From Chaetoderma sp. LZ-2023a (Eukaryota > Mollusca > Caudofoveata > Chaetodermatida > Chaetodermatidae), in assembly GCA_034401795.1 (NCBI GenBank), contig CM067373.1:89796996-89860995 (forward strand): DNA of 64,000 nucleotides, in the 5' to 3' direction. The first letter of the stretch is position 1; each line of letters opens with the position of its first letter. Made by a program: the position numbers and the translations under genes. The notes below the pieces were generated by a model. That model was given only the letters and a program-made list of their open reading frames with translations, was not told where the DNA came from and made no database searches. Positions 1-64,000 of the stretch are shown here, piece after piece.

Positions 1-368
1 GACATTAAAGACAGATCTATCGCTAAGAGAACAAATAAGTGATGGACATTAAAGACAGATCTATCGCTAAGAGAACAAATAAGTGATGGACATTAAAGAC
101 AGATCTATCGCTAAGAGAACAAATAAGTGATGGACATTAAAGACAGATCTATCGCTAAGAGAACAAATAAGTGATGGACATTAAAGACACATCTATCGCT
201 AAGAGAACAAATAAGTGATGGACATTAAAGACACATCTATCGCTAAGAGAACAAATAAGTGATGGACATTAAAGACAGATCTATCGCTAAGAGAACAAAT
301 AAGTGATGGACATTAAAGACAGATCTATCGCTAAGAGAACAAATAAGTGATGGACATTAAAGACAGAT
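1..368. repeat. 44-bp tandem repeat array, cut by the window edge
   Basis: A 44-bp unit beginning GACATTAAAGACAGATCTAT is repeated head to tail about 8.4 times without spacers. The last copy breaks off after GACAGAT near 368. Copies 5 and 6 share one substitution (ACAGATCT to ACACATCT), which suggests that a block was duplicated. The array lies downstream of HECTD1 exon 3 on the minus strand, so it is in intron 3. Its true length is unknown because it starts at base 1. Confidence 0.97.
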
Positions 369-576
369 GGACTCTTAACCCATTAATGGCCAGTAAAATC
401 AAAACATGTACTTATTGAATGTTCATTTGTACGGTTAGAGAATATTTCCTGTGATCCTGTGTGAATACTGAAATACTGATACACGGGTAATGCATAGAAT
501 ACTGAATGAAATCCGTATTAAACAAATATGTGACTAATCTATCTATCTATCTATCTATCAATCATGCAGTACTCAC

Positions 577-804
577 AAATGAATCTTCATGTTTGAGTAA
601 TGTAGATAATGATTCAACACACTGTTGCAGAGATGTGTCCTGCGGCTCCATCTTGCCACACAGCCGTGACACCACAGCCATTGATGAATGCAGTGTGTCT
701 TTATGCACTTGGGACCCATGCTCCCGGATAAATGTTAGCACACAGTTCAGTCCACCAGATTCAAACACAGCTCCAGACTCACGAGTACAGATTAGCTCCA
801 TAAC
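577..804 (-). CDS. HECTD1: HECTD1 coding exon 3
   Basis: The acceptor TTCTAG ends at 805 and the donor TTT|GTGAGT begins at 576. The exon gives 76 residues, [15 protein letters not shown] to [10 protein letters not shown]. In vertebrate HECTD1 the next residues are VSDGAL, which fits a phase 0 junction here. A short TATC microsatellite lies just inside the following intron (about 538-558). Confidence 0.95.
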
Positions 805-3800
805 CTAGAACAGAGGAAAACATTATTAATAAAACACATTTTCTATCAACCAGGGTTTGAAATTAAGGATGACGAAATGTTTTCAGTTTTTTTAAAGTGA
901 AAACAACTAACCACAGATTACTTGTTCATAGCTATTTCACTGCATAACCGGTGAGGTGAATAATACTTACATGTGTGTTGTTTAAATGTGTTACCCTGAC
1001 AGTACTAACATTCGTCTAACACATGGATATGATCAATTCTACATCTACATATGATCAATTGTCAAAGAAAACAATCTCCATTCTAGGATGTTTCCTATTT
1101 AATCAAAATAGGACCCGTATCATATTTAGTATGAGAGTTAATTTTCTATTCATTGCATGCGCTTAGAATAAACAGGACAAGAACCAATTAGTGATTATCT
1201 CAACCATTTCCATGTAAACATTATAGTTGCGACATAGACAGCTTTGTCAGAAATGTAAAAAATTTAATTTGAGACAGGTCGCCTGACTGACTTATACTGG
1301 TTGCGAGGCGCAATTAAAAAGATGAAATGCCCCTGTTCTAAACCAATCCATACCTTAATACACTGTTCAGCCAAGTCTTTGCTATTGCGTGATGACATTT
1401 CCACAACAACAAGACGATTGCACAGAGCCTTAATAGCACCATCGACAGCCACAATGCGGCGGGTACATTCAGCAGACACATCCAGGTAGTATGTGATGGC
1501 ACGAGCCGTCACCTCTAGGACATTATCTGGTGCACAGTCATCCAAGAAGATCCGACACAAAGCTGGAAGAAATGTTCTAGGTGGACAACTGCAAAACAGA
1601 GTTCAACAAAAATGACAATCGGTGGTGGCAAAAATCTATGCCCTCCCCAACCCCTTCATCTGCAGCAACTCAATGTCAGTACAAGTGCGGTATAGATCCG
1701 ATCAATAGTACTTGAGTTATCATCTGGTCATGATAGCCATGACATTTTAATCCACAAATTGGATTTTTATATTGCAAATGGCAACATCCAATTCATGTTT
1801 GATGATGGAAACCATAGAAATCGAGTCAGCAACCCATAAACAGAGAGCTAAATGCAAATCCTAAAATACTGTCTATTCCCCATACAATGATATGGGATTA
1901 TAATGATTATTTCATGAGGGCTGTGAGCAAATATAAGACTGAATGAAATACATGTAAAATCACATAACATTTACCTGACACTAATTTAAAACATTTAACT
2001 AGCATAAATACACATTAGCATATTAATGTGATTATTGTAATATACTACATTGCAAACAATATTATGAGCCACTATTCCTTGCTAACGACAGTTGAGTTCA
2101 AATCAAATACAGAACGCAAATGTGTCAAAAGCACCACAGTTTAGCAAAATCTATTCCTTGTTGAACAAAGGTTTTATAAATATTAATTAAATCATCTGTA
2201 GCAAAGGTTATTGATAATCAAACAGCTGTGCACAACATTACCACTTCTACTCAATGTACTTTGATGAGTGTGTAACATGCAACTCTATGTTCATCACATT
2301 GTGCCTAACTCAACAAAGATTGGGGTCTATATGGAAGATACTGCTATGGAAATAGCTAAGAGCACACTGCGCTACTAGTTGGCTGATGTCACAATAATAA
2401 TGATGTATACAATGTAGGTCTGTCATGAAAATACTGGCACTAATGCACAAATTTCTGCTGATGAATTTACAATTGAAATACTAAGCATTCTATTGAATGT
2501 TTTGAAACTAATTTGACAGAGAGCTGTTGCTGCCATAGGAATCAACAGGTCAAATTAGTTTCAAAATATTCAGCAGCTTACCTGCATAGTTACGTTGAAA
2601 TTTAGATTGTAGGAATTCAGGTTTCAGAATTTCAAATCGATTTCAACACACGCAAAAAGCGGACAGAGCATAAGCACTTGAAATGGGCGGGTCACAGCGA
2701 GAAATGGATCCGTCCATTAGTGCCACAATTGCATCTTTATTACATTCTATACACATATATGACACCATAACATATTGATTAGAAAGTCTACACATCATCT
2801 CCATTCCATACGCCTTCAACTCTGGTCTTGCAAATTGACTGAAAATTTGTGGTGGCTATGCCGCCAACAACATTCACTCAAATTCTTTTCAAAATATTCA
2901 GCATACCCAGATTTAATCCTGATGAAACAGGCTCACCTGGAACATAGGCATTTAAACTAGAAAGGTGACTGGCTATAAGTAAAGGTTCTGGAGTTGTTTT
3001 TGCGAAAACTAGGTCATCCAAGATGGCTATTAAACAAATTTGGACTTTTGCCCTAGATGATGTTTCACGAATCTTGAATTGAGTCCACAAGCGGTTTTGG
3101 AGATTTTTAAAGACGTTTCTAAAAATCGGGCAAAACACAAAACACAAAACAACCAAATTGGCCGATCGGCTTCGTTTGAACAAATTTGAATCTCTACACC
3201 CTAAGGATGCTTCCTGCCAAATATAATTGAAATCGGTCCAGTAGTTCTCGAGAAGACATTTTAAATTTCCCATTGCTTTAGTATGGGAGTTTTTGGCTGG
3301 AAAATGATCCAAGATGGCTGCCAAACCGTTTATCCAACACTTTCGAAAATTGCAAATTTGAGATCAGAATAACCAAAAACATATATAAAACTAATTTCAG
3401 CTTCAAAATCTGTCAAATATAAAATTCCAACATGGCCACCAAACACACTATATTTTGATTGGCCCACGGCGGCCAGGTTTTTTATGAATCAATTGCCCGT
3501 GAACAAACTCTAATGGGCCTTAGTCCCTAATCATATCCGCCAAATTTCGGCCCGATCCCTTCAGCAGTTCTGGAGAAGTCGTTTTCGCTAAAACTAGGTC
3601 AACCAAGATGGCCGCTGAACCATGGGCCCAATCAAGTTCCCTTAAACAAACTTGGTTCAGCTCTTGCCCTAGATCATATTTCATGGGGTTTCCTTCAATT
3701 AACCAAGCCGTTTCGGAGATTTTTAAAGGCGTTTATAAAAATCGGCCAAAATCCAAGATGGCTGTCGGCCAAATTGGCCGATCAGCTCCGTTTGAACAAA

Positions 3801-4965
3801 CTTGAATCTCTACACCCTAACGATGCTTCCTGCCAAATATAATTGAAATCGGCCCAGTAGGTCTCGAGAAGAAGACCTTTTAAATTTCCCATTGCTTTAG
3901 TATGGGAGCTTTTGGCGGGAAAGTGATCCAAGATGGCCACCAAACCGTTTATCCATCAGTTTTGATAATTGAAAATTTGAGATCAGAATACTCAAAAACA
4001 TATATAAAACTAATTTCAGCCTTAAAATCCATCAAATAAAACTAGAGCCTATGACCATAGGATTCTTTCAGTCCAATTTGGTTCAAATTGGTCAAAATGG
4101 TAAGAAGCAATTTGACAATTTCCGGTAAATTTTTAATAAAATCTAGGATTTTCACTCAAAATATTTACGCAACAAAATTCTGAATGGAAGTTCTAGAGCC
4201 TATGGTCATAGGATTCTTTCAGCCCAATTTGGTTGATATCGGTCAAAATTCTAAGAAGAAGCAATTTGATAATTTCCGGTAAATTTCTAATAATAATTTT
4301 CACCCGTTCACCCAAATTTGATTGAAATTGGTCAAAAGGGTAAGGAGAAGAAACAATTTAACAATTTCCGGGAAATTTTTTTAATAAAATCTAAGATTTT
4401 GACCCAAAATATTTATGAATCAAAATTCCAAATGGAAGTTCTGGATCCGAGCACAATAGCATCCTTTGACCAAAATTTAGTCAAGATTCGGCTATTGGTT
4501 AAGGAGGAGTAGTGTTTTAAAGCAAAAGTTGACGGACGACGGATGGATGATGGACGGACGACAGATGGTCGCCATGGCATAAGCTCACTTGGCCTTTCAG
4601 GCCAGGTGGGCTAAAAATAGTCTGCAACAATTCATCAGACAGACAGTTAAGATCCAGAACACTGTAGGGTACGTGTCCACGGATTCCTGCTTACTGTCTA
4701 GTCTGTGTATCATTTTGTTTCCTAAATTCTTGCACGATTGTAGTAACAACCTAGCCACATGACACATTACAAACCAGCTAATGCATCTGTTTTATTCGCT
4801 GATGATAAATCCAATCAAGTCTTACCTTTCAAAGCACCTATCCACATTATCTGACATGAGCAAGAGCATACAGAGTTGTTCAAGTGCAATGAGCTGCATA
4901 TCTCTCTCCTCACCCTGGCCCATCTGCAGCCACTCCAGCAGTGTCTCTGGGTCCACATCCGCCAT
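577..4965 (-). CDS. HECTD1: HECTD1 E3 ubiquitin ligase, amino-terminal part (three coding exons; rest off the left edge)
   Basis: Spliced minus-strand gene: exon 1 at 4965-4826, exon 2 at 1588-1354, exon 3 at 804-577. Together they give 201 residues. The protein starts [18 protein letters not shown] and continues through [43 protein letters not shown] and [14 protein letters not shown]. From memory of the family this matches the start of vertebrate HECTD1 nearly residue for residue. That region is an armadillo-like helical domain. In the full protein (about 2,600 residues in vertebrates) ankyrin repeats, other domains and a carboxy-terminal HECT catalytic domain follow, none of which is in this window. 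HECTD1 transfers ubiquitin to substrates in the cytoplasm and nucleus and is needed in development. All intron borders are GT-AG and phases join cleanly (2, 0, 0). The start is the first in-frame ATG and an in-frame TAA lies upstream. No disabling changes are visible. Confidence 0.95.
1354..1588 (-). CDS. HECTD1: HECTD1 coding exon 2
   Basis: The acceptor TTTTGCAG ends at 1589 and the donor AAG|GTATGG begins at 1353. The 235-base exon completes one split codon and adds 78 residues. It includes [33 protein letters not shown] and the run ending DLAEQCIK. The reading frame leaves the exon in phase 0. Conservation with vertebrate HECTD1 runs the whole length, with scattered conservative changes. 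Confidence 0.95.
2490..2722 (+). repeat. Dispersed palindromic repeat, GTTGCTGCC family
   Basis: Imperfect inverted arms (TTTTGAAACTAATTTGAC and GTCAAATTAGTTTCAAAA) flank a GCTGTTGCTGCC core. A conserved tail follows (CAGCTTACCTGCATAGTTAC, then GATTTCAACACACG). The same order recurs in the array at 59290-62070 and, partly, at 16806 and 28068. It lies in HECTD1 intron 1. The structure is MITE-like, with no coding potential. Confidence 0.75.
2925..4618 (+). repeat. Dispersed repeat of about 1.7 kb, AAGATGGC-rich family
   Basis: The copy begins near GGCTCACCTGGAACATAGGC and ends at an inverted-repeat hairpin, CACTTGGCC / GGCCAGGTG, followed by an A-run. Inside, CCAAGATGGC recurs every few hundred bases, with blocks such as GCCAAATATAATTGAAATCGG and TTGAACAAACTTGAATCTC. 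The same blocks occur at 9225-12872 and 13267-14235. It sits in HECTD1 intron 1. No protein frame of note is present, and the open frames within it are short and differ between copies. The superfamily is unknown. Confidence 0.85.
4826..4965 (-). CDS. HECTD1: HECTD1 coding exon 1 (start codon exon)
   Basis: The ATG is at 4965-4963 in the context GATCATGG. The exon encodes 46 residues, [10 protein letters not shown] to NVDRCFE, plus two bases (AG), and ends at the donor AG|GTAAGA at 4825. The open frame continues upstream without another ATG to an in-frame TAA, which supports this start. The split codon joins the first base of exon 2 to make Ser just before the [10 protein letters not shown] block. 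Confidence 0.94.
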
Positions 4966-5823
4966 GATCAAATGATCACAGCAACAACCACTACTGTTAT
5001 TCAATAGCTCATCTGTTTAATCTGACAATAAAGAAGAGACTATATATATATCGTAATTTCGTGTATCTTATACGCTCAAATAGATAACACGCAGGGCAGA
5101 ATTTTACAAAATATGAGCCAAGAAAGCTGTATAAAGTTCTTACGCAGTTACAGTTCAGAGATCGCAAATCATATTTTTTGAGAAACAAAAACTGGTGACT
5201 CTACCACTAAATGAAATATACTAACATGAGCTTATTAGCTAAATTGTGGTTATTATTATTACTAATTAACAAGCTTATTTCATACCTTAACCATAATAGA
5301 ACCATTCTGTGAGCGAGAAATACATTCAATATACAGGGGAATCCAATACGCTAGCGATATCAGCTTCATCCAATTATATCATAATGTAACCAAGTTGTCC
5401 CAGATGAAATCACCCAAGTGAACAAAAATCTTGCCAATAAATATACTGCCGATTTTCATTTGCTGATTATGAAGTAGTGAATTTATTGCTCACATTGTTT
5501 TTAAAACATTATCTTCTTTACATATTTATTATTAATTTGCGATATTGGCATTCGTGACGTTACAAAATCTGTTTTTATTTGGGAAGCCGCCTTCTAGTCA
5601 TGATAAAGTTCAGTGGAATGCCTCCACTCACAAGACATTTAATTTGGTCTTCCAACATAAGAATTGACCGTAACCTCATTTTATTTCTTGCACTGTTTTG
5701 GGTCATTTTATGTTGGTCGGACATATGATATTTCAATGACTTGTCAGTTTGAGGGTTTTATCATCATTTAAGAATGCTGCATGTAAGATTTACAAATATT
5801 ACATAAAACATACTTATTAGAGA
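4966..5823 (-). other. HECTD1: HECTD1 5' untranslated and upstream region
   Basis: About 860 bases upstream of the HECTD1 start codon. I see a TATATATATAT run (5041-5051) but no clear TATA box at promoter distance. No other gene is visible. The promoter of HECTD1 may lie here, or further away if an untranslated first exon exists. Confidence 0.35.
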
Positions 5824-6497
5824 TAGGGCTGTAACGATACACTTTGTCACGATACGATACGTATCGCGATGCACTGATGACGATAACTACACAATATGAT
5901 ACACTAGGCTTGCATGATATTGTCCTGAGGTATCACGATATATTGTGGTGAGAAAATCGCGATATTTCGATATATCGCATAGCCTATTTTATGGTATACA
6001 AATTCACGGGGTGAATTGGTCTTGGGTCGAGTTGGACTGCATGGATTGACTTTAACTGTGTGCATGAGAGCACCTGCCTTCATATCCGCAAGCTTCCCTA
6101 CGAGTTATGTCGGCTTCGCCATGTCAGTTTTCATTATATCAGTTTTAACCGAATATGACTTCTAATTGGTAAATTTCAGGAAAACCCTTTAAATTCAGTC
6201 GCCAAGATGCTTAAATATGAAAATAGGACACAATTTAACGGTGTAAATTTGTGACGCCTTACACCTTGGCTTAATGTATACCCTGTCCATCATAGCGGGA
6301 GTGAAATTATTACATTGGACAACCTAAATATTGCGTACTCTGTTACAGTCATTGTTTGCTACATCAAAATCAATCCAAAAATTTGAAATTTCATGTCATC
6401 TTTGTGAAAATGTACAAATCACGTGATATTTGGAATGCGTTTTAGATCCATAGGTATCTAATGTTTAGATCTGATCCGCATTTACCGAGTACCCGTT

Positions 6498-6805
6498 TAC
6501 TAATAATAGTTAGCCTTCAGAAACATCTGGGATAGTTCACCATGCAGGCTAAAGCGTGTATGCTGTCTCATTTAGTTATCACATTAGTGAACGCACTAGC
6601 TCTCACCTCCAAAATCAGGAGCAAGCAATATCATATGATTTATATATTTTACTAATAATAGTTAGCCTTCAGAAACATCTTGGATGGTTCACCTTGCTGG
6701 TTAAAGCGTGTATACCATCTCATTTAGCTATCACATTTGTGAGCGCGCTCACACCACCTCTCACCTCCAAAAACAGGAGAGCAAGCAATATCACATGATA
6801 TTTTC
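6498..6805. repeat. Direct duplication of about 150 bp
   Basis: The block starting TACTAATAATAGTTAGCCTT and ending near AGCAAGCAATATCA occurs twice in a row (about 6498-6647 and 6648-6805), with scattered substitutions. It lies inside the hAT-like element. The divergence shows that the duplication is not recent. Confidence 0.85.
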
Positions 6806-7541
6806 GCGACGCCAATTATTGTCAAATTTAGGATTTATTTTTTATTTTATAAACCATGTTTATTAAATATACAATATTTATACCATCCCAGCTAATAATT
6901 TCACTCACGCGATCATGGTTTTGAGGTATACATTGCGGCACCAAGAAACTGCATTAAATTTTCGCATTATTGTCCATCTTTTAAAACAATTTTAAAGAAT
7001 GAACTTCAACTTTTTCTTCACCTATTCCTACTATAAGCCCACCCTCTCGCAAAGATGTTGGTTTGGAAATAAATTGAACAACTTGCCGTAATAGAAGGCT
7101 ACACTACAAACACATGACAAATAGGCAGAATATGGCGTAACAGTAAAATTTTCACGATATTTTGTTTTTTTCAAAATCCTATCGTGAAAAATTGTGGCTG
7201 GAAAAAAAAATGATTTTCGATAATATCGGATAATCGTGCAATCCTATGACACACCTTAATTATCACGACTTTCAGATAAACTTGAACGTATCAATAGGCC
7301 TAGTTATTAGGTAAACCGATAAATATTCTTGTATTTCGTGGTTGTATTTAAACAGACCAATTGGAATTACCAATTTACTGTGAGGTATTTGTTTTGGCCA
7401 TGTGTGTGTGTGGCTTGTAATAGCAAATGCGAATGTGGGAAACATACAATCTACCATATTTAAGTGACCAACATAAAATGATCCAAATCAGACTAGATGT
7501 ACGACAAAAATTGCTTGAATGCCCGTGAATTAAAAATGATG

Positions 7542-8647
7542 TACCATATTCCTCGTATTATAAGCTTATGCCATAATAGAAGCCTACCCCCAAACTCAGA
7601 CACAATGTCATTCCCTCGATTTTCTTTGCACTTTAAAAATGGGAAAAAACCCTAATACAAGCCGACACACAAACTGGCAACTTGGGCCGATAAATTCTTT
7701 CCAAATATTGACATGAAAAAATCATCCATCGTTTATTACATCTGTCAAAAAAGTTGAAAGCCAGTCTTGAAAATGGTTGAAAAAAATAAATTTTAATAGC
7801 ATAAAAATAGAACACATTTCCGGGTACAGATTATTTCCACTAGACAACTACGCTTAATGTATACTATGCCCATAAACGCGGGAGCGAAATTATTATGTAG
7901 GATCACAGTGTGTTCGCTATAATAACAATCGTTTATTACATCAAAATTCTTCATTATATCTAACAAAATGTTGTCGTGAAAAAAATGCAAATCATGTGAC
8001 ATCAGGAAGCTGCGCATAGAATCAATATTTAGATCGAGTACTCTGCAGATTCACGGTTCTGTGGTTTTGGACTCGGAAATTACTATATTGCGCTTTGTTA
8101 ACCCAGAACTGTACATTAAGTCAGATCCGCATAATGGGTACAAGTTTGATAACTGCCCGTTGATATGAATCCTGTCATACAAGGAAGTTGATATCGCTGT
8201 ACAGCATTTTGCATTCATGTCTAGCAAGTTCCCCTTTGCAACGGGATCGAGAATGCGCGAAACCAGGCCTCTATTTTTAGTTTTTTTAGTTTTGAATTGT
8301 GAATAGTCAATGGAATATGATTGAATGCAATGGCTAAGCAAACAATATATCTCGGAATTCACTTCTAAATAGATAATCGTATGATGAAGTCGTGACTCGG
8401 TACTGATAATTAGTCTGCTACACACATGTGCTAGTTTTCCAATGTAATTTTGTGGAATCCTGGAAATACATACATGCAGATGTCTAACATGAGCTTATTA
8501 GGAGCCGGTTTGGGTGTTGACTAAACATTTTCTGGGAAAACTCCCTAATATAAGCCTACCCCATTCTCAGACAAGACAATCTGCTGGTGAAATTTCGCCA
8601 TCACTATCCTAATAGAAGCCTAGGCTTTTAAAAGGAGGAATACAGTA
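7542..8647. mobile_element. Nested inverted-repeat DNA element, 1.1 kb
   Basis: The left end TACCATATTCCTCGTATTAT is mirrored at the right end, where the reverse complement reads TACTGTATTCCTCCTTTTAA. TA dinucleotides flank both ends. Inside is a block (about 7850-8005) shared in inverted orientation with the elements at 18492-20028 and 20466-21413. No transposase is visible, so it looks non-autonomous. Confidence 0.6.
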
Positions 8648-9224
8648 AATTGCATTTTAAGTTGGCCGGCTGCTGGTAATATAAAACTCTTTTGTGATTG
8701 GAGGCATTCCACTGACCTATATATTTAGATATTTATTTAAATACAGATTTTATAATATCGTGAATGCGAATATCTTAATTTAATATGATATTGTGTATAG
8801 ACGATAACGTTTTTAAAATGGCTTGAGTAATGATTTTATTATATCCTAATCAGAAAATGCATTTGGCATTATATTTAGTGGTGAGATTTTTCTTTTACTC
8901 CGGCGATTTATTTTGGGACGACTTGACATTATAATTAAATGACTCAGCGAACGAAATAAAATGGATATTGGTTTTTAGAAATGCTCTTTCTGATACAAAT
9001 TTTAAATGAAATATGACAAATGCCCGCGATATTATTGTGTTTTTTATTGCAAATTTATCTGAGAGTACCTATACATGTTTCTCTTAACCAGAGAAAAGAC
9101 GGACGAATGTTTATTTAAGAAATTCGCTGTTTGATTGCTGCCAACATGCATGATAGATGCAATCAGGGCCATATGTTCGATTATCAGTTGCCCCAATCTG
9201 AGCGTAATGGAAAGCATGGCTGTT

Positions 9225-12200
9225 CATAACAAGGGGCCTGTGTCGCTCACCTGGAGCACCATCAATTTTTGTCAAAATTGTTGGTGGGTGGTTTAGCAGT
9301 CTTTTAAATGAGTTTGTGGACATTTTTGCAAGTACAATATGGCCGCCAAACACACTACATTTTGATTGCCCCATGGTGCCCATGGTTTTTTTGATGGATC
9401 AACTTCCCGCGAACAAATTTTAATGGCCCAAATTTCAGCCCGATCCCTTCAGCGGTTCTGGCGGAGTCATTTTCGTGAAAACCAGGTCATCCAAGATGGT
9501 CGCTGAACCATTTGGTCAATCAAGTCCTCTTGAACAAACTTGGCTTACCACTTGACCTAGATGAAGATTCCCCAAGTGGTTTCGGAGATTTTTAAAGACA
9601 TTTCCTGAAATCGGCAGAAATCCAAAATGGCCGTTGGACAAATTGGTCGATCGGGTTCATTTGAACAAACTTGGATCCTTATGTCCTAAGGATGCTTCCT
9701 GCCAAATATAATTAAAATCTGCGTGGCAGTTCCCAAGAAGATATTTGAACTTTCCCATTGCTTTAGCATGGGAGCTTTTGACGAGAAAATTATCCAAGAT
9801 GGCCACCAAACCGTTTATTAGACAGTTTCGAAAATTACAAATTTGAGATCAGAATACCCAAAAGACCTATATAAAACAAATTTCAGTCTCAAAATCCATC
9901 AAATAAAAAAATCCAATATGGCTGCCAAACACACCATATTTTGATTGGTCCACCGCGGCCATGTTTTTGTTATGAATCAACTTCTCCTGAACAAACATTA
10001 ATCGCCCTTAGTGGTTAATTATATATCGCAAATTTCGGCCTGATCGCTTCAGCGGTTCTGGGGAAGAAGTTATTTTGTGAAAACTAGGTCATCCAAGATG
10101 GCCACTGAACCATTTGGTCAATCAAGTTCCCTTGAACAAAGTTGATTCAGCGCTTACCCTAGATCATATTTCATGAGTTTTGAATCGATCCCTCAAATGG
10201 TTTGGGAGAAGATTTTCAAAAACATTTCTAAAAATCGGCCGAAATCCAAATTGGGCGCCGGCCAAATTGGCCGATCAGGTTCGTTTGAACAAACTTGAAT
10301 CTCTATGCCTTAAGGATGCTTAATGTCAAATACAAGAGGCCCAAGGGGCCTGTATCGCTCACCTGCATCATAGGCATTTCAACCAGAAAGGCCATCAACA
10401 ATAAGTAGAACCCTACAGAGTTGAGCAGAATTATAACAAGAAAACTGAAGCCATGTTTCTTTATGTATCAACTACTTTTGAACAAAACTTAACGGCCCTT
10501 AGCCCCTTATCATATCTCCCAAATTTCGGCCCAATCCGTTCAACAATTCTGGATACGAAGTTGTTTTCGCAAAAACTAGGTCATCCAAGATGGCCGCCAA
10601 GCCAATGGACCAATTAGGTTCTCTTGAACAAATTGGTTCTCCTCCTGCATTAGATGATGTTTCATGAGTTTTGAATCAAACCCCAAGCCGTTTCGGAGAT
10701 TTTTAAAGACATTTGTAAAAATTGGCTGGTTTAGTCAGTGGCCATCTGGGATTTTGGCCGATCAGCTCCGTTTGAACAAACTTAGACCTCTATGCTCTAA
10801 GGCTGCATTCTGCCAAATATAATTGAAATCGGCCCAGTGGTTCTTGAGAAGTCGTTTAAAGAATTCCCCATTGCTTTACTATGGGCCCATTGCTTTACTG
10901 TGGGAGCCTATTGCAGGAAAACAAACCAAGATGGCAGTCAAACCGTTTATCCAACAGTCTCGAAAGTGGCATATTTGAACTCGCCACCCTGATAAGCATA
11001 TATACAGCAATTTTCAAATACAAAAAAAACAATATGACAAAACGCTAAATTTTGATTGGTTGATGCCGGCCATATTTTTTAACGTACGAACTTCCTTTGA
11101 ACAAATTTGAATGGCCCTTGGTCCCTAAGCATATTTACCAAATTTCAGCGCTATCCCTTCAGCGATTTGGGAGAAGTCGTTTTCGCGAAAACTACGTCAT
11201 CCAAGATGGCCGACAAGTAAATAGGCCAATCAGGTTGCCTTGAATAAACTTGGGTCTAACGTTGCCATAGATGATGTGTTATGAGTTTTGAATCAATTCC
11301 TCCAGCGGCTTTGGAGAATAAGATTTTTTAGTGTTTCTAAAAATCAGCCATTTTGGCTGGCGGCCATCTTGGATTTTGACCGATCCGCTTCGTTTGAACA
11401 AACTTAGATCTCTATGGCCTATGAATGCTTCCTCCAAAATATAATTGAAATTGGCCCAGTTTAAAGAATTCCCCATTGCTTTATTATGGGCACATTGCTT
11501 TACTATGGGAGCCGATGGCGGGAAAACAAACCAAGATGGCAGTCAAACCGTTTATCCGACAGTGGCATATTTGAACTCGCCACACTGATAAGCATATATA
11601 AAGCAATTTTCGCCATCAAAATACATCAAATACAAAAAGCCAATATGACTAACAAACGCTAAATTTTGATTGGTTGATGGCGGCCATGTTTTTTAAAGTA
11701 TGAACTTCCCTTGAACAAACTTGAATGGACCTTGGTCCCTAAGCATATTTGCCAAATTTCAGGTCTATCCCTTCAGCGGTTCGGGAGAAGTCATTTTCGC
11801 GAAACTAGGTCATCCAAGATGGCTGCCAGGCAAATAGTCCAATCAGGTTGCCTTGAACAAACTTGGGTCTACCGTTGCACTAGATGATGTGTTATGAGTT
11901 TTGAATCAATTCCTCCAGCGGTTTCGGAGATATTTTAGTGTTTCTAAAAATCGGCTATTTTGGCCAGTGGCCATCTTGGGTTTTGGCCGATTGGCTTCGT
12001 TTGAACAAACTTTAATCTCTACGCCCTAGGGATGCTTCCTGCCAAATATAATTGAAATTGGCCTAGTGTTTCTTGAGAAGAATTTGTTTAAAGAAAAAGT
12101 TGATGGACGACGGACAGTCACCACAGCATAAGCTCACGCGCTAATAATTGAAACTGGCCCAGTAGTTCCCGAGAAGATATTTTAAATTTCCCATTGCTTT

Positions 12201-12872
12201 AGTATTGGAGCTTTTGGTGGGAAAATGATCCAAGATGGCCGCCAACCCGTTTATCTAACAGTTTCGAAAATTGTAAATTTGAGATCAGAATACCCAAAAA
12301 CCTATATAAAACCAATTTCGGCCTCAAAACCCATTAAATAAAAAAATCCAATATGGCCACCAAACATGCTATATTTTGATTGGCCCACGGCGGCCATGCT
12401 TTTTGACGGATCAACTTCTCTTGAACAAACTTTACTGGCCATTAGTCCCTAATCATATCTTCCAAATTTCGGCCCGATCCCTTCAGCGGTTCTGGAGAAG
12501 TTATTTTCGTTAAAACTAGGTCAACCAAGATGGCTGCCGAACTATTTGACCAATTAAGTTCCCTTGAACAAATTTTGTTGAGCTCTTGCCCTAGATTATA
12601 TTTCATACGGTTTCCTTCAATCCTTCAAGCGGTTTCGGAGAAGATTTTTAGACATTTCTAAAAATCGGCCAAAATCCAAGATGGCCGCCGGCCTAATTGG
12701 CCGATCGGCTTCATTTGAACAAACTTGGATCCCTATGCCCTACGGATGATTATTGCCAAATATAATTGAAATTGGTCGTTTAAAGGAAAAATTGATGGAT
12801 GGACGACAGACACACGATGGATGGTCGCCACGACATAAGCTCACTTGGTTTTTCAAACCAGGTGAGCGAAAA
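9225..12872 (+). repeat. Array of AAGATGGC-rich dispersed repeats
   Basis: At least three copies or fragments lie head to tail. Starts are visible at 9230 (AGGGGCCTGTGTCGCTCACC) and 10337 (AAGGGGCCTGTATCGCTCAC), with an internal junction near 12140. The last copy ends in the hairpin ACTTGGTTTTTCAAACCAGG at about 12845. Blocks match those of the HECTD1 intron 1 copy but are shuffled and partly deleted. No coding capacity is visible. The array sits inside the hAT-like element, which gives its relative age. Confidence 0.85.
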
Positions 12873-13266
12873 ATACTAGCATAATGTTAATGTTAACGAT
12901 ATAGGTAGGATTTCACGATTTTGTGTCATGGTTTATATAATATCTAACTTAAATCTCTTAACAGGTTGGGAAAATAGAGCTTTTTCAGGCCCGTTTGGCG
13001 TTGAACCAATACGAAAAGCGACGATACGGTATGATTTATCTCCAGATTATGTATCATGGTGCGCTGTTGAATCGTTACAGCCCTAAGAGGCAAGAGGACA
13101 TAGGGGTTACTCTTTGTTGATATCACATTTTTGGGCTGAATTTTACACCTGGGAGGCCGGTCTGATCCAAAATTGTGATAAGTTTATATCAGTATAGGCA
13201 ACCCCGTTGTTGCCCTGAGTAAAATGAGCAAAAAACTGTGCACTATATACACGAATCTACAGTACT

Positions 13267-14235
13267 ACTAAATAGCGGCCCAATGGGCCTGTATCGCTCA
13301 CCTGGAACATTGGCATTTCAACTAATCTTACTTAAGTTTTACATCCATCGGTGTCACTTCCAATGACTTTCAGTCAAATGGTTTAATTTTTGAGATATTG
13401 ACAACAATCTCTGGACTGTTTTTATGCATTAGTGGTTTTGAACAATGTTTAAGCGAAATTAGATGATATCAGTGCTAACAACAGCTGATTTCTTAACTGT
13501 CTCACTGCTGCAAGCCAGTTCAGCCAATAATTTCAATTTTCAAAAGCTCTTGACTTGTTGAATATTTTGAAAACAATTCGACTTAAAGTTGTTGGCGGCT
13601 TAAAATCCATCAAATACAAAAATCAAATATGGACACCAAACATGCTATATTTTGATTGGCCCATGGTGTCCAGGTTTGCTGACGGATCAACTTCCCTTGA
13701 ACAAACTTCAATGGCCCTTAGTCCCTAATCATATCTACCAAATTTCGGCCCGATCCTTTCAGCGTTTCTGGAAAAGTTGTTTTCGCTACAACTAGGTCAA
13801 CCAAGATGGCCGCCAACCCATTTGACCAATCAAGTTCCCTTGAACAAACTTGGTTCACCTTTTGCCCTAAATCATATTTCACCAGGTATGCATCAATCCC
13901 ATAAGCGGCTTCGGAGATTTTTATAGACGTTTCTAAAAATCGGCCAAAATCCAAGATGGCCGCAGGCCCAATCGGCTTCGTTTGAACAAACTTGAATCTC
14001 TACACCCTACGGATGCTTCCTGCCAAATATAATTGAAATCGGCCGGGTAGTTCTCCAGAAGAAAACATTAAAAATTTCCCATTGCTTTAGTATGGGAGCT
14101 TTTGGAGGGAAAATGATTCAAGATGGCCGGCAAACCATTTATTCGACAGTTTCGAAAATTTAATATCTGAGCTCAGAATACCCCAAAACACATACAAAAC
14201 CAATTTGGGCCTCAAAATCCATCAAATGAACTTAA
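13267..14235 (+). repeat. 3'-truncated copy of the AAGATGGC-rich repeat
   Basis: It begins GGCCCAATGGGCCTGTATCG and keeps the family order through CCAAGATGGCCGC and GCCAAATATAATTGAAATCG. It stops within the TCAAAATCCATCAAATG block, about half way along the unit, with no terminal hairpin. Confidence 0.8.
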
Positions 14236-15967
14236 GCATCATATTGACCGACCACACTGCGCAAACGTTACACCTACTGTCAAGATTACACTTAGTACAG
14301 CGGAAACAGACATGGTCCTTGAACAGAACCTTTACGAATTTGTGGCACTCGTCACATGATGGCGGGGCTGGCTTGGCCTATAAATAAGCACAAACCTACA
14401 ATTAGCAAGTGGAACGAAACAAACATGGAAGGCAGACAATTAATTTTCAAATATTTTGACCATAAATTAACTGTTAACCCTCCCGCACCCCACCCCGCAA
14501 CATTACAGAAAAGATCGCATTGATTATGACGACAAGAACGAAGCGGGCAATAATACACCCATACACTGATCCTCAAGGATGTATAACGGAACCAGGAATC
14601 ATATCGCATAGCATTCGGGGTATATTTACTAATAAATATAAATTATACTCCTAACGAAGGCCAAAACGATATGTGAAGAAACAACAAAATGTAAACAAAC
14701 TGCTGTAGCACACGGTAAAACCGCAGACCACACATCTAAATCAAGAATTTTTACACCACTGATCATTGCAAACCGATCGTGATAACACGCAAAACTGGAA
14801 AATTCCAAAGTTTTTCTGGTACCAATTAAAGTACGCAGCACCTAGAATCAGATGCATGAATCAATGAACTGGTACTGGTAGTATGGGGTGCAGAATTGCA
14901 TCAGTCTGCAGCTCAGAATATATGTATACAATCGATAAAGCAAAAATCACTTCCTCTCTCATAAAGCATCGCAAAGTATTTGCGTTATTAGTAACAGCCG
15001 GCACTAGCAAAAGCCTTAGCAGGGCATAATTTATCCGGTATCGCATCGCAAAATGTGATGCATTTTACAATACCAGCGATATATTTTTTTTACTGTGTCG
15101 CGCAGATTGCGAAGCGATATAAATTGACAACATTATCTTTAGACTTACTTGTGTTGTTCAGAATTTGGTATTTTGAGTACGAATGGAGAGAAATCCAGCG
15201 TAATTTTAATCAATCCAATCAATAACACGACGTAGTTTGACAATACAATCTTGATTTCCGGGAAAAATCGAAACATTGAGTGAGTTTAGGTCCGTAGCAG
15301 GGTAGCTACTCAAGTTGTAAGCGTAGCGCCTAAACGGTTAGAATTTGTATTCGGGTACATGCTTAAGAGTAGCTATGCGACTCCTCTCCTAAACTCGGTA
15401 TCATATATGTAAGGCTGTCGCTGATTGGTTAAATACTAACAACTAAACCAATAAAAATCTTTGCTATATTATTTTATAATATATACACGTATCAGCCATT
15501 TTGAGACTTGTTTCTCGCTCGCAGCGTGAAATATGATTGTGTAATTTTTGGCGTATATTTTGAGATTGTGATATTATTTCGAGTTGATTACCAAGTCTAT
15601 CGTCAATTAAATGTGCATCTAAACAGATAATATATTGCTATATGGTTCCCAATTCATATCTACTACCGCATTCAAAGTCGCTACCATAAACCAGTCTGAA
15701 GAACATACCGCAGCGATACGCAGGTAATTTTTGTTTTAGATACAGATCTGCGATCTATGGCAAGTGTACTATTCTACCATACAAACAAACATGTTCCCCG
15801 CTGAATTATTTTAATATATGTTTGAAAATAAAAATAAAAATAATGAGATGGCTTCTTTGTGTAAAAATACCTAGCATGAATGAGCAATTTTTCTTGGCTG
15901 AAATGATACCATTTGTCCCACCTGAAGCCATCATTATTGTACAAAGCTTCTACATACAGTTGCTGAA
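14236..15967. other. No recognisable gene or repeat
   Basis: About 1.7 kb of AT-rich sequence with only short unrelated open frames on both strands. None shows protein motifs, splice-bounded exons or similarity to elsewhere in the window. Confidence 0.4.
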
Positions 15968-16223
15968 TGTATCAATTGATGGCAAAGAAAGAGTTCTGAC
16001 TCTGACAGAATGTCTCAGGCCTGACTGAGTACAGTTACAGATTAAATACAGTACACTTGCTTATCAGACAGTTGACTCTGTTTTAAGTTATCCAGGTGTC
16101 ATGATCAAATATGAGAGTTAACTGTCTGATAAGTAAGTGTACTGTATAATCTGTAACTGTACTCACAGTCAGACCCGAGACTTGCTGTCAGTCAGAACTC
16201 TTTCTTTGCCACCAATTGATACA
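15968..16223. repeat. Long imperfect hairpin with 110-bp arms
   Basis: The left arm (15968-16079), starting TGTATCAATTGATGGCAAAG, pairs with the right arm (16114-16223) over about 110 bases with few mismatches and small gaps. The loop is about 34 bases. Shared blocks include AAAGAAAGAGTTCTGACT and GTACAGTTACAGATTA. Either a foldback MITE or an inverted duplication could produce this. Confidence 0.9.
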
Positions 16224-16626
16224 TGGCTCTGTTCAGTTGATTGGCAAAACAGTGTATAACTAGTCTATCATGATACAAACAACAAAGCATAATTGCTGTC
16301 ATATCCACAGTATTGTGGATTTTTATTATAATCATCATTAATATAAAGATTTTAGTTTCAAGTTTACAACAATTTATTATTAAAGCTTAGAAATGGGCAA
16401 ACATGATTATATGCTTAGTTGAGTTTATTATTGTTTTGTTTCCTGCGCCCATCCAAACACCATATCTTAACAAATTTACCGTGAGTAACAAATATTGTAA
16501 TTGCTACACAAAATTTGGCACCTGCTAACACAAGTTTCAATTTGCATAGAAATGTCCGCTACGCAAAAATTTTACACTAAATTATGCCCTGCTTAGGCTT
16601 AAGTCCTAAGGTTGTTACGTCTTAAG

Positions 16627-17189
16627 GTTGGGAATTGGTATTATTGTTTGTGATTGATGACTGGATTTATATACTAACCAATGATCAAATAATGATTGAC
16701 GATAACAGGTTCTCACTCTTTACCTATTCTGAACAGAGTAATTATAGCACGTTCAAGGATAATTACCCCTTTCAGATCAAGTCGCAGTCACAATTTAAGA
16801 AATAATCTGTTGGCTATTTTTGGGGCTGGTTTGAATGGAAGCTGTTGCTGCCTTAGGTCGCAATGGCTCCCAGTCAGGCAAGTTTCAAAATATTCAACAT
16901 GCTATTGGTATGGTTGCTTTGAAATTAACATACTATTTCAGTGCTGAATTGAATTAATGTATATTTCAGCGCTGAAAGAATTAATGCCGTAGACACCAAA
17001 CGTCCCACACATGCGTCTGTGAAACGTGATGTCATATGCCTGTATGTTGAACAGCGTCTATCAATGTGTTTGTGTCATTACGTACTCTGCATTAGTGTTG
17101 GGAATTGGTACTATTTTTGTGATCGATGATTGTTTTTATATACTAACCAATGATCAATTAATGATTGATGATAACAGGTTCTCATTTTT
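16627..17189 (+). repeat. Pair of direct repeats of about 90 bp
   Basis: GTTGGGAATTGGTA, TATACTAACCAATGATCAA and GATAACAGGTTCTCA occur in the same order at 16627-16719 and 17099-17189, with substitutions. They bracket a copy of the GTTGCTGCC palindromic repeat (16806-16945). Confidence 0.8.
16806..16945 (+). repeat. Partial GTTGCTGCC palindromic repeat
   Basis: GGAAGCTGTTGCTGCCTTAG, then GTTTCAAAATATTCAACATG and ATGGTTGCTTTGAAATT, follow the order of the 59-62 kb array. The tail with the ACACACG block is missing. Confidence 0.65.
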
Positions 17190-17423
17190 ACTTTTAGTAA
17201 CTCACCCACAATTCTTATTTATTGCAATTTGACACTTGACCCATCTCATCCAGTGTATCCACTGGTTAGATGGTGTTATATACAATTAAATCACGATAAT
17301 AACCAATATTACAGCCAAAGAGAGAAATCTATTCAGTCCTCCAAATGACCCCAATAACCTCCCTCTCTTCAGTAGTTCCCTTGCCTTATTTCCTCCCTGT
17401 CCATATTCCCACTAACCTGACCC

Positions 17424-18491
17424 ATGCCCGCTAAATTCCCTTGCTCATCCTGTGGGAAACCTGTTAAAAATAATCAGAGAGCACTATTATGTGACTTATG
17501 TAGCACATGGATTCATCTAAGTTGCTCCAAATTAACAACATCTGACTATCGCAACCTCGAAGCTGACGACACCTGCTGGTGGTGTACCAACTGCAACAAG
17601 TCACTTTTCCCGTACAATCATTACAATGCCAAGACAGACTTCACACTGGCTGTTCTAAATCCATACTATAACCTTACTACCACTGAGGCTACTGACGACA
17701 AAAAACCCACTCTAAACCCATTCGAATTAATCCTATCCCAATTTAACCATGCTGACACTAGAAATGATCTAAATATATCTGCACCAACCTGTGAATACAT
17801 CCTCCCAAAAACATTCAATGACAACCTACTAGGAAACAAAGAACACATAGCCTTCTCACTTCTATTTATCAACATGCAATCTCTCATGGGGAACATCGAC
17901 AAGTTACACGGTCTCCTAGATATGAGTGCACATGAATTTGGAATTATTGGAATTACAGAGACATGTATACATGCAAATTCACCTACTAACCTTATCAATA
18001 TAAAGAACTACACATTTGTTGAAAAGCACAAAACGACGGGCAGGGGAGGTGGTGTAGGTATGCATGTTAAAGAAAATGTCAAATTCATTGAGCGAAATGA
18101 CCTTTCTAATATTGAAGAACATATTCAAACAATGTTTATCAAAATCCAAACACTGAAAGGAAAAAACAAAATTGTAGGTACAATTTATAAATCACCTAAA
18201 GGCGATGAGGAACGTCTTATTGAACTATTAGGAAAAACTTTGGCAACTATTCAAAAGGAAAACATAACTGTCAACCTCATGGGTGACTACAATATTGACC
18301 TGATGAGACAAACTTGCTTTCATACACAAAACTTTATAAACTTACTAAATGCTCATTCATTCTACCCAGCCATTACAAAACCGACTAGAACAGGTGATGT
18401 TTCGGCCACAATTATTGATAATATATTCAGCAATAACATTAACTTCAGTAATAAATCGGAGGTAGGAATTCTCGTTACTGACACATCAGAC
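17424..18491 (+). pseudogene. Retrotransposon 1 fragment: PHD finger and most of the endonuclease
   Basis: The ATG at 17424 begins MPAKFPCSSCGKPV. Cysteine and histidine spacing (CSSC, LLCDLC, TWIHLSC, WWCTNC; residues about 7-59) is that of a PHD-type C4HC3 finger. From about residue 145 the APE-type nuclease follows: FINMQSL, GITET (catalytic Glu), GRGGGVGM, TIYKSP, GDYNIDL (catalytic Asp/Asn) and IDNIFSNN. Such nucleases nick target DNA to prime reverse transcription. The frame is cut by the hAT element exactly at the first two residues of the nuclease SDH motif. The start matches that of the second copy at 59115. Confidence 0.9.
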
Positions 18492-20028
18492 TAGGGTTGC
18501 ACGATTATTCACTTTTCATAATCGCGATCATTTAAGAAAAATAATCGCGATCATACGATTAATCATGAACTATATTAACTACGTCAATGCTGTAAGATTA
18601 TGGGTTAGGCACATGGGTATACATACATGGACAGAATACCCCTGTTGCTGATTGCAAACAAAGGAATGTATCAAGATTTTTCTAGACAGAAAACCGAAGG
18701 TACCGTATTTCGTTTAATTGTAGCCTATGCTCTAATAGAAGTCCACCACCTAACTTTGATATATGAGCTCCAATGATTTCTTAGCAGTTTCAAAATGGCA
18801 AAACTCTGTATTAGAAGCCCACCCCTAACTCAGCAGATAATTTTTAAGAATAGCGTGTATAATAATAACAATCGTGTCACAGGGTGTGTCTACTTCAGAC
18901 CGATCTCTGCCATGATACATTTCCGGCCCCTCTAGAAGTCAATACAGGTCTCGGATTTGTAAATCTTGACCACCTATTAGATTAATACTAATAGTAGGCC
19001 ACGTATGTTCAAGATATAATAAAGTTTATTCCACACTTTTGTAGTTAAAATGCGCTTAAAACAGTCGTTGCGTGATTAAATAGCTTCCTTATAAATATAT
19101 TTCAAGACCAAATTTATGTACCAAACAAGTACGGGAGAAAATGTGCATCATTTTTGTAATGCCGATCAACATTAAATGATCCAAATTGAATTATTATGAA
19201 CAACATTATAGTCGGCTTCTTAAGTTGGCGAGCCAGCGGCTCTTTTGCGATGGGAGGCGGCGTGTTCTCGCGAGACATACGCTAACGGGAGTTTATCAAA
19301 CGGGTACCCGTTATTCAGATCAGTATAATACTCGGTTCCTATCGCGCAATGATAATATATAGAAATTCCCGAGTTCCGAGTCCCCGATTCCAGAATATTT
19401 ATATCCGAGTACTCGCTCTAAATAAACTCTTCAAATCATGTGATTTGTATTTTTTTCGCGACGCCATTTTATATCAAATTGTGGATTAATTTTGATGTAA
19501 TAAAGGACCTTTATTAAAGGATACGCAATATTTAGGCGCTCAAATCAAATAATTTCACTTCCCCGGTGAAGTTTTGAGGTATACATTAAACATAGGCAGG
19601 CGTAGGTGGTGAGAATTTTTACGTGGGAAAATGCGTTGAATTTCTGTGGTATCAGTTCTAAAACTTTTTTGGGAAAACTGTTAGCGCATAACTATTCAGA
19701 GAATGGGGAACGCGGGATAAGCGTGTGTGATTACAACAACAATGACAAATAGTGACCAAGTGAACAATCTTTATTCATCTAAAACTAATCATGAGTCAAA
19801 ACAAATAAATCAGTTATGTATTTATTTAGTTTATTTAATCATTCACACATTCGGCTGATAGCCGGATGTTTGGTTCCAGTAACGCGAGCAGAGTTTCACA
19901 AGTGTAAAAGTGTCTTGACAAAATTTCAACATGGCGATTATACGATTATTTCATTTTATAATCGTCCACGATCATTTTGAATTATATAATCGCGATTAAT
20001 CGAATAATCGAAAAATCGTGCAACCCTA
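18492..20028. mobile_element. Non-autonomous hAT element with perfect 8-bp target duplication
   Basis: The 1,537-bp element starts TAGGGTTGCACGATT and ends with its complement AATCGTGCAACCCTA. The 8-bp target duplication CATCAGAC is at 18484-18491 and 20029-20036. The ends are rich in ATAATCGCGAT motifs. Eight-bp duplications and such ends define the hAT superfamily. There is no transposase frame. Part of the interior (about 19225-19600) is shared with the neighbouring element at 20466-21413. Confidence 0.93.
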
Positions 20029-20036
20029 CATCAGAC

Positions 20037-20465
20037 CACCTACCAATTTTTCTTCTCGAAAGACAGCTGACTTGCACAAAGCCATTCAAATATGAAAAAA
20101 TTAAATGCAGAGAAATAAATCAGGTCAATATTGAACAATTTAAAAAATGCATGTCTGAGGTGGATTGGCATGCAGTCACAGACATACAGTGCTGCGAAAA
20201 TGCCTACACCAAGTTCCACGAAATTTGCACGCACATCTTCGAAAACAGCTTTCACATGAAAAAAAAGAAAAAATTTAAACACAACCCGACTAAACCATGG
20301 ATAACAACTGGACTGATAGCTGCCTGTCATAAAAAACATAAACTTTATTTGATGTTTATCAAATGTCAAACAAAGCATAATGAACAGAAATTCAAGAAAT
20401 ACAGAAACAAGTTGGACCAAATAATCAAAACAGCAAAAAAACTTAGTACCATAACAAATTTGAAC
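20037..20465 (+). pseudogene. Retrotransposon 1 fragment: end of endonuclease and linker to RT
   Basis: Beginning inside the right-hand target duplication, the frame resumes with the SDH motif and HLPIFLLERQ, completing the nuclease motif set. A lysine-rich linker follows (MKKKKKFKHNPTKPW, ITTGLIAACHKKHKLY), typical of the stretch between endonuclease and RT in this type of LINE. It is cut at 20465 by the second DNA element. Confidence 0.85.
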
Positions 20466-21413
20466 TACCGTACTTTCTCGACTAAAGGCCGCCCTCGAAT
20501 ATAGGACGATGTCCCAAATTTGACCAAAATCCGCCCAAAAAACTCTTGTATTCAAGTATAAGACGCTGTTAAATTTAGAAAAAACGTACCTTTAAAAAAT
20601 CGAAAATTGGTATCAAAAATAACCATCAATCCGGTCATGTTTAATGCATGACTAAAAATGTGCATGATGTTAGAGAAATTATTAAATAGGACCGCCTAAA
20701 TATCGTGTATCTTCAATAAAGATTGTTTATTACATCAAAATCAATCTAATTTTGGCATAAAATGTCTCCTTGAAAACATCGAAATCGTGTGATAGAAACA
20801 GATTGTAATGGCTCTTTTGCGTTTGGAGGCGCTGTGTGATCTTATGCGCTAACGGGAGTTGGTTATCTGGCTCTTTTGTGATTGGAGGCGCTGTGTAATC
20901 TTATGCGCTAACGGGAGTTGGTTATCAAACAGGTACGGGAACATTCAGTTCCTATCGCGCAATGATGATATAAAGCAATTTCCGAGTTCCGAGTCCAGAA
21001 TATTTATATCCGAGTACTCGCTCTAATTAGAATAAAGATCTTTTGCGATTGGAGGCGAATCACGTGATTTATACACGTATCTTTTCTCGACGCCATTTTA
21101 TGTCAAACTCTGGATTAATTTTGATTTAATAAGTGATATGTATTAAAGAATAAGCAATATTTAGGCGCCCCAATTTAATAATTTCACTTCCGCTTGGTGT
21201 TTTTGGAGTATACATTAAACATAGTCGTCAGGCGGCGTGAATTGTCTAGGGTAACATTTAGTTCAATTTCCGTGGTATAATCCGTGACTTTTTAAGAAAA
21301 ATTTCGAGCCAAAAATGTGGGGAAGGAATGTTCTCGATTATAGTACGCACCCCCCTTTCTAGTACATGTGTTTTGACCAAAAAACTGCGTCCTTTAGTCG
21401 AGTTTTAACGGTA
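20466..21413. mobile_element. Second DNA element inserted in retrotransposon 1
   Basis: The left end TACCGTACTTTCTCGACTAA is mirrored at the right end (reverse complement TACCGTTAAAACTCGACTAA). The flanks show TA at both ends; TAC is also possible, since with TAC the retrotransposon frame would rejoin. The interior contains an inverted pair (about 20640-20790 and 21060-21235) and a 59-bp tandem duplication (20812-20929). No transposase is visible. TA duplication would suggest the Tc1/mariner group, but this is unproven. Confidence 0.8.
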
Positions 21414-22898
21414 TACAAGAATGACATAAATGAAACATGGAAAATAATTAAATCAATTTTGAATAAAAATAACCGCAAAGCGCAACAAAAACAATTTCTT
21501 TATAATAACAAGATAATAACTGATGATTTAGAAATTGCAACAGGATTCAATGACTATTTTTTTATTATAGGTCCAACACTTTCAGAAAAAATCAAATCAA
21601 CATCCTCTAATAAATATAGTGATTATCTCACAGGCGACTATCAATCCTCTTTTTTCGCTAACCCGGTCACAAATGAAGAAATTTTTAGCATTCTTAACAA
21701 ACTAAACACTGCAAAAGGTGCTGGCTTGGATGGTTTCAAGTGGAGTATTTTCAAACACTGCACGTTAGCGCTACTAATACCCCTTAACCACATCTGTAAC
21801 TTATCTTTCACTCAAGGCATATTTCCATCAAAATTAAAAGCAGCACGAGTAACACCTATATACAAAGCAAAGGATTCATCTAATTTCACAAACTATAGAC
21901 CTGTCTCAATACTTCCACTTTTCTCCAAATTAATGGAACGACTTATGTACAATCGGCTTATCAGCTACTTAGATAAAAAGTCAATCCTCTATACATTCCG
22001 TGAAAAACATTCAACAATGCTAGCACTAATTGACATGACAGAAAAAATAATAGAATCAATTGAAAAGAAAAAGCACATAATAGGCATTTTTTTAGATCTT
22101 TCAAAAGCTTTTGACACTATCAGTCATAAAATCCTACTAGAAAAACTTGCCTATTATGGAATCCGAGGAAGTGCACTCATCTGGTTTGAAAGGTATCTAA
22201 GTGACAGAACGCAATGTGTGCAATTCAATGCAACTTGCTCTGAAAATAGGAGACTAACTTGCGGTGTCCCTCAGGGGTCCATCCTTGGCCCTCTGCTGTT
22301 CCTCTTGTATATGAACAATCTGCCTAACATATGCAAACATATGTCACTAACACTATTTGCTGATGACACCAATGCCTTTTGCTCTGACGAAGACATAGCT
22401 ACATTATATAAAAATGAAAATAAGGAAATGGAAGAAATTACTAACTGGTTTTCACTAAATAAATTAACACTAAATGTGGATAAAACAAACGATATGGTAT
22501 TTTCAAAATCTTGAGAATTAATAAATAAAGAGGTTCCAAAATTGTACATTAGCAATAAGGAAATTGAAGAGGCCCCTTATGCAAGGTTCCTAGGAGTATA
22601 TTTAGATAAAAACTTGACCTGGGCCAAACAAATCGAAACAGTTACAGCAAAAGTAGCAAGAGGAATAGGTGTCATCCAAAGACTAAAACCATATATGACA
22701 CAGGCCACGGTTAAAACACTGTACAGCACCTTGATCCTCCCGCACCTCACTTACTGCAATGATGTTTGGACTAACACCTACAAAAACAGAATATCCAAAA
22801 TTCAGTCTCCAAAAAAAGCATCAAACTATTTTCTAGGCCAGCAGAGGGCCAAAACATGTTCAAAGCAGAAAAATTGCTTAAGCTCACCGACATAGGAA
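21414..22898 (+). pseudogene. Retrotransposon 1 fragment: reverse transcriptase
   Basis: RT motifs appear in order: GAGLDGFKW, ARVTPIYKAKDSSNFTNYRP, IFLDLSKAFDTISHKILL, GVPQGSILGPLLFLLY and LFADDTNAF, the last holding the catalytic FADD. The thumb region follows (LTLNVDKTN, FLGVYLDKNLTW, LPHLTYCNDVW). A TGA stop falls after FSKS near 22513, where the second copy has a sense codon. The frame then continues to about 22850, where a shift moves the remaining coding into another frame. Confidence 0.92.
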
Positions 22899-23167
22899 AA
22901 TCTCAAATGATAACTATTGTCAAAGACTTCCACCACGACACTTTACCCAAATCTATAACCCCATTCTTTATAAACAATATTAACATCCACCAACATAACA
23001 CTAGAAGCAGATATAAACTACATGAGCAATACACACGGACACACATAGGAAAACACCGAATATCATTTGCAGCCACTAAACAATGGAACAACACAAAACA
23101 GGAAACACGTGAGAAAATTCTATCAACAAAATTGTGCAAGAAAACAATAAAAAAACTACTTGATTAA
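22856..23167 (+). pseudogene. Retrotransposon 1 fragment: carboxy-terminal region
   Basis: In a shifted frame: LLKLTDIGKSQM, FHHDTLPKSITPFF, HNTRSRYKLHEQYTRT, GKHRISFAATKQWN. This is the LINE carboxy-terminal region ending in an asparagine/tryptophan motif. Retrotransposon 2 has the equivalent at 56205-55834. It ends with a TAA at 23165. Confidence 0.85.
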
Positions 23168-23445
23168 CACATACTAGTATTATCCAACTCATGCAGTACA
23201 GCTCAAAAATGGCACGACTCATCTACAGAACAAGGTAAAAAATGCTGTTTTATAATCGTGCATAATTGGATCCTAAGACATTGCTGTCTAATAGGACAGC
23301 GATGTCTATCGGTCCAAATAGTTTTATAGTATTTGACAGAAAATTTTTCTATCTATATAACATGCTTCTTTTCTTGTTTTGAAAAAACTATTGACCTGCT
23401 ACTAATACTGATGCTACTTCTGCTGCTACTACTACTAGAATTATG

Positions 23446-26379
23446 ACTAGATGATTCCACTTGCTATTATATCCAATAATAATTTGAATTACCATAGTAA
23501 CAAACTACAGGACAAGCAGGAGAATGAGCACCCCTCCCCTCCATCCCCCTTCCCTTGTCTAAGGATGCTCCCCATTAGCCAGCATCCTGTAAACAGTATA
23601 TCATCATTATAAGTAAAAGTACCCGCCCCAGCCCTAAAAATTTGGCCCGAATGATCGTTTCGTTCGCGTGTCGGTTACGTGAAGTAAAATTACCATGACC
23701 GAAAAAATGGTCGCGTAAGTGACAAAGCCTAGAACAGTAGTTATCTCTGATCGTGGAAAACACAAAAGTTTCAACAACTTTTTGATATGAAGCATGCTAT
23801 TTACAACGGAATTTAGCATTTTCAAACATCTAAAAGATCGATAACATCTGTCTGTCAAATTCTATAAATAAGCGACAGCGCACATGTGTCAGAGACAAAC
23901 TTCTGTTGTATTTCCGCTAGCATTACTACATAGGCCGGGAACTAGTCTCGCTACACGTTATGCATCAACAACGGACTGTTAAATTATAAACCGTTGCATG
24001 CAAGTACGTGCAACCGCCGGCTGGCATGTTCCCGATGTATTATTTTATATACGCGATTGGATCCCGATATAACATAGGAAGACATGCATTGTTGAGTGAG
24101 TCTCACAGTATATTCTCCTTGAGTTTCAGTTGGCTTGAAGAGACAGCTTTTAAGAATTTATCTGTTAAATTAAACTGTTACATTCATAGATACTAGCTAC
24201 TATGTCAGTGTGTATTTGTCCATGACACACAATAATTCAGGCCTCGAAATTCGACGGGATTCTCGTAATATTCCCGAAATTGAAAAATACGGGAATACAT
24301 CCGGATTCTCGTAAATAAACGCTTCCAAAAACGTAAACATTCCGTTCTTACAGAACGCCACGACCCCGGTTACTAATTTCAACAATAAAAATTATGTCAC
24401 GAATCGGCCTAGAGGGGGGTCTGCTAATACATCGGTAATGAGAAATGTCTCGCGTGACTGCGCAGTCGCAGTTAATAACAATCGATAATGCGCACTCGTA
24501 GTTTCTGATTGGCTCGCGGGATATCCGATTTCAATAGGCATGAATGAAAATTACTATCGTAGTAAAATTTTGATCACGTGCCTCGTTGTCAGTCACAACG
24601 AATTAATCACATGATTTATTTCAACCAATCTCTGTGCGACTCTCGTGATTAATATTGATGGCTAATGGCGAACGAAATATTTAGTCACTGTGCCGCTTTT
24701 AAACGCAGTAAAGCAATATGTTAGCGCCCACTTTGACGGGTTATATGACCCAATATATTATTATTGGAAGGTTCTGACAGTAATACCACCCGATATTTAA
24801 GTGGTTCATTGCTTTGGAGTGACCGAGAAAACAGGACTATATGTCAGGAAAGCCTGTGCGTAGTAACTCTTATTTTCAAGTAAATCGCATTTGCACTAAA
24901 TTGTCAGTTTAAAGCGTACAAGTTAAGAAGGGTCAAGCTATCTACTAAATGCCTTAGAGCGGGTTACGCTTTTTATTGTGGCGGACTTGTTTTATATTAG
25001 AAATGTACGCTGCTTGTACAAGTACAAATATTTGGTAACAGTTACAAAAAAATCTACCTCTCACAGGTACAATTTTATAAACATTTCAACCCCTGTTGTT
25101 TTTGGGTCAATTAAGACGGTAGTTCTTTGATACAGGTGGAATTCTTTACAAATTAAAGCATATTCTTTTAAATATTTCGAAAATAATATGACTGGAAGCC
25201 AATGCTTTCAAGGTGGTGATGGGTGGGCTGGAGAGGGTTGCTCAACTAGGTAAGCCACAACAATGTAGGATATTCAATTCTTTGTTTTTGCAGTGGGGTT
25301 CGTGGGTGGGTGGTAGGAGGGTGTTAAGATATTTATAAATATTGGGTCATTATTCACTAATTATTATAGTGGGTCTGCAATTTTGAAATATATGTTTGGA
25401 AAAAGTATGGAATTTTATTGTGCCCAAGGTGTATGAACCCTGAAATTGTTGCAAGCTGGAAAGATGTTACCAATGAGTGTTGTCATACAAATACTGATAT
25501 TTTGGCTGGGAAAATGTACATTTGCAGACCAAAGGAGTATTGTTTTTGGAGACTTAGCACTGAATGACTGGCTCGGTTATCGAGCTTGTAATTTCAGGGG
25601 TAAATTTCCCAAAATATTCTTCTTGGTCATGAAATGGAACGAATGAATGGACATAAAACAAAAACTCAATCTGCTTTTTGACAAATTTACTTGAGAAATA
25701 TTACAGTACTTATACCACAATGGATGAATCCACTTTTAGTTATTCCCCACCCATCTCTAGCTAAGCTATGCTCCAAGCTTTGTCCCAGAATCTCAATTTC
25801 ATGGTAACTATACAGCTAACTTGGTGAATACTTTGAAACAAACTTCCCCTCAAAACAATCAACAGAATGTTTATTAAATTGCACAGACATACAATTAATA
25901 CTTACTGACAGACCACTATGAAAGTTAGTATTGTCTGTCAATTATAATAGTGACTGGTGACATCAACCTATATGTGATGTAATTGATTATGAGGTCAATG
26001 GTTGAGTAACTAAACATATTTTATCTGTAAATTAGGTAATTGGTGGATAAGTCCATCCTGTAATCAATATGCTAATGATAATTCAGCAACATGCACTTTA
26101 AATTAATTATTAACTTAATATACAGATGAAATATGTTCAGATAAAGCGGGTTTGGATAAAAAATGGCGTAACCAATTTGCGTAACCAATTGGTTACACAA
26201 ACTGATTTTGCGCAACCGAACAATTGGCTGCGCAGACCTGAAAAAAAGGGACCCAAAAATGGGGGTTGGGGGGGTTGGAGTGGGGTGTGTGAGGGTGCTA
26301 GGGGTGTGGGGAGGGGTGGTCTCCTCTCTTGACCCGTGAATTGACATATTTGATATTTCCTTTTTGAAATTTAAACTGT
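23446..26379. other. No recognisable gene
   Basis: About 2.9 kb, AT-rich on the whole. Only short open frames are seen, none with protein motifs. A G-rich stretch lies at about 26260-26320. Between 26150 and 26230, AACCAATT and GCGTAACC motifs recur as an imperfect palindrome. Nothing else can be supported. Confidence 0.4.
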
Positions 26380-26625
26380 TTATGTGGATCAAGGGTCAAA
26401 GGGTTAATAAGGAAGTAGTAAATGTAATGTTTGGATTTATAATTGTTTGTGTAAGTACTCAGTGTACTGTCTTGTCTAATTTATATATACCTGTCCTGTA
26501 TATATGTGTGTAAGGTGTCCGCCATAACAATAGGCACTGCCTTAGGCGGACAACCTGGTATGATTCGTGAATACGTTTATCTTGGAATTATTGAATAAAT
26601 AATCTTGAATCTTGAATCCTATGAG
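26380..26625 (+). repeat. LINE/SINE-type 3' end with CTTGAAT tail
   Basis: A hairpin-like block GGTGTCCGCCATAACAATAG / CCTTAGGCGGACAACC is followed by ATAATCTTGAATCTTGAATC. The same block and tail occur in the opposite orientation at 55060-55195. A shared hairpin plus a simple tail is typical of the 3' ends of LINEs and their dependent SINEs. Confidence 0.6.
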
Positions 26626-28067
26626 TATGATACGATGATGATGAATGATGATTTTGCGGAAACGAAAACAGGTAAACGTAATAATTAAAATTTCGAGGTT
26701 AGCAAATAATTAACAATTATATTTACGCCTTAGAGTTTATAATTAAGGTTAGTCTTGATTATTATATAATCAAAAGGTTTTCCGGACAAAATTCCCGAGA
26801 AGTAACAGCGTCACAATAAAATTTATCACATTCTAGAAATAGAAATTAGAATTATTCTTCTTGTTATGACTTCTTGAGTAGATCCCGTCTCTCGGAAATA
26901 GTTTCCTTTAGATGGACCTATTTGTGGAGTAGTTCACGCATCTATGATATTACTACAATGCAGAACGCGATACAGTCTTGTATTTGAGCAAATTAATGAG
27001 ACGTTAAACGCGAAAATCAACAGCTTGTAGGATAGCCTTCACGGGTAAAATAATGTTAATAGTTATTGAAATGTTCGGCGAACGTTCCACGTTTCCCAGA
27101 CTTCCTGTATTTAGAAGAAGTTAGTTGAAGCCCTGGTACATGTGTATAGGAGATTTTTTAGTGACGTCATTACGTCATTATTTTTAGAACGGGGAAAGCG
27201 TTCACTGACGTGATAAAGTAAAGACTGATCTTGCTGGACGTGAATCTTATCTTACACCTTATTAGTCCTCTAAATAAGAATTGTTTGACGAAATGTATTC
27301 AATTTCCACTTTTCTTGTGTACGATATTGAGAGCAACGATTCATTTACTGTTTCATACCATGTTAGAAACAGTATTCGTGCATCAAATGGCTTGCTCATC
27401 ATGTGAATGGCGAGATGTGTGCTGTTCATGCTCAAATAAGTGCATGATGGTATGAATGGTGATAAATTATACCTCTAGACGACTGAGAGAGAGGCGATAA
27501 CTGTATACATGTTTGGTTGGGTTGTGGGCGGTGGGTAGGTGGGATTGGAGTGGGGGGGGGGGGGAGGCGGGTTGATAGCAAAATAGATGTTAGTCTAAAT
27601 TCATGTGAAAATATTCAGCAGTGTTGTTATTCTGGCATTATCGTCAATCTCCCCCCCCCCCTCCCCTACCAGGCTTTTTCCATATGGCGTTAACAATAGA
27701 AGGGGGAGAGATTGATGATATAGCCATTATTCTTTTAAGTCTGTTTAATTATCCATGGCTGGCAGGCGATATAATATGATAACCAGCTGGGTGTGTCGGA
27801 TTTTGAGATGCAGACACTGATTTGGAGGTGTAAATGGGCTGGGGTTGGGTGAGTGGGATGGAAAGAAATTTTCTCCTGCATTTAAAGTGGTAGGCCAGCT
27901 AAGGGCAACCCCACTGATTGTAAGAGGAAGTCACTGTTACTATATGCATAAAGTAAATAAGCTTAATTAACTTTGAATATATGTTGATCATGTTTAATTG
28001 TGTATTTAGTTAACCATTTCACCAACAAATCCCTGAAAAACTATATTATTTATGACATAAAACTTAT
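26626..28067. other. No recognisable gene; contains CRE-like and G/C-run sites
   Basis: Short open frames only. A TGACGTCA palindrome at 27162-27169 is followed immediately by TACGTCA. A run of 13 or more G lies at about 27553-27566 and a C run at about 27652. These could mark a promoter or be chance. Confidence 0.35.
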
Positions 28068-28250
28068 TCTGTTGAATATTCTGAAATTAATTTGACTGGA
28101 AGCCAAGGCAGCAACAACTGCCAGTCAAATGGAAGCCATTGCTGCTTAAGGCAACAACAACATCCAGTCAAATTAATTTCAAAATATTCAATAGTTTTCC
28201 TGGATGGTAGCATTGAAAATGAGACATGGGGAATTCAGCGGGATAAATAG
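28068..28250 (+). repeat. GTTGCTGCC-family palindromic repeat, rearranged core
   Basis: Outer arms CTGTTGAATATTCTGAAATT and AATTAATTTCAAAATATTCA are inverted. The core holds the GGCAGCAACAAC and CCAGTCAAAT motifs twice, which suggests an extra round of local duplication. Confidence 0.65.
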
Positions 28251-30309
28251 TTAATGAATAGCTACATGCCCTTAAGTGTTAAAGCATATGGATGTCTATG
28301 ATTCATTACCTACATGTATCTGCAACAATGGAAACAATTTACCTGCTCCCAAAAATATTGCAATATTTATATTCTACATAAGACTGGACTGATTGTAAAA
28401 TTTATTGAATTTTCATAGTTTTATTATTTTCCTAGCTTTATTTTGCTGTACTTAGCAAAAACATAGTAAAAGAACCCCTAACCTTCACCATGAAAGATAA
28501 TTCTCTACATTTACCTACCTCAATTGCTAGTGGCATGTGATTGGGTTATTATTTTATTGGGCCTCAAGACATGATACCAACTGGCATTGCATAAATTATG
28601 TGTATGTAGTTACAATAACTGAGAACCAACCATGTAGAGCCTCACATCCACTTCAAATTCTGCATTAACAATCTACATTTAATAACAAAATTATTTAAAT
28701 AATTACATCACTTAATATATGGGTGACTGATGAGATATGCTTGATAAAATTGCTAGTATAGAAAGAACAATCAATGTTTATCTCAGTTTATGCAAACAGT
28801 GCAAGTTCTACAAAATGTTTTAGCATTTGATAATCAGATATGTGCATCTGCAAGTGCCATGCCTTGAAATGGTTCAGATAAATTAGGTAGCATTGCCAGT
28901 ATTGAATTACTCACTCCATATTAAATCATTGCTGAACATATGGCCCCACATCTGCCCAAGCATAGAAACCAATCTGTCTTTTAAATAGGAGTGGAGTAGC
29001 CCAGTGGTGTATGAGTTTCTAGCCATGCACTATTCACTCAGGAATTGCTGAAAATTAGATATGGGGAAGCAAGTTCCTGATAGACAGGGCTGTAGCTCCG
29101 CCCATACGGGGAAATTTATAGGCTCTAGATAGCAGATTATATTTAACAATGACCAGGACTGGTGGTAATTGGAAGTTGTACTAATTCAGTTACCACATTG
29201 GATAAATTGGTAAATTTTTAGGAATTGGAATTGCTAATTGAAATTACTTTGACCCAAGAATGACTAATTCATAATTTCTTCTCAATCATTTAATAATTTT
29301 ATCAACAGTTTTGTCTCCTAACATAGTATAACATATGTAATATAACAACGTTAGTAGGTTTCGACCCTTTAAAGGTCACATTGTCCAAAACCAGCATTTG
29401 TATTGATCTTGAGATGCCTGGCTCCATAATCAAGATTACGTTTTGAAAAATGAAATGGCTGGCTTTGTTACTGGTGCAGTAAAATAAAGTAAAGTAAAAA
29501 AGAAATCTTCCCTTGACCTACAAATGGCCATTTACTAAGCAAAAATTCAAATATCATTTACCAATCATCACAATTAAATGGATAATGCTGAACAGATAGC
29601 TCTAGAGTCAGGTCCCACAGCCACTGGTTCACTGCATATGGCGTCACCATGTTCACTCTGTAAATTTCAGATGTTTTTCCAGTTGAATATTAAAATAGAC
29701 TGTCCTGATCAACTATCTGAGTATGACTATATTTAGTATTATTTTAATTACTGACTATTATACATTCTCAAGGTTGCTGCCATGAAAAGAAATTGTCTTA
29801 ACCACCACCCTCCCTCTACCCCTTCACACAAAGTCTAAAACATTTAGGGTTCTAATGCTCCCTACCAAAATCCTCTGTTTCTGTCACTAACCCCACAAAA
29901 CACACAATTTGTGAAAATAACACACATAAGTCTGGAGAGGTTAATAATAAATTCACCAACCGTGTCATGGTGGATTTAAGATTCTATTATGGGGTATATC
30001 CAACCTAGCAGTCATGGTCTGGGTGGGGTTCCCAATGGCGGTGGGGTAGGGAGGGGTGTTATGCCCCTTCCCCTATAATAATTGGAAAATGAAATGCTCT
30101 GAGAAGTAGTTTCCTGCATATTGATTAATTAATTCATAATCAAATAGAAATTAATCGTTGTTTATTTACTGGGATGCGGGTGGGAATTAATGCAGCCCAC
30201 CACCACCACCCTCCACCTTCCACCCTCACCAACCACGACCCTAAGGGTGGGGAAGGGATGCAAAGCCAACCTAAATATGGGGTGTGGGGTGTGTGGGGTG
30301 TGTGTGTGT
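28251..30309. other. No recognisable gene
   Basis: About 2 kb of AT-rich sequence with no open frame showing motifs and no similarity to other parts of the window. Confidence 0.4.
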
Positions 30310-30355
30310 ACCTCACACAGGCAGGCAGACATACATGTACACGCCTACCACCCCA

Positions 30356-30442
<87 letters not shown>

Positions 30443-30485
30443 GGTGGTAGGCGTGTACGTGTGTGTCTGTCTGTCTGTGTGAGGT
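30310..30485. repeat. CT microsatellite flanked by 45-bp inverted repeats
   Basis: A near-pure CT tract (30357-30440) lies between arms 30310-30354 (ending ACACGCCTACCACCCC) and 30441-30485 (starting GGGGTGGTAGGCGTGT). The arms pair almost completely over 45 bases. The structure could extrude as a cruciform with a polypyrimidine tract in the loop. Confidence 0.92.
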
Positions 30486-30502
30486 AACATCCCCCCCACC
30501 CA

Positions 30503-30507
<5 letters not shown>

Positions 30508-30574
<67 letters not shown>
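30508..30574. repeat. TA microsatellite, about 33 units
   Basis: An uninterrupted run of TA dinucleotides immediately left of repeat copy A. It may mark the insertion site or simply be a fragile tract beside it. Confidence 0.97.
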
Positions 30575-30577
<3 letters not shown>

Positions 30578-30618
30578 CCGCATTCGTAAATAACGATACT
30601 GCCCTGTGGGTAAGAAAG

Positions 30619-30759
30619 ACCGGCTCCTGAGGCCGGTGGAACTCAATCATTCTGGTGGGGCCATGCGACCATCGTCGCGAACATTAAACACAAGCGGTCT
30701 CATCCCAAGAGTTTGTGTCACCAGTATGCCTGTCCATAGCAATTTCGTGATCTATGGAC
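30619..30759 (-). other. Pair of conserved hairpins at the end of copy A
   Basis: Hairpin 1 has stem ACCGGC/GCCGGT (30619-30637). Hairpin 2 has stem GTCCATAG/CTATGGAC (30732-30759). Both are kept in copy B1 (41051-41069 and 41163-41190). In hairpin 1 one G-C pair is replaced by A-T in B1, so pairing is preserved. Both changes are also CpG transitions, so chance cannot be excluded. Confidence 0.6.
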
Positions 30760-33563
30760 TTACAAGATTTGATTGGTGACCTAATTAAACTAAGTCTATG
30801 CAATAATTCTACTTAAACAGACTGTCAAGCATGCTAGATAAAAAATGTTGAGCATACGAAAATACAAGACATAGAGACAGCCTGATGAACATTTAAGCAT
30901 GGGGTTCCCCTCAGGTACCACACAGACTCGTAGGTCCGCAGAGGTATCCACGCAAAGGAGGCTCCCGTACACGAGATTTAACTAATTAACTTAATATAAG
31001 CTATTATACCTCTAAGCTGAAAGGAAAGAAAATTATCTTTGTAGTGATGGAAAATCATGTGCCTCACGCGGGCATTACTCCTAGTGCTAGTTTTGGTGAG
31101 GAGTATTATCCTCGCATGGACCGTCGTCGCTGAATCCTGGCAAGAGGCAAGTGCCTCGCGTGGGCCTCTGTCACGGGAAAATGTCGCCGCTGCTTAAAGC
31201 GGGAGAAGAGTAGTAGTAGAAGGGGGGGGAGGTGGCCCACTCTAATATTTAACCAAAAATGCTTGGAGGAAAATACCATACCTAGTGAGATTATGACTAT
31301 ATGGTTGCGTGCTGTTTTACGTGAAGACAGGACGAACGATTCCCGAAGGATTCCCACGCCACCGTCTTATGTAATTCTCAGTATGCTGAATTAGTAGTTG
31401 CCGCTTTTATTTATGCGGGCCTTCTTCTATGCTTCTCCTACCTGTTTAGTTTTTAGAGACAAGAATTATTTTAGGCCGCAAATGGCTGGTGTCTACCTAG
31501 CTTTTAGATATGGCTGTCAATGAGAACAGATGCCCTAAGACTTCAATACTGAAGACAGCGTCCAGACATGTTACTTATTAAGATCTCCGAACTGGATAAG
31601 AATCTGGACATCTCGCTCCGTAACCACATAAATCGTTACAAGACATCGGTTACTTTTCACAAGAGCATTGTTAGACAACTGATCTATCGTTATGGTGGTG
31701 GTAAGAGAGACGAATACCCACCGTAAATGTCCTTCCCGTGAGGGTGTGGCAGATCTGAATATAATGCCCAGACATTGTTATGGAATTCGGTGGGATGCGC
31801 ATCTTGCCCGTCACCAGGTCCTATGGATCTAACTTTTTAACCTGTCGTTAGGTTTAAATGCAAGCTGCCCAGTTATGCACTGCGGTGCGGGAGGTTGTTT
31901 AGCAGATTAAGGAAAATAATAATTAAGATATGTTTTCGCAGTACTTTCCTACATTGGTAAAGGTGCTAACTACTAAGTATCCGAGGATACAAAGGGAATG
32001 TGTGTAACACCACACACTGGCCATCACCGCTTGGAAACCCCAATAGTTTCCCAGGGTCGGATCAGCCGATGGTGCGGATAGGGACATCCAAACAATTAAG
32101 AAGCCATAAGGCTTAGTGGAACATTAAGAGAGACAATAACTTAGAAATATAAGGCCCTTCAGGTGTTTTGGCCAATCTTACACAACCTTACCGGAGTGCG
32201 GGGCTAAATTATCGCAACTACCGGAAAAGAAGTGTACACTACGTGTTTCCTAACAAAGAAATTGTCTCTAATCATATTAAACCCATCCTATCAAGCTGAA
32301 TAGAAAAGGTTTTTAGTTGGTAGCATGCCGGGCTAAACAGAGTTATAGCACGGACAGTGACCTCAGTGAAAAATTGTTCGTGGCGGGAGAAGGTGCTGCA
32401 TATATATATGTTGCTGTATAGTGTTTCCTACGTGCACTGCAGTCCTATATTTTCTATAAATAAGCAAAACATATGAACTGATGGCCACTGGCCATATACA
32501 AACTAATCAGAACAATTAATACAGTGTGAAATGATCAGAATAATATATATATATATAGTACAGGTTGAGGAACCTACTACGGTGCGGTTAGCGAAAACAC
32601 CTTACAGAAACTAAGAATAACTATGAACAGATACAGAAATTATAACAAGTGGTCCTAAGACCATTACAGTACCTTTTAGTCATCGGGACCGTTTATACAG
32701 ATACGATCTAATTATCAAAGATATAATTAACGGAATAATTAAAATGTCAAGTATAGTTACTTGAATAATCGGTAGCCATTCTTAAGTCTGGGCTATCGTG
32801 TTACTGAAATTGATACTTCACTCTTAGGTTGGCGTGAGTTGATGCATTCTCAAGGAGCTGGAAAGTTCCCACAGGCTGGTTTCTGCGAACAGGATTCCCA
32901 TAAGCAGCTCATGATGGAAGCGGATCAAACTCAGGACTGTAATCACAATATAGAATGTTTAACGAGTAGTCAGCAAGAGATACAATAACATTACTGCTGT
33001 GACAAAAGTTCCTGTACACCGATGGTACGGATGGAAGTTGACAACAACCCAATCATAAGCGGGGTTTGTTTAATGCAGATGAAGATGCATAATTAAGCTT
33101 AACGGTGTGGGGTACATCAGCCAGCTCTGAAGACGTACCGGGCAAAGTTTACTTGCTGCGGTCGAAAAGTTTAGGGGAACCTGCATGACATCAGTGCGGG
33201 GACGGTTAAATAAACACTTTTTGCATGGTCGGCAGATCCGGCGAGTCATCCACCAAGGAACATCGCTGCCTCTACATCTGTAGAATCACATTTTTAGGCC
33301 GGAAAGGCCTAACCGCAAGTTCGTGTTCCGAATTATCTCTTGATATATTCGTGAACAATATCTAAAAAGTTCCAAAATTCTCCCGCAAGCAACAGGAGTT
33401 ACAAAATTGCTTTTAGTGCGGTGGGCTGGAGTACTGCTGGCCACGGGAGAGAAACCGACAGAAAGCGAAGTGATCTGCGTAATGTCTCGCTGATCGTAGC
33501 AGAAACAGGTCCAACCATTTCGGCCCCTGGCCGAGGATGCTCTCGAACTCTGGATCTCGTCTC

Positions 33564-33707
33564 CTTTTATACTACCCGTGACGTCACAGGCACAGGCTCC
33601 AGCCAATCATCGGTCGAGCAACAGCCAATCAGCGCGTACCTAATAATAACGCAGCCAAATGTTCTAGAACATTCTAGAAGTTCTGCGTCCACGTGGTTAT
33701 GACGTCA
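33564..33707 (-). promoter_or_regulatory. Promoter 1 of copy A: TATA, CRE, CCAAT, heat-shock element, E-box
   Basis: Read on the minus strand toward the TATA box: CRE palindrome TGACGTCA (33700-33707), E-box CCACGTGG (33689-33696), heat-shock element of alternating TTC/GAA units (33661-33680), two CCAAT motifs on the plus strand (33625 and 33603), a second CRE (33579-33586), then TATAAAAG (33571-33564). These are standard RNA polymerase II elements in sensible order and spacing. The same set is kept in copy B1. Transcription would run left into sequence with no conserved protein frame. Confidence 0.75.
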
Positions 33708-34404
33708 CGGCAATATTTTGAAGATAATCAAAGGGGTTTTCCGTGGATAACTCAGCCATTTCTTAACCGATTTGAAATGGTTTACAGATTTGGAAAGCCC
33801 GTCGAATTCTGATCCTGATTAATGCCGGATTTGCTGGGTACAGGTAATTACAAAGGATTACATTGTACCGTCTTGGTACACTAAAAGCGTCATCCCATCT
33901 TGGTCATAAACTACGCGCTCTGTCAAGAATAGTATCTAAGTGTGCCAGGCGCATTATGCGCTTTAACGAACTTAGTCGTTTTTATAACGCGATCTCTCTC
34001 ATAGGCTCATATACGCTTATGGCTCTACCCAGGGGGGCATGTTCAGGGAATGAATCCAGCTTGGCTGGTACGGCTGGTACCCGCCCGGTCGATCCGAACT
34101 ACACTACCCCCTCCTAGTTTGACATCCGTGGCAAACGATCACGCATTGCGGATCGATGCACAGACATATGCTAGGTGGAATTATAGACTTCCCACGTGGC
34201 GCGTGGCCGGAGAGGAGTAGTGACGCAATAGACGCATATTAAAGAGACAGAGCACATAGAGGTGCCCAAGAGGAGAGGGGAGGCATACTTTTAGTTTTTA
34301 ATTTTTGACCGAGAATTATTTTTCCAGGCCTTTTCTTTCTTTTTTTAAATAGTTTGGTGCATGCTTCAACTTTATTTAGTCAATGATCCCTAAACAATAG
34401 CTCG

Positions 34405-34457
34405 CATGGGTGTTTTCTTTGGGTGCAGATAATTATTATCTCCGCAGAGAACACCCA
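34405..34457. other. Conserved hairpin in copy A
   Basis: CATGGGTGTT and GAACACCCA form the outer stem; an inner GCAGATAAT / ATTATC pairing is weaker. The hairpin is present at the same place in B1 (45172-45226, where the pairing is better: GCGGAT/TCCGC) and C (47412-47463). Nearby, a second stem (ACCTGG/CCAGGT type) at 34307-34330, 45066-45086 and 47303-47326 is perfect over 9 bp in C. Confidence 0.6.
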
Positions 34458-35073
34458 AACTCCAACGTACCACAATTTAAGTTTTAAAATATGTAATAAT
34501 ATAAGATATATATGTATATATGAAATATAAAATTTCCACGTAACATAACCTTACGGGGTATCTAGCATATTACATCCAAATTACTTGTGCACACTGGGTA
34601 AATAAAGGGGTACGCAACACGTGTCTTTAATTAGAAATATATTTGCGGCCCGTTATAGCGGGTCCGCAATGGGCAGCTCTCACTGACCCCATAGCCATCC
34701 TGACATCTAAGACAGGAAGAAAAATAATCAGAAAAATAGAACACAATAATAATAACTCAAAAGTTAGTTTGTCAGCCAGTCCCAGCATAGCTGAGACTGC
34801 ATGACGGGATTTTGACATTATTGCACTGCAGGATGTTGTATTCTTTATGTCACACATGACGTTCCTACAACACCGGAGTCAGCAGTGCTCATTTTGTTTG
34901 GGACATAGCTGGGCATCGAAGTGCACAGCTGTGTCGGATAATCGTAGTTATCCTAGGGATGGGATTCAATTGATCTAACATATATAATAAAAAGAAAAGT
35001 GTTTCAAAAATAAATTAATAATTATTACGTTTCCATGAATCGCACCACTGATGTTCTGTTGTATCACAAATGA

Positions 35074-36349
35074 TCACACCTCTGCTGCGAAATTTCCCCA
35101 CTGACTCTGGGTCCCGCGACTGATGGTGGTTGGTCGCAGTGGATGCACTATTAATGCTGAGATGCGTTCATTATCACTGGCACTGTCGGAAATATCTGAA
35201 GTGATTGTGGCGGAAATATGAGGGTCTATAATGTCTCTCACAGTTACTGCGGGTGCTAAAATATTTGTCCATAAGGCAGATGTGGTGCTAGTGGTTGTCA
35301 AGGCGGTTGATGCTGTTGTCTTTGTGGTGGTCGTGGTGGCTGTGGTGGTTGTCATGGCGATGGCGGTGAGCTGAATCGTAGGCTGAGGCAATGATGCGGG
35401 AGCGGATACGGCAGAAGATGACATCTTTCGAGACTTAGCGTATTTCGACAGATGATTTGCGGTAACATTGGGGACGGGCTGAATGTCCTGCGTGTGAGCG
35501 ATACGTTTCTTTCCCACATATGGTCGTTCCGGCGTGGTTCCCTTCCTGATGGCTGGATCAGAAAGACTAGGAGACGGATGCTGGATAACATGAGTTGGAG
35601 TAATGCTAATCGACGCAGGCTGCAACGGTCGTGGTCCCTCGTCTATGGTCAGGTCCGGAGGAGATGGTGACTGCGGGTAACTTGGAATTTGTATCCCAAC
35701 AGGTGTCGTGATGATGACTACCGATATCAGCTGACTGGCTGAAATTGCTTCAGACACTACGGGTGCAGGTGTAGTGGCTGTAGTTTGATGGCTGGTCACT
35801 GATGCGGCTGCTGCCGGGCTGGATTCTGCGGAGGACTTACGTTTCTTGCTCTGCTTCAGGACCGGTGCAGATGTGGTGACTGGTAGTGGCATAGTGCTCC
35901 CTGATGTGGCTGCGGGTAGGATTGCTCACAGTAGCCGCGGGAGGACGATGACTAACGCGATGTCTTCTGGTAGTATTTTTTGTGCAGGCCATCTTCTCGG
36001 TCGGGAGAATTTTGACTGGAAACCGAGATTCAAACCATGTGGCTAACACGGCACAATCCTCGTTTTCTTCGCCTGGAACTAATGTCACTTCTAACAGATG
36101 GTGATGATGACGGAGCGCATGGGTCACTCCATAGCGAGTAGCGGTATAGAGATACTGACACGTCATGCAGAAGGCTGTCTGGAGGAGATGATCCTTGGTA
36201 ACATGAAGTGTGCAGTCGTATTTTCTCGTAAAAGTTCTGGTACAGGGTTCTCTGTTAGCTAATAACGAGCTGCACGGGAATCTTTTTAAAACTGGTACCG
36301 ATTCTTCTTCAAACGAATCTGACAACGCTAAATCTTCGAGCAGTGACAT
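35074..36349 (-). pseudogene. Zinc-finger plus Ser/Thr/Pro-rich protein of copy A, split by a frameshift
   Basis: The first frame (36349-35837, 170 aa) has a true ATG about 215 bases downstream of promoter 2. It holds two candidate C2H2 fingers: a loose one around EPCTRTFTRKYDCTLHVTKDH spacing, and a clean CMTC-x12-H-x3-H finger at about residues 57-77. The second frame (35892-35074, 272 aa) starts within the first and is shifted. It has a KKRK basic patch, long Thr/Ser/Pro/Ala runs and a conserved block around DPAIRK and PERPY. Copy C carries the matching halves in one frame, so the shift in A is damage rather than design, though programmed shifting is not excluded. The carboxy end RGTQSQWGNF is also kept in C. 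Function is unknown; DNA or RNA binding is a guess from the fingers. Confidence 0.65.
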
Positions 36350-36563
36350 CTCGTTCCCGCATGGTAGGTGGTTGCGGGAACCTTATTCAAAACCTAAAGC
36401 CCTATCTCTTAATTTTCTTAACTTTCCAGGCCAAGTATGGTAATAATGACCTAATAATAAAAACAGCAGAATTTAGTTTTCGACACGAAAGAAGCCTAAT
36501 GCTATCTGTTCTTCCCTGGTGTCCAGTTTTGATGGGAAGACAAAGTTTCAGAGTGTGCTTCCT

Positions 36564-36588
36564 CCTTTTATACTATTTGGTGACGTCA
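36564..36588 (-). promoter_or_regulatory. Promoter 2 of copy A: TATA and CRE
   Basis: TATAAAAGG (36572-36564) with TGACGTCA (36581-36588) just upstream. The core CTCCTTTTATACTA...GTGACGTCA (plus strand) is almost identical to promoter 1. It precedes the zinc-finger ORF by about 215 bases. Copy C lacks this segment. Confidence 0.7.
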
Positions 36589-38440
36589 TAGGCGGCGGAT
36601 GACCACACCTGGAAGTTTTAACAGGTGATTCGGTCAGCCCTATATGGAATGTTTTTCTCTCCCATTCTAGACGTCAAGGGATTAATTCTTCCCGTATAAA
36701 GGGAGTACTTTTAATTATAGGAGGAATGGCTCGTTAACTTTGTCCTAATTTAGCGCATTTAACAGCCTCCGATCAACATAAAAACGTGGTACTACTTTTT
36801 CTTTGAGGAGCCTCACCTTTTAATTAGCGTGAGGTGGTTTTTCAGACTGGATGCTTATAAACTTGCCTGTTTTAATTTTAGGCTGGAGCGCCCGATGGGG
36901 TGTGTGGAAGCCTGGTGACGTCAGCAACAATTACCCCGACTCACCCTCGCCACTCCTCCATCACGCTGTGGTAGTCGCGTATTTGGGCCGCTCTTGTGTT
37001 TAAAGCGTTTGATCCAATTTACTGGAAATAGCAGTAAAAATTCACGTGGCCCTTGGAAACACGTGGTTGATCGGAAACATATGTGCTTTTTACGGCCATG
37101 GCCGAGATACTGTTCCTGAAGTGTAGTCTTTTGTAGATGCGATGTATGGAAATATATATATGTTACACCATTATTTTTGTTTATATCAATGTCCCTATTT
37201 GCGCGGGTTCTTACACATGCATCTTGTAGTTGTCTGTAAAGGTAGTTCTCAGCCCGTGTTGTTTATGGACTGGAACACAGAGAATAGAATTTTTGAAATA
37301 CTCCTTGTAATTATACTGTTAGGTTTTTTACGCCGCTTTACCGGCCCATGTGCTAAAGATTTGTAGCATGATAGAGCAGTTGTGCTCTTAATCAAAAATT
37401 TAACAGTAAAGTTGTAAGTAATTTGATGTGTGGTTTAAACAAATCTATTCAGGCGGTAGATCAAAGTTACTGATCCTGACAAGATAGCTGCGTTTTCTGA
37501 GCGGGAGGGCTGTCAAGCATTCTCCTCAATGGGTAGAACTAGCTCCGTCCCTGCCTAGACCAGACACATTAATACCATTTAATAATGGTTAAATTACAGT
37601 ACAACTCGGAAGTGGGTGCCACATTTTTACAATTTACAATGCCGTCGTTTGGAGATTGTGAATACAGTCAACCTGAGTGTCTATGTTTCTGACATGTTGG
37701 TGATTTGAATATGATACGCGTGGCTGGTTATCTGTGGATGATACTTGTGCTGTGGAGAAGGTGACGTTTTTATGGCCGCCAGGTGCGGGAATGGGGGAGG
37801 TGGGGTGAATGTCAACTTTATCGAATCCTGAGGGTATTTCACTCTATAATGGCCGATCCCGTGGGCGGGACAGAGTTACTTTAGAGCGAAGATGACCTCT
37901 CGGATGATGTCGTAACTTTGATCAATCCATTATCGAATTCAACTTTTCGGTAGTAAAATCCTACTCGTGACTGACGACAATGCGGGCATCTTGCTCTCTT
38001 AATAATATCGACTGTTATTACGTGTAGATGATGTATGTAGATTTTGGCTGTTTCCGTACGACATTGGGGAAAAGTGAAGGGGAGGAACGTTGAACAAACG
38101 TTCCTCCCGTGACGCGTACTGTAGATGGCTGTAGTGTAATCCTTATATCCATATGATCAGTTCTCCCGTAACTGGATAAGAAGGTGTGTGCGGGAGATTT
38201 GTTGGCTGTTGTTTGTTGAGGATACTGTTGTTGTCGGTATGTCCGGGCTGCTGTATGATACCAATGTGAAAGCGAAGTGGGGGCATTCCAGTTTTCCATG
38301 CTGGTGAACGCCAAGTCTGTTGTTATTGCGGGAGGTGGGGGTTTGCGAGAGATATTATTTCTCCCGCATCTTGTGCGGGTGGAACTGTTGCGGGAATATT
38401 TATGTCTCTATCGGGAATTAATTAATACCGGTAGGTGCTG

Positions 38441-38606
38441 CTAAATGATGTTGTTGCCGATGTTGAATGTCTCTGCTATGCTAAGTATAACTGAGTATGT
38501 ATGTGATGTACGCGCAATGACGAATTGACGTATCAAGCCTTGAGGGCAGGTGTGTTCTTTATGTGATGACTATCTGTCTGTGGTGTGATGTCCTGACTGC
38601 TCACTG
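38441..38606 (-). pseudogene. Short ORF at the 5' end of copy A, damaged
   Basis: The frame from about 38563 to the stop at 38441 reads HKEHTCPQG, then RQFVIARTSHTYSVI. It aligns without gaps to the 54-aa ORF of copy C, and both end at the same stop position. Upstream the A copy is shifted and has GTG where C has ATG. No family is recognised. Confidence 0.5.
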
Positions 38607-38689
38607 GTGAGTATGATAGACCGGATGGATGGGGTGGCCTTTGGACAGGCGGTAGACCATGAAGCCATTCTACCACTCGACAAAGGCGA

Positions 38690-39018
38690 CAGGACAATAG
38701 GTCACAGCTTCAAATTGCAGAAACAACATTTCAACACAGACACCAGAAAGCATTTTTTTCACTATTAGAGCGACTAACCACTGGAACAGTCTACCAGAGT
38801 CAGTGGTGACGGCTCCGTCCATCAACCCATTCAAGGCAAGGTTAGACAGACACTACAGTGAGGCCTCATACACGATAGATTCCCGATCATGCCTGTCCGC
38901 ACCAATATACCAGTTCAACAGGTGCAGGATCCGGCCGCCAATGAAGATAGTGAAGACCTGCTACAGGCTGCATAGCCTAACAAGCAGAAGAGGAGTATGT
39001 AACTATCTAACTATGTAA
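38690..39018 (+). pseudogene. LINE RT carboxy-terminal fragment
   Basis: FNTDTRKHFF in one frame, then NHWNSLPESVVTAPSINPF-type sequence leading into the frame SINPFKARLDRHYSEASY. The W-N-SLP motif followed by a phenylalanine-lysine-x-LD helix is the usual end of Jockey/CR1-like LINE proteins. Everything upstream is missing. Confidence 0.75.
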
Positions 39019-39029
39019 CTATAACCATC

Positions 39030-39031
<2 letters not shown>

Positions 39032-39087
<56 letters not shown>
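39032..39087. repeat. TTA microsatellite
   Basis: An uninterrupted run of ATT/TTA triplets, probably the 3' tail of the LINE fragment on its left. Confidence 0.95.
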
Positions 39088-39114
39088 TGATCTAGTGACC
39101 ATCTTAATGGATAG

Positions 39115-39835
39115 TCAGACCAGTGGCTTTTAAAATTTAATGCTAACTAATGCAAGAAAATGCACCTAGGTCATAATAATCAAATGCATAACTATACCAT
39201 GAAAGAAACACATACATTGCAAATAACAACCGAAGAAAAAGGTTTAGGAATATGGATTAAAAAAATTATCACAAACCATCTATGCAGTCTTTAAAAGCAG
39301 CAAATAAAGCCATGCATATCATGAGACAAATCAAACGAGCATTCAATCATCTCGACTGAGAAATATTCCTTATTTTGTACAAGATGTATGTCCGCCCACA
39401 TCTGGAATATTGCATTCAAGCATGGTCATCATACTTTGTCAAAGACATCAACAACCTAGAACAGGTCCAGCACCGATGTACCAAATTAGTAGTAGGTCTA
39501 CGAAACAAAACATATGAAGAATGACTCAAATCACTTGGTTTACCAACCCTAAAACAACGTCGAGTCATGGGAGACCTTATAGAAACATACACAATTATCA
39601 AACAAGAAGAAAGCATTGACCCAGCACAATTTTTCTCATTGGCAGAATGATCTGGACAGTGAGGTCATAGGCTAAAACTGTTCAAACCTCAGTGTCGAAC
39701 ACAGATCAGACAAAGCTTTTTCCGTTGCAGAATTGTAAATGAATGGAAGAACCTATCCGAAAACGTGCAAAAAGAACAAAAAGTAAATGCCTTTAAAACC
39801 GCACTTGACACCTTTTGGAAGCATACCCTTGTGTA
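39115..39835 (+). pseudogene. Second LINE RT carboxy-terminal fragment
   Basis: A decayed frame with stops: LKFNANKC, LGIWI, AANKAMHIMRQIKRAF, LYKMYVRPHLEYCIQAWS, LEQVQHRCTKLVVGL, LPTLKQRRVMGDLIETY, FFRCRIVNEWKNLSENV. These are the thumb and carboxy-terminal motifs of a Jockey/CR1-like RT. It is different from retrotransposon 1 and from the fragment to the left. Confidence 0.85.
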
Positions 39836-40309
39836 GGATGATACTAGCCTATACCTTAGTATGGACTTAAAATGGGCAAAATGCTTAACTTCGTCCATCT
39901 CTGTAACTCGAACTCTAAGTCTATTCAGACTACTAGTGGATTGCAGACATAATCATCCCGGTTCTGTTCAGATGCAGGGTATAACAGATCTCTCTGGGCA
40001 TCTTTTGGAGTTTCAACAGGGTTTTTGATGTGGTCTCATGGACTGTGAGCTTGCTTGAATCTAGGGTAGGCTGAATGTAATTCTCAGTTGTTGTTTCTGG
40101 GAGACCAAGTTGAATCAGACATACCAAGATGCATCAGCCATACTGGCACTTTACAAAGTATGGTTTTCTAGTAGACCGAAGTTCTGTACAGACAAGCAGG
40201 AAGTGAGTGATAATAATATATAAGGTGACGACAACTTCTTCTACATACTCTGCGAAAATTATATGCTCGTCAACACCACACACAACTTTCTGCCTGGCAA
40301 GATATATCC

Positions 40310-40910
40310 AGTGGGGTACCACAAGGTAGTGTGAGAGGCCCTGTCCTGTTTGTTATTTATATAAATGACCTACCGGATAATGTCAGTTCTGAAATCTACA
40401 TCTTCGCAGATAACACAAAGATTTATAAAGAAATTCTAGACAAGACAGACAGTAAAATACATGGCTACTAAAATTCCATCCAAACAAATGTAGAGTTCTG
40501 AAAATAAAAAGCAAACAAAATGTTGAAAACAGATCCTATCTGAGAGGACGGTCTCCCAATACCACTTAAAGCTGTTGAGTTTTTAAAAGATCTAGGCATA
40601 TTTATAGACAGACAACTTAACTTACGAAAAACATGTACAGGAACCGGTAAATAAAGCCAACAGGATAATGGGAAAAATTCGCCGAACCGACACATACCTA
40701 GATAATGACAATTTCACCCTGCTGTACAAAGCATTAGTATGCCCTAAAATTGAATGCGCTAACAGAAAAAAAATATATCAATGCTCTCGAAGATGTTCAA
40801 AGGAAGTCAACCAGACAGCTTCCATCATTGAAGTGACTGAGCTACCCTGACAGGATAAAAACACCAAATCTCCCAACTATAAAACATAGATGACCCCGGG
40901 GAGATATTGT
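40310..40910 (+). pseudogene. Third LINE RT fragment (catalytic core to thumb)
   Basis: SGVPQGSVRGPVLFVIYIND and IFADNTKIYKEI hold RT motifs; the catalytic FADD has become FADN. Further on, LDNDNFTLLYKALVCPKIE matches the thumb region, with breaks between. It directly abuts the left side of repeat copy B1. Confidence 0.85.
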
Positions 40911-43900
40911 AGCTCACCGGGTAGTGTCGGGCTGTTCCGATGTCTCACGTCGATTTGCCGTGCCGCAAGTGCACGACGAGTGATGACGCTGGTTAGCATC
41001 CGGTCTCTGGGTGATGGACCTTGAATGAGACTGCCCTGCGGGAAACAAAAACCAGCTCCTAAGGCTGGTGGAACTCAATCATTCCAGTGGGGCCATGCGA
41101 CCATTGTCGCGAACATTAAACACAACAGTCTCATCCCAAGAATTTGTGTCACCAGTATGCCTGTCCATAGAAATTTCGTGATCTATGGACTTACATTATT
41201 GGTTCGGTGACCTAAAAATATAAGTCCATACAATGCGTTTACCTAACTTATTAAAAATATGCTACATAAAACTACAGTAAGAACATACGAAAATACAAGA
41301 CATAGAGGCAGGTAGATGAACTTTTAAACATGGGGCTCCTGGAGGTACCACACAGACTCGTAGGTCCGCAGAGGTATCCCCACAAGGGAGACTCCTGTAC
41401 ACGAGACATAGCTAGTTAACTGAAAGGAAGAAGGTTATGTCAGACGAAAAGTGATGTGCGTCACGCGGGCACTACTCCTAGTGCTAGTTTGGGTGAGGAG
41501 TATTTTCCTGGCGTGGACCGTCGTCGCTGAATCCTTGCGAGAGGCAACTGCCTCACGCAGGCCTCCGTCTCGGGAAGGTGTCGACACGGCCTAAAGCGGG
41601 ACAAGAATAGTAGGCAAAAATGGGCCACCCTAATATTTCAAACAAAAATGCTGTAGAAAGAAAAGACCATACTTAGTGAGATTATGACTATAGGGGTGCA
41701 TACTGTTTTATGTGAAGAGGGAACGGAAGATTCCCGATGGATTCCTTCGTCACCGTCTTATGTGATTCCTAATATGCTGAGTTTGTAGTTGCCGCTTTAT
41801 TTCTGTGGGCCTTCTGCTTTGCTTAATTCATTTTAGTTGTTTTCAAAACAAGAATTAGTTTAGTCCGCAACTGGCCGATATCTACCTAGCTATTAGACAC
41901 GGCGGTCATGGAGAACAGATGCCCGAGGACATCAATACTGTAGACAGCGCTCATACATGTTACTTAGTGGGATCTCCGAACTGGGTGAGAATCCGGACAT
42001 TCCGCTTCGCAACCACATGAAACATTACAAGACATGGTTTACATTTCACGAAAGCATTATTAGGCCATATCTCCTATCGTTATGGTGGGGGTAATAGAGA
42101 CGAATGCACACCGTAAATGTCCTTCCCGTAAGGGCATAGCAGATCTAAATATCATGGCCAGACATTTTAACAGAATTCGGTGAGAATACGTATCTCGCCC
42201 GTCACCGGGTCCTATGGAACTAACCATTTAACCTGTCGTTAGGTTTATATACAAGTTGCCAGTTTTGCACTGTGGTGCGCGAGGATTGTCAGTAAATAAA
42301 ATAATAATTAATACATGTGTTTTCGCAGTGCTTTCCTACATTGGCTTAAAGTACTATCTGCTAAGTATCCGAAGATACACGGGAGTGTATGTGATACCGT
42401 ACCCTAGCCATCACCGCTCGGAAACCCCAATAGTTTCCCAGAGTCGGATCAGCCCATGGTGCAGATAGGGACATCCAAACAATTAAGAAGCCTCAAGGCT
42501 AAGAGGAATATGAAGAGAGACACAATCTTAGAGTTATGAGTCTTACCAGAGTGCGGGGCTAGATTATCACACTGCCGGAAGAGAAGAGTATATTACACAG
42601 TATTTAATGAAGACAGTGTCTCTAATCATTTTGAACCTATCCTATTGAGCTGAATAGAAAAGGTTTAGTTGGTAGTATGCCGGGCTAAACAGAGTTATAG
42701 CACGTTCAGCGACCTATTGTTGGTGGCTGGAGAAAATGCTGCATATATAAATGTTGCTGTATAGTGTTTCCTACGTACACTGCAGTCCTATATTTTTTAT
42801 ACCTAAGCAAAACAAGTTAACGGATGGCCACTGGCCATATACATACAAAATCTAACCAGAACAAACAATATGGTGTCAAACGATTAAGATATATATATTA
42901 ATACAGGTCAACGAACCTACTATAGTGCGGTTAGCAACACATTGAAGAAAATGATAATAACTATTAACAAATACAGAAATTATAACTATCGGTCCTAAGA
43001 CCATTATGGTTCCTTTTAATCATCGCAACCGTTATTACGGATACGAGATAATTAACAAAACCTATATAGAGAAATAATTCAACTCTGGAGTATAGCTACT
43101 TGAATACTTGGTAGTCATTCCCAAGTGAGGCTACCATGTTACTGAAATTGATACGTCAATCCGTAGTTGACGTGAGATGATGCGCGCTCCGTAAGCTGGA
43201 AAGTTCCTGCAGGCTGCTTTCCTCAGGTTGGTCCCCGCGAGCTGTTGTCCGTAAACAAGATTCCCGCAAGAACGTTCATGGCGGGGGAACATCGCTCAGC
43301 ACTGTAAGCCTATTAGAATGTCTAGCGAGCAGTCAGTAAAAGATACGATAGTACTACGTGGGCAAGAAGGTTCCCGTACACCGATGGCACGGGGGGAAAG
43401 TGTAAACAACCCATCACAAGTGTGTGTGTGTGGGGGGGGGGGGGGGTCAGAGGCAAATGAAGATACAAAACAAAGCTTCACAGTGCTGGGTACGTCAACC
43501 AGCTCTGAAGACGCACCGGGCAGAGTTTACTTGCTGCGGTCGAAAGTCGAAAGAACCGACATGATGTAAGTGCGGCAATGATGGAAATACCACTTTTAGG
43601 CATGGCTGGCAGATCCGGCGAGTCATCCATCAAAGAACATCCTGCCTCTACATCTGTAGACTCACATATTCAGGCCGTAAAGGCCTCACCGCAAATTTGT
43701 GTCCCGAATGTAGCTGTTGTATTCGTGAACGATTATCAAAAGTTCCAAATTACTCCCGCAGATGGGGAGTTACAAGTATTGTTTTAGTGTGGTGGGTTGG
43801 AGAACTGCACGCTACGGGATAAAAACCTGACACATAGCGAAAGAAGACGTGTATCGGGCTTGATAGCAGTTGGTACAGCTCCAACCTGTTCGGCCCCTCC

Positions 43901-44043
43901 GTTTATACTCTCCGTGACATCACAGGCGCAGGCTTCATCCAATCATCGTTCGAGCAACAGCCAATCAGCGCATCGCTAATAATAGCGTCGTCGAACGTTC
44001 TAGAACATTCTAGAAGCTTTACGTCCACGTGGTTATGACGTCA
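43901..44043 (-). promoter_or_regulatory. Promoter 1 of copy B1 with five-unit heat-shock element
   Basis: Same order as in copy A: TGACGTCA (44036-44043), CCACGTGG (44025-44032), heat-shock element, CCAAT (43961 and 43939), a weakened CRE (TGACATCA) and GTATAAAC. The heat-shock element here has five perfectly spaced alternating units (GAA 43993, TTC 43998, GAA 44003, TTC 44008, GAA 44013), stronger than in copy A. Confidence 0.75.
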
Positions 44044-44191
44044 CAGCAATATTTGGAAGATAATCAAGAAGAGTTTTCCCTGGATAACTCAGCCATTTCT
44101 CAACCGATTTTGAAATGGTTTACAGATTTGGAAAGCCCGTCGAATTCTACCAGATTTAACTGGAACAGACAATCAATAAGGATTACAGAGT

Positions 44192-44613
44192 CAGGGCCGT
44201 ATTTAGATATGTGGGGGCCCTGGGCAAAAAATGATGGGGGGGGGCGGTCTGGGGGCCCTCCCCCTGAAATTTGTTTGCATCTAGGTGCTCTGATACGGCC
44301 AGAGAGTCTACTTTTAGGGTGATTTATGGCGCTTTCTTTCTCTGTAAAATTATTTTATTTTGCAAATTTTCGTAATTAACATTGTTGCCGAACATCAAAC
44401 AAGAATTGGGGCCCTCTCAAATATTAGAATAGAATTATAATGCATGATTAAGAGTTCTAAACTACTAAAGTTTGCTTTAAATGTCCTATAACTTCCAAAA
44501 AAGTGCATTATTTTTTTTTTTGATTTTTAAATTGTGGGGGCCCCTTGCTTGTGGGGGGGGCCCATGGATTTTGCCCCGCCGCTTGCCCCCCCCCCTCCTT
44601 AAATACGGCCCTG
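44192..44613. mobile_element. hAT MITE, 422 bp, inserted in copy B1
   Basis: The ends are inverted: CAGGGCCGTATTTA at left, TAAATACGGCCCTG at right. They are flanked by TACAGAGT (44184-44191) and TACAGCGT (44614-44621), an 8-bp duplication with one mismatch. Copy A has no such insert at the matching point (about 33861). CAGGG ends and 8-bp duplications are typical of hAT. There is no coding sequence. Confidence 0.9.
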
Positions 44614-45722
44614 TACAGCGTACCAGCTCGGTATACTAAAAGCGCCATCCTATCTGGGTCACAACTATGTGCTCCATAGAAGCAGCGTTCCGGCGCGCGC
44701 ATGCGCATAATGCGTTTTAACAAACTTAGTCATTTTTCGACACACTCTCTCTCCCATAGGCCCATATACGCTTATAACTCTACCCAGAGGGGCGTGTTCA
44801 GGAAACGAATCCTAGACGGGTGGCGCGTAACCAGCTTAGCAGGTACGGCCGGTACCCGACCGGTCGATCCGAACTACACCACCCCCTCCTAGTTTCACAT
44901 CCGTGGCAAATGATCACGCATGGCGGATCGACGCACAAACATACGCTAGGTGGGAATTATAGACTTCCCACGTAGGCGCGTGGCCAGAGAGGAATAGTGA
45001 CGCATAGACGCATATTCAAGAGACAGAGCACATAGGCGAGGCATACTTTTAGTTTATAATTTTTTACCTGGAATTATTTTCCAGGCCTTTCTTTTTTTGT
45101 GTTCTTTTTATTATTAATATTACGGTGTGTGCTATAACTTTATTTAGTATATGATCCCAAACAATAGCTCGCATGGGTGTTCCCGTTGAGTGCGGATAAT
45201 CATAATCTCCGCAAAGAACACCCATGCTCCAACGTACCACAATTTAAGTTTGTAAATATATATAAAAATATAATAACAAAAAGACAAGGTATATAAGTAT
45301 TACCTATGTAACATACCCTTATGAGGTATGTTTTTATTAATCACATTGAATTACTTGTGTACCCCGGGTAAATAAAGGGGCATGCAACATGTATCACCAA
45401 GTATTATTATTATATATATATATATCTAAAATATCTTTTTGTGGCCTGTCCTTGTGGGTCCGCAATGGGCAGCTATCGCTGACCCCATATTCGTCCTGAC
45501 ATCTAAGACAGGAAGAAAAATAATAAGAAAAATAAGACATATAATAATAACTTAAAAACTGGTTTATCAGGCAGCCTCAGCGTGGCTGAGACTGCATGAT
45601 GGGATTGTGACGTTACTGCACTGCGGGAGGTTGTATTCTTTACGTCGCACATGACGTTCTTACAACATTAGAGTCCACAGTGCTCATTTCGTATGAGACA
45701 CAACCTGCCACTTAAAGTGTAC

Positions 45723-45987
45723 CGAGTAGGTACTTGTAAATGCTTATAATTTATCAAAAATTAAAATTAGTGGTATGCCTCACTCTCAAACTGTTTCGCA
45801 CCCTATGTGCTCTGTCTTATGAACACGCATCTCACGTGTCACTACTCCTCTCAGGCCATGCACCTACCCGGAAAGTCTATAATTCCTGCCTAGCATGCTT
45901 CCGTGCGCTTGATCCATGATGCGTGATCGTTTGCCACGGATGTGAAACTAGGAGGGGGTGGTGTAGCACGGATCGACCAGACGGGTG
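45723..45987 (-). repeat. Inverted, re-ordered segment matching 46985-47300
   Basis: 45723-45755 is the reverse complement of about 46985-47018, and about 45760-45987 is the reverse complement of 47071-47300. The two pieces are in the opposite order to that expected of a simple inversion. On the minus strand the right end of one unit is joined to the start of the next. The junction falls exactly between copies B1 and C. Confidence 0.85.
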
Positions 45988-46701
45988 CCGTCTGAAGAAA
46001 ATGGTAAGTGCAGAAAAATCCTAGTGAAGCCATAATTAACGTGATGCGTATTGGTTTACATGAAAGCGGAAAGAGCGATTTCTGAAGAATTCCCACGTCA
46101 CCGTCTTATGTAGTTCCAAGTTGCTGCATTGGTAGATGTTGCTTTATTTATGCGGGCCTTCTGCTACAGTCTAACCTACCGATTAAGTGTTAGAAACGAA
46201 AACTAGCTTTGGCCGCAAGTGGCAGGGATTCCTACCTATCGTTAGATATAGCTATCCAATGGGCGCAGACGCCTAGCTTCCCGTAGGTCGCCTTGAAAGA
46301 GCATCTACCTCCATGGATGGTAAGCATACATGTTACATCGCAACATATCCAAATTTGATCAGAATCCTGGTATCTTGCTCTGTAGCCACATAAAACATCA
46401 CCCGGACAATGGCTACATTTCCTGGCCCACACGGCCCCTCCCGCAGAAGTTGCATTTAGGAAAGTCTGGATGTGGAAGGACTAACTTGAAATTTAGTTTA
46501 TTACTCCCGGATGGCCAAAATTCTGTGGAAGCCGAGGACGTCTTATGCCACGGATGTGCTGGGTTCCGTAAGCCACCAGTTGAAGTGAAGATAACTGGTA
46601 GGTCAGCAAGTTACATCCGTCATCCAGGTGGTCCAGTCGTCCTGCGCTGGCTGGCTTCCACGCCGGTGATGCTCGTGATCCTTGGTTTTTCAACCCTTTT
46701 A

Positions 46702-46800
46702 TACTCGCTGTGATGTCAGGGCTGGGCGCCTCAAACAATCAGCAGCCGAGCACCAGCCAATCAGCGTGCTGGTATGCTAGTGACGTATCGACCACGTGTA
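46702..46800 (-). promoter_or_regulatory. Degraded promoter 1 of copy C
   Basis: The minus-strand TATAAAAGG box, a CRE-like TGATGTCA, the CCAATCAGCG motif and CACGTG are retained. The heat-shock element is absent. This shows which parts of the promoter are older or dispensable. Confidence 0.55.
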
Positions 46801-48080
46801 CACAGATATTTATATTTAGTTTAATATATACACGCGGCTACGACGTTATAGCAATATTCCAAGTATAATTTAGCGGGGAGTCTCGACAATAATTCAGCCA
46901 TTTCTGAGCCGATTTTAAAATAGTTTACAGTTTTGGAAAGCTCGTTTAATTCTGGTCCTAACTGGTACCAAGAAAAACGAGAAAGGATAAATTATAAGCA
47001 TTTACAAGTACCTACTCGTTACACTATAGGCAAGCACTCGCTTCCAATTCCGCCTTGCTGGGATGGCCGTCACCCGTCTGGTCGATCCGTGCTACACCAC
47101 CCCCTCCTAGTTTCACATCCGTGGCAAACGATCACGCATCATGGATCCAGCGCACGGAAGCATGCTAGGCAGGAATTATAGACTTTCCGGGTAGGCGCAT
47201 GGCCTGAGAGGAGTAGTGACACGTGAGACGCGTGTTCATAAGACAGAGCACATAGGGTGCGAAAGAGTTTGGGAGTGAGGCATACCACTGATTTTAATCT
47301 TTGACCTGGAATTATTTTTCCAGGTCTTTTCTCTTTTTTTGATTTGTGTTTATTTCTTGGTGCGTTATTTATTTATTAATTATTTATACGATGATTCCTA
47401 AACAATAGCTCGCATGGGTGGTCTCTTGAGTGCAGATAATTATTTTTCCGCAGAGAACACCCAAGCTCCAACGTACCACAATTACAATACAGTAAAACGT
47501 ATACGGATTATTAATTATGTAATTATACCCAATAGAGTATCACAGGTTGGTTTCTTTAATCACATAGTGTATCCCGGGTTAATAAAGGGATGCACATAGA
47601 TATATATTAGTAGCATGCATCCAGATTATATGAATGGAGGCATACAGTGCGGATTATGCACAAGCAGCTCTCGCTGCCCTAAATCCACCCCGTCATACTG
47701 ACGCGGGGCTTAAAAATAATAAGAAAAATAAGATATAGTAATAAAGTAAAAAGGCTAGTTCATCAGGCAGCCCCAGCGTAGCTGAGAGTGCATGGCGGGA
47801 TAATAACATTTTCTCTGCGGTGCATTGTGTACCTATGTCGCACACGACATGTTTACAACACAAGAATCTGCGGTGATTATTTTATGGTGAGACACAGCTA
47901 CACAACAAATATTGTGCAGTGGTGTAGGATGACCATAGTCAGTCTAGGGACTGGGTTTCAATTTTTAAAACATATATAATAATAAGAAAAGTATATCAAA
48001 AATAAACATAATAATGAATTCCGTGTTCCGCACAACTACTGATAAATCCTACTGCAACCTCGGCAATAGTGTCCACAAAC

Positions 48081-49127
48081 ATCTGCGCTGAAGTTTCCCC
48101 AGCAAGTCTGGGTACCGCGACTTGTACAGGACGGATGTGGCGGGTGATCCTCCGCTGCTGAAATATCCCAGGCTCATCTCTGAGAGGCTATAGCTAGAAG
48201 ACGGTGCTTATGTGTCCATAGATGTGCTGGTGGTACGGAAATGATGCCTGGTGATGAGAGAAGTGGCGGTGGCGTGGTGACTGCAGACATCACTGTCTTG
48301 GTTGATGTGGTCAGTGTGGTTCGTGCTGCTGGCGGGCTGAGTGCTGTCACGCATATGAGCAGTCACCGGAACGGTGATGTATTTGCGAATGCTGCGGCTG
48401 ATGCTGTTGCAGATGCGGTGCTGACAGATAGCTTCCGGATCTTCGTGGACTTCAGAAGTTTGCTTGCGATCGTCCTTGGCATGGCGCGGATCTCCTGGGA
48501 ATGTGCTACACATTTCTTCATGGCGTAAGGACGTTCTGGCATTGTTGTCTTCCGTATTGCTGGATCCGTTGGTGTGCTGCTGCTGCATGGGTGTGCAGTG
48601 ATGCTGGTTCGTGATGCGGTGGTCGGGATTGCTTCCATAAGGCTCTTCTCCTCGTCAATGATAAGGCTACCAGGAGATGTAGATCTATCTGAAATGTCCT
48701 GTAACACTGGCTCTGGCGCGCACATTGTAAGAACTACCGAAATGGGCCGGCCGATTAAGGATGCGGATGCTGATGTTGCTGTATTGCGTGATGCAGATGG
48801 TGGCGTTGCTGCGGGTGCTGCCAGAGTGGAAACTGCAGGTGGTGCTGGTACCATCACTGCAGTTGCTGCCGGTGCTGATAATGCTGCTGGTTCCATCCTG
48901 ATGGTGGCGATGGTGGCGTAGTGGGTCAAGGTGTGCTGTGTTGCGGATCTGGTGGCTACTGTTGCTGGCTGATAGTGCAGGAAATCTGATGGTCGCCGTT
49001 TCGTACGTTTAGTCTTGGCCATCTTCTTTGTAGGAAGCATGTTAATAGGAAGTCTAGTTTCAAAACGAGCGGCTAGCACTTCAATGCCTTCACTTTGTTC
49101 ACCAGGCTGTAATGTAACTACAAGCAC
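48081..49127 (-). pseudogene. Ala/Ser/Thr-rich ORF of copy C, lacking the zinc-finger half
   Basis: The 254-aa frame (49127-48363) begins with GTG, because the upstream zinc-finger part and promoter 2 are deleted. It matches copy A at VTLQPGE, RFETRLP, LPTKKMAKTK, GRPISVV, DPAIRKTT and PERPYAMKK. The middle is alanine-rich (APAATAVMVPAPPAVSTLAA). Below 48363 the frame breaks, but the final block (RGTQ, WGNFSADV) survives near 48120-48081. The matching motifs in A and C are evidence that this was a real protein. Function is unknown. Confidence 0.6.
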
Positions 49128-49923
49128 ACGATGGTCTTTGTTGTGAAAGCACGTGGTTGATCAGAAACTTAAGCACTATTTACATACTGGCGGAGTGGTG
49201 ATGCTGATGAATATTCGTTGTTGATGCAAAAGACGGAAATATATGTTTTTAACTCTGTTCCTTAGAACAGCGTCCCTATATGCACGTGATCTTATACATG
49301 CGTCTGCATCTTGTCTGTAAGAATGTATTCCAGCCCATGTCAATCTCTTGTGGGAATATGTAGGTAAGAGAATATTTGAAATTCTCCTTGATATTATACT
49401 GTCGAAGTTTTGATGCCGCTTCATCATCCCGTGTGCTAATGATCTGTATACACGGTAGAACGATGGTGTTCTTAATCAAAATTAGGACTGTATAGCTGTC
49501 TATAATTATTGTCTGGTATAGACAGATCCATTACTTGTGGAAATTAAGTATACTAACACCGCCAAGCTGGACTGTATTTTCCGAGTGGGTGGACTGCCAA
49601 GCATCCTCCTCTGGGAGTAGGACAAGTCCCATCCCTACCTAGACCAGACTTAATTTATTATAATACATCTCGGAAAATGCGTGCCTCAGTTTACAAAAAC
49701 AATACCGTCGCATGGAGATTGTGAATGCAGTCATCCTGAGTGTCTATGTTTCTGTGGTGTTGGTGATTTTCATTGATATGTGTGGCTTATCTGCAGATGA
49801 ATCTTGCGCTGTTGTGAAGGGTGACGTTTTTATTACTCAAGGGAGGGGAAGTGAGTAAGTGAAGTATGGTGCCACCTTTATCGGACATGATCTTCTTCTT
49901 CTTCTTCTTTTCGATCGCTGGTA

Positions 49924-51794
49924 TCACACTTGGAGAGCCGTTCTCAAGATGAAATCTGTGGTTTTCTGCAGTTCTTCCACAGGCCAGATTTCTTCTCTCA
50001 GCAGCTGATACGTACTGCAATATTGAAGTATGTGCTCTGTGGTCTGTTCTGCTTCTCCACAAGGACAAGCGGGCGATGTCGTAAGGTGGAACCGCCTGTA
50101 CATGTGTTGGTTTAGTCTGTTATGTCCAGTTCTGAGACGAAAAATGGTCACTTGCTCTGGCCTCGAGAGATGATGGTAGGCATCTTCTGATTGAGGTGTT
50201 CTATAGAGTGACTTGATGATAGTCTTCATCTCTGTATGCGTAACCATGTTTTCTGTCTGATTCTCTTCTGCGCCCACCTTTGCCATCTTGTCTGCTTCCT
50301 CATTTCCTTGGACTCCACAGTGTGAGGGGATCCACTGCAATGCTATCTGAAAGCATTTGATGGTTTGTAGTGCTTCTTCAAGTTGTGGCAGCTTACCTTT
50401 GGTGATAGCCTCAAGGACGGAGCGGGCATCAGATAAAAAGACAATCTGTGCAATAGGGTCTGCTGTTATGCTGATGGTATTGGCTGCATGGACCAGTGCT
50501 TCGACTTCAGCTCTGTAGTTTGTGCAGTGTTTGCCTGTCGGTACTGCAGTTGACTCATGTTGTCCGTTTGGATACTGTATGTGCAGTCCGGCACCTCCGC
50601 TCCTAATTGCATCTTTGGCTGATCCAACTGTGTAAATCCTTATCCCATGTTGTCCGTTTGGATACTGTATGTGCAGTCCGGCACCTCCGCTCCTAATTGC
50701 ATCTTTGGCTGATCCAACTGTGTAAATCCTTATCCATGTCTCCTGAGGGTACATTTCTTCCAGCATGGCTAGGGTCAGGGCCTTCTTGCTCGCATCACTG
50801 TGTTCATCTTTGGTTGTGAGATGAGGTACTGTGATGCGAATAGCTATGCTCTCTAGTTTGTTTTCCCAGGTTGGAGGATCAAGGGTGTGGTTTGGGTCTT
50901 CTATTTGTGCTGGCAACATTTCTTGGTATTTCCTTTGAAGTGCTTTTGTCTCTTTCACAAAACTTGATCTTTTAAGTCTTCCTGATGACAGCTGTGCTTG
51001 CCTGATCTTCATCGGGTGGTTGTTGAACGATTTGAACTTTGCAGCTTGGATCAGTGCTTTGCATTCCCTTCCTTTACTAAGTGGGGGGATGCTGCTGTCT
51101 GCTCCATTTTTTCTATTGGTGTTGATCTCATTCCACCAGTGATGATGCGCAGTGCCTGGTTTTGTACTCTGTCGAGGTTGATGAGATTTAGCTGCTGTCA
51201 TCCATGAGCTGGATCCATACTCAAGGTGTGGTCGTACGACACCTAGGTAGATGGTCTTGAGGATCCTTTCATTGGCACCCCACTTTGTTCCTGCCAGCTT
51301 CCTCATGATGTTTAGCTTTCTTCTGGCCTTTGCCTCTGCGTTCTGGATGTGCTCCTTCCATGTTAATCTTCTGTCATAGGTGACTCCCAGGTATGTCTGC
51401 TGGTCCTCGTACTCGAGTGGAGTACCGCCCAGTGTCAGATTGCCAACCTTGGTTTTGGTGGACAGTGAGAATAGCATTGCTGATGATTTTTCTTTGTTGA
51501 TGGTAATACACCAGCGATTGGCCCAAGCTGTAATTCTGTCCAAGGCGAGCTGCATTCTGTACGTGGCAGTCGTTGTGTACTCCTCGGTGCACCAGAGTAC
51601 GAGGTCATCTGCATAGAGGGCTGCTTGGATCCCATTGGGCAGCTCTGCTACAATATCATTAATGAAGAGTATGAACAGAGTTGGTGATAATACTCCGCCT
51701 TGTGGTACCCCTTGTCTCAGCAATACATTCTGTCCAGATTGTCCATCCACCAGCACCCTAGCTCTGCGATTGTGTAGGTATGACTTGGTCCATT
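49924..51794 (-). CDS. LINE polyprotein fragment: RT core, RNase H and carboxy-terminal CCHC-like motif
   Basis: The frame is open from the insertion edge (51794) to the stop at 49924, about 620 codons. It has no start of its own because the 5' half is missing. RT motifs: RQGVPQGGVLSPTLFILF, the catalytic YADDLVLW, INKEKSSAM, QTYLGVTYDRRLTW and RPHLEYGSSSW. RNase H follows, with YRAEVEAL, FLSDARSVL and WIPSHCGVQGNEEADK. The usual first aspartate of TDGS is valine (TVGS), and that segment is duplicated in tandem. CPCGEAEQTTEHILQYC ends the protein. A stretch at about 51090-51185 reads in the wrong frame between two compensating shifts. It was an enzyme for making and inserting cDNA; here it is certainly incomplete. 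Confidence 0.9.
50556..50735 (-). repeat. 90-bp tandem duplication at the start of RNase H
   Basis: Two adjacent, nearly identical 90-bp units (50556-50645 and 50646-50735). Being a multiple of three, it adds 30 residues (IRIYTVGSAKDAIRSGG...) without breaking the frame. Both carry the Asp-to-Val change, so the substitution came first. Confidence 0.95.
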
Positions 51795-52392
51795 GGACAT
51801 GATGTATTTCACTCTGTAATGGCCGAGCCCGTGGGCAGGACAGAGTTACTTTAGAGTGCGGATGACAAAGACGGGTGCTGTCGTAACTTGGACCAATCCA
51901 TTGTCGAATTCAACTTTTTGGTAGAAAAATCCTACTTGTGACGGACGACAGACTGCGGGCATTTTGTTCTCTTAATAATATTGACTGTTATTACGTGTGA
52001 ATGAAGTATTATGTTATTAGCTATTTCCGTACAACGGTTCTGGTGGGGGGTGGGGGGGGGGGAGGTTCCCCCTGTAGTGCATACTGTAAATGGCTGCGGT
52101 GTGCTTCTTTCCATATAATCAGTTTTCCGTAAACCAGTTAAGAAGGTGATTGCGGAAAATGTTGACTGGTGTTGATGGCGGTAGTGTACTGTTGTAAGTC
52201 AAGGCTGCTGTGTGACGCTGGTGTATTACAGATTGGGCATATCCAGGTTTCCACGCTGGTGAATGCCAAGTCTGTTGCGGTTGAGGAAAAGTCGGGATTG
52301 CGGGAAGTAATATACTTCCCGCATATGTACGGGATGGAATGTTGCGGAAATTTGTGTCTCTAACTTTTTTGATTTAAAACGTTAGGTGCTTG

Positions 52393-52557
52393 CTATATCT
52401 TGTTGTTGATGGTGTTGATTGTTTCTGTTATATCCTCTATAACTGGATATGTATGTAGTATTCGCGCAACTGTGAATTGACGTAACCAGCCTTGTGGGCA
52501 AGTATGTTCTGTGTGCACTTGGGTTTCTGTGCTCGATGTGATGTTCTGACTGCTCAT
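52393..52557 (-). CDS. Small ORF (54 aa) at the 5' end of copy C
   Basis: ATG at 52557, stop TAG at 52395-52393. It starts MSSQNITSSTETQVHTEH, then TCPQGWLRQFTVARILHTYP, and ends TINTINNKI. The second half aligns to copy A (TCPQG, RQF, AR, HTY, VI) and stops at the same place. Similarity with A ends almost exactly at this ATG, so the 5' edge of the family may lie here. No domain is recognised; it may be the first exon of a larger spliced product. Confidence 0.45.
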   Translation of the reverse strand: MSSQNITSSTETQVHTEHTCPQGWLRQFTVARILHTYPVIEDITETINTINNKI

Positions 52558-53099
52558 GGCGGGCGTTGGCGGGCAGTTTTGGTGAGGGTTGTCCTTGGTG
52601 TGGGAGAGTGGTCATCTCCCATTACACGACGGTTGGTATTTTGTCATAATTTTTAAGTACCGCGAAAATTCAAGCCAAGAGTCTGCTGAAAAGGCTGCTT
52701 CCCTGCCCACCGCCTGCAGGGACTGGGTGGGGTGGGGTGTAGGTTGCTTCTGTGCATGATGCCACCTCTATAACAGCTGGCTCTCTAATAACTTAAGAGT
52801 GACGGTCTACAGACGATGGGTGGAGTGTGAATTGGACAGGACGTACGATGTCTGAACTCGGTGCATAGAGAAGAGATGCGCATTGGAGATGACACGGTAG
52901 TGTTCACCATTGGCAGCAATGGCCGCCCGACCCCACTGGAATGTAAACGTTCCACTGGCCCTAGAGGTTGGTCTTTGTGGTCACTGTTTGTCCACAGTCT
53001 TGCTTCCGTATCCCTGAGTCAAGCGAACCAGCATCATCTGTTTGGCGCAAACCGTGAGTACGAGTCGGAGTCCAAGGAATGGCAGAGCAGCATGGCGCT

Positions 53100-53300
53100 G
53101 GCGCTACACAAGATGTTTGAGAGTAATGAAACTATAAGAACCTGTGGCCACTGTTACAAGGTAAAGACTAAGCATAGGTGGTTAAAAATCAAGGCAAATT
53201 TCTTCTCAAACAGAGCAGTCATGGATTGGAATAGCTTGCCTGATGAAGCAGTCACCCAACAGTCCTGGGATTCAAAAGAGAACTAGACAAAGCCTGGAAA
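53100..53300 (+). pseudogene. LINE RT carboxy-terminal fragment
   Basis: RTCGHCYKVKTKHRWLKIK, then ANFFSNRAVMDWNSLPDEAV: the W-N-SLP motif of Jockey/CR1-like LINEs. The frame breaks at VTQQSWDSKEN; the DKAWK-type end continues in another frame. Confidence 0.75.
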
Positions 53301-53380
53301 ACAAGAATAAATTCCACTACAAGCATAACTGGTACAATACATTTTACAAATAAGTGGTAGATGTAGAAACCGCCTTTTCA

Positions 53381-53957
53381 TAGCTAGTCACACTGAGCAG
53401 GCTTGGTGGATCAATCTGCCAAGTAGGCGGCCCACCGCAGCTCACTTATGGGCTGATTAGGTTCTTGGTTGTAGGCGGCACACCACAGCTAATGACCAGG
53501 ACACTGTCACCTTGCCTGTATCAGACATGTAGCACTATTGTCTATTGTTATTGCCTTGTGTATATACTTCCAGTAAGCGTGTATATATTATTGTTGTAGT
53601 TCATTAGTAATGTGCAAAAGAATAAATACTGTATGTATTATACGAGAAGTTTCCATGCAGGTGAAAATAGACGACTGTGTGTGGTAGATGTTTATAGAGA
53701 GCTCTGGATTACTTTAATAGCTAGTCACACCAGGCAGGCTTGGTTGGTCAGTCTTTCTGGTAGGTGGAACACAGCAGCTCACCTAAGGACTGATTAGGTA
53801 TCTTGGTTGTAGGTGGCACACTGCAGATAACAGCCAGATCACTGTCACATTGTCTGTGTCAGACAGGTACTGTTATTGTCCTGTACATACATTTTCAGAA
53901 AGCGTGCCTATATGCATACAATATCACTGCAATTTATCATTAAACTACAAAAGAATT
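53381..53957 (+). repeat. Two direct copies of a LINE 3' untranslated region
   Basis: About 245 bases starting ATAGCTAGTCACAC and containing GCAGGCTTGGT, CACAGCAGCTCAC, TTGGTTGTAGG and CACTGTCAC occur at 53381-53628 and 53718-53957. They follow the RT fragment at 53100-53300, so the first is its 3' end and the second is a duplicate or a separate truncated insertion. Confidence 0.75.
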
Positions 53958-54419
53958 TAAAAAGAATGTAGATTAATATGACTTATATGATTTAATCTGT
54001 GTAAATAATAATAACTTCAATTCAGCAATATCTGTAAATAATGAATCTTACAGTTAGCATAATATAATTGAAATATTTTAAAAGTAACAGTTAGGACTTG
54101 AACAAAATATATCAGTGTTTGAAATTGTCATCAGCATGCATGTAGCTAAGGCAAATGTTGTAGATGGGGGAAAAGTTAAAGATAACTTACATCAAAAGAC
54201 TTATAAGATGGAAACACAGAGCATACAACACAGTGAGAAGGAGTGGAAGAGAAAAAGAAATTTCAACATCTAAGAAGACAAACACATTATGCTCTTCAAA
54301 AATCCTATCAAAGCTACATCAGCAACATTCTAGATCTAAATGATAACAAAAGCAGTAAGGAATTCTGGATATAAAAAGTCCCTATGGCAGGATACCGTGG
54401 GTAACAGCACCAGCAGGCA

Positions 54420-54640
54420 CCATGGTAAAACCATTACTGATTCAAAGAAGAAGGCAGAGATTCACCTCTGTGTTCATCAGAGACGCCATCCCACCCAAGC
54501 CACCATCACCATACAATGCTATCAGTAACATCCAGATAATGTCAAACGAAGTGGAGAAAGCGCTGCAGCACCTAAAGCTTTCAACATCGGCGGGCCCAGA
54601 TCAGAATCCAGCAAGGATACGTAAAAGAACTCACTTTGAG
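54420..54640 (+). pseudogene. LINE RT amino-terminal fragment
   Basis: FTSVFIRDAIPPK, NEVEKALQHLKLSTSAGPDQ, NPARI is the well-known segment before RT motif 1 (S-x-GPDxIP). The similarity ends at about 54640. The following frame to 54775 is open but unrecognised. Confidence 0.7.
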
Positions 54641-54860
54641 TGGCAGGCCCTGTATCGGGAGCTCAGTTATGAATACGCTCTGATAGGAAAGACAGTTGTC
54701 AGACATGTAGGCTCAGGTCTAAAGTTCACAGATGATGGATACTACCTGATGGTGGCTACAGCTGAGTGGCATGGCTGACGGCGTGGACTCACACTGTTGA
54801 AGTTGTCATCTCTGATCTCAGTGATGTCCCGATGTTGTAAATGGTGATGGCAGGTGAAGG

Positions 54861-54867
54861 TAAATAA

Positions 54868-54898
<31 letters not shown>

Positions 54899-54949
54899 AT
54901 CAAGCAATCAAGCAATCAAGCAATAAATAAATAAATAAATAAATAAAAT
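54861..54949. repeat. AAAT microsatellite with internal CAAGCAAT units
   Basis: Runs of AAAT/ATAA flank three copies of CAAGCAAT. Probably a LINE or SINE tail. Confidence 0.9.
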
Positions 54950-55059
54950 AGTATCGGACACATCGCTGAGAGTTAGAGAGATGACAACCTAGAGGTTAAG
55001 ATAAGTTTCAGTTTCATATGGTGGTGGTCTTTAAGGTAATTAAGGTTTCATGACCCATC

Positions 55060-55195
55060 GTAATGCTAAGATTCAATATTATTTAAAATTCAAGATTCAA
55101 TATTATTTTGTTTGCTTCTTAGATACCAATTTACATATTTTCAATACAGGTTGTCCGCCGAAGGCATTGCCTATAGTGGTTGCGGACACCTAACG
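55060..55195 (-). repeat. LINE/SINE-type 3' end, reverse copy of 26516-26620
   Basis: On the minus strand: GGTGTCCGCAACCACTATAG, CAATGCCTTCGGCGGACAAC, then TTGAATCTTGAATTT tails. It is the same hairpin and tail as at 26516-26620. Confidence 0.65.
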
Positions 55196-55522
55196 TTAAA
55201 CATACATATACAATTCCACACACAGCTTAACATAGAATGTGAGATATACTTGTGAATGTACAGATACGGTACTGAGCTAAGTAGACATAGAAAAAAGAAC
55301 CAACGATGCAATACATCTATGTTTTTCCTTTTAGTTATTGAGATTAGAGATTTGTGTTTGGGGTGGAGGGGGGGTGGGGGAGAAGGAAGGGGGATGGGGG
55401 TCATGCATGCTAATTACCCCCATCTCAACCCATAGGTTGCTATTTAGTAGTAGCACTTGTTGAGGTGCGGCAGCTTGAAGGAAGCAGTAGTCGCGATAGC
55501 TGTAATACTGCATTATGATGGT

Positions 55523-55602
<80 letters not shown>

Positions 55603-55667
55603 TGCAGTAGCAGTAATAGTAGTAGTAGTGGTGGTAGTCGTAGCGGTGGTGGCGGTACATGATGTAC

Positions 55668-55746
<79 letters not shown>
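55523..55746. repeat. AGT microsatellite in two blocks
   Basis: Long AGT runs at 55523-55600 and 55667-55746 are separated by a degenerate stretch. It lies just beyond the 3' end of retrotransposon 2, where minus-strand CTA repeats would be its tail. Retrotransposon 1 has a degenerate CTACTACTACTAG at the same place. Confidence 0.95.
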
Positions 55747-55748
<2 letters not shown>

Positions 55749-55833
55749 GTGGTTATGATAATAGCTATGGCAATGATACAGGAAGTGTGCATGTCATTAT
55801 GTAATGTTAGTTGTTTAGGTGTGTTTTCTAGAT

Positions 55834-56205
55834 CTAGTATGTATTGAGTATGCTAGTTTTAGTTATGTCTTTGTATGATTTTAGTGTTGGTATTTTTTCG
55901 AGTGTGTGTTTATCTATGTTATTCCACGCTTTGACGACAACAACTGAAATTCTACGTTTCCCTGTGTCTGTTCGTGTGTATCTAATGTGGAGATCATGTT
56001 TGTTCCTAATGTTGTATGTGTGGATTTCGATGGTGTTTGCAAAGCTGTGGGTTATAGATTTAGGTAGGATTTTGTGATGAAAGGCTCTGGCAATGTTTAT
56101 GATCTGTGACTTACCTATGTCTGTGAGTTTAAGAAGTTTTTGTGTTTTGAAAATGTTTTGATCCTTTTCTGTTTTTGAGAACATTTTAACGCATTTTTTC
56201 TGCAT
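55834..56205 (-). pseudogene. Retrotransposon 2 fragment: carboxy-terminal region
   Basis: LLKLTDIGKSQIINIARAFH, LPKSITHSFANT, YNIRNKHDLHIRYTRT, GKRRISVVVVKAWNNI. It aligns with 22856-23167 of the first copy through to near the stop. Confidence 0.9.
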
Positions 56206-56244
56206 GATTTGTATTTTTGTTAATTTTGCTTTTTGTGTGTCAGT

Positions 56245-56703
56245 TCAGATGGCATTGCAGTATGTGAGGTGTGGAAGGATCGGTGTGGAATACAGGATTT
56301 TAATAGTGGCTTGTGTTAGGTATGGGCTTAGTCTTTGAATGACACCCATTCCTCTTGCTACGTTAACTGTGACTACCTCAACTTGTTTGCCCCAGGTTCG
56401 GCTCTTGTCTAAATAAACTCTTAAGAATTTAGCAAAAGGAGCTTCTTCAATTTCTTTTTTGTTAATATAGATTTTTGGAATACTATTGTTTCTTGACTGT
56501 CTAGACTTTGAAAATAGCATGTAGTTTGTTTTATCAACATTTAATAATAGCTTGCTTACTTTGAACCAATTAATAACTTCTTCCATTTCTTTATTTACTC
56601 TTTCGTATAATATATCTAAGTTTTTGTCGGAGCTAAAGACATTGGTTTCATCGGCAAACAGTATTAGTGACAAATTGTGGCAAATTTTTGGCAAGTCATT
56701 CAT
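56245..56703 (-). pseudogene. Retrotransposon 2 fragment: RT catalytic motif and thumb
   Basis: Continuous frame: MNDLPKICHNLSLILFADET (FADD changed to FADE), NVDKTNYMLFSKSR, FAKFLRVYLDKSRTW, LPHLTYCN. The second catalytic aspartate is lost. It keeps a sense codon where retrotransposon 1 has TGA. Confidence 0.9.
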
Positions 56704-57540
56704 ATAAAATAAAAACAGAAGAGGGCCAAGAATTTACCCCCGAGGAACACCACAGGTTAATATACTGTTTTCCGAGCAAGTTGCATTAATTTGCACGCAT
56801 TGTGTTCTATCAGTTAAGCAGCTCTGAATCAGGCAAGGGCACATCCTCGTATTCCATAATAGGCAAGTTTTCCTAATAATATATAGTAATTGATAGTATC
56901 AAAAGCTTTTGAAAGGTCCAAGAAGAAGCCCAGTATGTCTTCTTTCTTTTCAATTGATTCAATTATTTTTTCTGTTATTTCAACTAGTGCAAGCATTGTT
57001 GAGCGTTTCTGGCGGAATCCATACTGTGAAGCATATAAAATTTCCTTTTTTTCTAGCTAATTGATTAATCTATTATACATTAATCGCCCCATTAATTTAG
57101 AGAAAAGTGGAAGTATTGAGACAGGCCTGTAATTTGTGAAGTTGGACGAGTCTTTTGCTTTATATATTGGAGTGACATGTGCAGATTTTAGTTTTGATGG
57201 AAATATGCCTTGTACTAGTGATTGATTGCAGATATGGTTGAGTGGCGTTAATAAATCAAATATGCAGTATTTAAATATGCTCCATTTAAACCCATCTACG
57301 ATGACAGTTTTCGTAGGATTAAGTGAATTAAGTATAGTGAAGATTTCTACATTGTTAACAGGATATGCAAAAAATGAAGCAGATTGATAAGCGGAAGTAT
57401 CTGTGAGGTAATCAATGTATTTAATTCCTGATGTACATGTAGATTGGATTTTCTTTGAGAGATCTGGACCTATGTTAACAAAATATTGATTGAAACCGTT
57501 TGCAATTTCGTTGTTATCCGTGAGTGCCTTATTGGTTTAA
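56704..57540 (-). pseudogene. Retrotransposon 2 fragment: decayed RT fingers and palm
   Basis: In mixed frames: LSILPLFSKLMGRLMYNRL, KIIESIEKKED, FLDLSKAFDTI and CGVPRG followed by a stop. The order matches retrotransposon 1. No single open frame remains. Confidence 0.8.
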
Positions 57541-58053
57541 ACATGATTTATTTTGTTCAGATGGAAGCACGATAAGACTTAGAGTCTTATGCCCGTGTCT
57601 CCCATACAAATTGGGTCTGTCATGCTTTTCTATTGTTTTTATTCAAAAGTGATTTTATAATTTTCCATGTTTCTTTTTTTATGTTTTTATTATTTGGTCC
57701 AACTTATTTTTATATTTTTTTAAACTTTGTCTCGTTATACTTTGTTTGACTTTTTATAAATGTAAAATAAAGTTGCTGTTTTTTATGACAGGCAGATATC
57801 AATCCTCTTGTCAGCCATGGTTTAGTAGGGTTGTGCTTGAATAATTTATTTTCTTTCATGGGAAAACTGTGCTCAAAGATATCACATCATCACATGACTC
57901 TATATCTATCACTTCGTTCCAGTCTACCTCAGACATGACTGGGTTAAATTTTTCAATGTTGACCTGATTCATTTCTCTACACTTAATTTTTTCGTTTTTA
58001 AATGGTCTGCTGCAGTTTGCCTGTTTTTCAAGGATAAAAATTGGTAGGTGATC

Positions 58054-58620
58054 TCATGTGTCTGCTACGAAAATTCCTGAATGTGTTTTGTTGATGAAAC
58101 TGATATTATTACTGAATATATTATCAATAGTTCTGGCCGAACTCTCAGTAATTCTGGTCGGCTTAGTTATGTTTGGATAAAAGGAATGTGCATTTAGCAA
58201 ATTTGTAAAACTTTGTGAATGAGAGCAGTTTTGTTCCATCAGGTCAATATTGAAATCACTTATGAGGTACACTGTTTTGTTTTCTTTTTGAATATCATTT
58301 AAGGTTGCTCCTAGTAGGTCAATAAATTTTCTTTTGTCGCTGTTTGGTGCACTATAGATAGTGTCTATTATTTTATTTTTTCCTTTTTCTGTTGGGATTT
58401 CTATAAACAATGATTCAAAATTTGGGTCCAGAATGGAAAGATCCTCACTCTCAGTGTGCTGAATATTATCCTTGATGTACATGCCTACACCACCAGCCTT
58501 TTTTTTTAATTTTCTGAGATTTTCAATAAATGTGTACTTTTTTATATCTACTTGCTTAGTAGGTGACGTTGATTTTAGCCATGTCTCAATTAAGTCCAAT
58601 AATTCCAAATTCATGTGCAC
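58054..58620 (-). pseudogene. Retrotransposon 2 fragment: APE endonuclease
   Basis: LIETWLKS (catalytic Glu region), KAGGVGMYIKDN, IDTIYSAP, LISDFNIDLM (where family members have GDFN or GDYN) and ARTIDNIFSNN. The Gly-to-Ser change in the D-x-N loop and the frame breaks on both sides make it inactive. Confidence 0.85.
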
Positions 58621-58716
58621 TCAGTTCTAAAAGGCAGCTTAACCTGTCAATGTTCTTCAGGAGTGATCGTATGTTGGCATGTAAGAGTGAAAAGGTGACA
58701 TGTTCCTTGGATGCTA

Positions 58717-59115
58717 TTAAATTGTTATCAAATCTTTTGGTAGAATGTAGTCACATGATGGTGGTGTTATGTTTAGGTCTGTTCCGTTGTCAGTCATGTT
58801 TGTTTTGCATGTATTTAGTGTAAATGGTTTTATAATTTGCTGGTACATGTGTTCCATATGTTTGTATTTGCAATGCTGATTTAGAATTGCAAGCATATAG
58901 TGTGTATCATTGTCATAGAGATTAAAGGGGAACAGTGATTTGTTGCAGTCGATGCACCACCATGGTTTGTTATTGATTTCAAGATGGGTGTAGTAAGAGC
59001 TTTTGAGCTTAGAGCATTTCAAGTGAATCCAGGTATTACATAAATCGCATAATAGTGCTCTGTATTTCTCTTTTACTGGTTTCCTACAAGTTGAGCAAGG
59101 GAACTTGGCAGGCAT
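58717..59115 (-). pseudogene. Retrotransposon 2 fragment: PHD finger
   Basis: The ATG at 59115 starts MPAKFPCSTCRKPV, as in the first copy. C4HC3 ligands: CSTC, LLCDLC, TWIHLKC, WWCIDC. A low-similarity linker with many Asn and Thr follows and ends in a stop. The frame upstream of this ATG is also open to 59208, but the shared start favours 59115. Confidence 0.9.
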
Positions 59116-59289
59116 TAGGGTTTGGCAGGGGAAGATTGGAGAAAGAAAAGATAGGATAGATGACACCCAGGTATAGGTAGACAATGGACTACAGAGTGGC
59201 TTTCTCATCTTGACGTGGTAACTGTATTGATATTTGATGGTGCAATGGTGGAAATATCAAATATGGTGTGAATGCTTACGCCAAGCACT

Positions 59290-60340
59290 CCTTCAGGCCA
59301 GCTGTTGAATATTTAGACACTAATCTGACTGAAGGCTGTTGTTGCTTTTGGCAGCAACAGCTTCCAGGCATCCCAGTTCTCAGAATATTCACCAGCCTAC
59401 CTGGATAGTTGCTTTGAAATTGGGATTCTGGAAACTAAGGACTCGAATATATATAAATCGATTTCAGCATACGCAAAATAGTAGGTGGAGCTTAGCTAGA
59501 GTTACCTGGTGGAGATGATATATACAGAGTACCTATACAAGCTATTGCATAATGTTGAAATAATGCAGTGGATAGAATAACCAGCATAAAACAAAGATAA
59601 TCTTGGACAACTCTGTAAAATAGACATGAACAGAAAGGGGTAAATAATCGGTGGAGCTGAGTTAAGGTTACCTGGTGGTGATGGATTGTTGTCATTGCAA
59701 AACATTGGCTAAAATAGTTATAATTTGGCTAAGAGGAAATATGGTTAGCAATAACTCCCTCTCAGATTAGTCACAGGTCAGCTGTTGAACATCTCAAAAT
59801 CCTATTTTGACTGTAAGCAGTTGCTACCTTAGGCAGTGTCAGCTTCCAGGCAACCCAGCTTTCAAAAATATTCACCAACCTACCTTATAGTTACTTTGAT
59901 ATTACTTTGATGTTGGGATTCTAAAAGATTATGGATAGTATATCAGTCGATTTCAACACACGTACTGGATAGGCGGAGCTTAGTTAGAGTTATCCGGTGG
60001 TGATGGATGGTCTCAAATTAGAAGCACTCATTTAGACCAGCTGTTGAGTATCTTGAGACTAAGCTGACTGGAAGCTATTGCTGCCTTAGGCAGCAACAGC
60101 TTCCAGGTAATTCAGTTTTCAAAATATTCACCAGCCTACCTCTAAAGTTGCCTTGAACCGTTACAATTTTCATCAGCTCATCTCTATAGTTTCCATTGAA
60201 ATTGAGATTCTGGAAATTCAGTATTCAAGTATATAAATTGTCTTCAGCACATATAAATAGTAACTGGAGCTCAGATAGGGTTACCTGTTGGTGGTGGAAT
60301 GTTGGCATTGGAAAGTATTGGCTAAAATGGTTATAATTTG

Positions 60341-60403
<63 letters not shown>

Positions 60404-62070
60404 GAGAGAGAGAGAGAGTGTATGGACAGCAACAACTCCATGTCAGATTAGTCACATATTGTTTGTGAAGTCTGCAGGTGTTAGTATACATAGACAGAGA
60501 AGCTATACGAGGTTATCACAAAACATTGACATGATACAGTGGATAAGGTAACCAGTAATTAATTATATAATGTTTTTGTTGTGATCAGATAAACTTGTGG
60601 GTCCTAATATCTCAGATTAAGAGTATTCATATAGGCCAGCTGTTGAACATCTCAAAACTTATTTTGACTGAAGGCAGTTGCTACTGAAGGCAGCAACTGC
60701 CGTAGGCAGTAACAACTTCCAGGCAAACTAACTTTCAAAATAATCACCAGCCTACCTGTATGGTTACTTAATATTGAGTTTGTGGAAATTCTGGATCCAT
60801 GAAATATCAATCGATTCCAATACACGTATAGAGTCGGTGGAGCTTAGCTAGAGTTATCTGGTGGTGAAACCAGCAAAACATCCTTTATGCGATATAGCAC
60901 CTTATCTATCTGTTTTGGGTTGTTGAAATATTTTCCAGAAGAAAATTTCATTCATGGTATAGGGGCATGCAAAATAGTGACATACTCAGCAGGATTGGTA
61001 AATTAACCATCCTGTTGCTGTTAGCCACCAGAGAACAATTTCATAAGCAAAACATATTTTTTGGATATGCAAGCAGCATGGATTAAAATTTAAGAGGCAA
61101 ATTCATATATTTTGGCTATCGGGAATGAATAATTCAGTAGGATTGGTTAATTAAGCAAAGTAACAGGGTTTGAGGATTGAGATGGATTATTCTTTTTTAG
61201 GAATTTGTCAGTGAAAGTGTTAAGTTGTTGGGAATGATAACAGAAGGAACCGAATAAAATGATATGTATGTTGGGGTGGGATGGGGGGGGGGGGGTAAAA
61301 AGATGCTATTGAATGTAAACTTAATCAAGGTGAAGAGGTTTTTATGCATTGGGATAATTAAAGTATTAACATTGAGCACTTAAGCAAATAAATGTATTGT
61401 GAAGAACATCTTAAGATAAATATGTATTGTAACCAGTAATTATATAATGTTTTTGTTGTGATCAACTAAACTTGTAAGTCCTAATATGACAATGCCTCAG
61501 ATTAAAAGTATTCACATAGGCCAGCTGTTGAACATCTTAAAACCTATTTTGACTGAAGACAGTTGCTGCCTCATGCAGCAACAACTTTCAGGCAACCAAC
61601 TTTCAAAATATTAACCAGCCTACCTGTATGGTTACTTTATATTGAGTTTGTAGAAATTCTGGATCCATGAAATATCAATCGATTCCAACACACGTGAACA
61701 GTAGGTGGAGCTTAGCTAGAGTTATCTGGTGGTGATGGATGGTTTCAGATTAGAAGCACTCATATAGGCCAGCTGTTGAGTATCTTGAGACTAAGTTGGC
61801 TGGAAGCTGTTGCTGCCTCAGGCAGCAACAGCCTCCAGGTACTTCGGTTTTCAAAGCACTCACCAGCCTACCTCTATAATTACCTTGGAGTTTCAAAATT
61901 TTCATCAGCTCACCTCTATAGTTACCTTGGGAGTTTCAAATTTTTCATCAGCTCGCCTCTATAGTTTCCATTGAGGTTGGGAATCTGGAAATTCAGTATT
62001 CAAGTATATAAATAGACTTCTGCATACATAAATATTAGCTGGAGCCGAGCTAGGGTGGTGGTGGAATGTT
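59290..62070 (+). repeat. Array of about six GTTGCTGCC palindromic repeats
   Basis: The unit order is: GGCCAGCTGTTGAATAT, arms around a GGCAGCAACAGCTTCCAGG core, CACCAGCCTACCT, GTTACTTTGA, GATTCTGGAAATTCAGTATT, TCGATTTCAACACACG and GTGGAGCTTAGCTAGAGTTA. Units begin near 59300, 59770, 60035, 60630, 61520 and 61765, with unequal spacing and partial deletions. Spacer parts (for example AACCAGTAATTA...TGTTTTTGTTGTGATCA near 60550 and 61430) are also repeated, so the array grew by segmental duplication. No protein is encoded. Confidence 0.85.
60344..60418. repeat. GA microsatellite
   Basis: A GA run with a single GG interruption near 60394, inside the palindromic repeat array. Confidence 0.95.
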
Positions 62071-64000
62071 GACATTGCAAAAAATTGGCCAAAATAGTTA
62101 TAATTTGGCTAAAGATGTTGTGAGGACTAGATACCCGATCGCTCTGATTAACTTGACAATCATAATTCAGATTCTCCTTTACTAGAACAAAATGTTTTTT
62201 TAATTTTTGTAATCGGCCCAGCCAAAGCTGAGATAATCATATAGCAACCACCTTGACAACCAAACGTTTTTAGCTAGAGTTGTGACGTCACACCGGGAAG
62301 ACACCAATTCCTATTTAGTCTAGATTATTATCTCGGGGAGCATAGCTAGGCTCTCTACTGCTGCACGTATTAGGTACCTATGCACATATTCTTTGACAAT
62401 CCATTGTTCACACAGGGACACTACATTGTTCGAGATGCACAAAGGTTCAATAATATCGAAGTTGATGACATTTTTGTTGATTAAACTTAAAGGACAAACC
62501 TCATGGTCACGGTGCCTGACATCCCAATTCTAACATATAGGCCTGTTAGACGTGACAGTAACATCGGATTTCGTGTACGTGAATTAGGCTATATTTAATC
62601 AAACCCACCCACACACTTCTTGGAATACAATTCTACAAATGCATATATATCTTATCTTTCTGGATTGACTGCAGAGATTTTGCATATATGATAGGCATGC
62701 ATGTACACAACTTTTTAAATGATAGTTAAGTAGGCCTACACCGCTCAGTGCACGTACGATCGCAATTTAGCATTGTGTAGGCTTATGAATAAATTTTTGA
62801 TTGCAATATAGCAGTTACTCCAGTTATGTGTTTAAAATTAACTAAAATGTCGGGTAAATATAAATCTAATCTAAACTAATCTATTTGCGTATAGTCTACA
62901 TTGACATATTATTGACAGTACAAGCAAAGATAATAGATATAGCAAGATGGGAATTACGTTATAACGTGCATACAATTTTGCGCAGCTTTTACGGTGTAGC
63001 GCTCTCTTACGTCCTTGACGTGACATTATAGGGGGAGGTAATTAAAAACAATTATGTTTTGCTAATAGATCAAGCAATTGTCACCTTTTTACATCAAATT
63101 TACGTATTTAACTGGTGCGATATGGTCAATAATAATTTTGTAGTTTATAGCCCATTTACGTTAATATTACAACTTAATCCAGATATACACGTTTTGCTTT
63201 AAAATAACGTCGATTAGATCAGTGTCTATAGGCCGCCATCTATACTCGCTTGATAGGTCTAGATATTGGTCTACACACACTTGACTAAAAATCGGTGCTC
63301 GGGCGGGCTCCCTAACATATTGACTAAAAATGGGTGTTTTTGTTATTACTCAGAATTTCACCGTGAAGAATCAAATTTGCATTTCCATGATCAATGGTGC
63401 ATGCGTTCATTATTGAACACATGTGTGTTATAATTCCTATTTGATTAGAGAAGTATGAGCAGTTTCTGAAATCGCGTAGGCCTAAGAGATTATGATTAGT
63501 CTGGCGCATATTATTAAATATTTGCTATCGGCTCGAAATTCCCCATGCCTCTGTGGAATGGTAGAGCTTATATCCTATACGGTCATATCTCACAGTGACA
63601 CACTGTTTTAAAATCTGCACAAATCAGAGCAAATCCAATACTTAAACCATTAATCATTATGATAGAGAAAAATGAAACATAGTTGCACATGTGCATTTAG
63701 CTGACATACTCAGCTTTATGGCATTACAAGTCTCGTGATGATCGTTGGCTAATTTCCAAGATACCATGTACGTAAACAAAAATGCTAGGTAAAATTGCTA
63801 AACTTATTCAGTTTCATCTTCGATCTGCAATCTTTCTTACAGATTTGATTGCTCCGTAAAATTAAGTATTATCCGTGTATTTGTAAAGCAAGCAAAGATA
63901 TTTCTCACAGGACCGAACTTAGAGTGAGCCCTGTGCAAAGTTTTTAAAAATTCTTGCTCTGGGCCCCCAGAGAAATATCTAAAGTTCTGGTTGTGTTTCA
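62071..64000. other. No recognisable gene
   Basis: About 1.9 kb, AT-rich, short open frames only. A TGACGTCA palindrome occurs at 62282-62289. Near 63930-63975 the text GAGCCCTGTGCAAAG...GGGCCCCCAGAG resembles parts of the MITE at 44192-44613, so an element may begin at the window edge. Confidence 0.35.

Follow-up and report, generated by a model that had tools for sequence, protein, structure and literature searches.

Truncated Ty3/Gypsy-type LTR retroelements with multi-kilobase LTRs, an accessory C2H2 zinc-finger gene and an internal promoter-like core in Chaetoderma

Foamy viruses (Spumaretrovirinae) have a tRNA-Lys-like primer site, and HeT-A-type and LARD elements look enzyme-less and have a long non-coding portion. 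The latter two features recur in the family described here, which differs from HeT-A-type and LARD elements in having its own pol. Within Ty3/Gypsy (Metaviridae), 21 Gypsy clades are reported in molluscs (PMC6238403, available part). The present family shares with the molluscan lineages TG...CA LTRs, a purine tract, the order PR-RT-RNase H-IN and an RT nearest that of Ty3, but differs by having a 3.4-3.6 kb LTR, a C2H2 accessory gene and a promoter-like core inside the element. Its layout is also that of foamy viruses, in which an internal promoter precedes a downstream regulator gene in addition to the LTR promoter (PMC7390438, available part). The same part of that source presents such an internal promoter as a feature that foamy viruses alone have, and describes their LTR and internal promoters as little related in sequence, whereas the two cores here nearly match. 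The family is not a foamy virus, because its RT is Ty3-type, no env-like frame was found and its accessory protein showed no similarity in the searches made. Vesta, Juno and TelKA of bdelloid rotifers likewise carry an extra non-pol gene downstream of pol, but their ORF3 encodes an esterase, an exonuclease or an env-like protein, unlike the zinc-finger (ZnF) gene here (PMC5408684, excerpted text); the words "promoter" and "zinc" are both absent from its main text. Troyka elements are also Metaviridae-related animal LTR elements, but have CG...CG ends and 3-bp duplications (PMC12440569, excerpted text), against TG...CA and, where seen, 4 bp in this family. Among the titles and abstract openings returned by literature searches, none describes a Ty3/Gypsy element that combines an internal promoter with a C2H2 gene.

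We analyzed a 64,000-nucleotide stretch of Chaetoderma sp. LZ-2023a DNA (the window), in which a sequence-only reading had delineated three copies (A, B1 and C) of a repeat family with two TATA/CRE promoters and a zinc-finger/low-complexity protein, no polymerase and no fit to a standard class. Self-comparison of the window reproduced the collinear repeats (A 30592-33810 versus B1 41024-44148, 77% identity; A versus C in pieces of 70-78% identity from 31306 to 38603), and both TATA/CRE sites (33563-33586 and 36564-36588) and the zinc-finger/low-complexity ORF (A 36349-35074) are present. The family nevertheless fits a standard class: it is an LTR retroelement whose LTR is very long and whose gag-pol half is nearly all missing from the three copies. 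Its assignment to the Ty3/Gypsy type is near certain, and we hold with high confidence this identity combined with an anatomy of LTRs, primer-site-like stretch, gag-position frames, pol, spacer, promoter-like core, ZnF ORF and purine tract. A match to a known family with defined ends, which the same reading had named as counter-evidence, was found at the superfamily level, while no named family was matched. The puzzle of the missing enzyme has an ordinary answer in that the copies are truncated LTR retroelements. What is unusual is the pair of promoters and the ZnF gene that had been singled out.

A genome search with the repeat as probe returned at least 44 matches on many contigs, a figure that comes from scoring 40 of 11,119 loose first-look candidates and is not a copy number, and 20 stretches of ~10 kb were fetched for end mapping. 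Seven (L009-L015) run past A position 34105, five of which (L009, L010, L012, L013 and L015) extend to the high end of A near 38650; the other 13 (L016-L028) end at or near 34105 (L027 at 34059). The depth of matching copies drops from ~21 to ~9 at 34100. The opposite end is also sharp, lying ~117 bp past the low end of A and starting with TGTAGC where found, and the flanks are unlike one another. The repeat unit, which a purine tract adjoins, is an LTR, and copy A comprises an internal part followed by a 3' LTR. The LTR of A occupies 30593..34103 on the minus strand, with its 5' end reading ...TGTAGTTCGGATCG at 34103 and its 3' end lost. The purine tract, read directly as AAACTAGGAGGGGGTAG (34106..34120, minus strand), adjoins the LTR 5' end; its GGAGGGGGT portion is exact in 6 of 7 matches, a similar tract lies beside the LTR in long copies, and the GGAGGGGG tract sits at the 3' LTR. 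Across the family the LTR measures ~3.4-3.6 kb with TG...CA ends (whole units 3352-3635 bp, n = 6), and six complete units were found alone, with no adjoining gag or internal sequence in the fetched DNA. These six solo LTRs carried the test for target duplications (4-6 bp in Ty3/Gypsy elements), which the sequence-only reading had sought and which was answered in part: an exact 4-bp duplication flanks two (L016 and L018), and none flanks the other four (L017, L019, L022 and L024), of which L022 and L024 lie in the same satellite.

The LTR core promoter (33563..33586, minus strand) comprises the TATA element TATAAAAGG at 33571-33563 and the CRE TGACGTCA at 33586-33579, and a second CRE lies at 33707-33700 (minus strand). 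Exact-match counts among copies place the TATA at the 99.9th percentile of 9-mers (21 of 22 matches) and the two CREs at the 74th and 92nd percentiles (15/22 and 18/22). AATAAA, a candidate poly(A) signal read directly at 31406..31411 (minus strand), occupies the same place in B1 and C; its exact-match score is average (11/23) because an alignment gap shifted, and its position would imply an R region of ~2.1 kb. The conserved non-coding kilobases that contain the promoter are mostly LTR.

The enzymes came to light in L029, a stretch adjoining the L009 copy, in which a 5' LTR is followed by the primer-site-like stretch, gag-position frames and pol. Pfam matches include RVT_1 (3e-28), RT_RNaseH (3.3e-16) and Integrase_H2C2 (2.5e-15), with a protease match (3.7e-4) and integrase-core pieces below the Pfam cut-off; these pieces give the order PR-RT-RNase H-IN. 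None of the three gag-position pieces has a Pfam match, one shows a CCHC-like stretch by eye, and the candidate gag is assigned by position only. Two bases past the LTR, in both L029 and L020, begins the primer-site-like stretch (TGGCGCCCGATGTGG...), which we take to be tRNA-Lys-like, a likeness to foamy viruses. The 3' LTR in L009 and the 5' LTR in L029/L040 align in three pieces at 92.5, 89.2 and 93.9%; over 3505 aligned columns there are 169 mismatches. The alignment leaves out the outermost ~170 bp of the 5' LTR, which makes the target duplication of this copy unreadable. Among solved structures, the RT is nearest the Ty3 RT (1.1e-43), followed by a foamy/retroviral-type RT (7.7e-12). At E<=1e-30 it has 795 relatives, of which 120 were listed; three of those listed carry an organism name, namely two Thiodiazotropha bins (62%; lucinid clam symbionts) and a Patella caerulea protein (56%). 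A non-LTR element, Helitron, Polinton or DNA transposon is excluded by the LTR ends, the primer-site-like stretch and the Ty3-type RT. The genome search for full copies, ends and an enzyme that had been proposed thus yielded sharp LTR ends and, in the L009/L029 copy, a pol.

Downstream of pol, after ~2 kb of non-coding DNA and the second promoter-like core, lies an ORF of ~425 codons that encodes two C2H2 fingers (CX9CX12HX4H and CX2CX12HX3-4H), an acidic start and an S/T/P/A-rich body. In copy A the gene spans 35074..36349 (minus strand) and is broken by frameshift into ORFs 36349-35837 and 35892-35074; the frame in L009 (~6808-5530) is also broken, and copy C keeps a remnant (48363..49106, minus strand) that lacks the start and the finger part; tblastn queries taken from the frames of A and L009 locate it (E 1e-8 to 1e-16). 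Genome searches gave at least 150 matches to the A-type gene (150 of 7,356 first-look candidates scored) and at least 153 to the C-type gene (150 of 9,319 scored; partly listed). By our own count, 24 of the 150 listed A-type rows show an open frame of 400 aa or more, and 18 of these are stop-free in the matched part. Pairwise dN/dS is 0.39 for the N-part (120 pairs) and 0.41 for the C-part (136 pairs), compared with 0.82-1.06 in two other frames, 0.62-1.19 in the flanks and 0.57-1.11 in 36 LTR window-frames. Two 17-row windows contain 0 and 4 stops in the ZnF frame versus 46-147 in the other five frames. A-type and C-type genes differ by 0.35/0.28/0.61 at the three codon positions (693 codons, 7 copies), and finger 1 reads as complete in four and finger 2 in six of the seven C-type copies. 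Between A and its near relatives, the codon positions of the N-part differ about equally, with no third-position excess, as expected if most differences postdate insertion. The dN/dS values, the stop counts and the codon-position differences between A-type and C-type genes indicate that the ORF is under protein-level purifying selection across subfamilies.

The ZnF protein gave sub-threshold Pfam matches only (zf_ZIC 0.0044, DUF7410 0.04), and the AlphaFold model of its finger part has a mean pLDDT of 40.5. Protein searches with the gene recovered as relatives only P0001 and P0122, both from JGI metagenomes (7992 best candidates scored in one search), and a scan of viral and genome contig collections with P0001 recovered no relative. 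Maximum 19-residue hydropathy ranges from 0.74 to 1.94 in six ZnF pieces, two of which exceed the usual cut-off of 1.6; one of these is P0001, in an apparently frame-shifted tail, and a membrane protein is unlikely. Between pol and the ZnF ORF, a scan for env-like frames found none with both low dN/dS and few stops, some windows holding 5-6 rows; its weakest window (L009 8478-8777) has 5 stops and a ratio of 0.62.

The putative internal core promoter (36564..36593, minus strand) combines the same TATAAAAGG, at 36572-36564, with a CRE at 36588-36581, and a further internal CRE lies at 36923-36916 (minus strand). Aligned with the LTR core GCCTGTGACGTCACGGGTAGTATAAAAGGAG, the internal core GCCTATGACGTCACCAAATAGTATAAAAGGAG forms a shared module of 32 nt with a score of 37, a value reached in 0 of 1000 shuffles (maximum 32). 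Exact-match counts among A-type copies place the internal TATA at the 89th percentile (12/15) and the CREs at the 50th and 62nd (7/15 and 8/14). An independent test used the upstream DNA of seven C-type copies, drawn from the 153 matches, spread over identities and stop-free in the matched part. The module is present in five of the seven. Four of these five modules have an exact CRE; one has an exact TATA, and the TATA of the other four carries one mismatch. L046 retains the CRE only and L047 neither CRE nor TATA. The TATA-to-ATG distance is 224-231 nt in L041, L043 and L044, where the ATG is readable, and 223 in A. Six of the seven copies are 73-78% identical to A across this upstream region, and the module is kept no better than its surroundings (69th percentile). 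CRE conservation is at, or only moderately above, background. Conservation supports the region, and the core-to-core match supports its reading as a promoter.

The element would have moved by ordinary reverse transcription and integration, with full-length genomic RNA presumably made from the LTR promoter. A short ZnF mRNA would start at the internal promoter and end in the 3' LTR, and the ZnF protein may bind DNA and regulate both promoters. By analogy with foamy-virus Tas, we tentatively suggest that the internal promoter makes a ZnF regulator of both promoters, arisen separately. A Metaviridae-type two-promoter switch independent of foamy viruses, in which an internal promoter with the same core drives a C2H2 factor that activates the LTR, is more doubtful. 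Were that switch real, very many copies could be controlled together, via host CREB signalling. Such a circuit would also mean that an internal promoter with a self-encoded transactivator is not confined to foamy viruses, contrary to the available part of PMC7390438. The transposon family would then encode a sequence-specific regulator of its own that might find binding sites in every LTR, and the effect of this regulator on host genes would be directly testable.

The same LTR element may instead use its ZnF protein for RNA export, packaging or anti-silencing defence rather than transcription, a reading to which we give slightly less than an even chance. Besides DNA, C2H2 fingers are able to bind RNA or proteins, and other extra ORFs of LTR elements may have such non-transcription roles. 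Many non-env third ORFs occur in LTR elements (PMC5408684, excerpted text), and a Cer1 protein is reported to be required for RNA export (PMC10309623, available part). The two matched cores, the acidic N-terminus and the S/T/P/A content of the body (32-53%) suit a transcription regulator, by analogy only. A separate question is whether the internal core is used at all: the ZnF mRNA might be spliced from the LTR transcript, as env is in many retroviruses. The near-background internal CREs and the imperfect TATA in four of five C-type modules point that way, but the internal core matches the LTR core, recurs in five of seven C-type copies and keeps a similar spacing to the ATG where this is readable; we take splicing from an LTR transcript to be less likely than not.

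The extents of the window copies were set by comparison with relatives. Copy A (30593..38652, minus strand; blastn to fetched copies L009-L028) consists of the internal 3' region and 3' LTR; it lacks the terminal ~117 bp of the LTR and whatever lay upstream of 38652. Copy B1 (40905 to ~45702-45715, minus strand) retains an LTR with an intact 3' end and ~0.7 kb of internal sequence, and copy C (~46020-52902, minus strand) an internally deleted LTR, the ZnF ORF without its start, the spacer and the 38 C-terminal aa of pol. All three run in the same direction, within 22 kb. They are ~22-31% apart and each is cut at a different point, so they do not stem from the duplication of one block but inserted separately, as members of different subfamilies. 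We read A, B1 and C, with the same high confidence that applies jointly to identity and anatomy, as 3' remains of three separately truncated minus-strand Ty3/Gypsy-type LTR retroelement insertions. None of the nine gag-pol pieces of L029 matched in the window, and only copy C reaches pol (52902-52789, 50%, E 0.001). The reported absence of a polymerase accordingly holds for the three copies and fails for the family, whose pol is in L029; the enzymes of the element lie in the part missing from A, B1 and C. It is very improbable that the copies, with nearly all of pol absent and a long non-coding 3' part, belong to a distinct non-autonomous LARD-/HeT-A-like element that uses enzymes in trans, given a pol between two LTRs in L009/L029, a 5' LTR followed by gag-pol-like sequence in L020 and the unrelated points at which the window copies are cut. 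Whether or not the proposed circuit exists, the case shows that truncated copies can be mistaken for a new enzyme-less element when their LTRs are several kilobases long. A tandem segmental duplication of a host locus, which three similar blocks so placed might suggest, is refuted by those solo LTRs that have target duplications, and opposed by the genome-wide copies, their sharp ends and different flanks, and the divergence between blocks of different subfamilies, leaving it a negligible chance. The family is dispersed and mobile, as the sequence-only reading suspected: its copies are spread over many contigs, end sharply and sit between unrelated flanks.

A conserved block at 34391..34473 (minus strand; also 45158-45240 in B1 and 47399-47479 in C) has 94% mean column identity across 16 copies and a predicted hairpin fold (z -2.47; 8 of 200 shuffles fold as well). 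With compensatory change in 0 of 31 pairs, a working hairpin is possible but unproven, and Rfam at gathering thresholds gave no match in the window. The small ORF said by the sequence-only reading, without coordinates, to be conserved at the protein level was sought in two candidates, neither of which is protein-constrained: a frame in the LTR has a dN/dS of 0.70, within the non-coding range, and at 37.88-38.05 kb the core differences between A and C are mostly amino-acid-changing, with frame shifts on both sides. Copy C contains a nested LINE-like fragment (49834..51803, minus strand) with an RT thumb and RNase H, flanked by the 9-bp direct repeat ATCATGTCC and absent from A. The RNase H ORF in C (49924-51555; RNase_H 2.9e-12) belongs to this fragment and was rejected as a family enzyme. 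A gap in the A-B1 match corresponds to an insert in the B1 LTR (44192..44612, minus strand) that is bounded by the terminal inverted repeats CAGGGCCGTATTTA, has an imperfect 8-bp repeat in its flanks, and which we take to be hAT-like. Between B1 and C, an inverted duplicate of 47068-47304 lies at 45754..45990 on the plus strand, with 97% identity.

Two copies of the Ty3/Gypsy-type family carry inverted duplicates of the stretch adjoining the purine tract: copy C, one of the truncated minus-strand copies in the window (45754–45990 and 47068–47304, arms 97% identical), and, separately, the genomic stretch L013 (5066–5189). Both possibly reflect aberrant plus-strand initiation during reverse transcription.

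Elsewhere in the genome, L026 contains a shortened family LTR twice in direct order (938–3517 and 8543–9920), 7605 bp apart and with equal search scores, representing either a tandem duplication or a short-LTR provirus. The arrangement in L027 is a nested insertion, the family LTR interrupting the protease/gag-like sequence of a related element (996–1545 and 5092–7004), which is 70–80% identical to L029, the stretch bearing the gag-position frames and pol of the copy in adjoining L009. The solo LTRs of L022 and L024 lie in a common satellite and have identical flanks, and thus may derive from a single insertion that multiplied along with the satellite.

The LTR of truncated copy B1 harbors an insert (44192–44612) with inverted ends CAGGGCCGTATTTA and an imperfect 8-bp repeat in its flanks, features that make it hAT-like. 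Nested in copy C is a LINE-like fragment with RNase H (49834–51803) and a 9-bp repeat, ATCATGTCC; a 390-bp piece of this fragment, at 87% identity, lies inside the L009 LTR (2255–2644).

The window also contains two LINE copies in mutually opposite orientation (17424–22514, plus strand; 56245–59208, minus strand), presumably CR1-like, which are ~72–80% alike in pieces and display a PHD-finger-like start as judged by eye; the former matches RVT_1 (1.5e-29). Further repeats comprise a tandem array of a 44-bp unit at the very start of the window (1–368), a diverged family with spacings often near 0.6 kb (3082–14292), and a GTA-type triplet array (55523–55746).
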